A DNA stretch of 64,000 nucleotides from Eublepharis macularius (taxonomy: Eukaryota; Chordata; Lepidosauria; Squamata; Eublepharidae), in contig NC_072791.1 in assembly GCF_028583425.1 (NCBI RefSeq), positions 190,378,311-190,442,310 on the forward strand. Reading direction: 5' to 3'. The first letter of the stretch is position 1, and each line of letters opens with the position of its first letter. The position numbers and the translations under genes are program-made. The notes beneath the pieces are model-generated. The model made no database searches and was not told where the DNA came from. It was given only the letters and a program-made list of their open reading frames with translations. Positions 1 through 64,000 of this stretch are shown here, in pieces.

Positions 1-945
1 TACCACCTTCAGTTATCTGTGTTACATTTTAATTGCCCAATTAATCAGTTGACTATAAAATGTAATACAGTATCTCAGCAAAGCTTTATCAAACAAAAAT
101 AGCTTCAATAAAGTTTAGGGAAAGTTTCTATTTTTAAACTTGATCCAGTTTACTCAACAGAAATTATTAAGATGTTAATAATTCATTGTTCGTCTTCCAC
201 AATTCTATACACCTTTCCATAATAGGAGTTCCCATTGTAGGCAGATGCTGTTTCCATGTTGTTAAATAAGGAACGTTAATATGGTCATAGTGTCATATAA
301 TAGATACAGAAGATATTAGCAGAAACATAAGGCTATTATGAACTAAACATCCAGGTTTGGAGGCAGCTATACGACCGATTATTTCAAAACTACAGTGCAA
401 TCCCTAACTGAAAATGCTACAGAAAAACTTTACATGACAATATTTTGTTTGCTTAAAAATGCGTATTCCTTATCTGAGCTGGTTTACAACCAAAATAAAA
501 ATCTAGTAAAAATCAGCAAAGACATAAAACCAAACTTGCATGCAGCCACAAATGGGACAATCACCGGTCTTAACCAGCAGCCATCCTAAAAACTACCATT
601 AAAGGTAGAAACCTAACTTTTTTCATAACTATCTGGTATTTATTATGGTCCCATTTTAATTGTATTCTATTTTTATTATTTTAATAACTGTATTTTTATA
701 GTAAAACCAACTATACACATATGCACCATGAGAAAAAAGAAAACCTCAACCAAATACTCAGGTGAATATCTAGGCTTCCATCTGGTCCCTAAAGTTTTTG
801 AAGCTGTGTTCCAGGCACGGTGTCTGGCACATGGAATAGGGAAGGCATTCCATAATCAAAGCAGAAATTAGACACCTGCACCCTCTGCTAAGTTTGGGGC
901 TGATTTGTAGAGAATCAGCTCCCTGTGCAAACTATCATTTCCGCA
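1..945. other. AT-rich DNA with no recognised gene
   Basis: No convincing coding region, RNA gene or structured repeat was seen here. The open frames are short and show no family motif. It is probably intergenic or intronic sequence with old, unrecognisable repeats. Confidence 0.5.
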
Positions 946-1995
946 TCAATGATGCCATTTTCCAGCAACATAGGAGCATGCAGGGTAAGTAAGTTTAGCA
1001 CAGAGGGAACCTGGCAACCCTGAATGTAACTGGATCATAGGAGTATACCAGGTGATACAGTTTGTTAAGTATGAGGGTCCTGGGATGTGAAGAGCTTTAA
1101 ATGTAATGATGAGCACTTTGAATTGGGCCCAGAAGCAAATAGGTAACCAGTGCAAATGATGCCTCTCTGGAGTGGTAAGTAGAGATGGGCATGAACAGCA
1201 ATACGAACCAAAAAAAGCCACGAAAAGCTCAATCTGTTGTTTGCGAACAAGCTGTTTGTGAGGCCCCATTCTAAACGAACAGGTGGTCATTGCAAGCCTC
1301 GTTCGTTGCTGTTCGTCTTGCTGTTCATCAAGCCAGACAGTCTGGCACCTGCAATCAATTCCCTTGGCAACTTAGGCAGGGATTGTCTGAACTCTGTCTG
1401 AACTCCTGCTGTTGCCCTGGAAACCCCAATCTAAGCCCAATTTAGCTTGATAGGCAGGTCTTCCTTTCATGTGTGGAGCTCCAAATTTGTTACAGCAAGG
1501 GAGCAAAGACCAGGGGAGAGAGGGGCTCCCAGTTCTGACTTTGCAAACAGTGGAGAGACAGTTGCTGTTGGCATTTTGATAGAGTGCATTGGAGCTTGAA
1601 TTTTCTTTGTGTGTGGTGGGATAGGGATCTACCCCTTCAAGTTCCAGGGCTGCTGCCAGGCTCTGGGCCAAGCTATTATTTATCATTGGTACCTTTCCTG
1701 GTGCCTGCTCAGGTCAGGTTTTTGGGAGTGGTGCAGTAGGGATCTTGACTTGGATGATGGCTGGAGGAGAGCCTGCTGGCCATGTTCATGGTTGTTCGTG
1801 AGTCCCTGTTCGTGGATGGCAATGAACAACAAACATCATGTTCGGGTTTTTTTCTGTTCGTGCCCATCTCTAGTGGTAAGTTCCGAGCAGCTGAACTGAC
1901 CCCAACAGGAATCTCACCACCACACTTTGTACCAACTGAAGCTTCTGAGCTTTCACCAAAGGGAGCCCCACATACAGTATGTTACAACAGCTCTG
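946..1995 (-). mobile_element. CR1/L2-type LINE fragment, split by a hAT element
   Basis: On the minus strand the translation contains a block like HWLPICFWAQFKVLIITFK. This matches the C-terminal end of CR1/L2 reverse transcriptases, where HWLPV..R..FK.L...FKALHG is typical. The fragment is interrupted at 1180-1872 by a hAT-like element. The flank resumes after an 8-bp duplication. It carries frameshifts and stops, so it is a dead copy. CR1 and L2 clades cannot be separated from so little sequence. Confidence 0.6.
1180..1872. mobile_element. Non-autonomous hAT-like element, 693 bp
   Basis: The ends are a perfect 12-bp terminal inverted repeat, TAGAGATGGGCA and TGCCCATCTCTA. They are flanked by a perfect 8-bp target-site duplication, GTGGTAAG, at 1172-1179 and 1873-1880. 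Eight-base duplications are diagnostic of hAT transposition. Subterminal regions are rich in GTTCG/CGAAC words, likely transposase-binding repeats. No transposase is encoded, so it must have been moved in trans. It inserted into an older CR1/L2 fragment. Confidence 0.85.
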
Positions 1996-4473
1996 GGTTT
2001 TTCTACTTCTCCATTATTTGCATTGGGATTTAATAGAGCTTGTACTGCAGTAAGTAGTGGCTTTGAGATGGAAGACTAGCCATCTCTTATACTTGTTGCC
2101 AAGCGCATTGCTCACCTTTTGCTCTGGGCTTTCTATTCTTGGTCCTCTTTGCTTGCAATCGATATCTGTATCTCCTCACTGTGCCACTTTATCATTAGTG
2201 TTTTTCTCTGGCTAGATTCAAAGATTTACTGATTGCAGAGCTATTTGGAAGATGCTCTGATATTCCATGTGATTAAAAATTCTGTTCCTGTGGTCTTCAA
2301 GTTCCTGAAATTTTTCTTCCTTTTTGGTAGACATTACACGACGTTGCGGGCATTCCTGCTTACTGTTGTTAGTTCATTCTCCAAATCACTCTGGTTACTA
2401 TCATCTCCTTAATCTTCTATCAGGTAATGATAGTCACCACACTGGCAGTTACCAAATATATCTTTGACTCAGATGCTATAATTTTTCTTTAAATATAAGT
2501 TGATCACCACCCTTCAATTTTATCTAATTTTCTTTGATTACTTTGAACTCACTTGAATTTGTTTTACTTACTTGATTCTGCCATTGATTTTGTTAGCTAC
2601 AAACTTTTCAGATCAGGGGGTTCAGTTCTATTGTACTGCTGAAGGAGGGCATGTGGATGTTGCACAAAGCATCTGCATTTCTGGTGGCCATGGCAGTGGC
2701 ACCCCCTGCTGCATCTGCCATCCAACACCATCAGGGAAAGGGCATGCAGGTAGTGTGGGCAGCTGTGGCTGCGATGGGAGAGCTTGCAAGTGGACAAAGG
2801 AAGGATGCACAAGTAGATGGGAACATATGGGTGGGAGGGCAAAAAGGGGAGCCTATTAATGGGCGTAAGGGGCCTCCCTTAAGCATTCTGTGCCCAGGGC
2901 TCCAAAACCTGGAACTGGCCCTGGGCAACCCTGTTAATAAATAGAAATGGAAAATGTTATAATAGTCCATAGGTTCCCCTTCTTGCTCATGCTGTTGCCC
3001 ATGCTCTTCTCTCTACCAAGCTCTCACTCTCTCTGCCTTACACTTGCAGAAGTTTAAATGCTATCCTCACTAGTAAATGTTTCTGGCCTATTCTAATAAT
3101 CATGAGCTGCCACAGAAACATATTCCAGCCATTAGTAAGCAATGAGGTGTTCAAAAGAGAGTCATTTAACACCATGACTTGAATTACTAGACCTTAGCGA
3201 CAGGATTCTGTTCTCCCTCTCATTAACCACAAAGAATGTAACGGATAATCAGTGTAAACTATTTCCCCCCAAAACAGAGCCAAAGCAGCTCCCCCCCCGC
3301 TTTGACATAAGTACCTAGGATTTTGCATTCCTTAGCCAGAGGTGTTATAAATGGCATATATTGTACCTCCAGGCTTGTGTATTCTTTAGTAGTAATCAAT
3401 CAATTAATTAATCAATTATATCAATTAATTAATCAATTAATTGATTAAGTAGTAATCAATCAATTAATTAATCAATTATATCAATTAATTAATCAATTAT
3501 AACCTGCTTGCAGGATGAGTGGGGTATAAGCTGAATGAATGAATGAATGCTTGTATGATTTATAAACACGCAAACCAAAGTAAAATAGGACTCAATATGG
3601 TGCAGTAATTGGAAACTTACTTTTGGACACTTTATTTATTTAAAAAATTTACATGGGAAACTCGAGCACCAATCCTTTTTCTCTGTCAAGCTCATTGGCT
3701 GAGCTTGGGCAGATCATTTCCTCTTGATGTTGTTCTGAGGCTAAAATAGCCACTCTGAGCTTCCAGGACAAGGGGAAGTGTCACAGAATACTCATGGAGG
3801 TACATTACTTTTAAAACAGACATGCAGAAATGAAGAGTATCTTTGTCTGTTTCAAAGCAATACATTAACCACTAAACCCAAGGCTGTTTTGAGATTTTTG
3901 TTCTCTCTAATAATCAATCTCTGACAGGTAATCAGCCCTCTGACAAAGAGAAGTCAGAAGTTTATTTATTCCTGGCATCAAGTGACAACCTTGTATCCCT
4001 GCCAGAAATCATTCAATATTATTGTGATACCCAGTCCCGCTACCACCCACTTTAAACCTCTCTTTTCAGGTTCTGGGTTTCACTGGCAGTTCAGGATAGC
4101 AATACACCACATGTCTAATCCCTAATTATCAGGCAGAGAGCCTTGACCCAGATCGACACAGGAGCCCCTCTTCCCAGGGACTTCACCAGATATGCAGCCA
4201 GTTCCCTCAATGTGCTACTCCTCACTCAGCTGAATGCCCAGGGATATTGGAGTGAAGAAACTCAGTATTTATTTCCTTATACATTGCCACCATTTAGATT
4301 AAATATATTGGCCATGGCCAGAAAAGCTGATGTGTATGTCTGTGTTTTACATTTCCTGAGACTCTAGACACCCAGTCTCCAAAGTTTAAACAAAAAACAA
4401 ACTAAAACTGTTTGTACAAGTACAACAACATTTAGAAAAAATCAGACTCAGAGATACAGTGTTTTAAATATTT
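1996..4473. other. Non-coding DNA with old repeats
   Basis: No gene is supported. The stretch contains the AT-rich duplicated block at 3388-3499. That block is followed by a short retroposon-like tail (GGGGTATAAGC, then four to five GAAT units) near 3520-3550. The open frames near 2572-2944 show no recognised motif, and both strands are equally open, suggesting chance. Confidence 0.5.
3388..3499. repeat. AT-rich tandem duplication of AATCAATT-type words
   Basis: A 52-base block made of AATCAATTAATT-like words occurs at 3388-3439. It is repeated with no visible difference at 3448-3499, a 60-base period. The words are nearly self-complementary, so the region can fold into hairpins. Confidence 0.8.
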
Positions 4474-4577
4474 TGTTTGTTTGTTTGTTTGTTTGTTTGT
4501 TTGTTTGTTTGTTTGTTTGTTTGTTTGTTTGTTTGTTTGTTTGTTTGTTTGTTTGTTTGTTTGTTTGTTTGTTTGTA
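4474..4577. repeat. (TTTG)n microsatellite, LINE tail
   Basis: About 26 nearly perfect TTTG units. It directly abuts the 3' end of the minus-strand LINE, so it is best explained as that element's expanded tail. Confidence 0.95.
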
Positions 4578-5481
4578 GTCCACCTTCCTCACTAAGTTCC
4601 AAGGCAGATTACAACATGTGAGTGAAAATACAATATAATCGACAACTAGGACATTCATTGAGCAAAGTACAGTAATGAACAACAGGGCATTCAGGGAAAC
4701 AGATACAATAGGGAATGGTAGTAGAAAAATATCAAACACGCATAACACCAAGCACAGAGAGGAAATCTATCTGAAACACAGCATAACATTTCTATGGCAT
4801 GTTTAGCAGCTTGGAAACTCCCTAGTAGACACACATCCATATCAGCAATATACCCAATATAGTGTAGCATTTAGTCCCTGCCTTTACCAAGTCACCTCTC
4901 TCAGCTATTTTTCATGACATAGTCCTGTAATCTGGGTAGAAAGCCCTCCTGAATCATTCAGTTTTGCATAGTTTGCAGAAAGCCAGGAGAGTGGAGGCTT
5001 TCCTGATCACCTCAGGTAGGCCATTCTATAAGGTGGGGGCTACCACAGAGAAAGCATGTGTACAGGCAGCTGTTGATCTTGCCCAACTGAAGGATGGTAC
5101 CTGCAGAAGGCCCTGACCAGATGACCAAAGCTGTTGTAGCAGAACATAGGGGAAGAGACAGTCGCAGAGATATGAGGGACCAAGACCAAGAAGGGCTTTG
5201 AATGTAATAGTCATGATGACCTTGAACTGAGCCAGGTAACTGATGGGAAGCCAATGGAGTGACTGCAAATCAGAGTGCTTTGTATGCTCTGTCTAGCTCC
5301 TGAAAGTAAACATGCAGTGTTCTGCACCAACTTAAACCTTGAAGTTGACTTTGAGGGGAGACCTATGTAGAGTGCATTACAGTCGTTTAGACAATGTTAC
5401 TGTGGCATGAATCCAGGTGGCCAGATCAGCCATGTCAAAGAAGGGGGCCATTTTCCACGCTAGTCTGAGTTGGGTGAAGAC

Positions 5482-5832
5482 TTGAGGTGGGCACGAACTG
5501 AAATACGAACCAAAATTTGTCATGAACCAGGCCGGTTCATGGTTCGTGAACTGGTGGTTTATCAAAGCCCGTTTCTGACGAACCGCCACAATCTTTAGGC
5601 CAGTTAGTTTGATTTGTTTTTCAGTTTGTCACTGCAGACAGCTTAGCGCTGATCAATCCGTTTCCTAGGCAATGGCAGGGAAGGGCTTTCTGCTGCCCCA
5701 GTAGTGACATTTTCACAAATCAAACGAGCCGGTTCACGAACCGGGGGAAGTTTGTGAAAGTTTGTGGTTCGTTAAATGTGACGAACCATTAACTGCATGG
5801 TTTGGATTTTTCCCGGTTCATGCCCACCTCCA
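5482..5832. mobile_element. Short hAT-like non-autonomous element
   Basis: Its ends (TTGAGGTGGGCA and TGCCCACCTCCA) form an 11-of-12 inverted repeat. They closely resemble the TAGAGATGGGCA ends of the element at 1180. The interior is dominated by GGTTC/GAACC words in both orientations. The flanking 8-mers match at about 5 of 8 positions, consistent with a decayed duplication. It interrupts the CR1/L2 LINE. Confidence 0.65.
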
Positions 5833-6290
5833 GATAAGATCTATTTTTGGTAGCTGCATTTACTTCCTTCTCTAGCAGCAGTGCTGGGTCTAGTATAACC
5901 TCTAAGTTCTTAACTGAACCAGCCAGGGTCAACTGAACCCATCAAAGGTTAGAAGCACAATGTTCTTCAAGATATTTGCTTTTCCAAACAGCATCACTTC
6001 CATCTTTTGTTTGCTTTCAGCCAGTTGACCACAGCTGTGAAGCAGTGACTCAACCCCAATACTGCAACACTAGGAGATTTGGATAATGAGACACAGAGCT
6101 GGGTATCATCTGTATATTGATGGCATCCAATTCCATAGCTATGAATGAGTTCGCCTAAATACTTTACACAGAGGTTAAATAACATGGGGAGTAAGATTGT
6201 GCCTTGTAGAAAACCACAAGATAATTCTCACTCTGAGGATAACTGGTCTTCAATTGCTGTAAATCTACAAATGCATGTTTGCTAAAGTAA

Positions 6291-7150
6291 TACAGAGATC
6301 TAACCTAACAGCTCAGTCCTGTGCATGTTGACTCAGAAGTAGGTCCCACAAAGTTTAAGGAGACTTCCTCATAAGTAATTATACATAACATTTCAAAATG
6401 CTATGTATGCACAAAGAAGGGCGTGTCATTTCCCTTCCTTTGCTTTTTCATTGCCATAGAACTGAAATAGCTTTCTGCTATGATTCCAATGAGGCCTGAA
6501 CTACAAAAGCAAACAAAATGCTTAGGATTGCCTGGGGATTCATTATGAAGTGCCACACTTATTCAAACACTCACCACAATATTTGTTTTGTGTCATTTTG
6601 TATGGATGACATTGGTTTCTGAGAAAATGCCAAACTGAAAAAGGCCAATGTGAGCACAGTATCATTTATTTATCTGTGCATATATGCATGCACATGCATA
6701 TATCTACATTACAAGGCTATCATGTTTATCTGAACAAATAAGGCAGAATTGTTGCAGCCCAGCATGCTTTCATACTTTGGACTGTCAAATCGCTTCAGAC
6801 CTGAATTGGAGGTGAATAAACATTTAGGCACTTGCTTTCCTGACTCAGAAAGAAAATGCAAAATGCAGGTCCTGCAATGCAGATGCCTGTCCATTTCTAA
6901 GAACAGCACACAGAGAAACTGATCTATTATACACAATCCATTAAGAAGGTTTGGTCCCATTTTTGAGCATTCGAGTCTTGCTTGGTTTAGGGAGATGGTG
7001 CATAAATAATAAGCTTATACTTTGAAACCCTATTAGCTAAGCCTTTCATAGTCCATAACTATATCGTGTTTGTTATGCTTTCTTTTTCTTTGTGTAGAAC
7101 ATCAAATGCTTATTTTTATAGTATAATAGCTTGGGGAACTACCTGTTCCT
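6291..7150. other. Non-coding DNA
   Basis: No gene was recognised. Around 6312-6385 there is a degenerate copy of a short foldback repeat (CAGTCCTGTGCATGTTGACT). Related motifs recur near 11,440 and 47,480-47,790. Confidence 0.45.
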
Positions 7151-7327
7151 GAGAGTCAGTTTGGTGTAGTGGTTAAGATTGGTGGGACTCTAATCTGGAG
7201 AACTGGTTTTGATTTCCCACTCCTCCATTTGAAGCCAGCTGGGTGACTTTGGGTCAGTCACAGCTCTCTTAGAACTCTCTCAGCCCCACCCACCTCACTG
7301 AGTGATTGTTGTGGGAATAATAATAAC

Positions 7328-8056
7328 CAGGGGTCATTTCCTAGAAAAAGAACTACAGGAACTTATTAGCATATTTCATTAGCATATGCCACACCCCCTG
7401 ACATCACCAGAAGTGTGTCAGAAGGTACCATTCACCCCTCAGACCCCTTTCCCCCAAAATCTCCAGGTATTTCCTTAAAGCAGAATGAACTCAAAGCAGC
7501 TTACCCTCCTCTGGAGAGCCAGCCCTGCTTGCTTGCACGCATGCACGCACTCTCTCTCTCACACGTCACAAATGAAAATAAAGCAGCAGAATGAATTCAA
7601 ACCAGCTTACCCTCCTTTGGAGTCCAGCCCCACCCAGCTTGCACTCACTCACTCACTCACTCATTTTCTCTCTCCCTCTCTCCCACCAGTCACAAATGAA
7701 AATAAAACAAGCAGCAGAACAGAATGAATTCTAAGCAGCTTACGTTCCTTTGGAACCCAGCCCCACTCGGCTTGCACTCATTCACTCATTTTCTCTCTCC
7801 CCCGCCCCTCTCCTCTGAATCACAAATGAAAATAAAGCAAGCAGCAAAACAGAATGAATTCTGAGCAGCTTACGTTCCTTTGGAGCCCAGCCTCACTCGG
7901 CTTGCACTCATTCACTCATTTTCTCTCTCTCTCCCCCTCTCTCACAAGTCACAAATGAAAATAAAACAAGCAGCAGAGCAGAATGAATTCTAAGCAGCTT
8001 ACGTTCCTTTGGAGCCCAGCCCCACTCGGCTTGCACTCATTCACTCATTTTCATTT

Positions 8057-8102
<46 letters not shown>

Positions 8103-8260
8103 CCGAGTCACAAATGAAAATAAAGTAGTACAGCCTGCTGCTAATGATGAGGACAGCCAGGAGGAAAAGGAATCACATGGGCGGGGCCAAAACTCACGTG
8201 ACCTCTTTTCAGAGCTACCGGAACGCTGTTCCGGTGCATTCCGCCTCCAAATGAGCCCTG
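7328..8260. mobile_element. Non-autonomous hAT element with internal tandem repeats
   Basis: The termini CAGGGGTCATTT and AAATGAGCCCTG form a hAT-type CAGGG inverted repeat. They are flanked by a perfect 8-bp duplication, ATAATAAC, at 7320-7327 and 8261-8268. Removing the element restores a continuous SINE. The interior has roughly five copies of a ~120-bp unit and a TC microsatellite. No transposase is encoded. Confidence 0.88.
7480..8125. repeat. Tandem repeat of ~120-bp unit inside the hAT element
   Basis: About five diverged units. Each contains CAGAATGAATTC, AAGCAGCTTAC, TTTGGAGCCCAGCC, a CTCACTCATT plus pyrimidine run, and CACAAATGAAAATAAA. The last unit carries an expanded (TC)n run at about 8060-8100. 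Confidence 0.85.
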
Positions 8261-8867
8261 ATAATAACATACTTTGTAAACCACTCTGAGTGGGTGTTAA
8301 GTTGTCCTGAAGGGCAATATGTAAATCAAATGTTGTTGTTGTTGTTGTTAAACTTGGACACCTTTTTCAAAGCAAGTGGACACCTCATTCTGGCATGTAA
8401 GATGGCATTTGATCAGCTACTAAGACACTGAAACATGTTTTCCTGTACTGTACTTATTATTGTGATATACACCCCATACTTATTGATCCCTTGCTGAGAG
8501 GGCAAATTAGGGAAACCTGATGAACGTAAAATTATCTTTCTGTTAGCTATTCAAAACCAAAAGAGGATCGAAACTGTAGCTAAATTTTTTTATCTTGCGT
8601 TTATGAGGTGAGCTATGTATTTGTAGACCAATCTGTGATTGTGTGGAGTGTTTCTGTAATTAATATGGATGTAATGCCAATGACGGTTGCTGCTGCTGAT
8701 AACATACTTCGTAAACCACTTTGAGTGGATGTTAAGTTGTCCTGAAAGGTAGTATATAAATCAAATGTTGTTGTTGTTGTTGTTGTTAAAATGAGACACC
8801 TTTTTCAAAGCAAATGGACCCCACATTCTGGCATGTAAGATGGCATTTGATCAGCTACTAAGACACT
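8261..8867. repeat. Local direct duplication carrying the SINE tail
   Basis: About 170 bp at 8261-8431 is repeated at 8699-8867 with roughly 90% identity by eye. It comprises the SINE 3' end, the (GTT)n tail and adjoining non-SINE sequence (TGGCATGTAAGATGGCATTT). Because it spans the SINE boundary, the duplication happened after the SINE inserted. The intervening 8432-8698 shows no gene. Confidence 0.8.
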
Positions 8868-9420
8868 ATTGAGATGAAAATAGAAGTAACCATTATTTAT
8901 GTATCAGCCGCATTTGTATATTCCATCTTTAACATACAGCTCATAAGTGTCATTTTTATCCTCAGTGTTATCCTTACTGGGTTCAGCCTACGACGAATAT
9001 CCAGGGTAGGGATGTGCGTTTCGGCATTCAGAATGCCGAAAGAATGCCGAAACAAAAGTGTTTCGGCTTCTTTCGGGGAATGCCGAAACGTTTCGGGGAA
9101 TGCCGAAACGTTTCGGGTAGCCGAAAGAAAAAAGCCGAAACATTTCGGGATTCTTTCGGCTTTCTTTCGGCTTTTCAATGGGAAAATGCCTCCGTCTTCC
9201 CGGACGTCTGGGGGAGGCATTTTCCCACCGAATAAGCCCAAAATTGGTGGGGACCTTCCTCTAACCCTTCTCTAACAACCACCAACATCAGAGAATCACA
9301 AAAACACAATTCCTGGCAAAAACACTTTATTTCTTGAACAGCTTTAGGTTACACAGTAGGAGGGCACAACAGGGCATGATAGCAATGTACTACAAAAAAT
9401 AATACAACCCACTTCACCGT

Positions 9421-9860
9421 TTTTGACAGCAATTGTGTTTGTGTGATTCTCTGATGTGAAGTGAGTTGTGTTATTTTTGTGTAGTACACTGCTTTCCTGC
9501 TCAGTGGTGCCTTCCTACTGTGTAACCTAAAGCAGTTACAGAAATAAAGTGCTTTTGACAGCAATTTTTGGGGTGATTCTTTAATGTGAAGTGAGTTGTG
9601 TTATTTTTGTGTAAGATACTGCTTCCATGCCCTTTGGTGTTCCCCCCCTGCTGTGTAGCCTAAAGCTGTTCAAGAAATAAAGTGTTTTTGACAGGAATTG
9701 TGCTTTTGTGATTCTCTGACGTTAAGTGAGTTGTGTTATTTTTGTGTAAGATAGTGCTGCCATGCCCTTTGGTGTTCCCCCCTGCTGTGTAACCTAAAGC
9801 TGTTCAAGAAATAAAGTGTTTTTGACAGGAATCGTGTTTTGTGATTCTCTGATGTTAAGT
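9421..9860. repeat. Tandem array of ~130-137-bp unit
   Basis: Three to four units. Each contains TTTTTGACAG, GTGATTCTCTGATGT, AAGTGAGTTGTGTTATTTTT, a C-rich stretch and AAAGCTGTTCAAGAAATAAA. The array lies inside the hAT-like element. Each unit carries AATAAA. Confidence 0.85.
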
Positions 9861-10380
9861 GAGTTTTGTTTTAATTTTTCTGTGTGGGGGACTGCTGGTG
9901 TAATGTGTCATAATGCTTTGCCTACTTGTACTTTGGAAGGGAGAAAATAATTTTTTTTAAACTTTATTTTGTGTTGTTCTTGTTTTATTCTTTGTTGTGC
10001 AGTTGGTTCCCATCATAGGGAACAATGGGGCTGGCTGGCCAGCCATCTCTGTAGGTGGTGGGGGAATTTGAGGGAGGGTGTCTGTGGTTCAGGTGCTCTT
10101 TCACAGGGACCAGCTGGCACTCAGAAGTGTGCCCACCATTGTGGCACCCCTGGGCTGTGCAGAATTGCCCAGGGAAAGAGAGTTTAGAAGTTCCCAGCAT
10201 AGGGAAGAAAGGGAGAGGGCTGGCCTTTGCCAGCCTGTTCCTGGGGTTATGGGTGTGGGGCAGGTGGGGGTGGATTTGGGTCTGTGAGGGGCTAATGTGG
10301 GGATTTGGGTCTGTGTGTGGCAGCTGGGGGGGAATTGGGTTTGTGTGGGGCTGTAAGGGGTGGACTTTAGGGGCTGAGAG

Positions 10381-10880
10381 GACCTACTTGGGGAGGCCAT
10401 GAAATGGCCCCCCCAAGTGGGAGCAGTCTGAGCCTTGGTGGGGGGTGGGAGGAAGGGTGGGAGAAGGGCCCCAGAGGGCTGGGGGGCATTTTGCATGCAA
10501 AATGCCACCCCTGGCAAGACAAGCCTCCCCCAGCTGTCAGTGGTAGAGATGAGAGCAGAGCACCTACTTGGGGAGGCCATGAAATGCCCTCCCCAAGTGG
10601 GAGCAGGCTGAGCCTTGGTGGGGGGTGGGAGGAGGGGTGGGAGAAGGGCCCCAGAGGGTTGGGGGGCATTTTGCATGCAAAATGCCACCCCTGGCAACAC
10701 AAGCCTCCCCCAGCTGTCAGTGGTAGAGATTAGAGCACCTACTTGGGGAGGCCATGAAATGGCCCCCCCAAGTGGGAGCAGGCTGAGCCTTGGTGGGGCG
10801 TGGGAGGAGGGGTGGGAGAAGGGCCCCTGAGGGTAAGGGGGCATTTTGCATGCAAAATGCCACCCCTGGCAAAGGAAGCC
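10381..10880. repeat. GC-rich tandem array of ~178-bp unit with a 22-bp palindrome
   Basis: Three units begin near 10,381, 10,561 and 10,737 with CTACTTGGGGAGGCCATGAA. Each contains a perfect palindrome built around GCATTTTGCATGCAAAATGC. The array is GC-rich and lies inside the hAT-like element. The 300-codon minus-strand frame here is its repetitive translation. Confidence 0.9.
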
Positions 10881-12370
10881 TGCCTCTTCATTTTTTCCCC
10901 ATAGGAAATAATGAAGAAAGATGAGCAGCAGCATGCTAACAATATGCTGCTCCTTCGCTTTCTTATGGGAGGATGGGGGACCTGCTTTGGGGGGCCATAA
11001 CATGAAACTTGGGTGGTTGTTAGAGAAGGGTTAGAGGAAGGTCCCCACCAATTTTGGGCTTATTTGGTGGGAAAATGCCTCCTCCAGGCGTCCTGGAAGA
11101 CGGAGGCATTTTCCCATAGAAAAAAGCCGAAAGAATGCCGAAATAATGCCGAAAGAATCCCGAAAGCCGAAAGCCGAAAGAGATTCTTGTTTCGGCTTTC
11201 GGCTTTAACGATAGAGAATCTTCTTTCGGCTTTCTACTTTCGGCTATAGCCGAAAATTTTTGGCTTGCACACCCCTAATCCAGGGCTTTTTCAGAGTTTC
11301 AAGCCTCACTTATGGGTTACTGCCCACCCACCCCCTTGCACCTACTTTCTTTTCCTTTAGGCATCAGGCTCAAAATGTTATTTTTCATCCAGGCTTTTAA
11401 CTAGAGGGGGGTGATATTTTGAATTGTTTTTATAAACAGGTCTACTGAGAAATAAGTCCCATGTTATCAGTGGGGCTTACTTGCAGAAAAGCGCACTTAG
11501 GGATTGCAGCCTGAGTGTGTTATGGTTGGGAATATATCTGCTTTTTGTGTGTTTCAAATGGTTTGTGTTTTTTATGATTTTATGTTGTGAGATGCCTTGT
11601 GCAGGCCTCTGGAGTGGCAGCAGGCCAATTTCTAAAGAAATACAATATGCCCTTCGCTGGATAAGGAGGCTTGTATGCAAATAGCAGATACACATACAGT
11701 TCCTTTTGTTATCTAACTGCTGGTGCTGAGTGTGTAACCCTCAGCTGTTCAGAACAGGGAGTGGGAGGAAAGGAATTAGTTCCTCCTGTTCCTCCTCCCT
11801 TCCAAACAAACCATCGACACAACTGCTATTTATTACATTTTTAAAATCTTACTCTTTCTCCAAGGAGTTTGGACCCAAAGCAATTCCTTTCTTGAATTGT
11901 TGAAGGTCATCTGCACACAGCTGTGGCCAGTACAAATGTGCACAACTGGACCAGTGTCAGGATGAGATCACTAATGCTGAGATGCCCTGCCTGCTCATTG
12001 CCGGTCTCAGTGATCAACTTTTAGGTGACTGCATAAGATTTTCATGTAACATATGAATGAGGCAAAACATACATTACACAGATAAGCTTGGATTAGCCAT
12101 AGCAGCTCTGTAATATATGAAATGGCTCTAAGTAGGGATTTGAACTTGTATTTCTTGCAAGCATAGGGATGTCAGTAGGGTTGCCAGGTCCTCTTACCCT
12201 CCAGACGAGAGGCGGGAGACCTGGCACTCACCTTTTTCTTTCGAGAAGTGATGTCATTACACAGGCCATGTGCTGCCGCAGGGAGCACTCCTGCGCTCTG
12301 CAGTGGGCCAATTTCAGCCTGCTTGGGCCTGAATTTTCCTATTCCTCTGTAAGTGAGTGAGTGAATGAGT

Positions 12371-12408
<38 letters not shown>

Positions 12409-12460
12409 AAGCAGAGCTACTGGGACCAGCTTTCTGCTTTCATTTCATTCAGGGGTTTCT

Positions 12461-12779
12461 GTGTGTGTGTGCTGCTTTGAGTTAATTCTGTTTTATTTTC
12501 ATTGGGGAAGTGGGTGGGTAGGGCTGTGTGTGTATGTGTGCTGCTTTGAGTTCATTCTGCTTTCTTTTCATTCAGGGGTTTCTGTGTATGTGTGTGTTGT
12601 TTTGAATTCATTCTGTTTTATTTTTATTCAGTGCTGTGTGCATGTGCGCATGCTGCTTTGAGTTTATTCTGCGTTCTTTTCAGGGGGGATGGGAGCTGTG
12701 TGTGTGAGTGCTGCTTTGAGTTAATTTTGCTTTCTTTTTATGGGGGTGGGGCTGTGCATGTGTGTGTGTTGCTTTCATT
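12461..12779. repeat. Diverged tandem repeat, ~62-bp unit
   Basis: About five units of GTGTGTGTGCTGCTTTGAGT, then an A/T-rich TTCATTCTGCTTTCTTTTCA-like stretch and a G-rich stretch. A GA microsatellite lies just upstream. Plus-strand frames rich in CVCCFEF-like repeats come from this array and are not genes. Confidence 0.8.
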
Positions 12780-14520
12780 CTTTTGTTGACTGAAGTTGAC
12801 ATTGTTATGGTTCCCACAGCTTTTGAATGCAGATTGGTTCTGTGTTAGTTAAATATATCAGATGGTTATTTGTATTAGTTAAAATATGGTTATTTCAGTT
12901 TTATGCTAGGAATGGATAGCTGTGTCCAAGTCACAGAAGGCTTTCATCAATATATTCATCAGCATATAGGTGTTCTTATGTCTTAATAGCTGTAACTCAA
13001 ATAGTTCTCCCCACCCTCATCTGATTAGCATCACTGAAATTGCAGTGGATATATGGGTGTTAAGGAAGTTTTTATGAACATTTGTCTGGGACATTGGAAT
13101 ATTTATGAGCATTTCACAGTGTCACAACACCTTAGCCTTTGGTAAAGTAGAGTTGGCAGGCAACATAAAAGCCATTTTAAATTAAATATAAATCTAATGC
13201 AGCTAAAGTTGAGTATCTAATTTTGAATTGCTCCAGTAAAGCAACCCCCACCCCTGAAAATTCACCCCTGAAAATTTGACAATTCAATGTTCATTAGATT
13301 AGGAATTTCAGACTCTGTGGAATTTTGAGAAAGAATTTTGGATTTCCCCCCCTATGCTGGCAGAGGGAATCTGTTAGAATTTAGATTTGTGAGATGGGTT
13401 TTGGATTTTTAGATGCCCCTTCTTACATATTTTAAAATATGATTCCAAAGAAATGAAATGGAAGATTTCACTTTTTGTAGAGGATACAGAAAGGAAACAA
13501 ATCCTTTCTCATAATAGTGTAATTTCCCAAGCTTACTAACATTTATCTTGTAATGCATTGTGCTGGGTTCTGGGAGTGATGTCACTTCTGGACGTGACAT
13601 CATCACACATTTCTGGGAGCGTACATGTGACAATAGAGAGTTCCACCACCTCTTTTCCCAGAAAAAAAGCCCTGGCCTTAGTGTAACCTAGACTCACTGA
13701 TGTATGATGGAAACAAATTTATTTTTCTTATGGAATGTATGCTGGTCCACATTCCTCTCTGCGCTTACATTTTCTTTGTTGTAGTTCCTAGTATTCTCTT
13801 TAGTAACTGTTCCTTTGTTTTTGTATGGAAGTTTGACAAAGCCTTGTGCTAGACCTTAGTAATTTGCATTTACATCTGCCTGGTAAATGGGAAATTGTAC
13901 TCCTGTAACTTGAGTTAGTAAACATGTTTATGCCAGACATTCAGGAATTGTCTAAGTGGTTTCTGTGAAGTTAGTTAGGCTGTAACAGCTCCCTCTTCAG
14001 CAAATTGTTTTCCCCCCAGGAACCAGGGACAGTGCCTCCAGGGGACTGCGATATATCTAGGAAGTAAGATTCCTGCACAAATGTTCACCCTGTGGTATAA
14101 TTTGGTTTGCACTTTGGACATGCTTAGAGGGACTCATCATGCTTAGATGATTACTACAGGCTGGCGGGCTCGTTGCCAACTGTCTGGAGTTTTCCACCCT
14201 CTGTTGTTGAGATGCCTGATAGCATCTTCTGTGGCATTCTACTCATCTCAACCAAGAAAAAGAGAAAAAGAAAAAACTATTTAAACTATTACTACTGACT
14301 GGACTTTAGGTATTATGCCCTATATGGACTTACCTTTCTCGCATTGGTTTACCATCTTCTTGAATGATTGTATATCGTTATCTTGATTGAATGTAATTAT
14401 TGACTGCACTTTATTAATTCACACTTGAGGATTTGCACTTTATTAAACAATAATTGTATCTGCATTAACACCCGGTAGTGTTTTTGGTCTTCTTGGGAGT
14501 TTCCCTTTGAGTTAGGTATA

Positions 14521-14631
14521 CCTTAAAAACCAACAAGATTTCCAGGGTATAAGTTTTTGAAAGTAAAAACTCCATTTGTTAGCTTTGACTTTCAAAAGCT
14601 TATACCTTGGAAATTTTGTTGGTCTTTAAGG
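14521..14631. repeat. Foldback (inverted) repeat
   Basis: Arms of 44 bp at 14,521-14,564 and 14,588-14,631 are complementary at about 40 of 44 positions, with a 23-bp loop. The end TTTGTTGGTCTTTAAGGTG recurs in diverged form near 18,872-18,900, so this is a dispersed repeat family end. Confidence 0.75.
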
Positions 14632-16086
14632 TGTGACTGGACTAGAATGCTGCTGTCATTCAAACATCTTTAAGATCTTAACTTGAATTACAATCTGTGA
14701 CACATGCCTTTATGGCTAGTGTATTTTACTAGGTTTATATGCATGACTAGAAAATGAAACTAAGATCCATGCTGAAAAATCCCTGTTGGTCTATACTATT
14801 TGTCAATGATCAAAGTGAAGGCTGTTCTAAAACAAACCTGGCCAATTAATCGTTTGTTCTTATCATATTAAATGACATTTTATTCATTTAAATACATTGC
14901 AAAAGAGACAACATAAAAGTTTATCTCAATGTATTTATACTATATCTTATTTACAGAGAGAGTTTTTTCTTTTAATATAGTGTTTTTTGGCAGTCTTTGC
15001 CAGAAGGGGTGGCAAGTGAAGGAGATCAGAAAGAATCAGATGATTTCTAATTAAATGTAAAGACCTTGCTAGCAGCTAACTTAGTTGTGTGTCTGTTTTC
15101 ACCCTGTTCATAAGGCAAAGGAGAATGTATTGCACAAACCAGAAAGTCGCCATCTTTCTCTTATTTCTGCTCATGGACTTTAATTGTGATCTGTGTGCCA
15201 CCTAGAGGTAAATTCTTTAAAATGCAGCAGTCATCTACAGTTATGATTTGACACATTCACACATGAGGCTCAGGGACTAGCTACACTTTATGCACAAATG
15301 CACAGAAAAGAGACCCGCTTTTTTTTTTAGAAAAGCAGCAAAAACAAATAGGGAAAGACAGCAGTTCCTTTATCCTGCTGCCTCTCTACTCGCAATAATC
15401 CCCTCCCAGAACTGGTTTGCTGATTTGGGGACAGAAGAACATACATTTGAGCATAATGTATCAGTAGCTCTTTAACGCCGCTTTTACATCAGTGTGAATG
15501 CAAAAGTCACGTAGTCCCGCATGATCCTTCAGTTGCCTCTCCTTCACTTTCACTTCCATAACAACAGTAGATTTTAACACTATAGAGGTATATGTAGATA
15601 CTTTGGTAGCCATCACTTGTCTACAGTCACCAGCTTTAGACAGAACAAAATTAGAGTCAAGGAAAACCTTGGAGACCAACAATATTTTTCATGACATAAG
15701 GTTTCATGGGTCAAAGCACACGTTGTCAGATACAAATAAGTCTTCGCTCACTGCCTTCCAACGGTTCCCTGGCTCCCTTTTCTCTGGGTATTCCTGCTGT
15801 TATCAGTTGATCTCGGCATATCTCCTGCTAAAATGACCAGTCCTCTCAGCACTCATGTTGCTGTTAAGAGCCTCCTAGTTACTGTGTCTTCTCCTCTGTT
15901 TGTACAACTCCTATGTTCAAGTAGATCTTTCTCATGGTTATGAAGAAAAAACTTTCAGCAATTAAAACATAAGTTTTTGATAAAAAGTAGTAATGCACGC
16001 ACATATTCCACACGCAAGTAACTGGCTGAGCAAGGATACAAAGATGCATACACAAACCCTCTGCCCTAAAGTCTAATCTACTCTAA

Positions 16087-16288
16087 GAGCCAAGCTACAA
16101 GTGACGCCTGACACAGGTTGGACACTTGTCAGTTTACCTCAGGTTTTGATGGAAAATGTAGGTGTCCTGGTTTTACAGCTTGGCTCTCCATTACAGCTGC
16201 AAGACCAGGATGCCTACATTTCCCATCAAAACTTGAGGGAAGCTGACAAGTGTCCAACCTGTGTCAGGCGTCACTTGTAGCTTGGCTC
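16087..16288. mobile_element. PIF/Harbinger-like hairpin MITE, 202 bp
   Basis: A perfect 46-bp terminal inverted repeat begins GAGCCAAGCTACAAGTGACG. The arms continue imperfectly to about 85 bp, so the whole element can fold into one hairpin. The flanks are TAA on both sides (16,084-16,086 and 16,289-16,291). This fits the TWA target preference known for Harbinger elements. A diverged relative lies at 29,559-29,792. Confidence 0.75.
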
Positions 16289-16675
16289 TAACTCATGTTA
16301 TTCTTAGAATAGGCAATATACTCTTGTAGTTCCAGTGCTCAAAATTCCTTCATTACCTTCGAGTCTTTGTCCAGACTGCCTGCCCATTGTTCACGCCACA
16401 TGGCAATGGCTCCATCAAGATGGGGCCTAACTGTAAGAGCTCCATGATATAAAATGTCCCAAGATGGACTGAGCCAGAATCTCCTTTCTTCCTATTATTC
16501 AGGGAATTTATTTCCTCTTTGTCCCCACCCATGTTGGGGTCAGACCTTCTTTTCCTGTTTTCCCCCAGGAAGAGATACTATCTAGCATTTTGTGTCCCTT
16601 ATTTCTGTTCCTCTTAGATGAGATTTTCCACCTATCAGGCCTTTTATTCTCTTCCAGCTAGGTCCATTATCATAT

Positions 16676-16712
16676 CTTAAACACTAGAGTACTAGGTACT
16701 CTAGTGTTTAAG
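16676..16712. repeat. 37-bp near-perfect palindrome
   Basis: Arms CTTAAACACTAGAGTAC and their exact complement flank a 3-base centre. Nothing flanking suggests a larger mobile element, and no function is evident. Confidence 0.85.
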
Positions 16713-17052
16713 CGTCTTTTCTGAGAATGGAATTTCCCACACTTTCCTGTGCCGGCTAAAAGACGTCAAAAAGATGGAAGCCAAATTGCCTGCTTCTGCT
16801 TTGAAATTGGAGACGTATGGAGTGAGTGGGAAAAAAGGCCACAGTTCGGTGAGTGGGCTGTCTCTTTAACAGCGTGTGGAAAATTGTAGTTTTCAGTTTG
16901 CCACTAGTACGTATCTCAGATTCCTTTTTGGAGCGTAGGGAGGTATAGCGCCAAACCTTGAAAGGTTTTGGAATGAATTCTAGGGTGGAGGGCATTTCTC
17001 CACACTATTTGATTGGCTATATTTATCTCCTGCAGTTGAGCCTTTACTAAAT

Positions 17053-17318
17053 TATTATTATTAACAACAACAACAACAATAACAGCATTCAATTTGTATG
17101 CCACCCTTCAGAACAACTTAATGCCTACTCAGAGCGATTTACAAAGTATGCCATTATTATCCCCACAACAAACACCCTGTGAGGTAGGTGGGGCTGAGAG
17201 AGCTCCGGAAAGCTGTGACTAGCCCAAAGTCACCCAGCTGGCTTCAAGTGGAGGAGTGGGGAATCAAACCTGGCTCTCCAGATTAGAGACCTACAGTCTT
17301 AACCACTACACCAAATTG
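17053..17318 (-). mobile_element. tRNA-headed SINE
   Basis: A minus-strand copy of the same family as at 7,151 and 42,235. It has TTAACCACTACACCAAATTG (reverse of the A-box head), GGAGTGGGGAATCAAACCTG (reverse of the B-box region) and a (AAC)n/(AAT)n stretch at the tail end. Confidence 0.85.
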
Positions 17319-17694
17319 ACGTAATTATAATTGGTAATTAGAATTACCAATTAGCTCCATGTTATGATATTATTGTAATGATAGTAGAAACAAAAGATTT
17401 CTTTCAGTGAGAATGTGGAGCAAAGCAGTTCTGGGAAACTCCCGCAGAAAACTAAAATGTAGAGGAGCAACTGCCTTTTTGAAGTCGTTCTTAGAGTGGA
17501 CCATCCTTAAGAAATATGTGTCCCACTTTTTATAAAGTTTGCACGATTTTGGCAAATCAATTGGACTGCAAAGATGTATACAATTAATCAATACACATTT
17601 TGATGTGTAATATTTTACTAGATGTGCTACTTGGTATGTCTGCATCAGCAGAGATTTACCTAAGAATGCCTCAACAGAGTTTTGACTGTCTTAG

Positions 17695-18405
17695 TGTCAC
17701 GGATTGGGCTGGGGTGGCGTAGGTTGTGCCATCAGAGCAAGTAAGGCAAGAGCACCAACTTAAGCAGTGTAGTCAAAGGTCCGATCCTAGGTCAAAGCAC
17801 AGAGTCCGTCAGATGTCTGATCCGAGGGTCAGTCCGAATCGCAAGGTCAGGAGTCCCAAGAGTCGTCCATGGGTGGGTCCCAGGGCTAGGCACAGACAGA
17901 GTCAGGGGCCAATCCAGAGAGTCACAGAAACAATGCAAAATCCAATGCAGTGGTCACTGAGTCAGAGAGATTGTGACTTGTGGCTCCCACGCCTAACATT
18001 ATTCCTTGTCTGGGTTTTATAGCTGTCTGCTACAGCGTCATGCTGGCAGTCTGCTGTTTGGGAGTTATTCTTTGGCTACACATCATTGCTATCAGCAAGA
18101 GCTGGCGTTGGGCCAGGAGACATGTGCTTTGTCATCTCTCCTGTAGCTCAGTTCTTAGTCTCCATCTCCGGCGCTCCAAGGCTGTGGGTGACACCGGAGG
18201 GCTGGAAACAACCAACTGAGTTTCACCTTCTGCATCAGGGCCAGACGTCATTGGTGGCTCTGCATCAGCTGCTGGCTGTGAACTCTGCCAAGCCTGTGGC
18301 TCATCATCCTGCTTGCCAGTTCTTGCTGGTTCAGGGCTTGTTACATAGGGCTTCTCTTCTCCCGAGGAGCCCCTACTACTGCTGAGCCCTGTCTGTCCCA
18401 CAACA
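17695..18405. mobile_element. Candidate solo LTR
   Basis: The segment begins TGTCACGG and ends CCACAACA, giving TG...CA ends. It is about 711 bp and much richer in G+C than its flanks. Size and ends fit an LTR. However, the ends are only weakly inverted and the flanking 5-mers (CTTAG and CCAAG) match at 3 of 5, so the call is tentative. The open frames in it (17,726-18,022 and others) show no domain. Confidence 0.4.
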
Positions 18406-18576
18406 CCAAGTGATGTTGCATGTTATACAGATGATAGTCTGATTTGTGAGGAGACCAGACTAGGACAAAATAAGATGCTGAAGAAAGTTCTAGATAGGTG
18501 TTAAGATAGGTAGAAAGTGAAAAATAGGAAAATGGCATATTTGAAATAAAATAATTAGGACATAGCTTAACAAAGG

Positions 18577-18786
18577 AAAGGGCCAATTCCACACGGCTTA
18601 CCTGAAGCCGGGAGGTTGCAGAACATGCCGGCAAAAACGCGAAAGATCGCGTTTTCTCGCTTGAGTTTTGCGTAACATCGCATAAAACTCACGTGAGAAA
18701 ACGTGATCTTTCGCGTTTTTGCAAGCATGTTCCGCAACATCCCACAACGTTCCAGCTTCAGGTAAGCCGTGCGGAATCGGCCACTG
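18577..18786. mobile_element. Foldback hAT-like MITE, ~210 bp
   Basis: The element is one long inverted repeat. The left arm GGCCAATTCCACACGGCTTA pairs with the right end, whose reverse complement reads CAGTGGCCGATTCCGCACGG. Inner arms share AACGCGAAAGATC and the loop is near AACATCGCATAAA. The CAGTG terminus suggests hAT. I could not confirm an 8-bp duplication. High CpG content against an AT-rich background supports a separate origin. Confidence 0.65.
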
Positions 18787-21424
18787 TTAAAACTTAATGC
18801 TGCTTTAACGGCTAGTTTGAAAACTACAATATCAAGTATTGTCACTATCTGACAAAGAGAGCTTTGACCCTATAAAATTTTGTTGATCTTTAAGGTGCTA
18901 TAGGACTCATATTTTGTTCTTCTACTACTAATGCTACAGTCTAAAACAGCTACCCACCTGAAATTACCTAGAAAGTAATTTCAAACCCAGCAGCATTGAC
19001 AACACACTGGTGTTATTGGCCCGGTAGTGGAGTTTTTCTGGATATTTATCTATCAAACAGCGTACAAACAGTTAAAGAATGTTACTAACATAAGCACCTA
19101 TGTTGAAGTATTATGGAGTGGATACATGAGAAGCCAGTTTCATATGCTTAGGTACTATTACATATGCTTCAAAGCACTGACAACCACCAATGGATATGCT
19201 TATTTTTTTTAAAAATGGCATCACTGTACCCATTATTTCCTAGGTATGTTGAAAGAAGACAGACAATTTGCAGTTCAGTCCGAAGCAGGGTTCTATCCTT
19301 CTAACCCAGTGTGTAGGACTGCGCTGATTTCTGAAACAGCAAGAACTATTTGAGTTTGTATAGTGCTGCTAATCTTTCAATTCAGGAAGAAAGATTTTGC
19401 AGAGGTGGAACGAGGAGAGAACATTTCATTAGACATTATTCCAAGTTCTAAAAGATGCCTGTTAAGTATGCTCACAGTAGGTATGCTACTGTGCTAAGCA
19501 TTTCATTTAATTGTATATTGCTTTTTATTTCACTTATACGTTGGAGTACTTGCTGGACTGAAGGCATATTTTCAATTATTTTGACTTTACTATTTTAAGT
19601 TGCAATCCTACACATATTGAGTAAAAATGTATTGGATTGCACTACTGGATAGCAAAAATATGGAGAGAGAAAAAAACCTTTCAGCTTAATGAATTTAATT
19701 GTGCCCTAAAAGCCAAATTATCTGGATCAGGATGGCGCATAAAAGGTTTTCATGATTCCACGATGCTGCACGTCTCAGTTTTATGCAGAGGAAAGTGACA
19801 CGATCGACTCTGCACAATAAATGCCAGAGGCCTTGGTCACAGAGAAAGTATAGCCACCCAATGTTGTTTAGACCTTAGTGTAATATAAAGAAAAGGCAAA
19901 AAGGTCAAAAGACCTCTAAAACCATGATGTGCTTCATCAAAGCAATAACAGATGTTTTTATCAGTTTTCAAATTGCTTCAGAGTAAGACATTACAAGTGT
20001 GAGGAAGCACATTTTCTCTTGGAGAGGATTCTAACGGCTCGTGCAGAAAAAAATGGCATTTACACAAAGATGGAAGTAGCAATCAGGATGCTGTGCTAGC
20101 AGTACTTTAGTAGAGGACAGCTTCTTTTTCATTTACCTGTGATAGCATTCAGCAGGGATGATTTCAAGCTTTGTAGAAAAAGAGAGGCCAAGGCTGCTTT
20201 GAAACCCAATATGCCTCCAAATGGAAGGACATTTCTCCTGGACATCCTAACTATTCTTGCTCTACATTTAATTAGGAGGATTTTAACATGTGCCAGCTTG
20301 GAAGCTTTTAAAATATCCTTCCCATATATTTCATTCAAGGAGAATGAATGATCTTGATTTAAGATAAAATCAAGACTGATCTTGATTTAAGATAATCTGC
20401 TTTGAGACTTAATGAGACAAGAGGACTCTAACTAAAGATCAGAAAATATAATGGCTTATCATTGTTGGAACATATAGAGATGCTTTGTAATGAGAAAAAG
20501 AATCAGATTTTCTAGCTCTGTATTGTTTACTATATTCGTGGGGCGTGGCTCTCCGAGGTCTCCAAGCAGCGATCTTTCCCAACATTTGTTACTGAGATCT
20601 TTTAACTTGGGATTTCAGAAGTTAAACCTGGATGTTTGCATATGCAAATCAAAATGCTGCCACTAAGTCACAAATCTTCCTATTAATAACATATAAGCTG
20701 AGATTACTAAAAACCTGTGTAGTTTTTTAAGTAATGCTTTCTTACCTGTTGATAATTAAACAGTAGTAACCAAAAAGAAGCAGTGGTGTCATGACTGTAC
20801 AGAGTTCTCAGCGGTATATCCTATGTTTCCATGGTTGTTCTTTATGTTCAGTCTGACAGTAAATTTGGGATGCCACTAGCAAATCAAGAAATCCAGCAGC
20901 TTATATTTTTTTCTTTAAACCTGAAAGAGAACAATGCTGACCTGCCAGTCATGAGCAGAAATGTATCCCCAGGAAATAAACATAATCTCTTGAAAGGATT
21001 CTCAGAAAGAAAACCTAGGGTGCATTCAAAGAGGAAAGCTAAATGTTTGCTCTTTAACTGGGAGGGTCTGTAAAAGATTTCTCCTCCCAAAGGAAAGAGA
21101 GAACTAGTAACTATTAAAAAATTATAATAACACTAACAGGTTCTCATGAACAAAGTAGTTAAATGTTTCATATGGGTGGGGAAAACACATGTATTAAAAA
21201 TATTCAGAAACACCCACATGTTGGCTGTCCCCTCCCCTTTCTCATTAAAGTGCAAATGACGATGTGGTTGGAAGTTGGGGGTAGCCATTTGTGTATACAA
21301 AATACTGCACTCCTCCCAGAGTATGCATGTTTTCCTGCAGCATACTCTTGAATTATGTAGTATAAGCATGATATATGGCAAAAGCAGAGTCCTAATTTCG
21401 TCCTAGTCTCATTTCGCTCTATAT
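18787..21424. other. Non-coding DNA
   Basis: No gene is supported. At about 18,860-18,960 is a diverged interspersed repeat, with TTTGTTGATCTTTAAGGTGC followed by ACAGCTACCCACCTGAA. Relatives of it are known in many reptile genomes. The rest shows no recognisable structure. Confidence 0.45.
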
Positions 21425-21935
21425 CTCGCTATCTAGGTCCCCACAGGATGCAGTAGAAATCTTAGATCGCTGCCTGACAGCTGTGGTGAAATGGTTGAAA
21501 AACAGCAAGCTGAAATTGAACCCAGACAAGACTGAAGTGATGCTTGTTGGGAAGGCAAAGATCTTGAAGGATATTGTACTCCCCACTTTCTTTTTCTTTT
21601 TTTAATAATATTTTTTATTTTTAATTACTAACATCCAGACTACAACCAAACTACAAACAGAAAAAGGAAAAAGGAAACAAGGGGAAAGGTAAAAAACAAC
21701 ATAAGAACAGAAACTACAACTACAAGTATTGAATTCCCTTCATAATACAGTTCTTTAAAGTTAAACTTTCTCATATGCTATTAGATTGGCAGATCTTATA
21801 AAATACAAACTACAGTCAGGATCAGGTCTTCTTCCTCCCCCCCCTGCGTCTCGGTCTCAATTCTCTCTGAACAGCTACACTAGCTGCGCTCACTCCCTCC
21901 TCCCCACTCCCCCCTCCAGATTCTGAATCATCTTC

Positions 21936-23582
21936 TTACTGGAACTCTTGATGATTAAGCACAAAATCCCTCAGCTGTACTTCTGATGTTATCTTGTAGG
22001 CTTGGTCTTTATATCTAAACCAGATGCCTTCTGGAAATAACCATTTATATTTTATGTCACGCTTTCTCAGAAGAGCTGCAAACCTTTTGTATTTGAATCT
22101 TCTTTTCCGAGCTAAAAATGGAACGTCCTTCAGTATCTTAACCTTGTTGCCCAGAAAGTCCAAATCCACATTAATCGAATTGTATAAGATGGTGTCCCGA
22201 GTCTTCTTAGATGAAAAATCAATAATAATCTCGCGAGGCAGCTGCCGCTTCGTTGCATATTTTGAAGATGTCCGACGGACTTCCAGAATATCGCTTTTTA
22301 CCTCTTCTTTAGTTGCCTTTGCGAATGACGCCAAAAGTTCTGACACCAAATCCTTTAAATTTTCACTTTCCCCCTCCTTCACATTCTGTAAACGTAATAA
22401 TGGTCGAATCCACATTCACCCATTACCCGCATGTTTATCGGATATCTTCTGTTTGCCTCCAATCCGCGATTTTCCCCTCTTCGGTCACATTCCTGCTTCC
22501 AATCCATCTTTCTCGCGCGTCCCTCCGGTCACACAGCCGCTCGAAAACCGCTTTTTTGGGCGGGACCTTTTTTTCCCACCCATTTTTTAAAATTTTTTTG
22601 AGCGCACTTTTCCGTTATTTCGATCTTGCCTTATAAAGAAACATCATTGAAGATAATGATGCCTCTCTTTCCCCCACAGCACTGATGGCTCTCTCGCGTT
22701 TCTTTTTTGGAAATTTGGAAGCATGTGGGAAGCTTTTGTGGGCATTTCCTATGCAGGACAGTTCAGTGCCTGAATTTTACTGAAGTTTCACTTCCTTGGA
22801 GTGTCATTTCGATATTTCATAATTTCGATATTACAGTAATATAAAATTAAAAAAATAAAAAACAGTTAAAAAGGAAGTTTCATGAGTCCGTTCTGAGGAT
22901 GGATTCACCCCAAAATGATTTTTCAAACTACCAGATTTGATTCAGAAACAGCATAATCAATAAATCCAATGCTATGAAGTCAAAAACAGTCTTTTGCAGA
23001 CTACGGAGCACTTGCAAGTTGAATCAGCCAATAGGAACTCTCGGAACGGCCGGAGAGACACAAAGGGGGGTGGTTTTTTAAAAAAACCACGTAAATTGCA
23101 CGTTGGCCCGTTCATGGCCACCGTGAAACTCCCGTTGAAAACCTGTGACCACATATTCGGGAGAAATGCAAATGAAATGCATCTGTTTAATGAGGTAATG
23201 TGACCGGCACTCGGGATTGCGTGGGGAATGCGGGGAACATGCGACTTAGAATGAGTAATGTGGATTCGACCACTGTCTGAGCACGATCCACTTGTAGTCC
23301 TATCAATTGATTCTTCAGAAGCTTTACTTCTTTATTTGTAGCTCTCATGAGTGTTGCATTTTCCCGGGCAGATTTCTCTGCTTCGAGCGCTACCTCTTTA
23401 ATGGTTTTCACTTCATTTTCAACTGAGCTGACCTTTTGTCTGATTTCATTTAGCTTGTCAACAAAGGGCTTCATAGCTTCAATGACCGACCATTTAACCA
23501 CCTCTTCAAGAGTCTCTCCCTTCCCCAGCAACGCAGCTGAAACCGATTTGCCCACCGCGGGGCTCTGCTATTTCGTCGCCAT
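21936..23582 (-). pseudogene. L1 ORF1-like RNA-binding protein, interrupted
   Basis: Translation runs on the minus strand from an ATG at 23,582 and meets an in-frame TAG at codon 5. The N-terminal half (to about 23,273) is a heptad-rich coiled coil, including NEIRQKVSSVENEVKTIKE. After the 872-bp insertion, the C-terminal half (about 22,400-21,936) carries the RRM/CTD-like blocks REIIIDFSSKKTRDTIL and DIKYKWLFPEGIWFRYK. L1 ORF1p trimerises through its coiled coil and binds L1 RNA. This copy is inactive because of the stop and the insertion. Confidence 0.75.
22401..23272. mobile_element. DNA-transposon-like insertion in the L1 ORF1, 872 bp
   Basis: The two ends are a perfect inverted repeat, TGGTCGAATCCACATT and AATGTGGATTCGACCA. 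The ORF1 reading resumes on either side, so the segment is an insertion. The right end extends to CACTG, suggesting the hAT terminal CAGTG. The left end reads TAATG and no clear target duplication is seen. No transposase is recognisable. Confidence 0.55.
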
Positions 23583-24945
23583 CTTAGGGGGGGGGAGTCC
23601 ACCAACTAGGTTCCAAAACTCAATGAAGGGGAAGATTTCCGAACCTTCTTTAGCTTCAACTCCCACCAATCCTTCGCATACGCTTAGAATAACAGAAGGG
23701 ATCCGCTTACTTACAGGCTTTCACCTTAAATCTGCTTGTTGCCGTTCTCCATGGCCCGGCAGCACGCGATGTGCTGCGCAAGTCTGCCAGCCTCCATAGG
23801 AGCAAACAGGCAATTTACCCCCTGGATCAGCTTCAGGGGGCTCTTCCCGCAGCGCTCCGGACCCTGGCCCCCTAACTGGGAGTCCTGGGGGTTAACCCTC
23901 GCAGGTCAACCTCCCGGTCAGGCTGCTCGGCCGCTTCCTCCCGGACCTGCGGAGAGGAGCGTCCGACATGGCCGGGAAAACGAAACCGAATCTGTACTCC
24001 CCACTTTCAATAGAGTTTGTTTGACCATTGCTGAATCAGTTAAGAGCCTAGGAGTTACACTGGATCCCACGCTACTACTAGAAAAACAAGTTAAGGCAGT
24101 GGCAAAAAATTATTTTGACAACCTAACTCTTGCCTAGAAGATGGCCTCTTATCTCAACATGGCCGACCTGGCCACCTGGATCCATGCTATGGTAACATCA
24201 AGGCTTGACTATTGTAATGCATTATACTGTACATAGGTCTCCCATCTAAGCTAACTAGAAGGCTCCAATTAGAGCAAAATGCTGCAGCTCAACTGTTACC
24301 AGGAGCGAGCAGGAGCATGAGTATCACTCCCATCCTACAGTCACTTCATTGGCTACCTATCAGTTACTATGCTCAGTTTAAGGTATTGGTTATTACATAC
24401 AAAGCTCTTCATGCCTTTGGTACAGCATACCTGTGAGACTGCCTCCCTCCCTATGTTCCTCTATGGCAGCTTTGCTCATCTGATCAGGATCTCCTGAAGG
24501 TGCCAGCCTGCACATGGGCAAAATCAACAGCAGCCCATACATGGGCTTTCTCTGTGGTGGCCCCTACCCTGTGGAATGGCCAACCTGAGGTCAGGAGAGC
24601 CCCCACTCTCCTGGCTTTCAACAAATGATGCAAAACTGAATTATTCAAAAAGGCTTTTTACTCAAACGGGAAGACTATATTGTAGGGATGGGGTCTCAGA
24701 TGCTTCGCTAATGAGTTAGGGACCATAGACTTCTGTTCCAGTATTTTCTTCTACTTTGTATTGGATTCTTGCTAATGCTATGTCTTTTTAAACCTGTATC
24801 TATTTACCCTATGGCATTGTTTATGGAAATGTCCTTGACACTGTATGGAAATGTACTTGATACTGTACGGAAATGTTGATTATGCTAAGCTTGTACTGTG
24901 TAATCCACCTTGAGTCTCAGTGAGAAAGGTGGACTATAAATGATA

Positions 24946-25020
<75 letters not shown>

Positions 25021-25021
<1 letters not shown>

Positions 25022-28000
25022 AGTCCTAAGTAATGCTGCTCAGTCACTAGTGTCTCCCATTTAGCCATTGGTTGTTATCTGGACTCCTAACAGAGTCAAG
25101 GGCAAAGGAGGACATGAGGGCTGTACTTTTAATAGTGGTGTGAGAGTGAGTATTTCTTGATTGACACAGCTTGACATTCAGAAATGGCAGCTATTTATTT
25201 CAAGAATCAAACCTAAAACTAATTTTTTAAGTAAATGTGTGTTCTCTCAAGAACTGCTATAAAAACATACATTTCTGGAGAAGGGGGAAAAAGCAGATTT
25301 TAGCAAGAACAAGGATGGTGGGGCAGAGTACTCCAAGTTGCACTGCAAATACAGAGTTGAAGTGAATGGCACTCTGGACTCTTTCAGGAGCCAAAGGATC
25401 ACAGACTGCTAGAGGGGTTAAATTCCCTCCTCGAAAAAACATCTTAGCTAGGGTGTTGCAGCTGTTGGCCAGAGAACAACCAGCTGCCACCTCTTGCAGA
25501 AAGAGGGAGCATGACATACTGTTTAGAGTTTTGGATTAGAATCCAACAAGTAACAATGGCAACAAATTTTAGAGAATACAGAGAGTGGCATAGGAATGGG
25601 GTGTGTAGACACTGTTCCAGCCCACTTCCTGATGCTTCTGCCCCTTCTCCAGTCCCCATGCGGAAGCAGCCAAGGAAATCTGCATCTACTCTACTTCTGC
25701 CCTCCTTTACCACTGGCTGCTCTATTATTCTTGCCTTATCGATTTCTGTCCAAATTTCCCTTTTCATGCTCTGTGTTGCTCCTTCAGTTTTTTATATTGT
25801 GCAGTGGAAACGTGCTCAAAAGGTGGCATTAGGGAACTCTCCCTTTCATCGTCCTTCCATCTATTAAAGCTTCCCTACAAAGGAGACCCAAGGGAATCTA
25901 CTTAGGATCACCCACTGAGATGTTCCTCATGGCTTTATGCCAATGTAGCCTCACAGACTAGGTAGTGTTCTGTTAATTCCACCTGATCAGAATGGTTTGT
26001 ACATTGTTCAATTGCTCACAGAAATGAGGCTACAACTTTATTGTGAACCCAAATGATAATAACACAAACGAGAATATGGAGGAGCATAAAAACAGTGTCA
26101 TCCCCTGGGGAATAAGTCAGTAACAATCAATACTGGATAAACCGTTCTGCAAAAAGGGAAACCCTTTCATGAAACACAGAAGTAAGTGCTCCATTAAATA
26201 TCTTGCTAGGCTGAGAAATCCTGCCTTCATTAGTTACAGAAAGGTATCTAAGCTCCCACTTCCCAAGATACTGGTTTTTGGTTTACACCAAGCCTTGTAA
26301 AAAACAAAATAGCCTTTTCTCCCATACATTCTTCACAGCTGTTCAGAGAAGAAAATGTCATACTGGAGGGGTAGAGCTATGGGAGGAGGTGGATTAGTCA
26401 CAGGAGTTAATAATTACCCTGAATCATTAGGTTTACTATTAGAAATTAGAAATGTTGAACTCCTAGAGACAGCAAGCATTTTAGAGAATACAATCAAGAC
26501 GGTGGAGCAGGGCAGACATTCATGAGTAACATGGCTACATGTTATGAAACTCTCTGAGCTCCCTGTTCCAGAGAAACCCACACCTTCTGGTTCTCTGCTT
26601 CTATAGCCTTCTAGTTACTGAGGAAGGGGGGGGCGTTGCACATACATGGCCTTTACATCTAGGCCTCCTATCCCTGGATCAAAATCTGTATACACAGGCA
26701 CAGGGTTTTTTTCTGGGAAAAGAGGTGGCAGAACTCTCAAGAAGAAAATGAGGAAGAAACACATGGGATTCTTTGAAATAGTATTATTTTCAAGCACTAT
26801 TGCCGAATATTTTCAAGAGGTGCTGGAACTCCATTGCCCCACGTTCTCCCTGAAAAAAAACCCTGCACAGGAACAATCTTGGGGTGATATTCTGAAGAAA
26901 CTATAGAAGGGAGAAACAGAAGAGAGAGGCAATAGAACTGAACTGCTTTGATAATGTCTGGACAGTGAGCTGAACAGCATAACAGAGACAGATGTTGGTT
27001 GACAGCTCTGGTGGTGACATATGGGACTCCTTCAGTCTGTGGAAGATTGGCTCTCCTAATGAATCTGTTATGATAATTTTGGATACACAATTATGAGGCT
27101 CACAAACATCCTCTTACCACTGATATACAGTCGTGACTAGCCACTTTTACCCAAATCATCTGTTGTATTTATCTTGGTTACAACTGGGACCTTTCTTGAA
27201 CTTGAGGAAGCTCAGCTACAAAGCTAATTCCCTTTCACAAGCTCCTTGCACACATGAGCAAAGGGAACTGATCTCAATTAGACTGAAGTGCAAAGACGAC
27301 AGTCTAAGTTCTAAAAGACACAATCAGGCTGTTGAAAGAGAGTGCAATTATTCATTAACTGTCTCCTAAAATTATTGACTGTAAAGTAATGCTAGAAATC
27401 AGCCCTTGTGTGGTTAGACGAGACTGAGATCATCTCTAGGTGAGAAGACTGAATTATTTTTGACATCAAGAGGTAAAAAATCAATTCTAGCATATATCTG
27501 GTTGACATGGGAACAAAACGTGTATTTCTTTTTATTGGGCTGGAGAACTTCCCCCTGCAATGTTCTCATTGATCCAGAGCTTATCTGAAGCTGTCAATCA
27601 CGTTGAAATAGGTTAGTGTGTTGCCATGGTGGATGAAGATTTCTCTAAGCCCAGGTTTTACAAAGTTATAATTGCAGGCAATGAAATAAGCATAGGGCCA
27701 TTCATCAGCTGTCAAGAAACTGTGTAAGACTGAATCTGCCTAGCTATTTAATAGATACCAAGATCAGTTCACGGAGAATTTATCCATTATTTATTCCACT
27801 TCTTCCAGCCTTTCCACCATCAGGGCCCCTATGGCAATTTACAACTTCCTTGATTATATTTAGTTCTGGTCATGCTTGCTGTGTTAAATTTTGCAAAGCA
27901 AAACCCTTTTTATTTGCCACAAACTCTATTTCTTCCTTGCAGATGGAAGCCTCCATCCTTGTGTAATAATAAATATTGTTAGGAGCCATAGAGGGGAAAC

Positions 28001-28445
28001 GTACTACATTTTTTCAAGTACTACATTTTTTCCTATTGCTGAAAAAACACATTCAGTCTGAAATTACATTGCTGAAGGCAAAAAGTTGACTGATCCCCCC
28101 AGAGTACTAGTAGTGACACACAGACTGAATCAGAAGGCTTTTAAAAGTTATACATGACATATATCAGTTTTGACCATGGCCCCTGGCCATCATCTAGTTT
28201 TTCAGTGAGTGCTAATGTCTTGTTGTATTTTCCTTGACTGCATTTTCTTTATAATCAGGGAGGACATGTAGGCCTTTCGAGGTAAATCTAGAGCATTTCT
28301 GAGCATGTTCAACTGCACAGGTTTCTGACAGGGTGCCAAGGAGTTGTAGTTTTCTATTAGGGTTGTCCGATGTCCTGTCTCTTTAATACAGATTTGGGCA
28401 GGGGGAATGTCTTGTCCCTTTAACAGAGGCTTAACATGATATTAT
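25021..28445. other. Non-coding DNA
   Basis: No gene is supported. Open frames here are short and lack recognisable domains. A small hAT-like element at 26,701-26,865 is listed separately. Confidence 0.5.
26701..26865. mobile_element. hAT-like MITE, 165 bp
   Basis: The ends are CAGGGTTTTTTTCTGGGAAA and a right end reading AAAAAAAACCCTG. The flanking 8-mers are CACAGGCA and CACAGGAA (7 of 8 identical). Size, CAGGG ends and 8-bp duplication all fit a short hAT derivative. Confidence 0.75.
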
Positions 28446-28665
28446 AAGGACAACTTAACACTCACTCAGAGCAGTTTACAAAGTATGTTATTATTATCCC
28501 CACAACAATCACCCTGTGAGGTAGGTGGGGTGGAGAGAGCCCTGGAAGTGCTGTGACTGACCCAAGGTCATCCAGCTGGCTACAAGTGGAGGAGTGGGGA
28601 ATCAAACCCGGTTCTCCAGATTACAGTCCTACTGCTCTTAACCACTACACCAAACTAGTTCTCCA
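28446..28665 (-). mobile_element. tRNA-headed SINE
   Basis: Another minus-strand copy of the SINE family. It has CTTAACCACTACACCAAACT at the head side, GGGGAATCAAACCCGGTTCT over the B box, and ACAACTTAACACTCACTCAG at the 3' side. It lacks an obvious long tail. Confidence 0.85.
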
Positions 28666-29558
28666 TACCATGAAAAGTTAACTTATTTCCACACAAGGAA
28701 GCCACAGCTTCCAGTTTGCAAGATATGAGCAAGGCTATTAATAATAGAACATTTGGAGGTTGTTAATTCATAGGGGCACCATGATCTAGAAGCAACTTGA
28801 TAGCACGTAACACACACGTCTCTATTGTCAGGAAACCCAACAAGAAAATGTCCCTCTGAGCATGCTCGGACCCATTTAAACGTTAATGATGAGCTGTTTC
28901 TGTGAGCTTTCTCCACCAGTGGTATATGTAAGTCTGCTTAAGAAAGAGGAAGGGGGAACCTGTAGGAAGTGGGGGGTTGCCTCTGGGTTGATTTTTCTGG
29001 ATTTTCCTGGAAAATGCTTTTTTTAAAAAAAAACTGACTTGGCATGAGCTAGAGGGATCTTGCTCCTCATTGGCTACCTCTAAATGTCTAAATGAAAAAG
29101 TTAGTGGTGTTTTGTTTTTTACACTTTTGCATCATCTTCAGCTATCTAAAGTGTTCTCATACTATAAGGTGGCTCCATCCCCTTCCTCTCATAAAGATGT
29201 TTCTACAGTTTGAGATATTTATTGTGTATTAGAGATTTCATCTCTAAAATACTAGGAATGAAAATTAAAACCTCCGTTTTTCCTAGAAAAGCTATTAATT
29301 GTGTGAACATATTGGCTGCAATGTAATTAATTATCAGCTCACCATACATATACAAAAACATTAATTACTTAAATATGAAAGTTCCTAATTTTTGTATGCA
29401 TTCTTTTTGCTGAATCAGTTTCATAGTAAGTCTAATGCCATATGATACATTCACAGACCTGGAGTTCCCTGATAAGGATTAATATATTTGAAATGCTGAG
29501 AAGTAGCAAAAACGAATCAGTTGTTGAAAGGCATAATTTGGCAAAGAAGTTTAACTTT
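28666..29558. other. Non-coding DNA
   Basis: No gene, RNA gene or distinct repeat was recognised. Confidence 0.5.
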
Positions 29559-29792
29559 GAGCAGAACCACAAGTGACAAAAGGCACAGATTGGACACTTG
29601 TCAGCTTCCCTCAAGTTTTGATGGGAAATGTAGGCCGCTTGGCAGAATGTTGGACAAGTGACAGTTGAAAAGTCCATTGGACAGCAGTCAGAGAGCGAAG
29701 CTGCAAGACCAGGATGCCTACATTTCCCATCAAAACTTGAGGGAAGCTGACAAGTGTCCAACCTGTGCCTTTTGTCACTTGTGGTTCTGCTC
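29559..29792. mobile_element. Diverged relative of the Harbinger-like hairpin MITE
   Basis: The ends GAGCAGAACCACAAGTGAC and GTCACTTGTGGTTCTGCTC are inverted repeats. Inner arms share TTGGACACTTGTCAGCTTCC and TGATGGGAAATGTAGG with the element at 16,087. The right flank is TTA, fitting TWA, but the left flank is TTT. A 109-codon minus-strand frame here is a by-product. Confidence 0.7.
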
Positions 29793-30098
29793 TTAGACTA
29801 ACTATTTATGCACGTGTGTAGCAATTCCCACCAACAATAACTACAGGAAAAAGTAGAGGGTCTTTATAATTTGAAATAATCCAGTTATGTTTACCCCAAT
29901 AATGTTTTTTTTTTCCTACACAAGGTTCATAATTAAACACGATCACACACAGAGTTTACAGATATGCCCTCTAGTAGCAAAGTAGTTTAGAAAAATCAAG
30001 GCTTGGGTTTTTTAAAAATAATGCAAGATATTTTAAGCACCTACTCAATCATTAGAAAGGCAAAAATCCCAAACTGGGATGCTTCAATCATACTTATG

Positions 30099-30851
30099 TG
30101 TAAACCTGTACTGGAAAAAGGGTTTGGGGCCTAGAACCTAGGTCTGATTAATAGACTGCAGAAACATAGATAGACCAGACTAGCAGATAACTGAACTGTA
30201 TTATATTAATTTGCATGTTTAGCAAAGGTTCATAGGGCATGTGTATAAAAAAAGAGGTCACCATGACTACGAGAGGTGGTATAATACAGGACTAGGCTAG
30301 CTGGAAAGACTGGAGGGAGAGAGAGAAGAGAGATGAAGCTGCTGCTTTTTGGAAGTGCTGCTTTTTGGAAGGCAAAGCTTGTTTCCAAACTTTGGAGCTA
30401 AGAAGATCATAGAGCTGAAACTGCAAGCTGGGAGAGCTGAACCGTTCTCTCTGGGAGACCAGCAGTAGCTGGGAAGAGCTGATGAAGCAAACAAGAGCAA
30501 AGAGCAGGAATTGCTGGCAGCTGAACTTGTCCTCATCTTGCTAGGAGAAAAGGGAAACTACTCCTAGGGCAACAGGCAAGCTCCAGGATTCAGACAGCGT
30601 CTTCACAAAAAGAGTCCTGCTGTGGCAAGGCCTGGATATTTGGGACTGTTCCAGGCATAGCTGCGCACTTTAGCAAGGGATTGTGAGTAGGACTCTGCTC
30701 TGGGGTCACTGGTTACTGATCCAGTATTGATAACTTTGGGAATGTTTTCATAGTTGTGTTCTGCTATATTTAAATAAATTAGATTTATATTTTGAATTGG
30801 TAAACCTATCTCTAGACATTGAACCTGGTCCTCGGGACTTTGGGGGTTACA
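30099..30851 (+). mobile_element. Solo LTR, 753 bp
   Basis: It begins TGTAAACC and ends GGGTTACA, so the termini are inverted repeats with one mismatch. It is flanked by a 4-bp duplication, TATG, at 30,095-30,098 and 30,852-30,855. A TATA-like element (GTATAAAAAAAGAGG, near 30,242) and a polyadenylation signal AATAAA (near 30,773) are in LTR order. No internal retroviral sequence adjoins, so LTR-LTR recombination probably removed the body. It is unrelated to the LTR at 49,582. Confidence 0.75.
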
Positions 30852-30855
30852 TATG

Positions 30856-31303
30856 TCTCCATGTATATGCTACAGTTGCTCATGGATGCAGTTAACGTCT
30901 GCTTGGGGCTATTCCAGTAGAGCCTTCATTTATGGCTACAAGAAGTTAAGCATGAGTGACGTGTATGGTGGATTTGTATACAAAATTTTGAGGCTGCAGC
31001 TGCTCTTCTACCCTACACTATCCTTCCTGACCAACAATCTGTTTTAGGGATTAAAATGTTAATGGTGTTAATGTTTAATGCCACCTCTTTAGTAATAATA
31101 TATTTATTTTAAAAAAATAATCTTGTTGATTATTTAAGATATTCTTCCTGCTCCAGAAAAACCCTACCTTACAGTCACTTTAGGATTTTATTCTGGTTCC
31201 GTTCAAGAAATTCTTTCTTACTCACTATCCTGACTCAAGTGCTTGTTTGCATTCTACTAGGAACCAAAGAGTAATTTGTGTCGTATATTTCTGGCTGAAG
31301 ACT
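30856..31303. other. Non-coding DNA
   Basis: No gene or distinct repeat was recognised between the solo LTR and the L1 target-site duplication. Confidence 0.5.
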
Positions 31304-31437
31304 AAAAGTAAGCCATTAGGACGGGGGGCGTGGCGTCGCAGCGGAGAGGAATGGACGCATGTTGAGAACGCTCCGACCCTCCCGATCCCAAAGCCTCACC
31401 AACAAACACTACGAGGGGAAATAAATCAAAGAAAATA

Positions 31438-32418
31438 ATGCTTACAAACCCCATCAAGAAAAAGAAAAACAACTTGAAAACGGTGAAAAACCTACAAACA
31501 TTTTTCGCGGCTTCAGGAGAGTCGACGGGGAAGGAACGCAGCAACACGGAGAAAAATAAAATGGCGGAACTCGTCGCAAATGAAGGCGCGGCGGAGGTAG
31601 GCCAACCAGAAAACTATTTGGATCCCCAACTAATACAATTAAAACAAGATATTATAGAGCAAATGGCCAAACTAATAAGCCCAATTACAACACAACTCGC
31701 AGACATAAAACGCGATTTACAATCGGTTAATCATAAGGCCGATAAAGCTATGGAAGTGAGTGTGAAGTCACAACAGGACATTAACGACATGCAAAAAACA
31801 ATCATAGAACAACAAGACAGACTAATGAAACTCGAATTAAATGCCAGACAAAATCAGATTAAAATAAGGGGGATAGATGAACTACTCACGTACAATACAG
31901 ATCTCACAAGCTTTATTGCCAACTGGCTAGCTAAGCAATTAAAGCTGGAAGAAGGAGTCTATCCCTACATCACAAAAACTTATCGAGTGGGACCTTATCA
32001 CCAAAATAAAAATAAAGATCGCCCGAGAGATATAATTATCGAGATACCAGATCAAAGGACAAGAAAGAAGATAATGGAAGAAGCCAGAGCAAGAGGATCG
32101 TTCAAATGTGAAGGCAAACTGATATATATTTTCGCTGATCTTCCAAAGGAAGTGCTAGCCAAAAGAAGAGAACTCAAACCAATTTCGGAGACTCTGCAAA
32201 GAGCGAATAGAAGATATAAATGGCTGGACCAATGCAAACTTATGGTCTTTCACCAAGGCAAAAAGTATATAGCAACGGATGTCGACACGGGACTAGAGCT
32301 TTTAAACGCAGTCGGGCTTGAAACACCAATGGAGACGAACAAGCAAAACCAAAAAAGAAAATCTTCTGATCTACTATCTCCACAGAAAGGGAGCAAGATC
32401 CCCATCAGAGACACTTAA
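31438..32418 (+). CDS. L1 ORF1 protein (RNA-binding chaperone)
   Basis: Intact 326-residue ORF. The first 50 or so residues are basic and disordered. About residues 60-135 form a coiled coil (KSQQDINDMQKTIIEQQDRL region) expected to trimerise the protein. About 135-240 is RRM-like, starting QIKIRGIDELL and including RDIIIEIPDQRTRKKIMEEA. The C-terminal domain contains FADLPKEVLAKRRELKPISE and RRYKWLDQCK. In L1 elements this protein coats its own RNA in the cytoplasm. An alternative start is the ATG at 31,561 (MAELVANEG), which would shorten it by 41 residues. The upstream ATG is chosen because it is first after the 5' UTR. Confidence 0.9.
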   Translation: MLTNPIKKKKNNLKTVKNLQTFFAASGESTGKERSNTEKNKMAELVANEGAAEVGQPENYLDPQLIQLKQDIIEQMAKLISPITTQLADIKRDLQSVNHKADKAMEVSVKSQQDINDMQKTIIEQQDRLMKLELNARQNQIKIRGIDELLTYNTDLTSFIANWLAKQLKLEEGVYPYITKTYRVGPYHQNKNKDRPRDIIIEIPDQRTRKKIMEEARARGSFKCEGKLIYIFADLPKEVLAKRRELKPISETLQRANRRYKWLDQCKLMVFHQGKKYIATDVDTGLELLNAVGLETPMETNKQNQKRKSSDLLSPQKGSKIPIRDT

Positions 32419-33770
32419 TTTTCCCTATCGTTGCTCCTCAACGAATAGGTAAAATGTTCATCAGCATGGTAGTTTGTTAGTATATGAAGTAGTGTATTTG
32501 TAAATAGAGGTAAAACTCAGAGGTTTTTTTGGGGGAGGGGGGGTTCTCAACATAGCTCACACAGATTTATTTAGCTCTCATAAGTGGACGAGGAGGGAGG
32601 TTGATTTCCACAACCGGTGAGTGAAGTTAACTCATCAGTTTGAGAGAGCTAAACTTGAATAAATCTTAACAGGGAAACGGTATTTTGGCTTTATAATCAA
32701 CAGTGTTATTTTTAATTCACTATAGTATAAAGGGGTTTTAGGGAGGGAGGGAGGAAGGTAAGGGGGAAAGGGGAGGAAGCGGGATTAGTTAATTAGCTGC
32801 ATATATTAACCAGATTTATATAGTTAATAATTTTAGCAATAATAAAAAAATAATAAATAATAATAATAAACAAATAAAAAATAAACAAATAAAAATAAAA
32901 AATTAATAAAAAAGAGAGAAAATAACAAGAATAATAAAAATATAGTTCATTGCTTTAGCTTATCGACATAGGAGGGGAGGGAGGGGTGTGAAGAAAAGGG
33001 AGGGGGGTTGGGGTGGCTATAGGGTGGTGGAGGGGAATAGGACAAATATATAACAGGTTAAAGATTGCAATGACGATAGAAACCAAGAAGGAAAGAAGAT
33101 AGTAGTAGGAAAAGTTATAAAAGGAGGAAAGAATAATAGTAAAAGGTGTATATATAGAAAGGAATTGAACCAGACTAGGAGCTGGTGGGATATATTTGGT
33201 TTAACTGGTTTGAACTTTAAAATCTGAAAAGTTTATGTTATAAAGAGAAAGAAAAGAACTGAATTTATATTACCTATATATCGATTTGAAGGGTGTGGTC
33301 TAAATATAACATCTTGAAACAGCATATTAGGAAAATATTGTGATACCAGTAACAACTATTTAATAACTATACTACAAGACTTTATTAAGAAACCACAAGT
33401 GGTGCTACAATATTAAAATTGATTGATCTTTTAAGTCCAACTCAGTTAGCCTTTATACTGTCTAAAGAGAAAAGAAAGAGAAGAGGGAGGGGGGGAAAAA
33501 AAGAGAGAAAGAAAGAAGACCTAGATATTGTATTGTTTTTTGTTTTTCATGCAGTGGGCCAATCAAAAAAACCGGTATCATAGTGAACATTGCACTTAAC
33601 TGGGAAAATTCAAATTATAGTGCAACTCAGATTGCTAAAAAAAAAAAAAAAGTGAGAGAAAATAAGATAAAATAAAAAATAAAGCCAAATTGGAAGCCCC
33701 AGAGTGATATATCAATAATAATAATAAAATAAGAGTTAGTCATAAGTAATTACTACAATCCAAAACAGAA
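32419..33770 (+). other. Long L1 inter-ORF spacer
   Basis: This 1,352-bp stretch lies between ORF1 and ORF2. It contains G-rich purine runs (around 32,740-32,785 and 32,970-33,010) and an A-rich block (32,831-32,925) with at least six AATAAA hexamers. No ORF of note is present. Mammalian L1s have a spacer of only tens of bases, so this is long. It may hold an internal promoter or ribosome entry for ORF2, or permit premature polyadenylation. None of these is proven by sequence. Confidence 0.8.
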
Positions 33771-36700
33771 ATGTGTTCTAAAATCAAAGTTTTAACTTTC
33801 AATGTCAGAGGTTTGGGAAACCCAATTAAAAGAAGGAGAGTGATCTCGAATTTAGCCCATACTAGAGCGCAAATTATTTTTCTGCAGGAGACCCACTTGC
33901 GGCATAACAATACTGATTCATTGAAAGCTAGGTGGCTACAAGCACAATACCATGCAACTGGTAATTCCAAATCAAGGGGCGTAGCCATCCTTATAGCAAA
34001 AAATATACAATTCCAACAAACAAAAACTCTCAAAGACAAAAAAGGTAGATATATCTTCGTTAAAGGGAAAATAGGGGAACACAAAATTACTCTAGCCTCG
34101 TTATATGCTCCTAATACAAATCAATTAGATTTTATAGAGGAAATATTGCAGAAATTAACTAATTTCCAGGAAGGAGATCTGATAATTGGAGGAGACTTAA
34201 ACTATATAATAAAACATCAATTAGACAAATTGAACTTCAATAAGCCTCACCCAAAAAATATACATAAAACAACAAAACTAGCAGCTATTCTAAAAAAATA
34301 TCAATAGACACATGGAGGTACTACCACGAAGGAGAAAAGGACTTCACATATTTTTCACAAAGACACAATACGTATACAAGAATAGACTACATATTAAACT
34401 CCAATACCACTATAGATAAAGTAGAGGAAATTGAAATAGGAAGTAATACAATCTCAGACCATGCATGGGTAACAATGACATTTAATCTAGGTGATAAAAC
34501 AGAGAACAGCAGACAATGGTGCCTACCAAAGCACTTATTATTTAATCAAGTCACATCTAAAGAAATTGGGAAAATAATAGAAACAGCTATTGCAGAAAAC
34601 ATATCTAAAGAAATTGGAGAGCACATACTTTGGGACACAATTAAAACAGTGACCAGAGGCCACATAATAGCCCTTACGGCTAAAATCAATAGAGAAAAAT
34701 TAAAACAAAAACAAGAGTTAACTAGTAATATTAAAGCTTTAGAAACCAAACATAAACTAACAGGCAGTAAAAAAATATACACAGAACTTCTAACACAAAG
34801 AAAATTTTTAGAAACCTTAGAAAGCCATACGATATATAAACAACTGTTAGCTGTTAAGCAGGCTCACTGGTCCAACTCGCCTAAAATGCTCCGTATTTTA
34901 GCAAACAAAGTAAAACAAAGAAGATCACAAAATAATATTAATAGAATCTATAACAGTAAAAACGTAATACAGTATAAATCAGAATCAATTCTCAAGGTTT
35001 TTAAAGACTTTTATACGCGACTATACTCTTCAAATAACCCTGACCAAGCTAAAATAATCCATTTTCTAAAATCAATAAAAAGTCTTAAGAAATTAGAGGA
35101 AACACACCGAACTCTTCTTGACAAACCCATCACTATTCAGGAAACAACAAATGCAATAAAAAATGCTAAAAATAATAAAGCCACAGGGACGGATGGCTAC
35201 CCGGCAGAATTTTTTAAAAAATACACAAATTTATTAGCAACACACCTAACTAACTTGGCCAACTCAATTTTAGACAAGGGTAAAATGCCACCTACTTGGG
35301 AGAGAGCTGACATTATTGTACTTCACAAACAGGGAAAAGACCCCCTGAAAGCAGCATCCTACTGTCCCATTTCATTGCTTAACCATGATTATAAAATCTT
35401 CACCTCCATCATAGTGAATCGTTTAAATACATTTATATCCAACTACATACATACAGACCAATCAGGATTCATACCAAAAAGAGACATTACAGATAACATT
35501 TATAGATCATTAAACCTTATAGATCATTGTACTCACAACAGCATGGAAGCTATTTTACTTTCACTAGATGTCAAAAAAGCTTTCGACTCGGTAGAACTAT
35601 CATACCTCTTAAAAACACTGTCATACATGGAATTTGGAAAAAAAAATTTAAACTTAATCAGAGCAATTTACCACCAACCAACAGCAAACATTAAGGTAAA
35701 CGCTATGCATTCAGAAACCATTTACATCAAAAGAGGCACAAGGCAAGGTTGTCCCCTATCTCCCCTCTTATTTGCACTTGCTCTAGAACCCTTCGCAACA
35801 GTTCTCAGAGAAAACAACCAGATAAAGGGGATAAAGGTTAATTTCACAGAATTCAAAATCAGCTTGTTTGCGGACGACATGTTGATATATATGACTGATC
35901 CAATAAATTCACTGTCCTATCTCTCATCTCTACTCACAAATTTTGGAGCAATCTCAGGATTAATAATTAACCAAACAAAATCATATTACCTTGCCATTAA
36001 TATCCATAACAAAATGATCCAACAAATAAATAAACTGTACAGTTTTCAGTGGTCACCATCACACTTAACCTATCTAGGCGTTAATATCTCCCCTAAATAA
36101 AATGAACTGATAAAATTGAACCACCTCAAGTTAACAAACCAAATTAAATCAGACATTATTAATTGGAATAAATTAAAACTCACGTGGTATGACAGATTTC
36201 ATTTGATAAAAGCTTTTATACTACCGAAATTTCTTTACGTATTTAGAGCGATCCCTCTCACCATCAACAGATCACTAATAGCTCAATGGCAAATACTACT
36301 TAATAAGTTCCTCTGGCAAAACAAACACTCGAGAATTGCGTTTAACACTATGAGGAGGAAATCAGTAAACGGAGGTTTCAATTACCCAGACTTAGCATTA
36401 TATCCATCAGCAGCAAGATTGGTCAACCTCTTGCAATTGACATCTAACTCTCCCCGGCCAGATTGGATTAAGATCACACAATCATCTTTAAATCACTATG
36501 ACATCGCAGACATAATTTGGGATAATCCAAAAAATAGACCACAAAGTATTAAAATCAGTTTTGTGATATCGTCTATACTAAAGACGTGGGACCAAATTAA
36601 GATCAAAATTGTCCCAAAACTGTCTAGATTCTCGACATTTATAAATCAAGAATGGTCCCCACAGGGGTGGGAGTGGTCACTCATCCAAATATTGCGACAG

Positions 36701-37621
36701 GCCAAAGTTACTAGACTAATAGACATTGCCACACAATCAGGACTATTAAGGAAGCTAGAGATAGAGGGAAAAATAAAACAGAAATTACAATGGTTTAGCT
36801 ACTTACAACTCTCACACATGGCAGAGAAAATAAAACTAAGGAACATCATGAAAGAACCTCTGACAGAATTTGAACAAATTTTGAACTCATCCTCACAACA
36901 AAAAAAAGGGATGATAGCTAAATTGTACAAAATTCTATTAAACACAATGGAGAATAAATGCCTAAGTTGCCAAAATAGCTGGAATAAGGACTGTTTAATT
37001 GAACAGTCCTTAGAAACTTGGAATGACATTTGGTCATCCAACATATTTACCTCAAAAGTTATTGTAACTAGGCTCCAAACATTCAAAGTGATACATAGAT
37101 GGTACTTAACTCCCAAAAAATTAGCACTAATGTCAGCCAAATCGTCCCCTAAATGTTGGAAAGATTGCGGTGAGGAGGGAACCTTTGCCCACTGTTGGTG
37201 GGAATGTATAAAAATCAGACAATTCTGGGAGGAGGTTCTAATGAAAATTAAAGATATTACTAATTATGTACTCCCTTTTGATCCGAAAATAATTTTTTTA
37301 GACATATGGGGAACTCTGTGCATACCCAAAATTAGAAAGGAACTTATTGACTCACTTTTTATTGCAGCTAAAAGCACTATTGCGACAGTATGGAAATCTA
37401 AGAGATTGCCAACAATTGAGACTTGGTTCTCAAAAGTTTGGAACCATTTTATTCTAGAAAAAATAAGTAACGACATACAAAATGCAGAACATTTCACAGA
37501 AAATACCGGTTTTATTGATAAATGGCTCCCTTTCTTGGAATATATAGAAGAACATAATCTGCAGCCCAACTCAAAAATTTTTCAAGTTATAACACACAAT
37601 GATTTCCTTTCATTCTATTAA
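33771..37621 (+). pseudogene. L1 ORF2 (endonuclease-reverse transcriptase), two lesions
   Basis: The ATG at 33,771 opens an APE-type endonuclease domain, with KVLTFNVRGLGNP, FLQETHL, GGDLN and later SDHAWV near 34,460. At about 34,290-34,305 the frame shifts, consistent with loss of one base near an A run, and the old frame stops at 34,305-34,307. The new frame runs through the reverse transcriptase: QSGFIPKRDITDN, LSLDVKKAFDSVE, RGTRQGCPLSPLLFALALEP and the catalytic LFADDMLIYM near 35,870. An in-frame TAA occurs at 36,098-36,100. Reading then continues in the same frame to 37,621, including the Cys-rich CWKDCGEEGTFAHCWWEC. The protein would nick DNA and copy L1 RNA; this copy is broken. Confidence 0.93.
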
Positions 37622-37765
37622 TCTAACAATATACTCGAGTCATCAGAAGATTATGTTAATGTTAATTCTCAAAAATACAAGGTTAATAATGCATTGTACA
37701 TGGAATTTTTGTCTTGATCTGGATTGATGTTTATGATTGTAAATTATATGTTGCAACAAAGGTTT

Positions 37766-37771
37766 AATAAA
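37766..37771 (+). terminator. L1 polyadenylation signal
   Basis: AATAAA about 14 bases upstream of the A-rich tail at the L1 3' end. Confidence 0.85.
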
Positions 37772-37807
37772 ATTATTTAAACTCAAAAAAAAAAAGTAAG
37801 CCATTAG

Positions 37808-40800
37808 AATAGGCAGTTTGAAGGAAATTACCTTTTCCTATCATGACATTCACATAAGTTTTTTTAGACAAATGCCTTGGTGCCTTTTGAATTCTGTCAT
37901 AAAACTGAAATGGAGAAAGAAATATGAGTGACCTTCACTACCACTTTTATATTGCTGGAGTGCTGAAGTCCCCAAGCTCATTGAGCCTGGAATTTTGAGA
38001 ACAAGCGGCCACAACAAAATGGCTTCCATGGAGTGGGTGGGACCAATCACAAAATGGCTGCTATATGGAATAAAACTGTGTATACAATCACAAAATATTG
38101 AAAAGTTGTGCAAAAGGAGGTTCCAAGCCAAGTGTCCGCATATAATTGGGTGCTCCCTCTGGGCTCAAAGGGATTTTTTGAAGCATCTCTTACTCCAGTG
38201 TGGCAGAGGGAAAATAGAATAGGCTTTTTGTTCTGGGAAGAAGCAAGTGAGCTTCGGGAAACATTGGCTTGCACCATAGTATTTATGGGAATCACTGTCA
38301 TAGTGTACTATCCAACTTGGAAACTCCTGTGTCTTTCCTGGAATGTATACATCCCACTGCAGAGATGTATAAGTTCTGACCATGTTATCAGAAACACAAG
38401 AGAAAAGTAGAATAAATGGAAGGGGGTGAGTGGCTTTAAGCCAAAACAGGGTACTGTTTGCCATTAGTTTTAGTAGATATTTTATGCTGTGGAGGGGAAG
38501 AGGTATTTCAGATGCCAAAATGTCTAATAATATCACCGTGTCTCAAGTAATGATTTTGATACAGTAATTAGGACTGCAGTTCCTGGATCTGTCTGGTGCA
38601 GATGTTTTATCTAGCATCCTTTGACCAGTCATATCAATTTAACTGGATAGCTGAGCTTGTTTTAGAAGATGGTAGCACAGAGTTAAGAAATTCTTAACTA
38701 TACCGTGACAACACTGTGTTTAAAAAAAGACCCTGACAGAACTAGATGCCATCTTGAACTGAAAAGTAACAAACACTTTATCAGTTCATCAAAGAGAAGT
38801 TTTGTCAAATGCCTATAATGCATGTAGTTCCTTTCTGTTCCCTGTCACACTGATAAACAGCTGCATTGACGCTGTTAGGAAATGTATTGCCTGTCACTGA
38901 TAGAACTTAGGGGAATGGTAATGAGAGTTCATGTTTCAAGTGCTGGATGACAGCATCTGCAACGTAGGCTCAGGAGGACAAGTTTTCATTTTTTTCTTAA
39001 GAGAGTTGAAGGTGGCGAAAGAGAGAGCACCATATAATTAACTCACTTTCACCACTGGCAAATAGATTTTGCTGCTTTACATATTGTTCCAACAGCCTGT
39101 AAAACTGGTTTGAACAGAGGTAACAACGGGAGCACATGTGCGCCATCGGAAGTGACATCTTTTGGTTGAACCACTTTCAGCTGTCTCCAGTTTCTTTTCA
39201 AATAAGGACAAGAATTCTAAAAAAGGATACATGGAAAGTTAGTCCTAAGAAAAGTGGACCAAGGTTGGGGAACTGCCATCTTATTAAAAAAAAGTTAAGA
39301 TGTAAATTATTTACATTGGTATGTTTTAATTGCTTGTATAAATGAGTTCTAAGGCAACAGTTAGGGAACCGTTTGCATCAGGCTGCCCACTTGGCTGCTG
39401 CTTGCTAAAGAGGTGGCATACTGGCATTATCTACATGACCCAATTTATGATGCAGGATTTTATTTGCTTTTTTTTATTGAATATATAGTCCATCTTCCAA
39501 CCATGCTACCTTCCCAAGAAGGATTGCAGTACACATTTGAAAACATACGCAGTAAGCAGATAAAACCAAAATCTTTGGAACAATTCATAACATGTAGGAG
39601 ATAAAACTCCTTTTCCCTAACCTTGCCAACATGAAATATAAATGCCATAGAACCCCCATCATCCTAGGTCAAAGAACCTTGGGAACATTACATTTGTCCG
39701 TCCAGAAGACTCTCCCGGTTGTGATCAGTCTCCACTTTTGCGTGATGCAGAGCTCTGCCTGCTCTACCGCCCTGAGGCTGTTTTGGCACTTGAAAAGACA
39801 GAGTGGCGATGAAGAGCTCCACACCATGGGCCCAATCAGGATCAAGTCCTAGTGGCATCTTAAAATTACTTTAAATGGTGATGGCATTCTCATGGTGACC
39901 ATAAGAATGCCAACATGTTTAGTTTGGCTCTCAGCTCCAAAGGGACAGAGGATCAGGGACCTAGGAATGGGGAAAGGGGAAGGAGGAGAGAAGGTATCTT
40001 GCAACATTTCCAGTTTAATGCTAAAGCAGCAGGTCAAGCGAGAGGGAATTTCCATGTGAACATACCCTAAAATTTAGATGTGCATTCTTTTGTTTCCCAA
40101 ATTATATTTATTTCTTCTATTTTTGCAATAAATTGGATCTTTGTCTATCAAGAGGATGCCTCAAAAGGGATCTCATTGCCCTACTGCCAACTTTATCACC
40201 ATGCCACACAATCATAGGGACTGAAGATAAAAGTCCCTCTTACTTGTAGTGGTGATTCTATCTGTTCAGTAAAGTAATGCTATATCCAGTTTGGTGGTAG
40301 TCTGTATCTGCTACAGGCAGAGGCATGAGAACAGCCTTAGAACCAATATATTATAGTATTGTGTGAACCTTGCATGAGCATATGTGGAACACTGGTACTC
40401 TTTTTCCAGATCTTTGGGTTGGATCTAGAGTGGAATTTTGTTCACGGAAGGGATATCTTCTCCCTTCACCATTCTTTCTACTTCTCCTTCACTTCTTGCC
40501 CCACAAAGAGCTGTTCCTCTCCATCTGGATCCTCTAGAATAGTGTGGGATATTGATAGGGGGCTACTCTAGGAATGGGCAAACAGCAGAAATTCCACCCA
40601 CTCTTATGCAAACAGAACGTGAGCTATAATGGAGCAATTTCTGACAACTCCTTCTTTCTACAGAGGTTTTTCATGTTGAAGTCCTTGCCATTCCAGAGGG
40701 TCCCATAGGCATCAGGTATGGTTTTTCAGAGATCTGATGAAAGATGGGGACAGATAAAAATATTTCCTTATGCAAGAGTTATTCTCCTCTCTGGATTCCA

Positions 40801-42234
40801 ACCTTTGGCGACATCATTTGTACATACACAGGCTTGTCATTGTTTTTGTTGGTGAATACCTACACCTCTTTCATTTTACTATTAGATACATCCATGAGGA
40901 TTTTCTACTTGATTACGTTGTTATCCTGCCCTTCCTGCAAGTACTCAAAGTTCTCTTCTTCCATTTCATTCTCACAACAATTTTATACTAGATTAGGCTG
41001 ACGGAGAGACTGATTGGCTCAAAGTCACACTCTGACTTTCATAGATGACCTCTGATTTAAATCTTGGTATCCCACATCCTGGTCCAATTCCATAATACCA
41101 CACTGACTCCTTTTTGTTTGCTTGGAATAAAATCCCACTGAATTCCACAGAACATATTCCCAAGCAAATGTGCATATGATATTGATTACACTCTACAGAC
41201 CATTGTTGACACAAATGTAACATGCAACCTACCAACATCGACTTCAAAATCTTGTTTGGTTTAATGAATCTGCATTGCCCTTTAATTGGATAATAATAAT
41301 AATAAAGTGATCCAATCCTCCCGTCCACACTGTAAACTTATATTAAGCTTTTATTGAATTAAATTCATGATGCTATCTGCCTGCCTTAAGAGATCTGCCT
41401 TACAGTTAAAGTGTGAGATAGCTGTTCTCCTAGAAGCTTAATAGAGCTAAAGGAAATAACCGATAAGCATGAACTATTAAATTATTAAAAGCAACGTCAC
41501 TGTCACAAGTAGGCCTCCTGAATGGAGTTCTCAACGTGCCACGGAGTGTAGGATTAGGAATGCCATTTATCTCCACCCAAGCATGTAAAATTGAAGCATA
41601 ATTGAACCAGGTGGGGTCTCTTGTTTTGTAAGTTACATAACGACCTATGTGGGGGAGGGGACTTTGCCACCTTAGCCTGTTGCAACAGGCACTGATAATG
41701 TATTTGATAAATTACCTTTACAGCTACAATTTAATAAGCAGTCAGTTCAAAGTTTATGCATGTGTTCATACATAAATGCACAAGCTCAAATTTGATCATC
41801 CTATACAACAACAGGATGCACAATTGCACATACAGTCAAAGAAGAACCTGGATTTAGAACTATATATGCAACACCATTTTTAGGTGGAAAGATCCAAAGC
41901 TTATCTTGGTTCAAGTTTTCTAAAGAACAGTGCTGCTTTTATTTTATTTTTCACCTTACTTCTTTCTAAATTCTGCTATACTTTGTTTTTATTGGGTGGG
42001 ATCCCAAGGCCACCTTGTGCAAGCAGGAGGCACATCGGCTCAAGGGGTAGAGTGGGGTCCATGATTTCCATCTGATTCCCATTAGATGCAGCACCCGGGC
42101 CGCATTCCATGTTATTCTTCAACTTTCAGAACCAGCTTCCGGGTGCACAAAGGGATGCAGAAGGCTGAAAGAGGTGGAATGATCCATTCCATAAGTGGAG
42201 TTCCTGCTCATGCTTCTTGGCCAGTTTGGTGTGA
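37808..42234. other. Non-coding DNA
   Basis: No gene is supported. Near 39,470-39,560 the plus strand resembles the reverse of a LINE 3' end (TATAGTCCATCTTCCAACCA), a faint CR1/L2 trace. Frames near 37,995-38,536 and 40,744-41,328 are short, overlap on both strands and show no motifs. Confidence 0.45.
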
Positions 42235-42490
42235 GGGCCAGTTTGGTGTAGTGGTTAAGAGTGCGGGACTCCAATCTGGAGAACCGGGTTTGATTCCCCA
42301 CTCCTCCACTTGAAGCCAGCTGGGTGACCTTGGGCTAGTCACGGCTCTCTGGAGCCCTCTCAGTCCCACCCACTTCACAAGGTGATTGTTGTGGGGATAA
42401 TAATAGCATACTTTGTAAACCACTGAGTGGGCATTAAGTTGTCCTGAAGGGCAGTATATAAATCGAATGTTGTTGTTGGTGGTGGTGTTA
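42235..42490 (+). mobile_element. tRNA-headed SINE, best-preserved copy
   Basis: The head carries CAGTTTGGTGTAGTGGTTAA (A box) and GGGTTTGATTCCCCACTCCT (B box). The body includes GCTGGGTGACCTTGGGCTAG. The 3' domain is GTTGTCCTGAAGGGCAGTAT, followed by ATAAATCGAATG and (GTT)n. The head is tRNA-like. The 3' end resembles a LINE tail, which would let a partner LINE copy it. About 255 bp. Confidence 0.88.
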
Positions 42491-43602
42491 TTGGAATTCA
42501 AAGCACTTTATTTCCTTTATGTCTTCATATTTGAAGAGTGTTGTTATTACCCTTGTGATGACAGAAAATGTTGCCTAAAGTTTTAGACAATAGTAGGTAA
42601 AGAGGTTAATCAAAAAATAATTCCCCCCCAAATGAGAGTCAGTGTAATATTTCTCAGCATACTTTGGATGGCACATCATCCAGCATCCTGGGTCTGGTTG
42701 ATGCCTGCTTGTGAGATCTCCCGAGAATCCTATACATGCCATTGTGAATTCCATGAAGAAACAGAGGCAGGATTTAAATATCATACATTAATAAATAATG
42801 GTGCCCTGGCCATGGCTGAGTGGAAGAGCCATGCAGAAGGTCCCAGTTTAATACCCAGTCTTTTTTATATTGCTTTTTCTGCTGTTAAATAATGTGATGT
42901 TTATCTGATCTCATACTGAAGTTTCCATTTTTTTTTGCTAGTCTTAGTGCTTCAGTTCTGTTTTTGCTGTTTGTAGTACTGGCTGTGAATGGATTATTGA
43001 TTTTGCTCTTATGGTTACAAAGTGGGATGTAAATAATATAACTAAATACTTAAAACACTCAATTTTATCTTTCTGTTAAAAGTCACTAAGAACATCACTT
43101 TTTTGCTTTTACAGGCTTCCAGTGTCTCAGCTCTGCAGTGCTGACTGCAATATTTTCAGAAGAATGAACTGAAACAGAATTGTCACATCAAACATATGTG
43201 TGCCAACCTTTCTAAAAGGGCCATGTGACCTTTCTTTCAACAGTCCTCTGGCTGAAATATCTAAAGTGTGAATTATGGAATTGAAGGCCATCACCTTTCA
43301 CTGTGCTAGAAGGATTTGTAAATTAGCCTTGGAAAGCTATAGTAAGCAAGAATCATTTTTCTCCTGCTAGTAAAGTCACCTCTGAAGGAAAAAGTCACTG
43401 TGCACTTTATAAAGTGTGCAAAATCCTACCACAATCTTTATAAAGTCAAGACTGTAAGTTATAGAGGCTGGTTCCGACATGTACATTCATAATTTCAACA
43501 AGCCAATACCTGGTAGCGCGAATAGGTATATACATACAGAATTTTCACATACTTATTTATTAAAATATTTATATCTCATCTTGCCTTGTGGTCTATAGTG
43601 GC
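42491..43602. other. Non-coding DNA with SINE debris
   Basis: Around 42,802-42,860 is a degenerate tRNA-like head (CATGGCTGAGTGGAAGAGCC ... GCAGAAGGTCCCAGTTTAAT), probably an old SINE of a second family. No gene was recognised. Confidence 0.45.
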
Positions 43603-45530
43603 TTACAAATTTATTTATTTAATTCAATTTATACCCCGCCCTCCCCACAAATGGGCTCAGGGCGGCTAACAACATTAAAAAATACATTAAAATCACAAAA
43701 ACATAAAACCAACAATAATTTTTAAAAAATCATTAAAATAGTCCAGGAGCAGACTATTTAGACAAATATTGGGAGTCTGTATATGGGCATAGCAGATGGC
43801 CGAGGGCAGCCCCAGAAGAAGTGGTAGTCTTAGATGGAAGAAGGAGGGCACCCGCTGGCACTCAGCTGAAGGCCCGGTGGAATATCTCGGTTTTACAGCC
43901 CCTGCGAAACTGTAACAGGTCCTGCAGGGCCCGGATCTCCAGCGGGAGAGCATTCCACCAGGCTGGGGCCAGGGCAGAAAAAGCCCTGGTCCTGGTTGAG
44001 GCCAGACGGATGTCCTTCGGGCCGGGGACCACCAGGAGTTGCTTGTCTGCAGAGCGCAACACCCTGCAGGGGATGTAATGGAAGAGGTGGTCCCGCAGGT
44101 ATGCAGGTCCCAGTCCATGAAGGGCTTTAAACACCAAGGTTTGCACCTTGAACCAGATCCGAAACTTCACTGGGAGCCAGTGCAGCTGGCACAGCGTGGG
44201 ATGAATGTGCGCTTGGATTGGTGTTCTTGTAAGGACGCGTGCCACCGCATTCTGGACCAGCTGTAACTTCCAGGTCAGGCCCAAGGGCAGCCCAGCGTAG
44301 AGTGAATTGCAGTAGTCTCGCCTGGAGGTGACCGTTGCATGGATTACTGTGGCCAGGTCCCGGGGCGAAAGATAGGGCGCCAGTTGCCTGGCCTGTCGAA
44401 GATGAAAAAAGGCAGACCTGGCAACGGTTGTAACCTGGGCCTCCATTGAAAGTGTGGCATCCAAGGTCACACCCAGGCTCCTCACTGTCGGCGAAGGTTT
44501 CAGTTGTACCCCATCAAGGGCTGGGAGCCGGGTCCCCAGCTCAATTGCCCCACGATCCAGACACAGAACCTCCGTCTTCAGGGGATTCAACGTCAGGCGA
44601 CTCTGATGTAACCATACTGTCACAGCCTCAAGACCCTTGGCCAAGGAATCCAGAGTGAGATCAGACTGGCTGTCCATCAGAAGATAGAGCTGAGTGTCAT
44701 CTGCATACTGGTGACAACCCAGCCCAAAGCTGCGGGCTAACCGGCGAGGGGGCGCATATAGATGTTAAATAGCATCGGGGAAAGAATCGCCCCCTGAGGG
44801 ACGCCGCATACCAAAAAATGGCAAGTGGACATCTGTTCCCCGAGTGCCCACCCTCTGTCCCCGATTGCGAAGGAAGGAGTTCAGCCATTGCAGGGCTGTT
44901 CCACAAATCCCCACATCGGCAAGGCGGTGGGTCAGAAGATTATGATCGACTGTGTCGAACGCTGCTGTAAGATCTAAAAGTATCAGCAGTGCCAACCTGC
45001 CCTGGTCCAGGTGTCGCTGCAGATCATCTGTGAGGGCAACCAGAGCCGTCTCTGTACCATGGCCAGGCCTGAAGCCGGACTGGAATGGATCCAGGATAGA
45101 GGCATCATCCAGGTATACCTGCAGCTGTTCCTCTACCACCCTCTCAATTACCTTACCCAGGAATGGAAGGTTCAAAACTGGGTGGTAATTGGCTGGATCA
45201 ACAGGATCCAGTGATGGTTTCTTTAATAAGAGCCGCACCATTGCCTCCTTCAGTGAGTCTGGAAAAAACCCCAGAACTCAGAGAAAGATTAATTATGTCA
45301 GCTAATGGTTGCCGAATCCCATCACTGCCAGTTTTCAGCAGCCATGATGGGCACGGGTCCAGTGGGCATGTGGTAGGTTTCACAGCATGCAGGACCCTGC
45401 CTACCTCCTCCTGGGAGAGTGGCCTGAATTGATCTAATATCAACCCTGAGGACGACCAAGGGGCCTCCAGTACACATACTGCATCAACCGTGGTGGACAG
45501 ATCCCGGCGGAGTGACAAGATCTTGTCATA
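43603..45530 (-). mobile_element. CR1/L2-type LINE, 5' truncated
   Basis: Read on the minus strand, it encodes the C-terminal half of a LINE reverse transcriptase. It ends in the stem-loop-like CGCCCTGAGCCCATTTGTGG followed by GGAGGGCGGGGTATAAATTG and a short (AAAT)n tail. It is the best-preserved LINE of this class in the window. The 5' boundary is approximate because the sequence fades into other repeats near 45,530. Confidence 0.85.
43862..45480 (-). pseudogene. CR1/L2 reverse transcriptase, frameshifted
   Basis: Three minus-strand frames together cover the RT core. About 45,480-45,200 has PLSQEEVGRVLHAVKPTTCP. About 45,241-44,765 has FQSGFRPGHGTETALVALTD and LTAAFDTVDHNLL. The remainder begins with a shifted GVPQGAILSPMLFN and a YADDTQLY catalytic box near 44,690, then SLGVTLDATLSMEAQVTTVA and ATVTSRRDYCNSLYAGLP to 43,862. 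At least two frameshifts (near 45,235 and 44,790) break it. The enzyme would copy LINE RNA at a nicked target; this copy is dead. Confidence 0.85.
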
Positions 45531-45639
45531 ATTACAAACATCACAATTTAAAACCAACACATTAAAACATGAACTAAACCCCCTCCCCACAAAAGATGTG
45601 TGCAGTTTATACACCATTAAAAGCCCCAAGAAATAAGAT

Positions 45640-45835
45640 GGACCTGCAGTGTCTCCTGAAAGTCACTGAAGACCTTGCCATGGAAGCTTGCTGATGACTT
45701 GGGGCCTGTCACGCACACTCAGCCTAATCTATCTCACAGGGTGGTTCTGAGGATAAAACAGGAGAAGAGAATGATGTATGCCACTTTGGGTTCTCAATGG
45801 AGAAAAAGGCAGGGTGTGAATTAAGTAAATAAATA
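45640..45835 (+). mobile_element. Retroposon 3' fragment with (AAAT)n tail
   Basis: CACAGGGTGGTTCTGAGGAT, then GAATGATGTATGCCACTTTG and GGCAGGGTGTGAATTAAGTA followed by AAT repeats match the layout of a reptile SINE or LINE 3' end. No tRNA head is clear. Confidence 0.5.
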
Positions 45836-46555
45836 GATGAAAATTATCCCCAGAGCTCCAGATAAAATTCATTCAGTAGTCTCACATATTGAAGAGCACG
45901 GGTCATCATCATCCAATATCCCCTCAAAGGTAATGCTTTTCAGTTATCACATTAAGCTTTCAGTCACTAAACATAATCAGTTATCAATGAAATGCAGGTA
46001 TGAACAAATCCTTGGTTATATTATGATTTAAAAAATCATAGGTCCTAGTCCAACACTCTAACCGCTACACCACCATTCACTACACCACAATGGTGATGAT
46101 CGATGCCATCTTTCTAATCCCATTGACTTCAATGGTCTTAGAAAGGTGTAACTTGGCTTAAGAGAGCATTTTATGAATAGTTGATGTTACCTACTTTATT
46201 TTTATAAGTGTCGGATTCAGACCTAAAAGTCTAAGCCTGGAGATATATAAATGGAAACTAATTATAACATTGCATAAAGACCCAGGTGCTTCTGAACTTT
46301 TTTTTTTTTTACATAATAAGGAAGTGTTTTATGCTTTAAAATGCCATTCTGACTTCTGGATTGTTGTTGCTTTATGGCTATATTCAAAGTTGGTTGTGTT
46401 TTCAAAAGAGAGGAAGATTTGTAGATGAGATATCTGAGCATCAGAACAATCAAAACATTATGAACAGCTAATGAAAGATCTCACTTCATGGTTTTTGGAA
46501 AATGCAAGTGCTCCTCCTGATTTCAGCAGGCCAAATTTCCCAGAAAAAGTGCATA
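45836..46555. other. Non-coding DNA
   Basis: No gene was seen. Around 46,055-46,100 the plus strand shows a degenerate, internally repeated reverse SINE head (CTACACCACCATTCACTACA). Confidence 0.4.
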
Positions 46556-46880
46556 AACTATTATTTATATTTATATTCTGCTCTCCCCGCAAGCAGGCTC
46601 AAAACATAATAGCGTACAAATTTAAAATCACCAATAATACAATTCATTTAAAGCAGCAGCGTACATATTGCAACAACCCATCAGACATCAGTAATCCGTG
46701 CAGTAGGATGGCCAGCAGCCAGATAAACAGCAGGACTGGGGCGGGGGAGGGGGGAGGTTCCAGATTTTTAAATAACAGGCCCCTACTATGTCCTGTAGGA
46801 GAGGAGATGGTCTACAGATTACTTCTTAAAAGATCAGGCGGTTATACCCATTACTTCTTTGCTGGGGTACCGAGTTCCTG
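46556..46880 (-). mobile_element. CR1/L2-type LINE 3' fragment
   Basis: The plus-strand TATTCTGCTCTCCCCGCAAG followed by CAGGCTCAAAACATAATAGC is the reverse of the CR1/L2-style 3' end seen at 43,620-43,670. Coding content is not recognisable and the boundaries are approximate. Confidence 0.5.
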
Positions 46881-48540
46881 GTCTTGAATAGTTACGCAAA
46901 CTTGTATGAAAACTGTATCACACTAGAACAAGTATGGACATGATGCAGAATGATGTAAACTGAGTTTCCCCGTGTTAGGGCAAATACACAAGACTCTTCC
47001 TAAAACAAGAATGACTGGATAATCCTAAAACAATCTTGCTGATTAGTTCTTTGCTTGCACAACTCACAGGAGGCCATGGCATCAATAGCTATAAAGTGAT
47101 GTCTCATAATTAAGACAGCAATTATAGGGGGGGGAAATTAAGACCGCAATTACCAAAACATTTTCATGTCGACTTTCAGCATGAAAAAAAGTTTTCCCTG
47201 GCTATAAAGGGATTGTAATCATCGCTGTAAGCTATTAGTCATTCAACAGTATCCTAAAATGTATTTGCACAGTTTTTAATGCACAATTTGCAGATTATAT
47301 CCAATATGCTCAGGTGAACCAAGCTGAAGCTTGCATAGGAAGTATGAGTAGATGAAGGTGATCTCAGCAGGGGCTGTGGCAGGCTGGATCTTGCTCTGCC
47401 ACTGTGTACTGAGTACACGTATTCTTAAGTGGGGGTGGGGTGGGGAGGAAAGAGAAACAACAAAAAAAGGTTAGGTTTATGTTATTAAGGCTCCAATCCT
47501 ATAGGAGTAAATGCCATTGGATTCAATGGGACATATTTCTGAGTAAACATCCATAAATTCTGGAGGCACAGATAACATTTTTAACACTGCAGTCCTATGC
47601 AGAGTTATACCTTTCTATGCTCATTTACTTCAGTGGACTCAGAGGGGTATAACTATGCTTAGGATTGCGCTGTAAATCATTTAATACATTATGGCTTCAA
47701 TCCCAGGAACACTTTTTTAGGAGTAAGCCCCATTGAAAAAAGTGGAACTTACTGCCAATTAGACCTGTTTAGAATTGCTATGCAAGGCAGTGTAAAATCC
47801 TTTATTCCTTGTGCAGTTTAGAACCATTGGCACCCATTTCCCCTGCACTTTACTGGGCAAGGTAGACAAGTCTATGGAAACAGGTGACTGGATGATCACA
47901 ACTGTATTCCTTCAAGTTAAGTAGTGGCATACATGTGAATGTGAGAAAAATTTTATGTGCACAAAGTAATAACTATCCACCTTACCTAAAGATTTTCTTG
48001 GAAGAAACATGAAAATTTATACATGCACCATGAAGTATAAAAGGAGCTTACAGTCAAAGGCATTTACTGAGTGAAAACCAACATATGAAAACAATAAACC
48101 ATCAACTGAGAGAAGGAAAGCACACCAGTATGACAGTTTCAGCAGCAGTGAAGCTTCATCTGTTGTAATGTGTACAACTGGCCTCTGGGGACAGCTTTCT
48201 GCTTTGCGTGTTCTTCAGCTTTGGCCCTTCAGGGCATCTGTAGCAAACTGGTGGTTGTTGAGGCTTACCTGAGAGGCTGACTGAAATGCAGGCTGAGCCA
48301 GAGTGAGAGCTGAATAAAAAACCTGTTTATTGTATATAAAGCTGGTGTGTCGTGGTGGGGATGTACTAAAGGGAATGACAGGATTGCCCATTGAAAATTA
48401 TGGGAGAGGCTTGAAGGCCCATTGGAAATAATGGGAACCAGGAATGCCCATTTACTTGCATGGGCTCTACTGAAACACATTACAGCAAAAAAAAAGTTCC
48501 AAAGAAAATGTGGAATGAATTTGGAAAAAAGGTCTCTGCG
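46881..48540. other. Non-coding DNA with short foldback repeats
   Basis: No gene is supported. Apart from the MITE at 47,585, partial copies of the same family lie near 47,485-47,560 and 47,700-47,790 (GAGTAAGCCCCATTGAA-type words). Confidence 0.45.
47585..47672. mobile_element. Short foldback MITE, ~88 bp
   Basis: The left end CACTGCAGTCCTATGCAGAG pairs imperfectly with a right end whose reverse complement reads CAGCGCAATCCTAAGCATAG. Arms are about 35 bp. The CAGNG-like terminus hints at hAT. Flanking duplications are not clear. Confidence 0.55.
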
Positions 48541-49372
48541 CCCAGATAGACTATTCAGGGACTAGAATGGGCTCTGGAACTGGAACGGCAGGCCCCTAAC
48601 TGGAATGACGGTCTCTGGCTGTATCAGGAGGACGCTCGGACTGGAAAAACAGGCCCCTAACTGGAATGACGGACCCTGTGCGTGACAGAAGGGCTTTGGG
48701 ACTAGAATGATAGGCCCCTGAGTAGAATGAAAGCAGCTGGGTGTATCAGAAGGGTTCTGGGACTGGAATAACAGGCCCCTGGGTGTATCAGAAGGGCTCT
48801 GGGACTGGAATGACAAGGCCCTGAGTAGAATGATGGCCCCTGGGTGTGAAAGAAGAGCTCTGGGAAAGGAGGGACAGGCCCCTGGGTGGAATGGCAGCCC
48901 CTGAGTTTGACAGGTTTCTGGGACTTGAATGACAGACCCCAGAGTAGAATGACAGCCTCTGGGTGTATCAGAAGGGGTCTGCGACTGGAATGACAGGCCC
49001 CTGAGTAGAACAATAGCCGCTGGGTGTATCAGAGGGTTCTAGGACTTGAATGACATGCTCCTGAGTAGAATTACAGCCCCTGGGTGTATCAGAAGCGCTC
49101 TGGGTCTGGAATGAGGACCACTCAGTGGAATGATGACCCCTGGGTATGACAGAAGGGCTCTCAGACTGGAATGGCAGGCTGCTAACTGGAATGACAGACC
49201 CTACTTGTACCAGAAAGACTCTGGGACTGGAATGACAGGCCTCAGAGTGGAAAGACAGCCCCTGGGTGTATCAGAAGGTCTCTAGGACTGGAATGACAGC
49301 TCCTGTGTGTATCAGAAGTGCTCTGGGACTGGAATGACAGGCCCCTGAGTAGAATGACAGCTCTACTCAGCG
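48541..49372. repeat. Minisatellite, ~61-bp unit, about 13 copies
   Basis: Diverged units of GGGACTGGAATGACAGGCCC, CTGAGTAGAATGACAGCCCC and TGGGTGTATCAGAAGGGCTC repeat across about 830 bp, with some half-length units. Minus-strand frames rich in LLIHPGA.HSSP repeats come from this array and are not genes. It ends about 210 bp before the ERV 5' LTR. Confidence 0.92.
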
Positions 49373-50557
49373 GGCAGGGCCCCAGGGAGCGGTGCAGCCG
49401 CGACGTGGGGCCGGCAGCTCGTCTTTGTCTTTGTCTGGGGGTGGGGATTGGGAATTTTTTAGGAAAATTTATTTTTGGCAACCTTTTCTACATTACTATT
49501 AAACATTAAGTAAAAAGTATTAAGTAAAATACTCAATGGGGATGGGGATCAGTTGAAGGTTTTATCTTAAGTCCTGAGCAGTGTTGCCAAGTAGGCCCCC
49601 TCCCCTGCTTTGAAGCCTGCTATGAACTGTGTTAAAGTTTCCTGCGTTGCTGTTTTACTGCTACACCCAAAGACTGCTTTGCATGTGTGTGTTCTGATAC
49701 ACGTGTCAGTTTCCTGCCTGCGTGCCAATTACCCTGCTGCTGCAATAGACTGTGTAGTTTACTGACTCCATGTTTGGGTAACTGCACAAAAAGACTCTCT
49801 TTCTGGGCAGCCCTGCCCTGACCTATATCTGGAATTCCCAGTGTGCGTTTGGACTGTGTTACAAGTGTGCCCCGTGCCTGCATTGCCATCTGCCACGGAC
49901 CGTGCCTGTTCCCTGCCTTGGACTGTGTTTTAAAGTGTTGTTCCCGCTGCCTCCATGGAAGCCTGCCTCATATGGGCCCAAGCCGCTGCTAGCAGCCGGG
50001 CGCCTGCCGGAGAGACCTCCAGCGAGCCTGGCTAGGCGCTCCCTGGTCAGTTCCCGCCTGGAGCCTCCCGCGGGCCGGTCGCCGAGCTTGCCCTCGCTAC
50101 CGGGCAGCCTGCTATCCAGCCCCAGCTATGCCCAAGCCGGCATCCATGTTCTTAGGCAGCCAGAAGACCCTGGGAAGAAGACTGCTTTGAGAAGCCATTT
50201 CGGCGAAGCGGGCACACCACGTCCGCAGCGAGAGCCCCTCGCCCCGCTCTGCATATCTTAGGAGCCGCCCCGGAGAAGAACTAAGTGCCGACCATCCCAA
50301 GCACTTAGAGAATGCATCTCAAAGAAACCTCCGCATTCCAAAGCTGATGACATCAGGACAAGCCCTGTCCGCTGGAACATCCTTTCAGCCCACTTGGATT
50401 TCCCCCTCCCTCTTTTGTCCCCTCTTCCTGAGGTGTCACTTATCACAATCTGATTACCAAAGTGGCCCATCCAAGCCATTCAGTAGCCCATTAGACCCTT
50501 TGTTTTAATCTGTGAGAACCACCAAGTACAGCACCAGCCCCAGGGTACGTTTTGGGG

Positions 50558-50565
50558 TATTTAAG
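50558..50565 (+). promoter_or_regulatory. Probable LTR TATA box
   Basis: TATTTAAG, in a GC-rich setting about 420 bp before the LTR end. Transcription would start some 25-30 bp downstream, defining the start of R. Inference from motif and position only. Confidence 0.5.
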
Positions 50566-50814
50566 CTGGTCTCTCAGACCACTCGGTGCTCAGGCCATTC
50601 CTATCCAGACTTCCTTGCTGTCCGTCTGTGGTCCCAGTGCTGGCATTGGGCCACCCTCGCTGCTGCGTCTCTGCTTCGCTCCAGGATAAGTGAGTATTCC
50701 CCCTATCATCGTTGGGAACCAGCTAATGCGAACGTCTCTGTATTTCCTACGCTATATTTCTTAGACCTTGTATGTTCTTCGTATGATTGTGCAAGCTAGG
50801 CTTACGCTACACTC

Positions 50815-50820
50815 AATACA
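50815..50820 (+). terminator. Possible LTR polyadenylation signal (AATACA variant)
   Basis: CTCAATACACG resembles the CTCAATAAA of retroviral R regions and lies about 230 bp after the TATA-like box. A canonical AATAAA at 50,952-50,957 is the alternative, but it is only about 20 bp from the LTR end. Confidence 0.35.
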
Positions 50821-50981
50821 CGTGTTTGGACCTTACTCCTTGTCTGCCTCTTTTTCACTAGAGTGTCTGGGATCGGGACCTCCGTAAACATAGGTTATGA
50901 TCCTCGCTTAATATTAATAGTTACAGACTGCTACAGCTAATTCCCCATTATAATAAAAGAGCAGTTCTGGTAACAGTTTAC

Positions 50982-51000
50982 TGGTGGAGAATGCGGGCAT
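50982..51000 (+). promoter_or_regulatory. Primer-binding site matching tRNA-Ala
   Basis: TGGTGGAGAATGCGGGCAT starts with the TGG that pairs with the tRNA CCA end. It is complementary to the 3' end of a vertebrate tRNA-Ala(AGC) type ending ATGCCCGCATTCTCCACCA, as recalled from known tRNA-Ala sequences. It lies 6 bp after the LTR. It does not match the usual tRNA-Pro, Lys, Trp or His sites. Confidence 0.7.
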
Positions 51001-51570
51001 AACCCAGTTCGTGTGAATACACGTGAGTCGACACGCGTGTCTTCAGCGAACTGACTTAGAGGAAAATTTTCCAGACCTCTGTGTAAAGAGCGCAATTTAG
51101 CTCAGGGAATTAAAAGTGTGAGTGTGTGTGGCTCTAGCGAGCAATTCTATCTTGTGGGTTGGCTTTTCCCCATTTCCTCCTTCAGCCAGCTTTGGACTAC
51201 TTGCCTTTTGTGGTGCACCGCGAGGCCCTCCAGCCGTTATAACCGGTGTACTGTGGGTGAGGACCTCTGAACTGGTGAAGTTCCTGGCCACCTTCCGGGC
51301 CGCCTAAACGCGTCTATGTGGGTGGGATCCCAGAAGTAGGCTCTAGATATATACGCATATATATACTTCCTGAAGCAGCACATATAAAACTCTTTTCCGC
51401 CCTCCCCCGTCTCTCCTAAGTCCGTCCAAACCCCGTTCCTGCCAGCACTTAGGCTTCAATCCCCGCTCCGGAGGAAACGTGAAGGGATCGATAGTCCGTT
51501 CGTTTGTTCAGTAGTTTAGCTTTGGGAATCTAAAGCCAGGTTCCTGAAGCCCCGCGGCAGCCGGCCGCAC

Positions 51571-52125
51571 CGTGCTTAAGAGTTTTAAGTTAGACTCTTG
51601 GGCGCCATTCCGCTTGCGAGTTTTAAGTCAGACTCGTGGGCACACCTCGCTTGGGAGTCAGTGGGACTCTTGGGCACACTTCTGCTTGGGAGTTGTTAGA
51701 ACTCTTGAGCGCACCTCGCTTGGGAGTACAGTAAGCTTTACTCCTGAGCAATTTTGCTTGGGGACGTGCAGAGGCAGTCCTTGAGCGCTGTAGTCTTTTG
51801 GTCGAGGCTTGGAGACAGTTTAACCGTTTGTCTCTGAGCACGAGGCCTGGGGACACTTTGAGCTTAGTTCTTGGGCAGAGAGCTTGAGAGCATTTTGGCT
51901 TCTAAGCAGAGGCTTGGGAGCATTTCTGGTTGCCTGAGCAGAGGCTTGGGAGACCCCCTTAGTTGCAGTTCCTGAGCAGAGGCTTGGGGACACTTTTTGG
52001 TTTTCCGAGTAGAGGCTTGGGAGACCCCTGAGCTTTGGCTTCTGAGCAGAGGCTTGGAAGCACTGAGCGTTTTTGTTCTTGGGCTTAGAGAGCTTGAGAG
52101 CACCTTCTGAGCCAGTAAGCTTTTC
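51571..52125 (+). repeat. Degenerate tandem repeat in the ERV leader
   Basis: Recurring core words are GCTTGGGAGT, ACTCTTGGGC and, in the second half, GAGCAGAGGCTTGGGAG. Spacing is about 40-48 bp, with about 13 units that drift in sequence along the array. It is in the position where packaging or dimer signals usually lie. Confidence 0.75.
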
Positions 52126-52419
52126 CTGGTCCCGTGGCTTGTAGGCAAGCTTGAAACGGGAATAGGAATTTTTCCTTCTCCCCCGGTGGAGAAGAACTGA
52201 GTGTAGAACCCTTAAAAATACCCTTGTGACCCTAAAAGTAGGACCTTAAAACCCCCTGGTAAAAACCCTTGAGGACCTGAGGGAAGGATAAACCTCCCGA
52301 AAGGAACATAGAGAGGAAGAAGTTGTTAAAACCCTTGAGCAGCTTTAATCGCCCCACCCCTGGTGTCGCTGATCCACTCTGTAACCTCCCCCGAGATCAG
52401 CCTTAAACTAAAAGGAAAA

Positions 52420-54405
52420 ATGTACCGGGCAGCCCCCACCGTGCCCCGCCTGGAGAAGTGGCTAGTTAAGAAGGGAGATTGCCCTTGGGAAGCCGGATCC
52501 TTCAAGGGACCTGACCCGCTCCAAATAGTTAGAAGCGCCTTCCAGGATTTTTGCGAGAAGGAGAAACCCAGGTCAAGTAAGAAGGATAGGTATGGAGCCT
52601 GGGCACTTTTCACCGCCCTACAGGACAGCGTGTCCCTAATTAATAAGCTCCAAGTAGCTCAGGAAGAACAGGAACAGGAGATAGAAAAGCTAAGGAGAGA
52701 AAAGAAGGAACATGAGGAAAAAGCAGCCGAGTGGCGTTCAGAACGCGTTAACTTCATGCTGGAGAAGCAGGGACTAGCCGCTGCCCTCCAGGACGCCCAG
52801 CACAAGGCTGAAGTAGCCACCGCTCGTGCCGATATGGCTGAGCACGCAGTAATTGAAGGTCAGGAGAAAATTGCAAAGTTAACCCATGCTGCCCAGTTCA
52901 TGGCAGAACAGAAAGTCGCAAAGATAGCCGCAGCAGACCACTCCGCTTGTAAGAGGGAGCTAGAGGCCCTAAAACAGCACCTGGGAATGCAGCAGGCCGT
53001 AATTTCCGCCGTGCATCCCGCAGCCCTCTTGGCCCTCCCCGAAGGTAGTACCGGCAGTTGGTCACCTCCTTCGCCCCAGCCCGAGGAAGCTCCACAGCCC
53101 CTCCATCCGATAGCTACCAAAGAAATTGTCACCACAGACGATGATGGCAGGAAGACAGACCGAATAGTTAAGGAGACCCGCAATTGGAGGCCCGATGAGC
53201 TCCAAGCCATAGCGGACCGCATGGGACCCCTGAACCGAGACTCAGCTATACAATGGTTTGCACACGTGACCATGTCCCAGCCCTCCGCCAGTGGCTCCGA
53301 TGTAGCTCAGCTGGCTCGCCATTGTGCCAGCCCCGAAATAGTCACCTCCCTCAACGCATATATTTCTAACCGGAGACTAGCCACTCGCAGTCAGTATGGT
53401 GCCATGAAAGAGTTGTGCGCCTTCCTGTGGCCCACCAAGAGTTTAAAAGCCCTGTATATTGCAGAGTCTCAAAAACCCGGAGAGGATCCAGAGGCATATT
53501 TAGCCAGGAAAAAGCTCCTAGCCGAACTAGCAGACGAGGTAGATTTAGATTTGAGCGACATGCCGGACTTCGACGACTTAGAATTCAGGAGGGCAGTCAT
53601 AGATGGACTCAACAGCACCACTCGCCTAGCCCTAGCAGGAGTTGAGCCCGGGAGCATTACATGGGGAGAGCTGGAATCCCGCATCAGGAGCATTGCTGGC
53701 CTGTTGCGAGAGACCGGCGCCATCCGCCATGTGAAGTCCCCGGCCTCTCGTAGGAAGGAAAGCGAGCCGATTAGTGCAGTTACCTATGCCAATCATGGCC
53801 CCCACTCTCAGTACCGACCACAGGGACGCAGCCCGTATCCGGAGGCAAGGGGAGGAATCCTGAGGGGAAGGAGCAGTAGCTTTAACCGGGGAAGAGGACC
53901 GAGGGACTACCGTCCGGGAGTTTCCTTTGCGCCTACCCCGAGTTACAGTTCCTCCTCCCAGCAGGGACCCCACGAGCCCCGACTACAGGATGCACCCATA
54001 GCCCCTTCTCACTCGCGAGCATCGCACCCGTACCACCATCAGGTCTACCCGCCTCCAGATCAGTCTAATGCTTGGGGAGCATCGCAGGGCGACCACGAGG
54101 GCTACCGGGACCGCGGCAGCACGCCCCAGTCCAGGGACTCCCTCCGTTGGGAACTATGGATGCGCCTCAAAAACATTGGAGCGAACATGGAGCTCTTCGA
54201 CGGAAAGCCCACGTCCGTTCTAATGAAGGCGATCATGGAATGGGAAGACCAGCAGCAGCCCCCAGTACCTCCGTCGGCGCCCCCTTTGCCGCCGGACCCT
54301 CCCTTCTCGAGTCCCCCGATAGCTGCGGTTCGGGAACGCCCGAGCCCCAACAACCCCTTTAGAGGAAGCGCCGCTTCCACCGATCAGGGTGCAGGATCAG
54401 AATAG
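52420..54405 (+). CDS. ERV Gag polyprotein, 661 aa
   Basis: Structural polyprotein of the retroviral core. The first ATG in the open frame is at 52,420 (MYRAAPTVPRLEKW); the frame extends 57 bases upstream only through a GTG. About residues 70-190 form a long charged coiled coil. About 260-460 looks like capsid, with a major homology region QKPGEDPEAYLARKK at residues 351-365. From about 455 the protein is disordered, with Gly/Arg patches (RGRSSSFNRGRGPRD, about 485-500), many Pro, and a PSAP late motif at 618-621. No CCHC zinc knuckle is visible. It ends at an in-frame UAG, after which pol continues in the same frame. Cleavage sites cannot be placed. Confidence 0.88.
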   Translation: MYRAAPTVPRLEKWLVKKGDCPWEAGSFKGPDPLQIVRSAFQDFCEKEKPRSSKKDRYGAWALFTALQDSVSLINKLQVAQEEQEQEIEKLRREKKEHEEKAAEWRSERVNFMLEKQGLAAALQDAQHKAEVATARADMAEHAVIEGQEKIAKLTHAAQFMAEQKVAKIAAADHSACKRELEALKQHLGMQQAVISAVHPAALLALPEGSTGSWSPPSPQPEEAPQPLHPIATKEIVTTDDDGRKTDRIVKETRNWRPDELQAIADRMGPLNRDSAIQWFAHVTMSQPSASGSDVAQLARHCASPEIVTSLNAYISNRRLATRSQYGAMKELCAFLWPTKSLKALYIAESQKPGEDPEAYLARKKLLAELADEVDLDLSDMPDFDDLEFRRAVIDGLNSTTRLALAGVEPGSITWGELESRIRSIAGLLRETGAIRHVKSPASRRKESEPISAVTYANHGPHSQYRPQGRSPYPEARGGILRGRSSSFNRGRGPRDYRPGVSFAPTPSYSSSSQQGPHEPRLQDAPIAPSHSRASHPYHHQVYPPPDQSNAWGASQGDHEGYRDRGSTPQSRDSLRWELWMRLKNIGANMELFDGKPTSVLMKAIMEWEDQQQPPVPPSAPPLPPDPPFSSPPIAAVRERPSPNNPFRGSAASTDQGAGSE

Positions 54406-54475
54406 GGTTGCCCCGAGTCCCAGTCTCCCTCCGTGGGCATAGTTGCCAAACTAAAGCCGGACACATGGGGGAGAC
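54403..54475 (+). promoter_or_regulatory. Gag-Pol readthrough stop with candidate pseudoknot
   Basis: UAG at 54,403-54,405 is followed by GGU, and the same frame stays open for 1,279 codons. Downstream an H-type pseudoknot can be drawn. Stem 1 is TGCCC (54,409-54,413) with GGGCA (54,435-54,439). Stem 2 is GTCTCCC (54,423-54,429) with GGGAGAC (54,469-54,475). In gammaretroviruses a pseudoknot 8 nt after UAG drives about 5% readthrough. Here the spacer is only 3 nt, so the fold is tentative. Confidence 0.5.
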
Positions 54476-57400
54476 CGACAGTAAAGGCAGGGATCGGGAC
54501 TCCCGGGGAAAAGAAGAAGCCTGCCACCCTCCTCATAGATACCGGAGCTTCACTTAATATACTCCGGCCCACCTTAGTTACAAAGGGCACCCAGACCCCC
54601 ACAACCATGCAGCTCGCCGGTTTTGGAGGCGGCACGCAGGAATCCCCGGTCTGGCAGGATATCCCCCTCTCCGTTGGGAACCTGGCCACCCGGATTTCGG
54701 CGTGCGCAAACCGGGGAGAAGACGATGGACTTTTGGGCATGCCATTTTTCCGTGCCGAGGGACTGACCATTGACCTAGCGAACGGGCTCCTGTGGCGCAT
54801 CCCGGGAGGCCCAGACTTTGTTAATGCAGTCCATCGATGCGCAGCCCTCAAGGCCCCCCTTCCTCTCGCCCCCATCACAGGAGACCCCTGGGTTCAGGAC
54901 TTTCCCGAAGTGTGGGTGACAGACAAGGCCGAGTGTGGGATAGTGAAGGGCGCCTGCGTCCTGATTGAAGGAAAGGACCCCCCTCCCCAAAGACAGTACA
55001 AGTACCCAGCAGAAGCTGAGGCAGGGATAGCCAAGACCATAGAAGGACTCCTTGAGTGGGACGTCATACTCCCGATGCAGTCCATCTGCAACGCCCCATT
55101 GTGGCCAGTTCTGAAAGCAGATGGAGTGACCTGGAGAATGACGGTCGACTTCCGTGCCCTGAATGCCACCACCCCTCCAGTTGCCCCGGTTGTGGCCAAG
55201 TATAATGAGATCCTAACGGCCATTGCCGCTGGGTCCCGGTTCTACTCGGTCATAGACCTGGCCAATGCTTTCCACTCCATCCGGTTGCATGAGTCTTGCT
55301 GGTACAAGTTCGCGTTCACTTTCCGCGGCCAGCAATACGCATTCAAGCGGACCCCCCAGGGATTCCACTCCAGCCCCAGCATTTGTCATGCCCATGTAGT
55401 TCAGATGTGGGAACGCCTCCAACCCTCCTCGAGGCCCCACGTACTGAGCTACGTGGATGACATTTTAGTCCACGCCCCCACGGAAGAATTAGCCCGCCAA
55501 ATCACCAGGGAAGTCCTGGAACTCCTCCGCGAGACTGGGTTCAAGGCAAGCAGGGAAAAGGCCCAATTGGTTCAGACCAGCGTCAAGTACCTGGGTCTGA
55601 CCCTGGGACCCGAGGGTCGCACCCCGGACGCCCAGCGAATGGAGGTCATTTCCAAGCTGCCTGCACCCACCGATGTCCCCTCCCTCAGAGCCCTTCTAGG
55701 AACTTTTAACTTCTCCCGAGACTTCATCGAGTCCTTTGCAGACAAAGCTCGCCCCCTTTATGCTCTCCTCAAGAAGAACACTCCCTGGGAGTGGGGACCG
55801 GAGCAACAGACAGCCTTAGCCGAGCTAAAGCGCAGTCTGGCCGCAGCCCCGGCCCTAGCCCATCCAGATGTTACCCAGCCCTTCTTTATCCAGTTAGCAA
55901 TATCAGACAAGAGCATAGGAGCCACGCTCACCCAGCAGCAAGCAGGAACCGCTAGAGTAGTAGCCTATGCCTCTCGCAACCTAACCGCAGTAGAAACTAA
56001 GTTTAGCCCATGCGAGAAGACATGCCTTGCTCTGGTTTGGAGTCTGACCCATTGGGAATTTATCATAGGAGGTTCACGTACAATAGTGCAAACCACTCAC
56101 ACGCCCCTCAAATATATCCTGTCGGGAAAGATACAGGACGGACAAGTTTCAAACGCTCGCATAGCCCAGTGGACCCTGGCCCTGGTCAACCGCGGAGTAG
56201 AATTCAAAAAGGAAACCACTGAGCCACCAGCCCCCTATGGCCTATTGGTAACCGGGACCGAGCACGAGTGCCCCCTGGACCCGCCACCACAGGTTGTCTG
56301 GCCAGTCACTTGGGGAGTCCCGCTAGAGGAAGCCCGACAGAACGGCTTCACATGCTGGTTCTGTGACGGCTCCTCCTTTCACGTTGGAGGCTCCCCTCGG
56401 ACAGGCTACGGCGCCGTGCGAGTGAGCGACGCCCATACCCTCAAAGGTCCAGCCCGCCCCCATTCCAGCCAAGCGGCTGAGGTGCAAGCGCTTCTGGCGG
56501 TGCTTGAGTTTGAGCCCCCAGAAAGCCCACTTGCCATTTACACAGACTCGGATTGGACGGCCAAAGCCGCCACGGTCTGGCTCCCGGTGTGGCAGAATCA
56601 GGGGTGGAGAGCCAGCGATGGGAAACCCGTAGCCCACCTACAGCTATGGCAGCAAGTAGCAGCACTCCTCCAGTCCCGTTCAGGCCCAACGCAGGTGACC
56701 CATGTCAAGGGACACCAGAAGACAAATTCAGAGACCGCTTATTGGAATGACCAGGCAGACCTTGCAGCCAAGGCAGCCGCCACTGAAAGTGCTCCCCCAC
56801 CGGAACCAGCCACCGATTGTCCCCTCCGCCCTGTCACCACTCGGGCACAAGCCCGCAGCCAAGCTCAGGGAACCGCAGGAACACTAGACCTAGCACAACT
56901 GCAGCAATCAGACCCAGAAATAACTGACCTCCTAGCCGCAGGAAGGGATCAGACAGGGAGACTCATGATCAGAGAAGAGGAAGGCATAGTTTGGGCAGTA
57001 GATGCAGCCGGCGAACGCCATTGGGTAGTGCCATTGGAAGTTAGGGCTGACTTAATTCAGTTTGTCCACGAGCAGGGACACCGAGGCAAGGATCTGACTC
57101 TGGAAAGGGTAAAAGAGGTTGGTTGGTGGCCTGGCATGCGCACCGAAGTAGCGCAATGGGTAGACAACTGTCTGTCCTGCGCTATGGTTAATGCAGACCC
57201 CACCGGACCTAGAGCTCCCCTCCAGCATCAGAGAATTGATGGACCCTGGGCTCGCATACAGATTGACTTTATCGGCCCCCTTCCCCCCACTGCTCGCGGC
57301 AATCGCTACTGCCTCACTGTCATAGACCCCTTTAGCAAATGGGTCGAAGCGTTTCCGTGCAAGCGCAACAATGCAGCCACCACAGCCAAACTACTGTTCA

Positions 57401-58245
57401 ACAATGTCTTTTCAAGATGGGGCATTGTGCGAGTCATGGACTCCGATTTAGGCTCACACTTTATCGGAGAAGTTACACAGGAGCTTTGTAAAGCACTAGG
57501 CATCCAGCAACGGTTCCACATAGCCGGCCACCCTCAAGCTTCAGGCGCCATAGAAAGAACCAACCGGACCCTCAAGGAGGCTCTCCGCAAGATGGTTCGC
57601 TCCTCCGGGAGAGACTGGGATGAAAAACTCCCCATAATCCTAATGGCCATTAGAGGCACTACCGCAGTTCACGGGCTCACACCCCATATGGTAATGACAG
57701 GGCGAAGAATGCAGCTCCCGGAAGCCTTCTGGCTAGATACGCAGCTCCCTTCAGATATGCAGCCTGTAGTGATTAATGATGCTTGGGTCCAAGACCTGCT
57801 CTCATCCATACACGCCGTCCACATGCAAGTAGCCCAGAAGCTGGGCACAGCTCAGAAGGATATGGACCGCAAATTGGGATGGGTCAGGAACCCCAGGCAG
57901 TGGGAAGAAGGACAGCTCGTTCTGTACAGGAAGTTTTCGCAAAAGGCGCACTCACTAGCAGCCAAGTGGCAAGGCCCAGTCCCTATCACAAAAAGAGTCT
58001 CCCCAGCTGTCTATCAGGTAGCCATCCAGAGAAGGACAGGAGGAACGTGGCTAAAATACTTTCATGCCTCTCAATTAAAAGAATGGAAAGGGAAGCCGCT
58101 GCAAACCGCCCCTCCTGTGTACGACCCCGGGGGAACCGCCACCAGTCCAGCCCCCCTCTGCCCAGTGATTCGCCAGATATCCCTCCACCCTGGGCCAGAG
58201 ATACCGTGTGTCCCCTTAGACCAGACCTTTGTAGCTTTAGAATAA
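54406..58245 (+). CDS. ERV Pol (PR-RT-RNase H-IN), 1,279 codons
   Basis: In frame with gag and lacking a start of its own, so it is expressed as Gag-Pol. Residues are counted from 54,406. Protease: LIDTGAS, with DTGA at 45-48. Reverse transcriptase: WRMTVDFRALN, TPQGFHSSPS and the catalytic YVDD at 349-352. RNase H: the acidic set D654, E692, D714 and D785. Integrase: zinc-binding H888, H892, C922 and C925, and a catalytic triad D954, D1014 and E1050 with exactly 35 residues between the last two. The C-terminus has a GPY/F-like module (KWQGPVPITKRVSPAVYQV). Stop TAA at 58,243-58,245. No frameshift or internal stop is visible. Confidence 0.93.
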   Translation, partial: GCPESQSPSVGIVAKLKPDTWGRPTVKAGIGTPGEKKKPATLLIDTGASLNILRPTLVTKGTQTPTTMQLAGFGGGTQESPVWQDIPLSVGNLATRISACANRGEDDGLLGMPFFRAEGLTIDLANGLLWRIPGGPDFVNAVHRCAALKAPLPLAPITGDPWVQDFPEVWVTDKAECGIVKGACVLIEGKDPPPQRQYKYPAEAEAGIAKTIEGLLEWDVILPMQSICNAPLWPVLKADGVTWRMTVDFRALNATTPPVAPVVAKYNEILTAIAAGSRFYSVIDLANAFHSIRLHESCWYKFAFTFRGQQYAFKRTPQGFHSSPSICHAHVVQMWERLQPSSRPHVLSYVDDILVHAPTEELARQITREVLELLRETGFKASREKAQLVQTSVKYLGLTLGPEGRTPDAQRMEVISKLPAPTDVPSLRALLGTFNFSRDFIESFADKARPLYALLKKNTPWEWGPEQQTALAELKRSLAAAPALAHPDVTQPFFIQLAISDKSIGATLTQQQAGTARVVAYASRNLTAVETKFSPCEKTCLALVWSLTHWEFIIGGSRTIVQTTHTPLKYILSGKIQDGQVSNARIAQWTLALVNRGVEFKKETTEPPAPYGLLVTGTEHECPLDPPPQVVWPVTWGVPLEEARQNGFTCWFCDGSSFHVGGSPRTGYGAVRVSDAHTLKGPARPHSSQAAEVQALLAVLEFEPPESPLAIYTDSDWTAKAATVWLPVWQNQGWRASDGKPVAHLQLWQQVAALLQSRSGPTQVTHVKGHQKTNSETAYWNDQADLAAKAAATESAPPPEPATDCPLRPVTTRAQARSQAQGTAGTLDLAQLQQSDPEITDLLAAGRDQTGRLMIREEEGIVWAVDAAGERHWVVPLEVRADLIQFVHEQGHRGKDLTLERVKEVGWWPGMRTEVAQWVDNCLSCAMVNADPTGPRAPLQHQRIDGPWARIQIDFIGPLPPTARGNRYCLTVIDPFSKWVEAFPCKRNNAATTAKLLFNNVFSRWGIVRVMDSDLGSHFIGEVTQELCKALGIQQRFHIAGHPQASGAIERTNRTLKEALRKMVRSSGRDWDEKLPIILMAIRGTTAVHGLTPHMVMTGRRMQLPEAFWLDTQLPSDMQPVVINDAWVQDLLSSIHAVHMQVAQKLGTAQKDMDRKLGWVRNPRQWEEGQLVLYRKFSQKAHSLAAKWQGPVPITKRVSPAVYQVAIQRRTGGTWLKYFHASQLKEWKGKPLQTAPPVYDPGGTATSPAPLCPVIRQISLHPGPEIPCVPLDQTFVALE

Positions 58246-59825
58246 AAGAAATAGTAGAATATGTAGATATCGGTGTAAATGTTAAAAGTTTTTCCAGTTC
58301 TATTCTTTGACCTCATTAGGCGGGCCCCACAGTTGGGACCCTTGGGAGAAGACACGGCAATCAAAGCCAAATAGGACCACCACCGAAAGTGATTCTTAAT
58401 TGGATTTTAAGCCGCATGTTCGGAAAAAAATTGCACAGGCAAAAGAGATTTGCTGTGTGTGAGGGTGGTTGGAGAGGCTTTAGCCCAGAGGTGACTGTAT
58501 TCTTTCGAACATGGTGGAACCACCAAATAAGGTGATCCCTGTATTCGAAAATATATCACCCGCCGTGCTGGTGAAGATCCCGCATCTACGTAGATTCGGG
58601 GTCTCACCTGCCAGACCCACGCTTTCGCATGATGGTCGGCTTTGGCTTTGAGGGCCGTGCCTCCCCTGGAAAAGGACCCCCAGATAGCCCAACATCCCTC
58701 TTCTACTAATGCTCATATTCGTCATGGTGAGTTGCTATACGGCGCCACCACTTAGTACGCTTTAGTGCAAAGGTAAAAGACCCGCCAGTATTTTGTAAAT
58801 ATGTGACCCCTGGAATGTGTTATTGGGGTGCGTTCGCCACGCACAAGGGGCAGCGTACCTCATTTACATAGCCAGGATCCCCCGCGCCAAGATGACCCCC
58901 GATTCACCCAGACTCAGTGGCGCCGGCAGATCTCGGCCGCCTCCGCCGCTTTTCGATAAACGCCGCCGAGCGCCCTCGGCTCCACTTCGGCCCTTTCCGC
59001 CAGCAGCCGCCCGCCCCACGTAATCTTTTCCCTTGCCCGTACCGCACAAGGGAAAAGAAGGGGGGGAGACATGTTGAAGTTTTAATGAAGCCCTGCCAGG
59101 CCTTCCAAGTGAGGGCATCCCAAAAGTACCCCACACCCGTATGCCTCTTGCTCCGTGTATTTTTCTTTTTGCTCAGTGCATTTTTCTTTTGCTCAGTGTA
59201 TTTTTCTTTTTGCCCGGTGTACCTTTTTTTTAAAAACCAGAAAATGGGGCCTCCCGAGGGAGTCCCTCCAAAAATTGCTAGTCCTGCAAACATATGACGA
59301 AGGCCTATTTTTGAAAAATTAAAGCGAGGGCCCCCGTCCGCAGCAACCCTTATAGTTAATGGAAACCGCTCTCTAGTTTTCTTTTCTTTTTAAAACGGCA
59401 AGGCCAGGCCGAGCCGGACAGATAGCTCTCAGCCCGCAAAATAAAAATAACCCGCCACCGAGCAAGGGGCACCTGAAGGCCACATAGTCTAGGCACCCAG
59501 GGACCCCTGGGGCGAGTTTGCATAATCCCGCCTAACGTTCAGCCAACCCTTGCCCGACGCAAAGACGTCCCCCCTGAAATATACACGCTTTAGAAAGAAA
59601 CCTTCGCACAGGAGTTCCCCAGAGCAACAAGCTGGAAGGCTCGCTTAGTGCTCCGGGACTTCTCGTTCGAGCCCCACCTAATAGACAGTGCTGGCAGAAA
59701 TACGCCCTCCTTTTTCCCCGCTTTACTTCATTCATTTTGCTGCAAGAAACTCAGGGAACCTGTACTTATATCCGCAGGTCTCCCCAGGATATTTTCACTA
59801 CAAAAAGGAAAAGGAAGGCCAGGAG
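58246..59825 (+). other. ERV pol-env spacer, 1.58 kb
   Basis: Most retroviruses overlap pol and env or place them close together, so this gap is unusual. Small plus-strand frames (for example 58,917-59,297, GTG start) show no known domain. A ~22-bp unit (CTCAGTGTATTTTTCTTTTT) is repeated about four times at 59,150-59,230. The likely env splice acceptor is at its 3' end. It could hold a decayed accessory gene or an RNA element; neither is shown. Confidence 0.6.
59761..59777 (+). promoter_or_regulatory. Probable env splice acceptor
   Basis: A modest pyrimidine tract ends in TATATCCGCAG at 59,777, about 48 bp before the chosen env ATG. This is the expected arrangement for a spliced env mRNA. 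Confidence 0.45.
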
Positions 59826-62213
59826 ATGAGGCACCTGGCTACTCTGTGTTTGCTCGTGCTAGCAGGCACCCTAATAGAGGGACGCCCGTCCAAATTAATG
59901 CCCTACCCCCACTGGAGATGTATCAATACCCTGGCAGGGAATGAAATGATGGTCTGCAAGGTTGTGCAGCAGAGCAATATGACCACCCCCGCGGACCGCA
60001 CTAACTTCCGCAGTTGCGAAGAGCAGTGGATCCGACCCCCAGAGCTTGTTATTTTATGTGTAGGAGTCAAAACTCTGTCCCAAGAGCTAGTGTGCTATTC
60101 ACCTACTGACACAGTGTCACCACTTGCTCCGATTCCATGTATGTTTCTTCCCCGTATCAGGCCTGCCCCCACCGCAGTCCCGGTGGTAGACAAATATACC
60201 ACCCCTGCCAACTTCGAAACCTCGCCATTTGTCACTGAGGCTTTCGGACCATACTGCGAAGTTATTTTAGTGTCGGCCGCAGTATGGAAGGCAGGAGACC
60301 CCTTCAGAATGACCATCCTACTAGGCACCACTACCACCGAGTCTGCATCTGTCACTATCACGCCCCCTTCCGGCACAGTTCTCTCCTTTGCTATAGAACG
60401 CTGGGAGAACCTGACCTGGATTGTAAAAGAGGAAGACCTAGCCAAACATGGCCCACCCGATTGGATTCTGGTTCAGCAGACGCCCGAATGCCAAACCAAG
60501 CCCCTAGTAGAGAAATTTCACCGGCTTGGGCTGCTCTTTGTAAATTTGACTCATGAACCAGGCAACTACTCCCTGCTGATCCGGACCCAGGAGACCCACA
60601 CCATCCAAATTGACCCCTTGATTACTAGCAATGAACAATTAAGCCAAGGCGGCACGCATATAGTGGGCTCCCATGTTTTGAAAACTGACATTCGAGAGAG
60701 AGTTCTAGTCCGCCCGCAAATGTCTTTAAAAGAGATCCGCATAGACTTAGCTGAGCTAAATATAACCCAGAGGCTGCCGCAGTGCGCTCCCTATCTGGAG
60801 GCCGGTAGCAAGGGTTGGAATGCATGGCTACAACTGTGGATCGATCCCTCTCCTTCTCTCTCGCGTGCCAGACGAAGCATTGCCGACTGGACTGCTCCTG
60901 CAGCCGGAGGCTTAGCAATCATGGATTCGGTCAATATTGAGACTCTCGCTAATAAGTTTGCCCATGTCACGACTAGCATCTCCGACTTAGGTAAACCGGT
61001 GGTGCAGTCCCTAAATTCCATTTCGAATGGGCAACACGAGATCAGCTCCATTTTAGTTAACTGGGAGAGTCAAATTGAAAGAGATTTTTCTCTGATGCTC
61101 AAAGGAACACAGTCTTTGGAACGCAACATGTCAATAGCCATGGCATGTATGCAAGCCCAACAATTAAACCAGGCTGTGGCCATGGGGCTAATTCGGCAAG
61201 CCACGGATGGGCACTTGCCCCTAGAAATTAAAAGATTGATTATGCCCAAATTGTCACCCATAGAACTGGAGCTTGAATCCTGGTGGTCTCTTGTAAATTC
61301 CTCATTCTCACCGACCACCCAGGAGCTTAAATTATTTTTATTAACGGCCAGTGCGCACGAGTCATTCCATGTGTATCCAGTCGTGCCTCTGGGACTCCAA
61401 GTCAGCGATACCGAGGTCCTCTACGCCCGCCACCCCGACCATTGGGCCCGCTTCACCCCGACCGGATGGCAGCTCGTCAGCCTCCAAGGGTGCCAGCATC
61501 GAGACCAGACCGGCTTCATTTGCCAGGACCAAGCCTTTGCACCTCATCACCCCTGTGTAGCCCCGCAAGTCGACGCCCTCAACGAATGCCCTTTCGAGGT
61601 CGTCCGGGAGAACAGCTCCGCTGTCGTCTACATTGGGAAAGGATGTGCCTGCGTGCGAACGGCCTGCGACTTTGTGGTCCTAAACTCGTTCCAGCTCAAG
61701 CCTGTGATCCCGGGAGTCAATCGCTGCTTTTGCAACCTGTCTTCGGTGGCAGCCTGCGACTTCACCTACACGGTACCGGTCTGGACCCAAGAAGAGATCC
61801 TGGTGGCACCCTCCATCTATCGTCATGTGAAGCCAGTTTCCCTTGGCATCGGTCTGGAATTAATCCATGAGCTCCTGGCCCACCCGCAGCTCCACCGCAC
61901 CCTCCAGGGCATCCAGAGGGACGGGGACACAACTGCTTTGGTTGTGTCCCACAACGGGAAGGAGATTTTGGATCTTGTCCAGCGGATTAAGACCACCGGA
62001 GAGCACTCGTGGTGGGAAACCCTCTTTGGTTGGAGCCCCACTGCCACTGGAATTTACAATTTGGCTTTGCACCCGATTATTGTTATTTTGGCTTTTCAAG
62101 TTCTACTATGTGCCTCACTGCTTTATTTGGGCTGTTGGAGCCGCCGACAGCTCCAGCAACTCCAACTATCCTACCGTTTGGACCATTACAACCCCGACCT
62201 CCTCCTGCCCTAA
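59826..62213 (+). CDS. ERV envelope glycoprotein, 795 aa
   Basis: Virion surface glycoprotein precursor. The ATG at 59,826 is chosen because it opens a clear signal peptide (MRHLATLCLLVLAGTLIEG) just after a splice acceptor; the frame itself is open from further upstream. SU is about residues 1-350, ending at a furin-type RARR (60,864-60,875). TM is about 445 residues. Nine N-glycosylation sequons are visible, five in SU and four in TM. A tryptophan-rich segment (HSWWETLFGWSP) precedes one membrane span (about 747-772) and a short tail of about 23 residues. No CX6CC motif or gamma-type immunosuppressive-domain sequence is evident. It does not match the gammaretroviral pattern, and the family is unresolved. 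Confidence 0.87.
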   Translation: MRHLATLCLLVLAGTLIEGRPSKLMPYPHWRCINTLAGNEMMVCKVVQQSNMTTPADRTNFRSCEEQWIRPPELVILCVGVKTLSQELVCYSPTDTVSPLAPIPCMFLPRIRPAPTAVPVVDKYTTPANFETSPFVTEAFGPYCEVILVSAAVWKAGDPFRMTILLGTTTTESASVTITPPSGTVLSFAIERWENLTWIVKEEDLAKHGPPDWILVQQTPECQTKPLVEKFHRLGLLFVNLTHEPGNYSLLIRTQETHTIQIDPLITSNEQLSQGGTHIVGSHVLKTDIRERVLVRPQMSLKEIRIDLAELNITQRLPQCAPYLEAGSKGWNAWLQLWIDPSPSLSRARRSIADWTAPAAGGLAIMDSVNIETLANKFAHVTTSISDLGKPVVQSLNSISNGQHEISSILVNWESQIERDFSLMLKGTQSLERNMSIAMACMQAQQLNQAVAMGLIRQATDGHLPLEIKRLIMPKLSPIELELESWWSLVNSSFSPTTQELKLFLLTASAHESFHVYPVVPLGLQVSDTEVLYARHPDHWARFTPTGWQLVSLQGCQHRDQTGFICQDQAFAPHHPCVAPQVDALNECPFEVVRENSSAVVYIGKGCACVRTACDFVVLNSFQLKPVIPGVNRCFCNLSSVAACDFTYTVPVWTQEEILVAPSIYRHVKPVSLGIGLELIHELLAHPQLHRTLQGIQRDGDTTALVVSHNGKEILDLVQRIKTTGEHSWWETLFGWSPTATGIYNLALHPIIVILAFQVLLCASLLYLGCWSRRQLQQLQLSYRLDHYNPDLLLP

Positions 62214-62448
62214 TGGTTATTCTTGGCGCCCTCCTTTAACCCTTGTTCGTTTTATTGCTTGTGCCGGTATGGACTATGATTATGTTTATTACTATGTGTA
62301 CGGATCCTGCACCGGCCCCATGGACGCTCTGCTGCCGGACGCCGCTCCAAGGCCCTCTTGTGGACTAGGGGGGGACATGTTTCTCTGCCTCCCAGCCCAC
62401 GGCCCGTCTCCAAACGACCGCCAGCAGCGCCACCTCCATGAGGACTAG
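61867..62448 (+). CDS. Possible accessory ORF overlapping the env 3' end
   Basis: A 193-codon frame with an ATG, in another frame from env. It overlaps the last 347 bases of env and continues 235 bases past the env stop. Its centre is hydrophobic (WLCTRLLLFWLFKFYYV) because it overlaps the env membrane segment. The part beyond env has no known domain. Its position resembles that of spuma and deltaretroviral regulatory genes, but chance openness in GC-rich sequence is equally likely. Confidence 0.25.
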   Translation: MSSWPTRSSTAPSRASRGTGTQLLWLCPTTGRRFWILSSGLRPPESTRGGKPSLVGAPLPLEFTIWLCTRLLLFWLFKFYYVPHCFIWAVGAADSSSNSNYPTVWTITTPTSSCPNGYSWRPPLTLVRFIACAGMDYDYVYYYVYGSCTGPMDALLPDAAPRPSCGLGGDMFLCLPAHGPSPNDRQQRHLHED

Positions 62449-63670
62449 AACTGTGTGCCTGAAGCCCTTCTCGCCGCTCACCGACCCTGCTCTGCGGATT
62501 GTCGCAGACAGCAAGGGGGGGTGGAAGTGTGTTTTGGAACACATGGACTAAGTTTGCCTGTTTCTGTAAATATGCAACCCAGTCCAGCAGCTGTACTGCG
62601 GACTGAGCCGTCTGTGATCTTTGTTGCTCTATTGTTTTTATGAAGTTCTTTCCACTGCTTTTATGAATTTTAACTCCCATGAATTTAGCCCCGAACTAGT
62701 CCCCCTCTCTATCTATTGCAAGTGCGCCCATGAACTTTATCCCTATGAATTTGATTTTAACCTTGAATTGCCTTTTTAACCTGACTCCCTCCGCCGAGGT
62801 AATCCTAGCATATCTATTATTTTATGAATTTGGTTTTAACCGGGACCCCTTCTGAACGGTCCCTTTTAAAGGTTATTTTATTTCTGATTTTAAGCTCGAT
62901 GAATTTGGTTTTAATCTGACTATATGAGTTGGTCTTTTAATTGCAGAGTGTATTTTTCTGGCCCCCATGAACCCTTCCGCCGCTTACCCCCCCCATGAAT
63001 TATTTCTCCGCACTTGCTTTTACTATCGCTGCTATCATCTATGAAATCGGTTTTAACTTCCTGAATTATCGTTTTAAACCCTATGTATCTATGTATTTAT
63101 GATTTTAACCATTTATGAATTAGCCTACCCTCAATGAATTATGCCTTGCTTGCACATTTCACTTTACCTTGTATGAATTGCTTTTAATCCTACATTCATG
63201 AATTGAACCATGAATTGTCTTTGCTTTTAAATCCTATGCTTATGAATTAATCCATGTATATGAATTACCCCTGGTTTTAATGCTTTTAACCCACCATGAA
63301 TTCCGTATGAATTACCTCCCGCCATGAATTGATCAATGTACCCAAACATGAATTGTTGTTGTTTATATGCATGAATTGATCATTGCTGCCTATTACTATG
63401 AATTACTATTGCTATGAATTATTACTATTTATTCTGACGGTTGCACTTAGCACACCCCCTGGTGTGAACCCAGAGACCTGCAGCCCATTGGCTGATCTAA
63501 ATTGCACTTATTCGGTTAGGTGGTTCTCCAAACTAAATTTTTGAGTGACGCCTCCGCCCCCTTCCCTTCCCACTCCTTCTTCGCTCGAAGCTCGACCACC
63601 GGACATTGCCGACCACCTCGCCTTTGAAGTCAAGTTCGGAGACCCGCGCGCCTGACGTCCCGGGGTCTCC
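62214..63670 (+). other. ERV 3' region between env and LTR, 1.46 kb
   Basis: Apart from the overlapping ORF, it is non-coding. Two extra G-rich runs (near 62,367 and 62,512) resemble additional polypurine tracts. The section from 62,662 to 63,420 is the ATGAATT-rich array listed separately. Confidence 0.7.
62662..63420 (+). repeat. ATGAATT motif array in the ERV 3' region
   Basis: By eye the heptamer ATGAATT occurs about 20 times in roughly 760 bp, all on the plus strand and usually preceded by C or T. About 15 TTTTAA words, often followed by C or T, are interspersed, mainly in the first two thirds. Spacing is irregular, so it is not a simple tandem satellite. Chance expectation for one heptamer is well below one. 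Confidence 0.85.
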
Positions 63671-63682
63671 GAGGGGGGGAAT
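63671..63682 (+). promoter_or_regulatory. Polypurine tract
   Basis: GAGGGGGGGAA followed by T, ending directly at the 3' LTR TGTTGCCA. This is where plus-strand DNA synthesis starts in retroviruses. Confidence 0.85.
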
Positions 63683-64000
63683 TGTTGCCAAGTAGGCCCC
63701 CTCCCCTGCTTTGAAGCCTGCTATGAACTGTGTTAAAGTTTCCTGCGTTGCTGTTTTACTGCTACACCCAAAGACTGCTTTGCATGTGTGTGTTCTGATA
63801 CACGTGTCAGTTTCCTGCCTGCGTGCCAATTACCCTGCTGCTGCAATAGACTGTGTAGTTTACTGACTCCATGTTTGGGTAACTGCACAAAAAGACTCTC
63901 TTTCTGGGCAGCCCTGCCCTGACCTATATCTGGAATTCCCAGTGTGCGTTTGGACTGTGTTACAAGTGTGCCCCGTGCCTGCATTGCCATCTGCCACGGA
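63683..64000 (+). repeat. 3' LTR, first 318 bp
   Basis: Identical by eye to 49,582-49,899 of the 5' LTR. The window ends inside U3. If full length it would extend about 1,076 bp further. Confidence 0.95.

What the first reader, a model, noticed from the sequence alone, without database searches (positions are those of the whole stretch)
49582..64000. Unusually large, apparently young ERV with an unassigned mosaic of features
Seen: ~1.39-kb LTRs, a 12.7-kb internal region, open gag, pol and env, and no LTR difference over 318 visible bases. Extrapolated total is about 15.5 kb, larger than foamy viruses (about 13 kb) and far above gammaretroviruses. Known: spumaviruses have zinc-knuckle-free, Gly/Arg-rich Gag and long genomes; gamma and epsilon types use same-frame Gag-Pol readthrough. 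Inference: this may be a poorly described reptile lineage combining both patterns.
Basis: partly seen in the sequence, partly recalled or inferred. Interest (0 to 1): 0.9.

Follow-up and report, generated by a model that had tools for sequence, protein, structure and literature searches.

The report
Intact retrovirus of bird Ovex1's lineage
This stretch holds a retrovirus copy, cut short only by the window's right edge, with all three main genes open and with two ends that match wherever both are visible; it groups with bird proteins that are very likely Ovex1, a gene made from a retrovirus, and so likely shows what the virus behind that gene looked like.

Summary
A provirus starts at 49582: 1394-bp 5' LTR, 12.7-kb interior, and a 3' LTR from 63683 of which 318 bases are visible, all identical to the 5' LTR. 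Gag (661 aa), Pol (1279 aa) and Env (795 aa) are open; the 15 enzyme residues checked are all present. If the 3' LTR is full length the element is 15,495 bp.

It is assignable. RT and integrase trees place it with turtle and unnamed relatives and with bird proteins that carry the published marks of Ovex1; Env is 34% identical over 561 aa to the envelope-like part of one of them. Grouping with gammaretroviruses is rejected; grouping with foamy virus is not.

New here: an open, apparently young copy with LTRs, a primer site fitting alanine tRNA (recalled) and a cleavable Env beside Ovex1-type Pol. Host and copy number are unknown. Verdict: new member of a known, still unclassified lineage.

The parts
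49582..50975 (+). 5' LTR, 1394 bp, TG...CA; single AATAAA at 50952-50957, only 18 bases before its end
   Evidence: right end inferred from inverted ends and primer site
50982..50999 (+). primer binding site; complement of the 3' end of alanine tRNA(AGC)
   Evidence: sequence; the tRNA sequence and its G3:U70 mark are recalled, no tRNA database was searched
50976..52419 (+). long leader; frames carry 31, 22 and 23 stops; short tandem repeats at 51631-52064
52420..54405 (+). gag, 661 aa from the first ATG of ORF 52339-54405; MHR-like motif, no zinc knuckle, 149-residue proline-free stretch, TAG stop
54406..58245 (+). pol, 1279 aa in the gag frame: protease, RT, tether, RNase H, integrase
54403..54490 (+). 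amber stop and following RNA fold, predicted readthrough signal
   Evidence: -33.4 kcal/mol, z -2.44, 2 of 200 shuffles as stable
58246..59825 (+). pol-env gap without a supported gene; 21-base tandem repeat at 59148-59231
59826..62213 (+). env, 795 aa: RARR cleavage site at residue 347, nine N-glycosylation sequons, C-terminal membrane anchor, no CX6CC
   Evidence: related to P0061 and to the end of P0020
62214..63682 (+). 3' untranslated region, ending in an 11-base purine run (63671-63681) that fits a polypurine tract
63683..64000 (+). 3' LTR, cut by the window edge; 318 of 318 bases identical to the 5' LTR

Best explanation
It is an endogenous retrovirus with open gag, pol and env whose RT and integrase group with bird proteins that carry the published marks of Ovex1 and whose Env matches the envelope-like part of one of them, and it likely entered this genome recently. 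Predicted working: transcription from the 5' LTR; first-strand DNA synthesis primed by alanine tRNA; Gag made from the full-length RNA; Gag-Pol made when ribosomes read through the amber stop, helped by the RNA fold behind it; Env made from a spliced RNA and cut at RARR into a surface part and a membrane-anchored part; integration by a complete DDE integrase. Shown: frames, catalytic residues, LTR identity, homology of Pol and Env. Inferred: youth, priming, readthrough, splicing, activity, and that the bird rows are Ovex1. The mix of spuma-like and gamma-like traits is the ordinary trait set of this lineage, not a sign of recombination.
For: RT tree: 19 rows including the window at 100/98, apart from MLV, foamy virus, a snake gamma-type ERV and three fish ERVs at 95/94. 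Integrase tree: 13 rows with the window and the bird rows at 95/97. Holding the 19 rows with the gamma rows is rejected, p-AU 5.04e-05. Env against the part of antbird P0020 after Pol: 33.7% over 561 aa, 330 bits, against at most 25.8 bits for 200 shuffles. Same integrase spacing as published for Ovex1, H-X3-H-X29-C-X2-C and X59/X35; GPV where Ovex1 has WMGPVRV; MHR 11 of 20 residues shared, aligned by eye; no zinc knuckle, same-frame TAG. Youth: 318 of 318 LTR bases, no stops where about 99 are expected, CpG observed/expected 0.54-0.69 in LTR, gag, pol and env against 0.30 in the flank.
Against: No Gag homologue was found by search at E 0.001. No strict splice donor was found in the leader and no acceptor candidate closer to env than 59176. 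Within the RT clade the split that joins window and Ovex1-type birds against three turtle-type rows is weak (84/37), and the nearest bird rows by RT are the parrot/finch type, not the Ovex1 type; the integrase tree puts those rows outside the 13-row clade, on a long branch. SpeV, Ovex1 itself and CrocERV37-39 were not in the trees; the bird rows are called Ovex1 from motifs. Flank CpG varies from 0.20 to 0.48 by 8-kb block and the flank is poorer in G+C, so CpG is a soft clock.
Confidence: 0.85

Rival explanations
1. It is a member of ERV4, the class described in 2014 from crocodilians and two turtles, rather than of the Ovex1/SpeV group.
For: [quoted passage not shown]
Against: Chong 2014 keeps ERV4 apart from the Ovex1 cluster, and the Pol, Env and Gag marks here fit published Ovex1. 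No ERV4 sequence was available to test it directly.
Confidence: 0.08
2. It is a deep sister of foamy viruses (spuma-related, class III), and the Ovex1 group is part of that branch.
For: No zinc knuckle; RT scores 101 bits with MLV and 100 with a foamy-type chain, integrase best with foamy virus, 121 bits; holding the 19 RT rows with foamy virus is not rejected, p-AU 0.141.
Against: In the best RT tree foamy virus lies with MLV and fish ERVs at 95/94; same-frame Gag-Pol and an MHR-like motif are unlike foamy virus.
Confidence: 0.1
3. It is a recombinant that joined a spuma-like gag to a gamma- or epsilon-like pol and env.
For: The trait mix at first sight; the Ovex1 paper itself considered different origins for ORF3 and Gag-Pol.
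Against: Pol and Env both lead to the same bird protein set, and the best Pol and Env relatives are listed with the same 8143-base contig length, probably one contig. No Env or Gag tree was made, so old recombination is not excluded.
Confidence: 0.04
4. It is a lokiretrovirus (lokiortervirus).
For: Lokiretroviruses occur in reptiles and have a dual RNase H; the long membrane subunit is unlike canonical retroviruses.
Against: Their Env resembles mononegavirus fusion proteins; this Env gave no Pfam match at E 10 and none to a fusion protein among three weak profile hits. That is a weak negative. No lokiretrovirus RT was available.
Confidence: 0.04
5. It is a co-opted host gene kept open by selection, like Ovex1 in birds, and not a young virus copy.
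For: Long open frames and relatives that appear co-opted in birds.
Against: Identical LTR stretches, primer site, purine tract, complete enzyme residues and little CpG loss; published chicken Ovex1 has only a 73% identical 120-base repeat and no primer site, and the bird rows lost RT and integrase residues.
Confidence: 0.03

Closest known systems
Ovex1, co-opted ERV of birds (PMC2717909)
   Same: Same-frame amber Gag-Pol, no zinc finger, MHR, integrase spacing, GPV in place of GPY/F, no dUTPase, large envelope-like third ORF with C-terminal anchor
   Different: Ovex1 has no LTR pair beyond a 120-base degenerate repeat, no primer site, and lost RT and integrase residues; this element has all of these
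Unnamed contig relatives P0004 with P0061, and P0005
   Same: Pol 79% and 71% identical; Env 56%
   Different: Hosts unknown; LTRs, gag and flanks not seen
Pelodiscus sinensis protein P0007
   Same: Pol 64% identical over 62% of the query
   Different: Partial; whether it is an Ovex1-type or an ERV4 element is not known
SpeV of tuatara and CrocERV37-39 (PMC4299795, PMC2717909)
   Same: Published as the closest kin of Ovex1
   Different: Sequences not available here; no direct comparison made
ERV4 of crocodilians and turtles (PMC4299795)
   Same: No zinc finger, no GPF/Y, no dUTPase, env kept
   Different: Published as a clade apart from Ovex1; not tested by sequence
Gammaretroviruses
   Same: Same-frame amber readthrough layout; RT score equal to foamy-type
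   Different: RT clade rejected; no zinc knuckle, no CX6CC
Foamy viruses
   Same: No zinc knuckle; integrase score best
   Different: Pol in the gag frame behind a stop; MHR-like motif present

Membership tests
Ovex1-type lineage | RT groups with Ovex1 | tested here: met
   19-row clade 100/98; bird rows identified by motifs in P0008, P0013, P0020, inner split 84/37 only
Ovex1-type lineage | Integrase groups with Ovex1; HX3HX29CX2C and X59/X35 spacing | tested here: met
   13-row clade 95/97; spacing
Ovex1-type lineage | Gag and Pol in one frame behind an amber codon | tested here: met
Ovex1-type lineage | Gag with MHR and without zinc finger | tested here: met
   no Gag homologue by search
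Ovex1-type lineage | Coiled coil in the Gag N-terminal half | tested here: inconclusive
   149-residue proline-free, charged stretch; no coiled-coil predictor run
Ovex1-type lineage | Env related to ORF3 | tested here: met
   33.7% over 561 aa with P0020, shuffles at most 25.8 bits
Ovex1-type lineage | Groups with SpeV and CrocERV37-39 | not testable with these tools
   sequences not held
Gammaretrovirus | RT inside the gamma clade | tested here: not met
   p-AU 5.04e-05; groups named after the tree was seen
Gammaretrovirus | Zinc knuckle in Gag; CX6CC in Env | tested here: not met
Foamy virus | RT groups with foamy virus | tested here: inconclusive
   not so in the best tree, not rejected, p-AU 0.141
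Foamy virus | Pol in its own frame from its own RNA, no MHR | tested here: not met
   the foamy features are from papers
ERV4 | No zinc finger, no GPF/Y, no dUTPase, env present | tested here: met
ERV4 | RT clade; 5-bp target-site duplication | not testable with these tools
   no ERV4 sequence; right flank missing
Lokiretrovirus | Env related to mononegavirus fusion proteins | tested here: inconclusive
   no such match, sequence-profile level only
Epsilonretrovirus / snakehead retrovirus | RT clade | not testable with these tools
   no reference sequence; one scan of viral contigs gave no relative

The most novel reading that the evidence does not exclude
A complete, possibly still active representative of a separate, unnamed retrovirus genus that infects reptiles, primes on alanine tRNA, has a genome of about 15 kb, and whose kin gave birds the gene Ovex1.
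Probability: 0.45. Interest if true: 0.7.

Novelty: new member of a known kind. Interest (0 to 1): 0.55.

Why it matters
Ovex1 is an old bird gene made from a retrovirus, most strongly expressed in the ovary, with many sites under purifying selection. Its 2009 description found no primer site, left open whether ORF3 is an envelope protein, and thought ORF3 and Gag-Pol might come from different viruses. An open copy of the lineage with LTRs supplies a likely primer site, shows an ORF3-type protein in the env position with a cleavage site and anchor, and argues against separate origins. It also makes what Ovex1 lost and kept readable by comparison.

Tried and rejected
Gammaretrovirus placement: rejected by AU test. 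Accessory genes in the leader, pol-env gap or 3' region: six side ORFs scored have codon use near zero (-0.035 to 0.021) against 0.103-0.179 for gag, pol and env, and the four of them searched had no Pfam match at E 1; a captured host gene with other codon use is not excluded by the first of these. Host repeats nested in the element: leader, gap, 3' region and LTR share nothing with the rest of the window at E 1e-3. Env fold: model too poor (pLDDT 36.9, 3 sequences), so no fold search was made. Gag capsid region: pLDDT 42.7 from one sequence, not used. Gag homologue search: none at E 0.001; a weak local match of the Gag end to finch P0034 (37% of 43 aa, E 0.004) and parrot P0027 (E 0.44) was left as a lead. 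Viral contigs: 28 pattern matches, none a relative. Host from CR1 tail repeats: one match, 16 of 100 shuffles have one. Rfam and tRNA scans of the window: nothing. Papers on an alanine-tRNA primer with an ERV: one search with one wording, no hits. A first position-by-position MHR comparison was out of register (2 of 20); repeated in register by eye (11 of 20).

Full report
What is there. The window holds a provirus on the + strand from 49582 to its right edge. The 5' LTR is 49582-50975 (1394 bp, TGTTGCC to GGTAACA). A copy of its first 318 bases begins at 63683 and runs, without a difference, to the window's last base. The 3' LTR is preceded by an 11-base purine run, 63671-63681. Six bases after the 5' LTR lies TGGTGGAGAATGCGGGCA, the complement of the 3' end of an alanine tRNA(AGC) as I recall it; the implied U at tRNA position 70 fits the recalled alanine G3:U70 mark. 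No tRNA database was searched. The interior is 12,707 bp, and the whole is 15,495 bp if the 3' LTR is full length.

Genes. Gag (52420-54405, 661 aa from the first ATG) and Pol (54406-58245, 1279 aa) share a frame and are split by one TAG followed by G. Env (59826-62213, 795 aa) is separate. At the genes' own base composition 23.4, 44.8 and 31.2 stops would be expected; none is seen. Pfam finds RT, tether, RNase H, integrase zinc domain and integrase core in Pol above their cut-offs, two protease families and an SH3-like family below theirs, and nothing in Gag or Env at E 1. The 15 catalytic or zinc residues checked are all present. RNA after the gag stop folds at -33.4 kcal/mol, z -2.44, with 2 of 200 shuffles as stable; this fits but does not prove readthrough. 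Gag has no zinc knuckle. Env has one RARR site at residue 347, nine sequons, a C-terminal hydrophobic anchor and no CX6CC. A motif scan found no strict splice donor in the leader and no acceptor candidate nearer to env than 59176, so the spliced env RNA is inferred.

Relatives. The Pol search scored the 7996 candidates sharing most words and returned 57 proteins. The best are unnamed (P0004 79%, P0005 71%, P0006 52%); named ones include Pelodiscus sinensis (P0007 64% over 62% of the query; P0025 41%), Pelusios castaneus (P0024 44%), birds (P0008, P0012, P0013, P0018, P0020; 41-45%), bullfrog and Xenopus (36%). Four of the bird rows and the bullfrog row are labelled NYNRIN-like. The Gag search found nothing at E 0.001.

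Ovex1. Three bird rows were checked for the marks published for Ovex1: P0008, P0013 and P0020 all lost the first two RT aspartates and have E for the first integrase D; P0020, a passerine, has E for the second D too, as published for zebra finch. All three have WFVDGS and WMGPVR(I/V). P0020, 1828 aa, runs on past Pol into a region that matches this Env at 33.7% over 561 aa, E 7e-107; 200 shuffles of that region reach at most 25.8 bits against 330. Published Ovex1 also has a same-frame amber Gag-Pol, no zinc finger, an MHR that shares 11 of 20 residues with this Gag (aligned by eye), the integrase spacing found here and no dUTPase. Other bird rows (P0009, P0011, P0012, P0016, P0018 in the trees) were not checked mark by mark.

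Trees. RT: 59 rows could be cut out and 35 were used; I left out 4 unnamed rows with bird-like scores and 20 lower-scoring retrotransposon rows. Nineteen rows form a clade at 100/98; ten of them are named, all birds and turtles. MLV, foamy virus, a snake gamma-type ERV and three fish ERVs form another at 95/94; P0021 (bullfrog), P0022 (unnamed) and P0023 (Xenopus) are unresolved. The window sits with P0004 and P0005 (100/99), then P0007 and P0006 (97/90), then the parrot/finch-type rows P0026, P0027, P0034 (96/93). The next split, which adds the eight Ovex1-type rows and leaves three turtle-type rows outside, is weak, 84/37. Holding the 19 rows with the gamma rows is rejected (p-AU 5.04e-05), holding them with foamy virus is not (0.141); the groups were named after the tree was seen. 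Integrase: 33 rows were asked for, 4 were too short, 29 were used. Thirteen rows, the window, P0004-P0006, P0010 and the eight Ovex1-type rows, form a clade at 95/97. In that tree the outgroup is not one side of a branch, foamy integrase lies among it, and P0026, P0027 and P0034 fall outside the clade on a long branch. Against solved structures RT scores 101 bits with MLV chains, 100 with a Peptidase A9 (foamy-type, recalled) chain, 59 with a Ty3-type chain (recalled) and 58 with HIV-2; integrase scores best with foamy virus, 121 bits.

Age and host. Zero differences in 318 bases bound LTR divergence at 0.94% (95%), under about 4.7 million years at an assumed 1e-9 substitutions per site and year and 9.4 at half that rate. 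CpG observed/expected is 0.54-0.69 in LTR, gag, pol and env and 0.30 in bases 1-48500, where single 8-kb blocks range from 0.20 to 0.48. Both point to a young insertion. The own-genome search did not complete in eight tries, so host and copy number are unknown. LINE fragments with L1-type and L2-type motifs (labels recalled) fit a reptile, by inference only.

Literature. PMC2717909 (Ovex1): parts 2-5 of 12 read, and passages. PMC4299795 (crocodilian ERVs): parts 1-4 of 8, and passages; it reports CrocERV37-39 clustering with Ovex1 and resembling SpeV, unclassified, and ERV4 as a separate class. PMC5006616 (chicken LTR elements): passages; it reports Ovex1-like envelope proteins in Anolis, Python, Thamnophis and Pelodiscus. 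PMC6001957: parts 1-2 of 5. PMC9040795 (Odin and lokiretroviruses): part 1 of 4, and passages. PMC5753468, PMC8278194 and PMC10435555: passages. PMC9514029: abstract. Thirteen papers of the library hold the word Ovex1, 12 were listed; by title, and by passages in those I opened, none describes an intact reptile provirus of this kind. PMC10435555 surveyed ERVs with identical LTRs in 2004 vertebrates and may well hold such copies under other names. So 'first' is not claimed.

Conclusion. In its working parts this is an ordinary retrovirus, but from a lineage known here mainly through a co-opted bird gene and through partial or reconstructed copies.

Noticed in passing
P0026, P0027 (Lathamus discolor), P0034 (Haemorhous mexicanus): A second bird protein set of the same RT clade keeps all three RT aspartates while RNase H and integrase catalytic residues are changed or missing in all three rows; it may be another co-opted gene, with RT rather than integrase kept.
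   Followed up: partly
P0008, P0012, P0013, P0018, P0021: Public annotation calls these Pol relatives NYNRIN-like; the integrase part of the mammalian gene NYNRIN may stem from a related retrovirus. A lead only; no NYNRIN sequence was compared.
   Followed up: no
window 48532-49360: A diverged minisatellite with a 61-base unit ends about 220 bases before the provirus.
   Followed up: no
window 31366-37621: A LINE on the + strand with endonuclease and RT domains in separate frames and an FADDM motif, L1-type as recalled.
   Followed up: partly
window 43862-45277, - strand: Two RT-domain frames with a YADDTQL motif, L2-type as recalled.
   Followed up: partly
window 50952-50957: The only AATAAA of the 5' LTR lies 18 bases before its end, which would leave almost no U5 unless another signal is used.
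   Followed up: no
window 51631-52064 and 59148-59231: Short tandem repeats of 32-70 and 20-21 bases in the leader and the pol-env gap may account for part of the unusual length.
   Followed up: no
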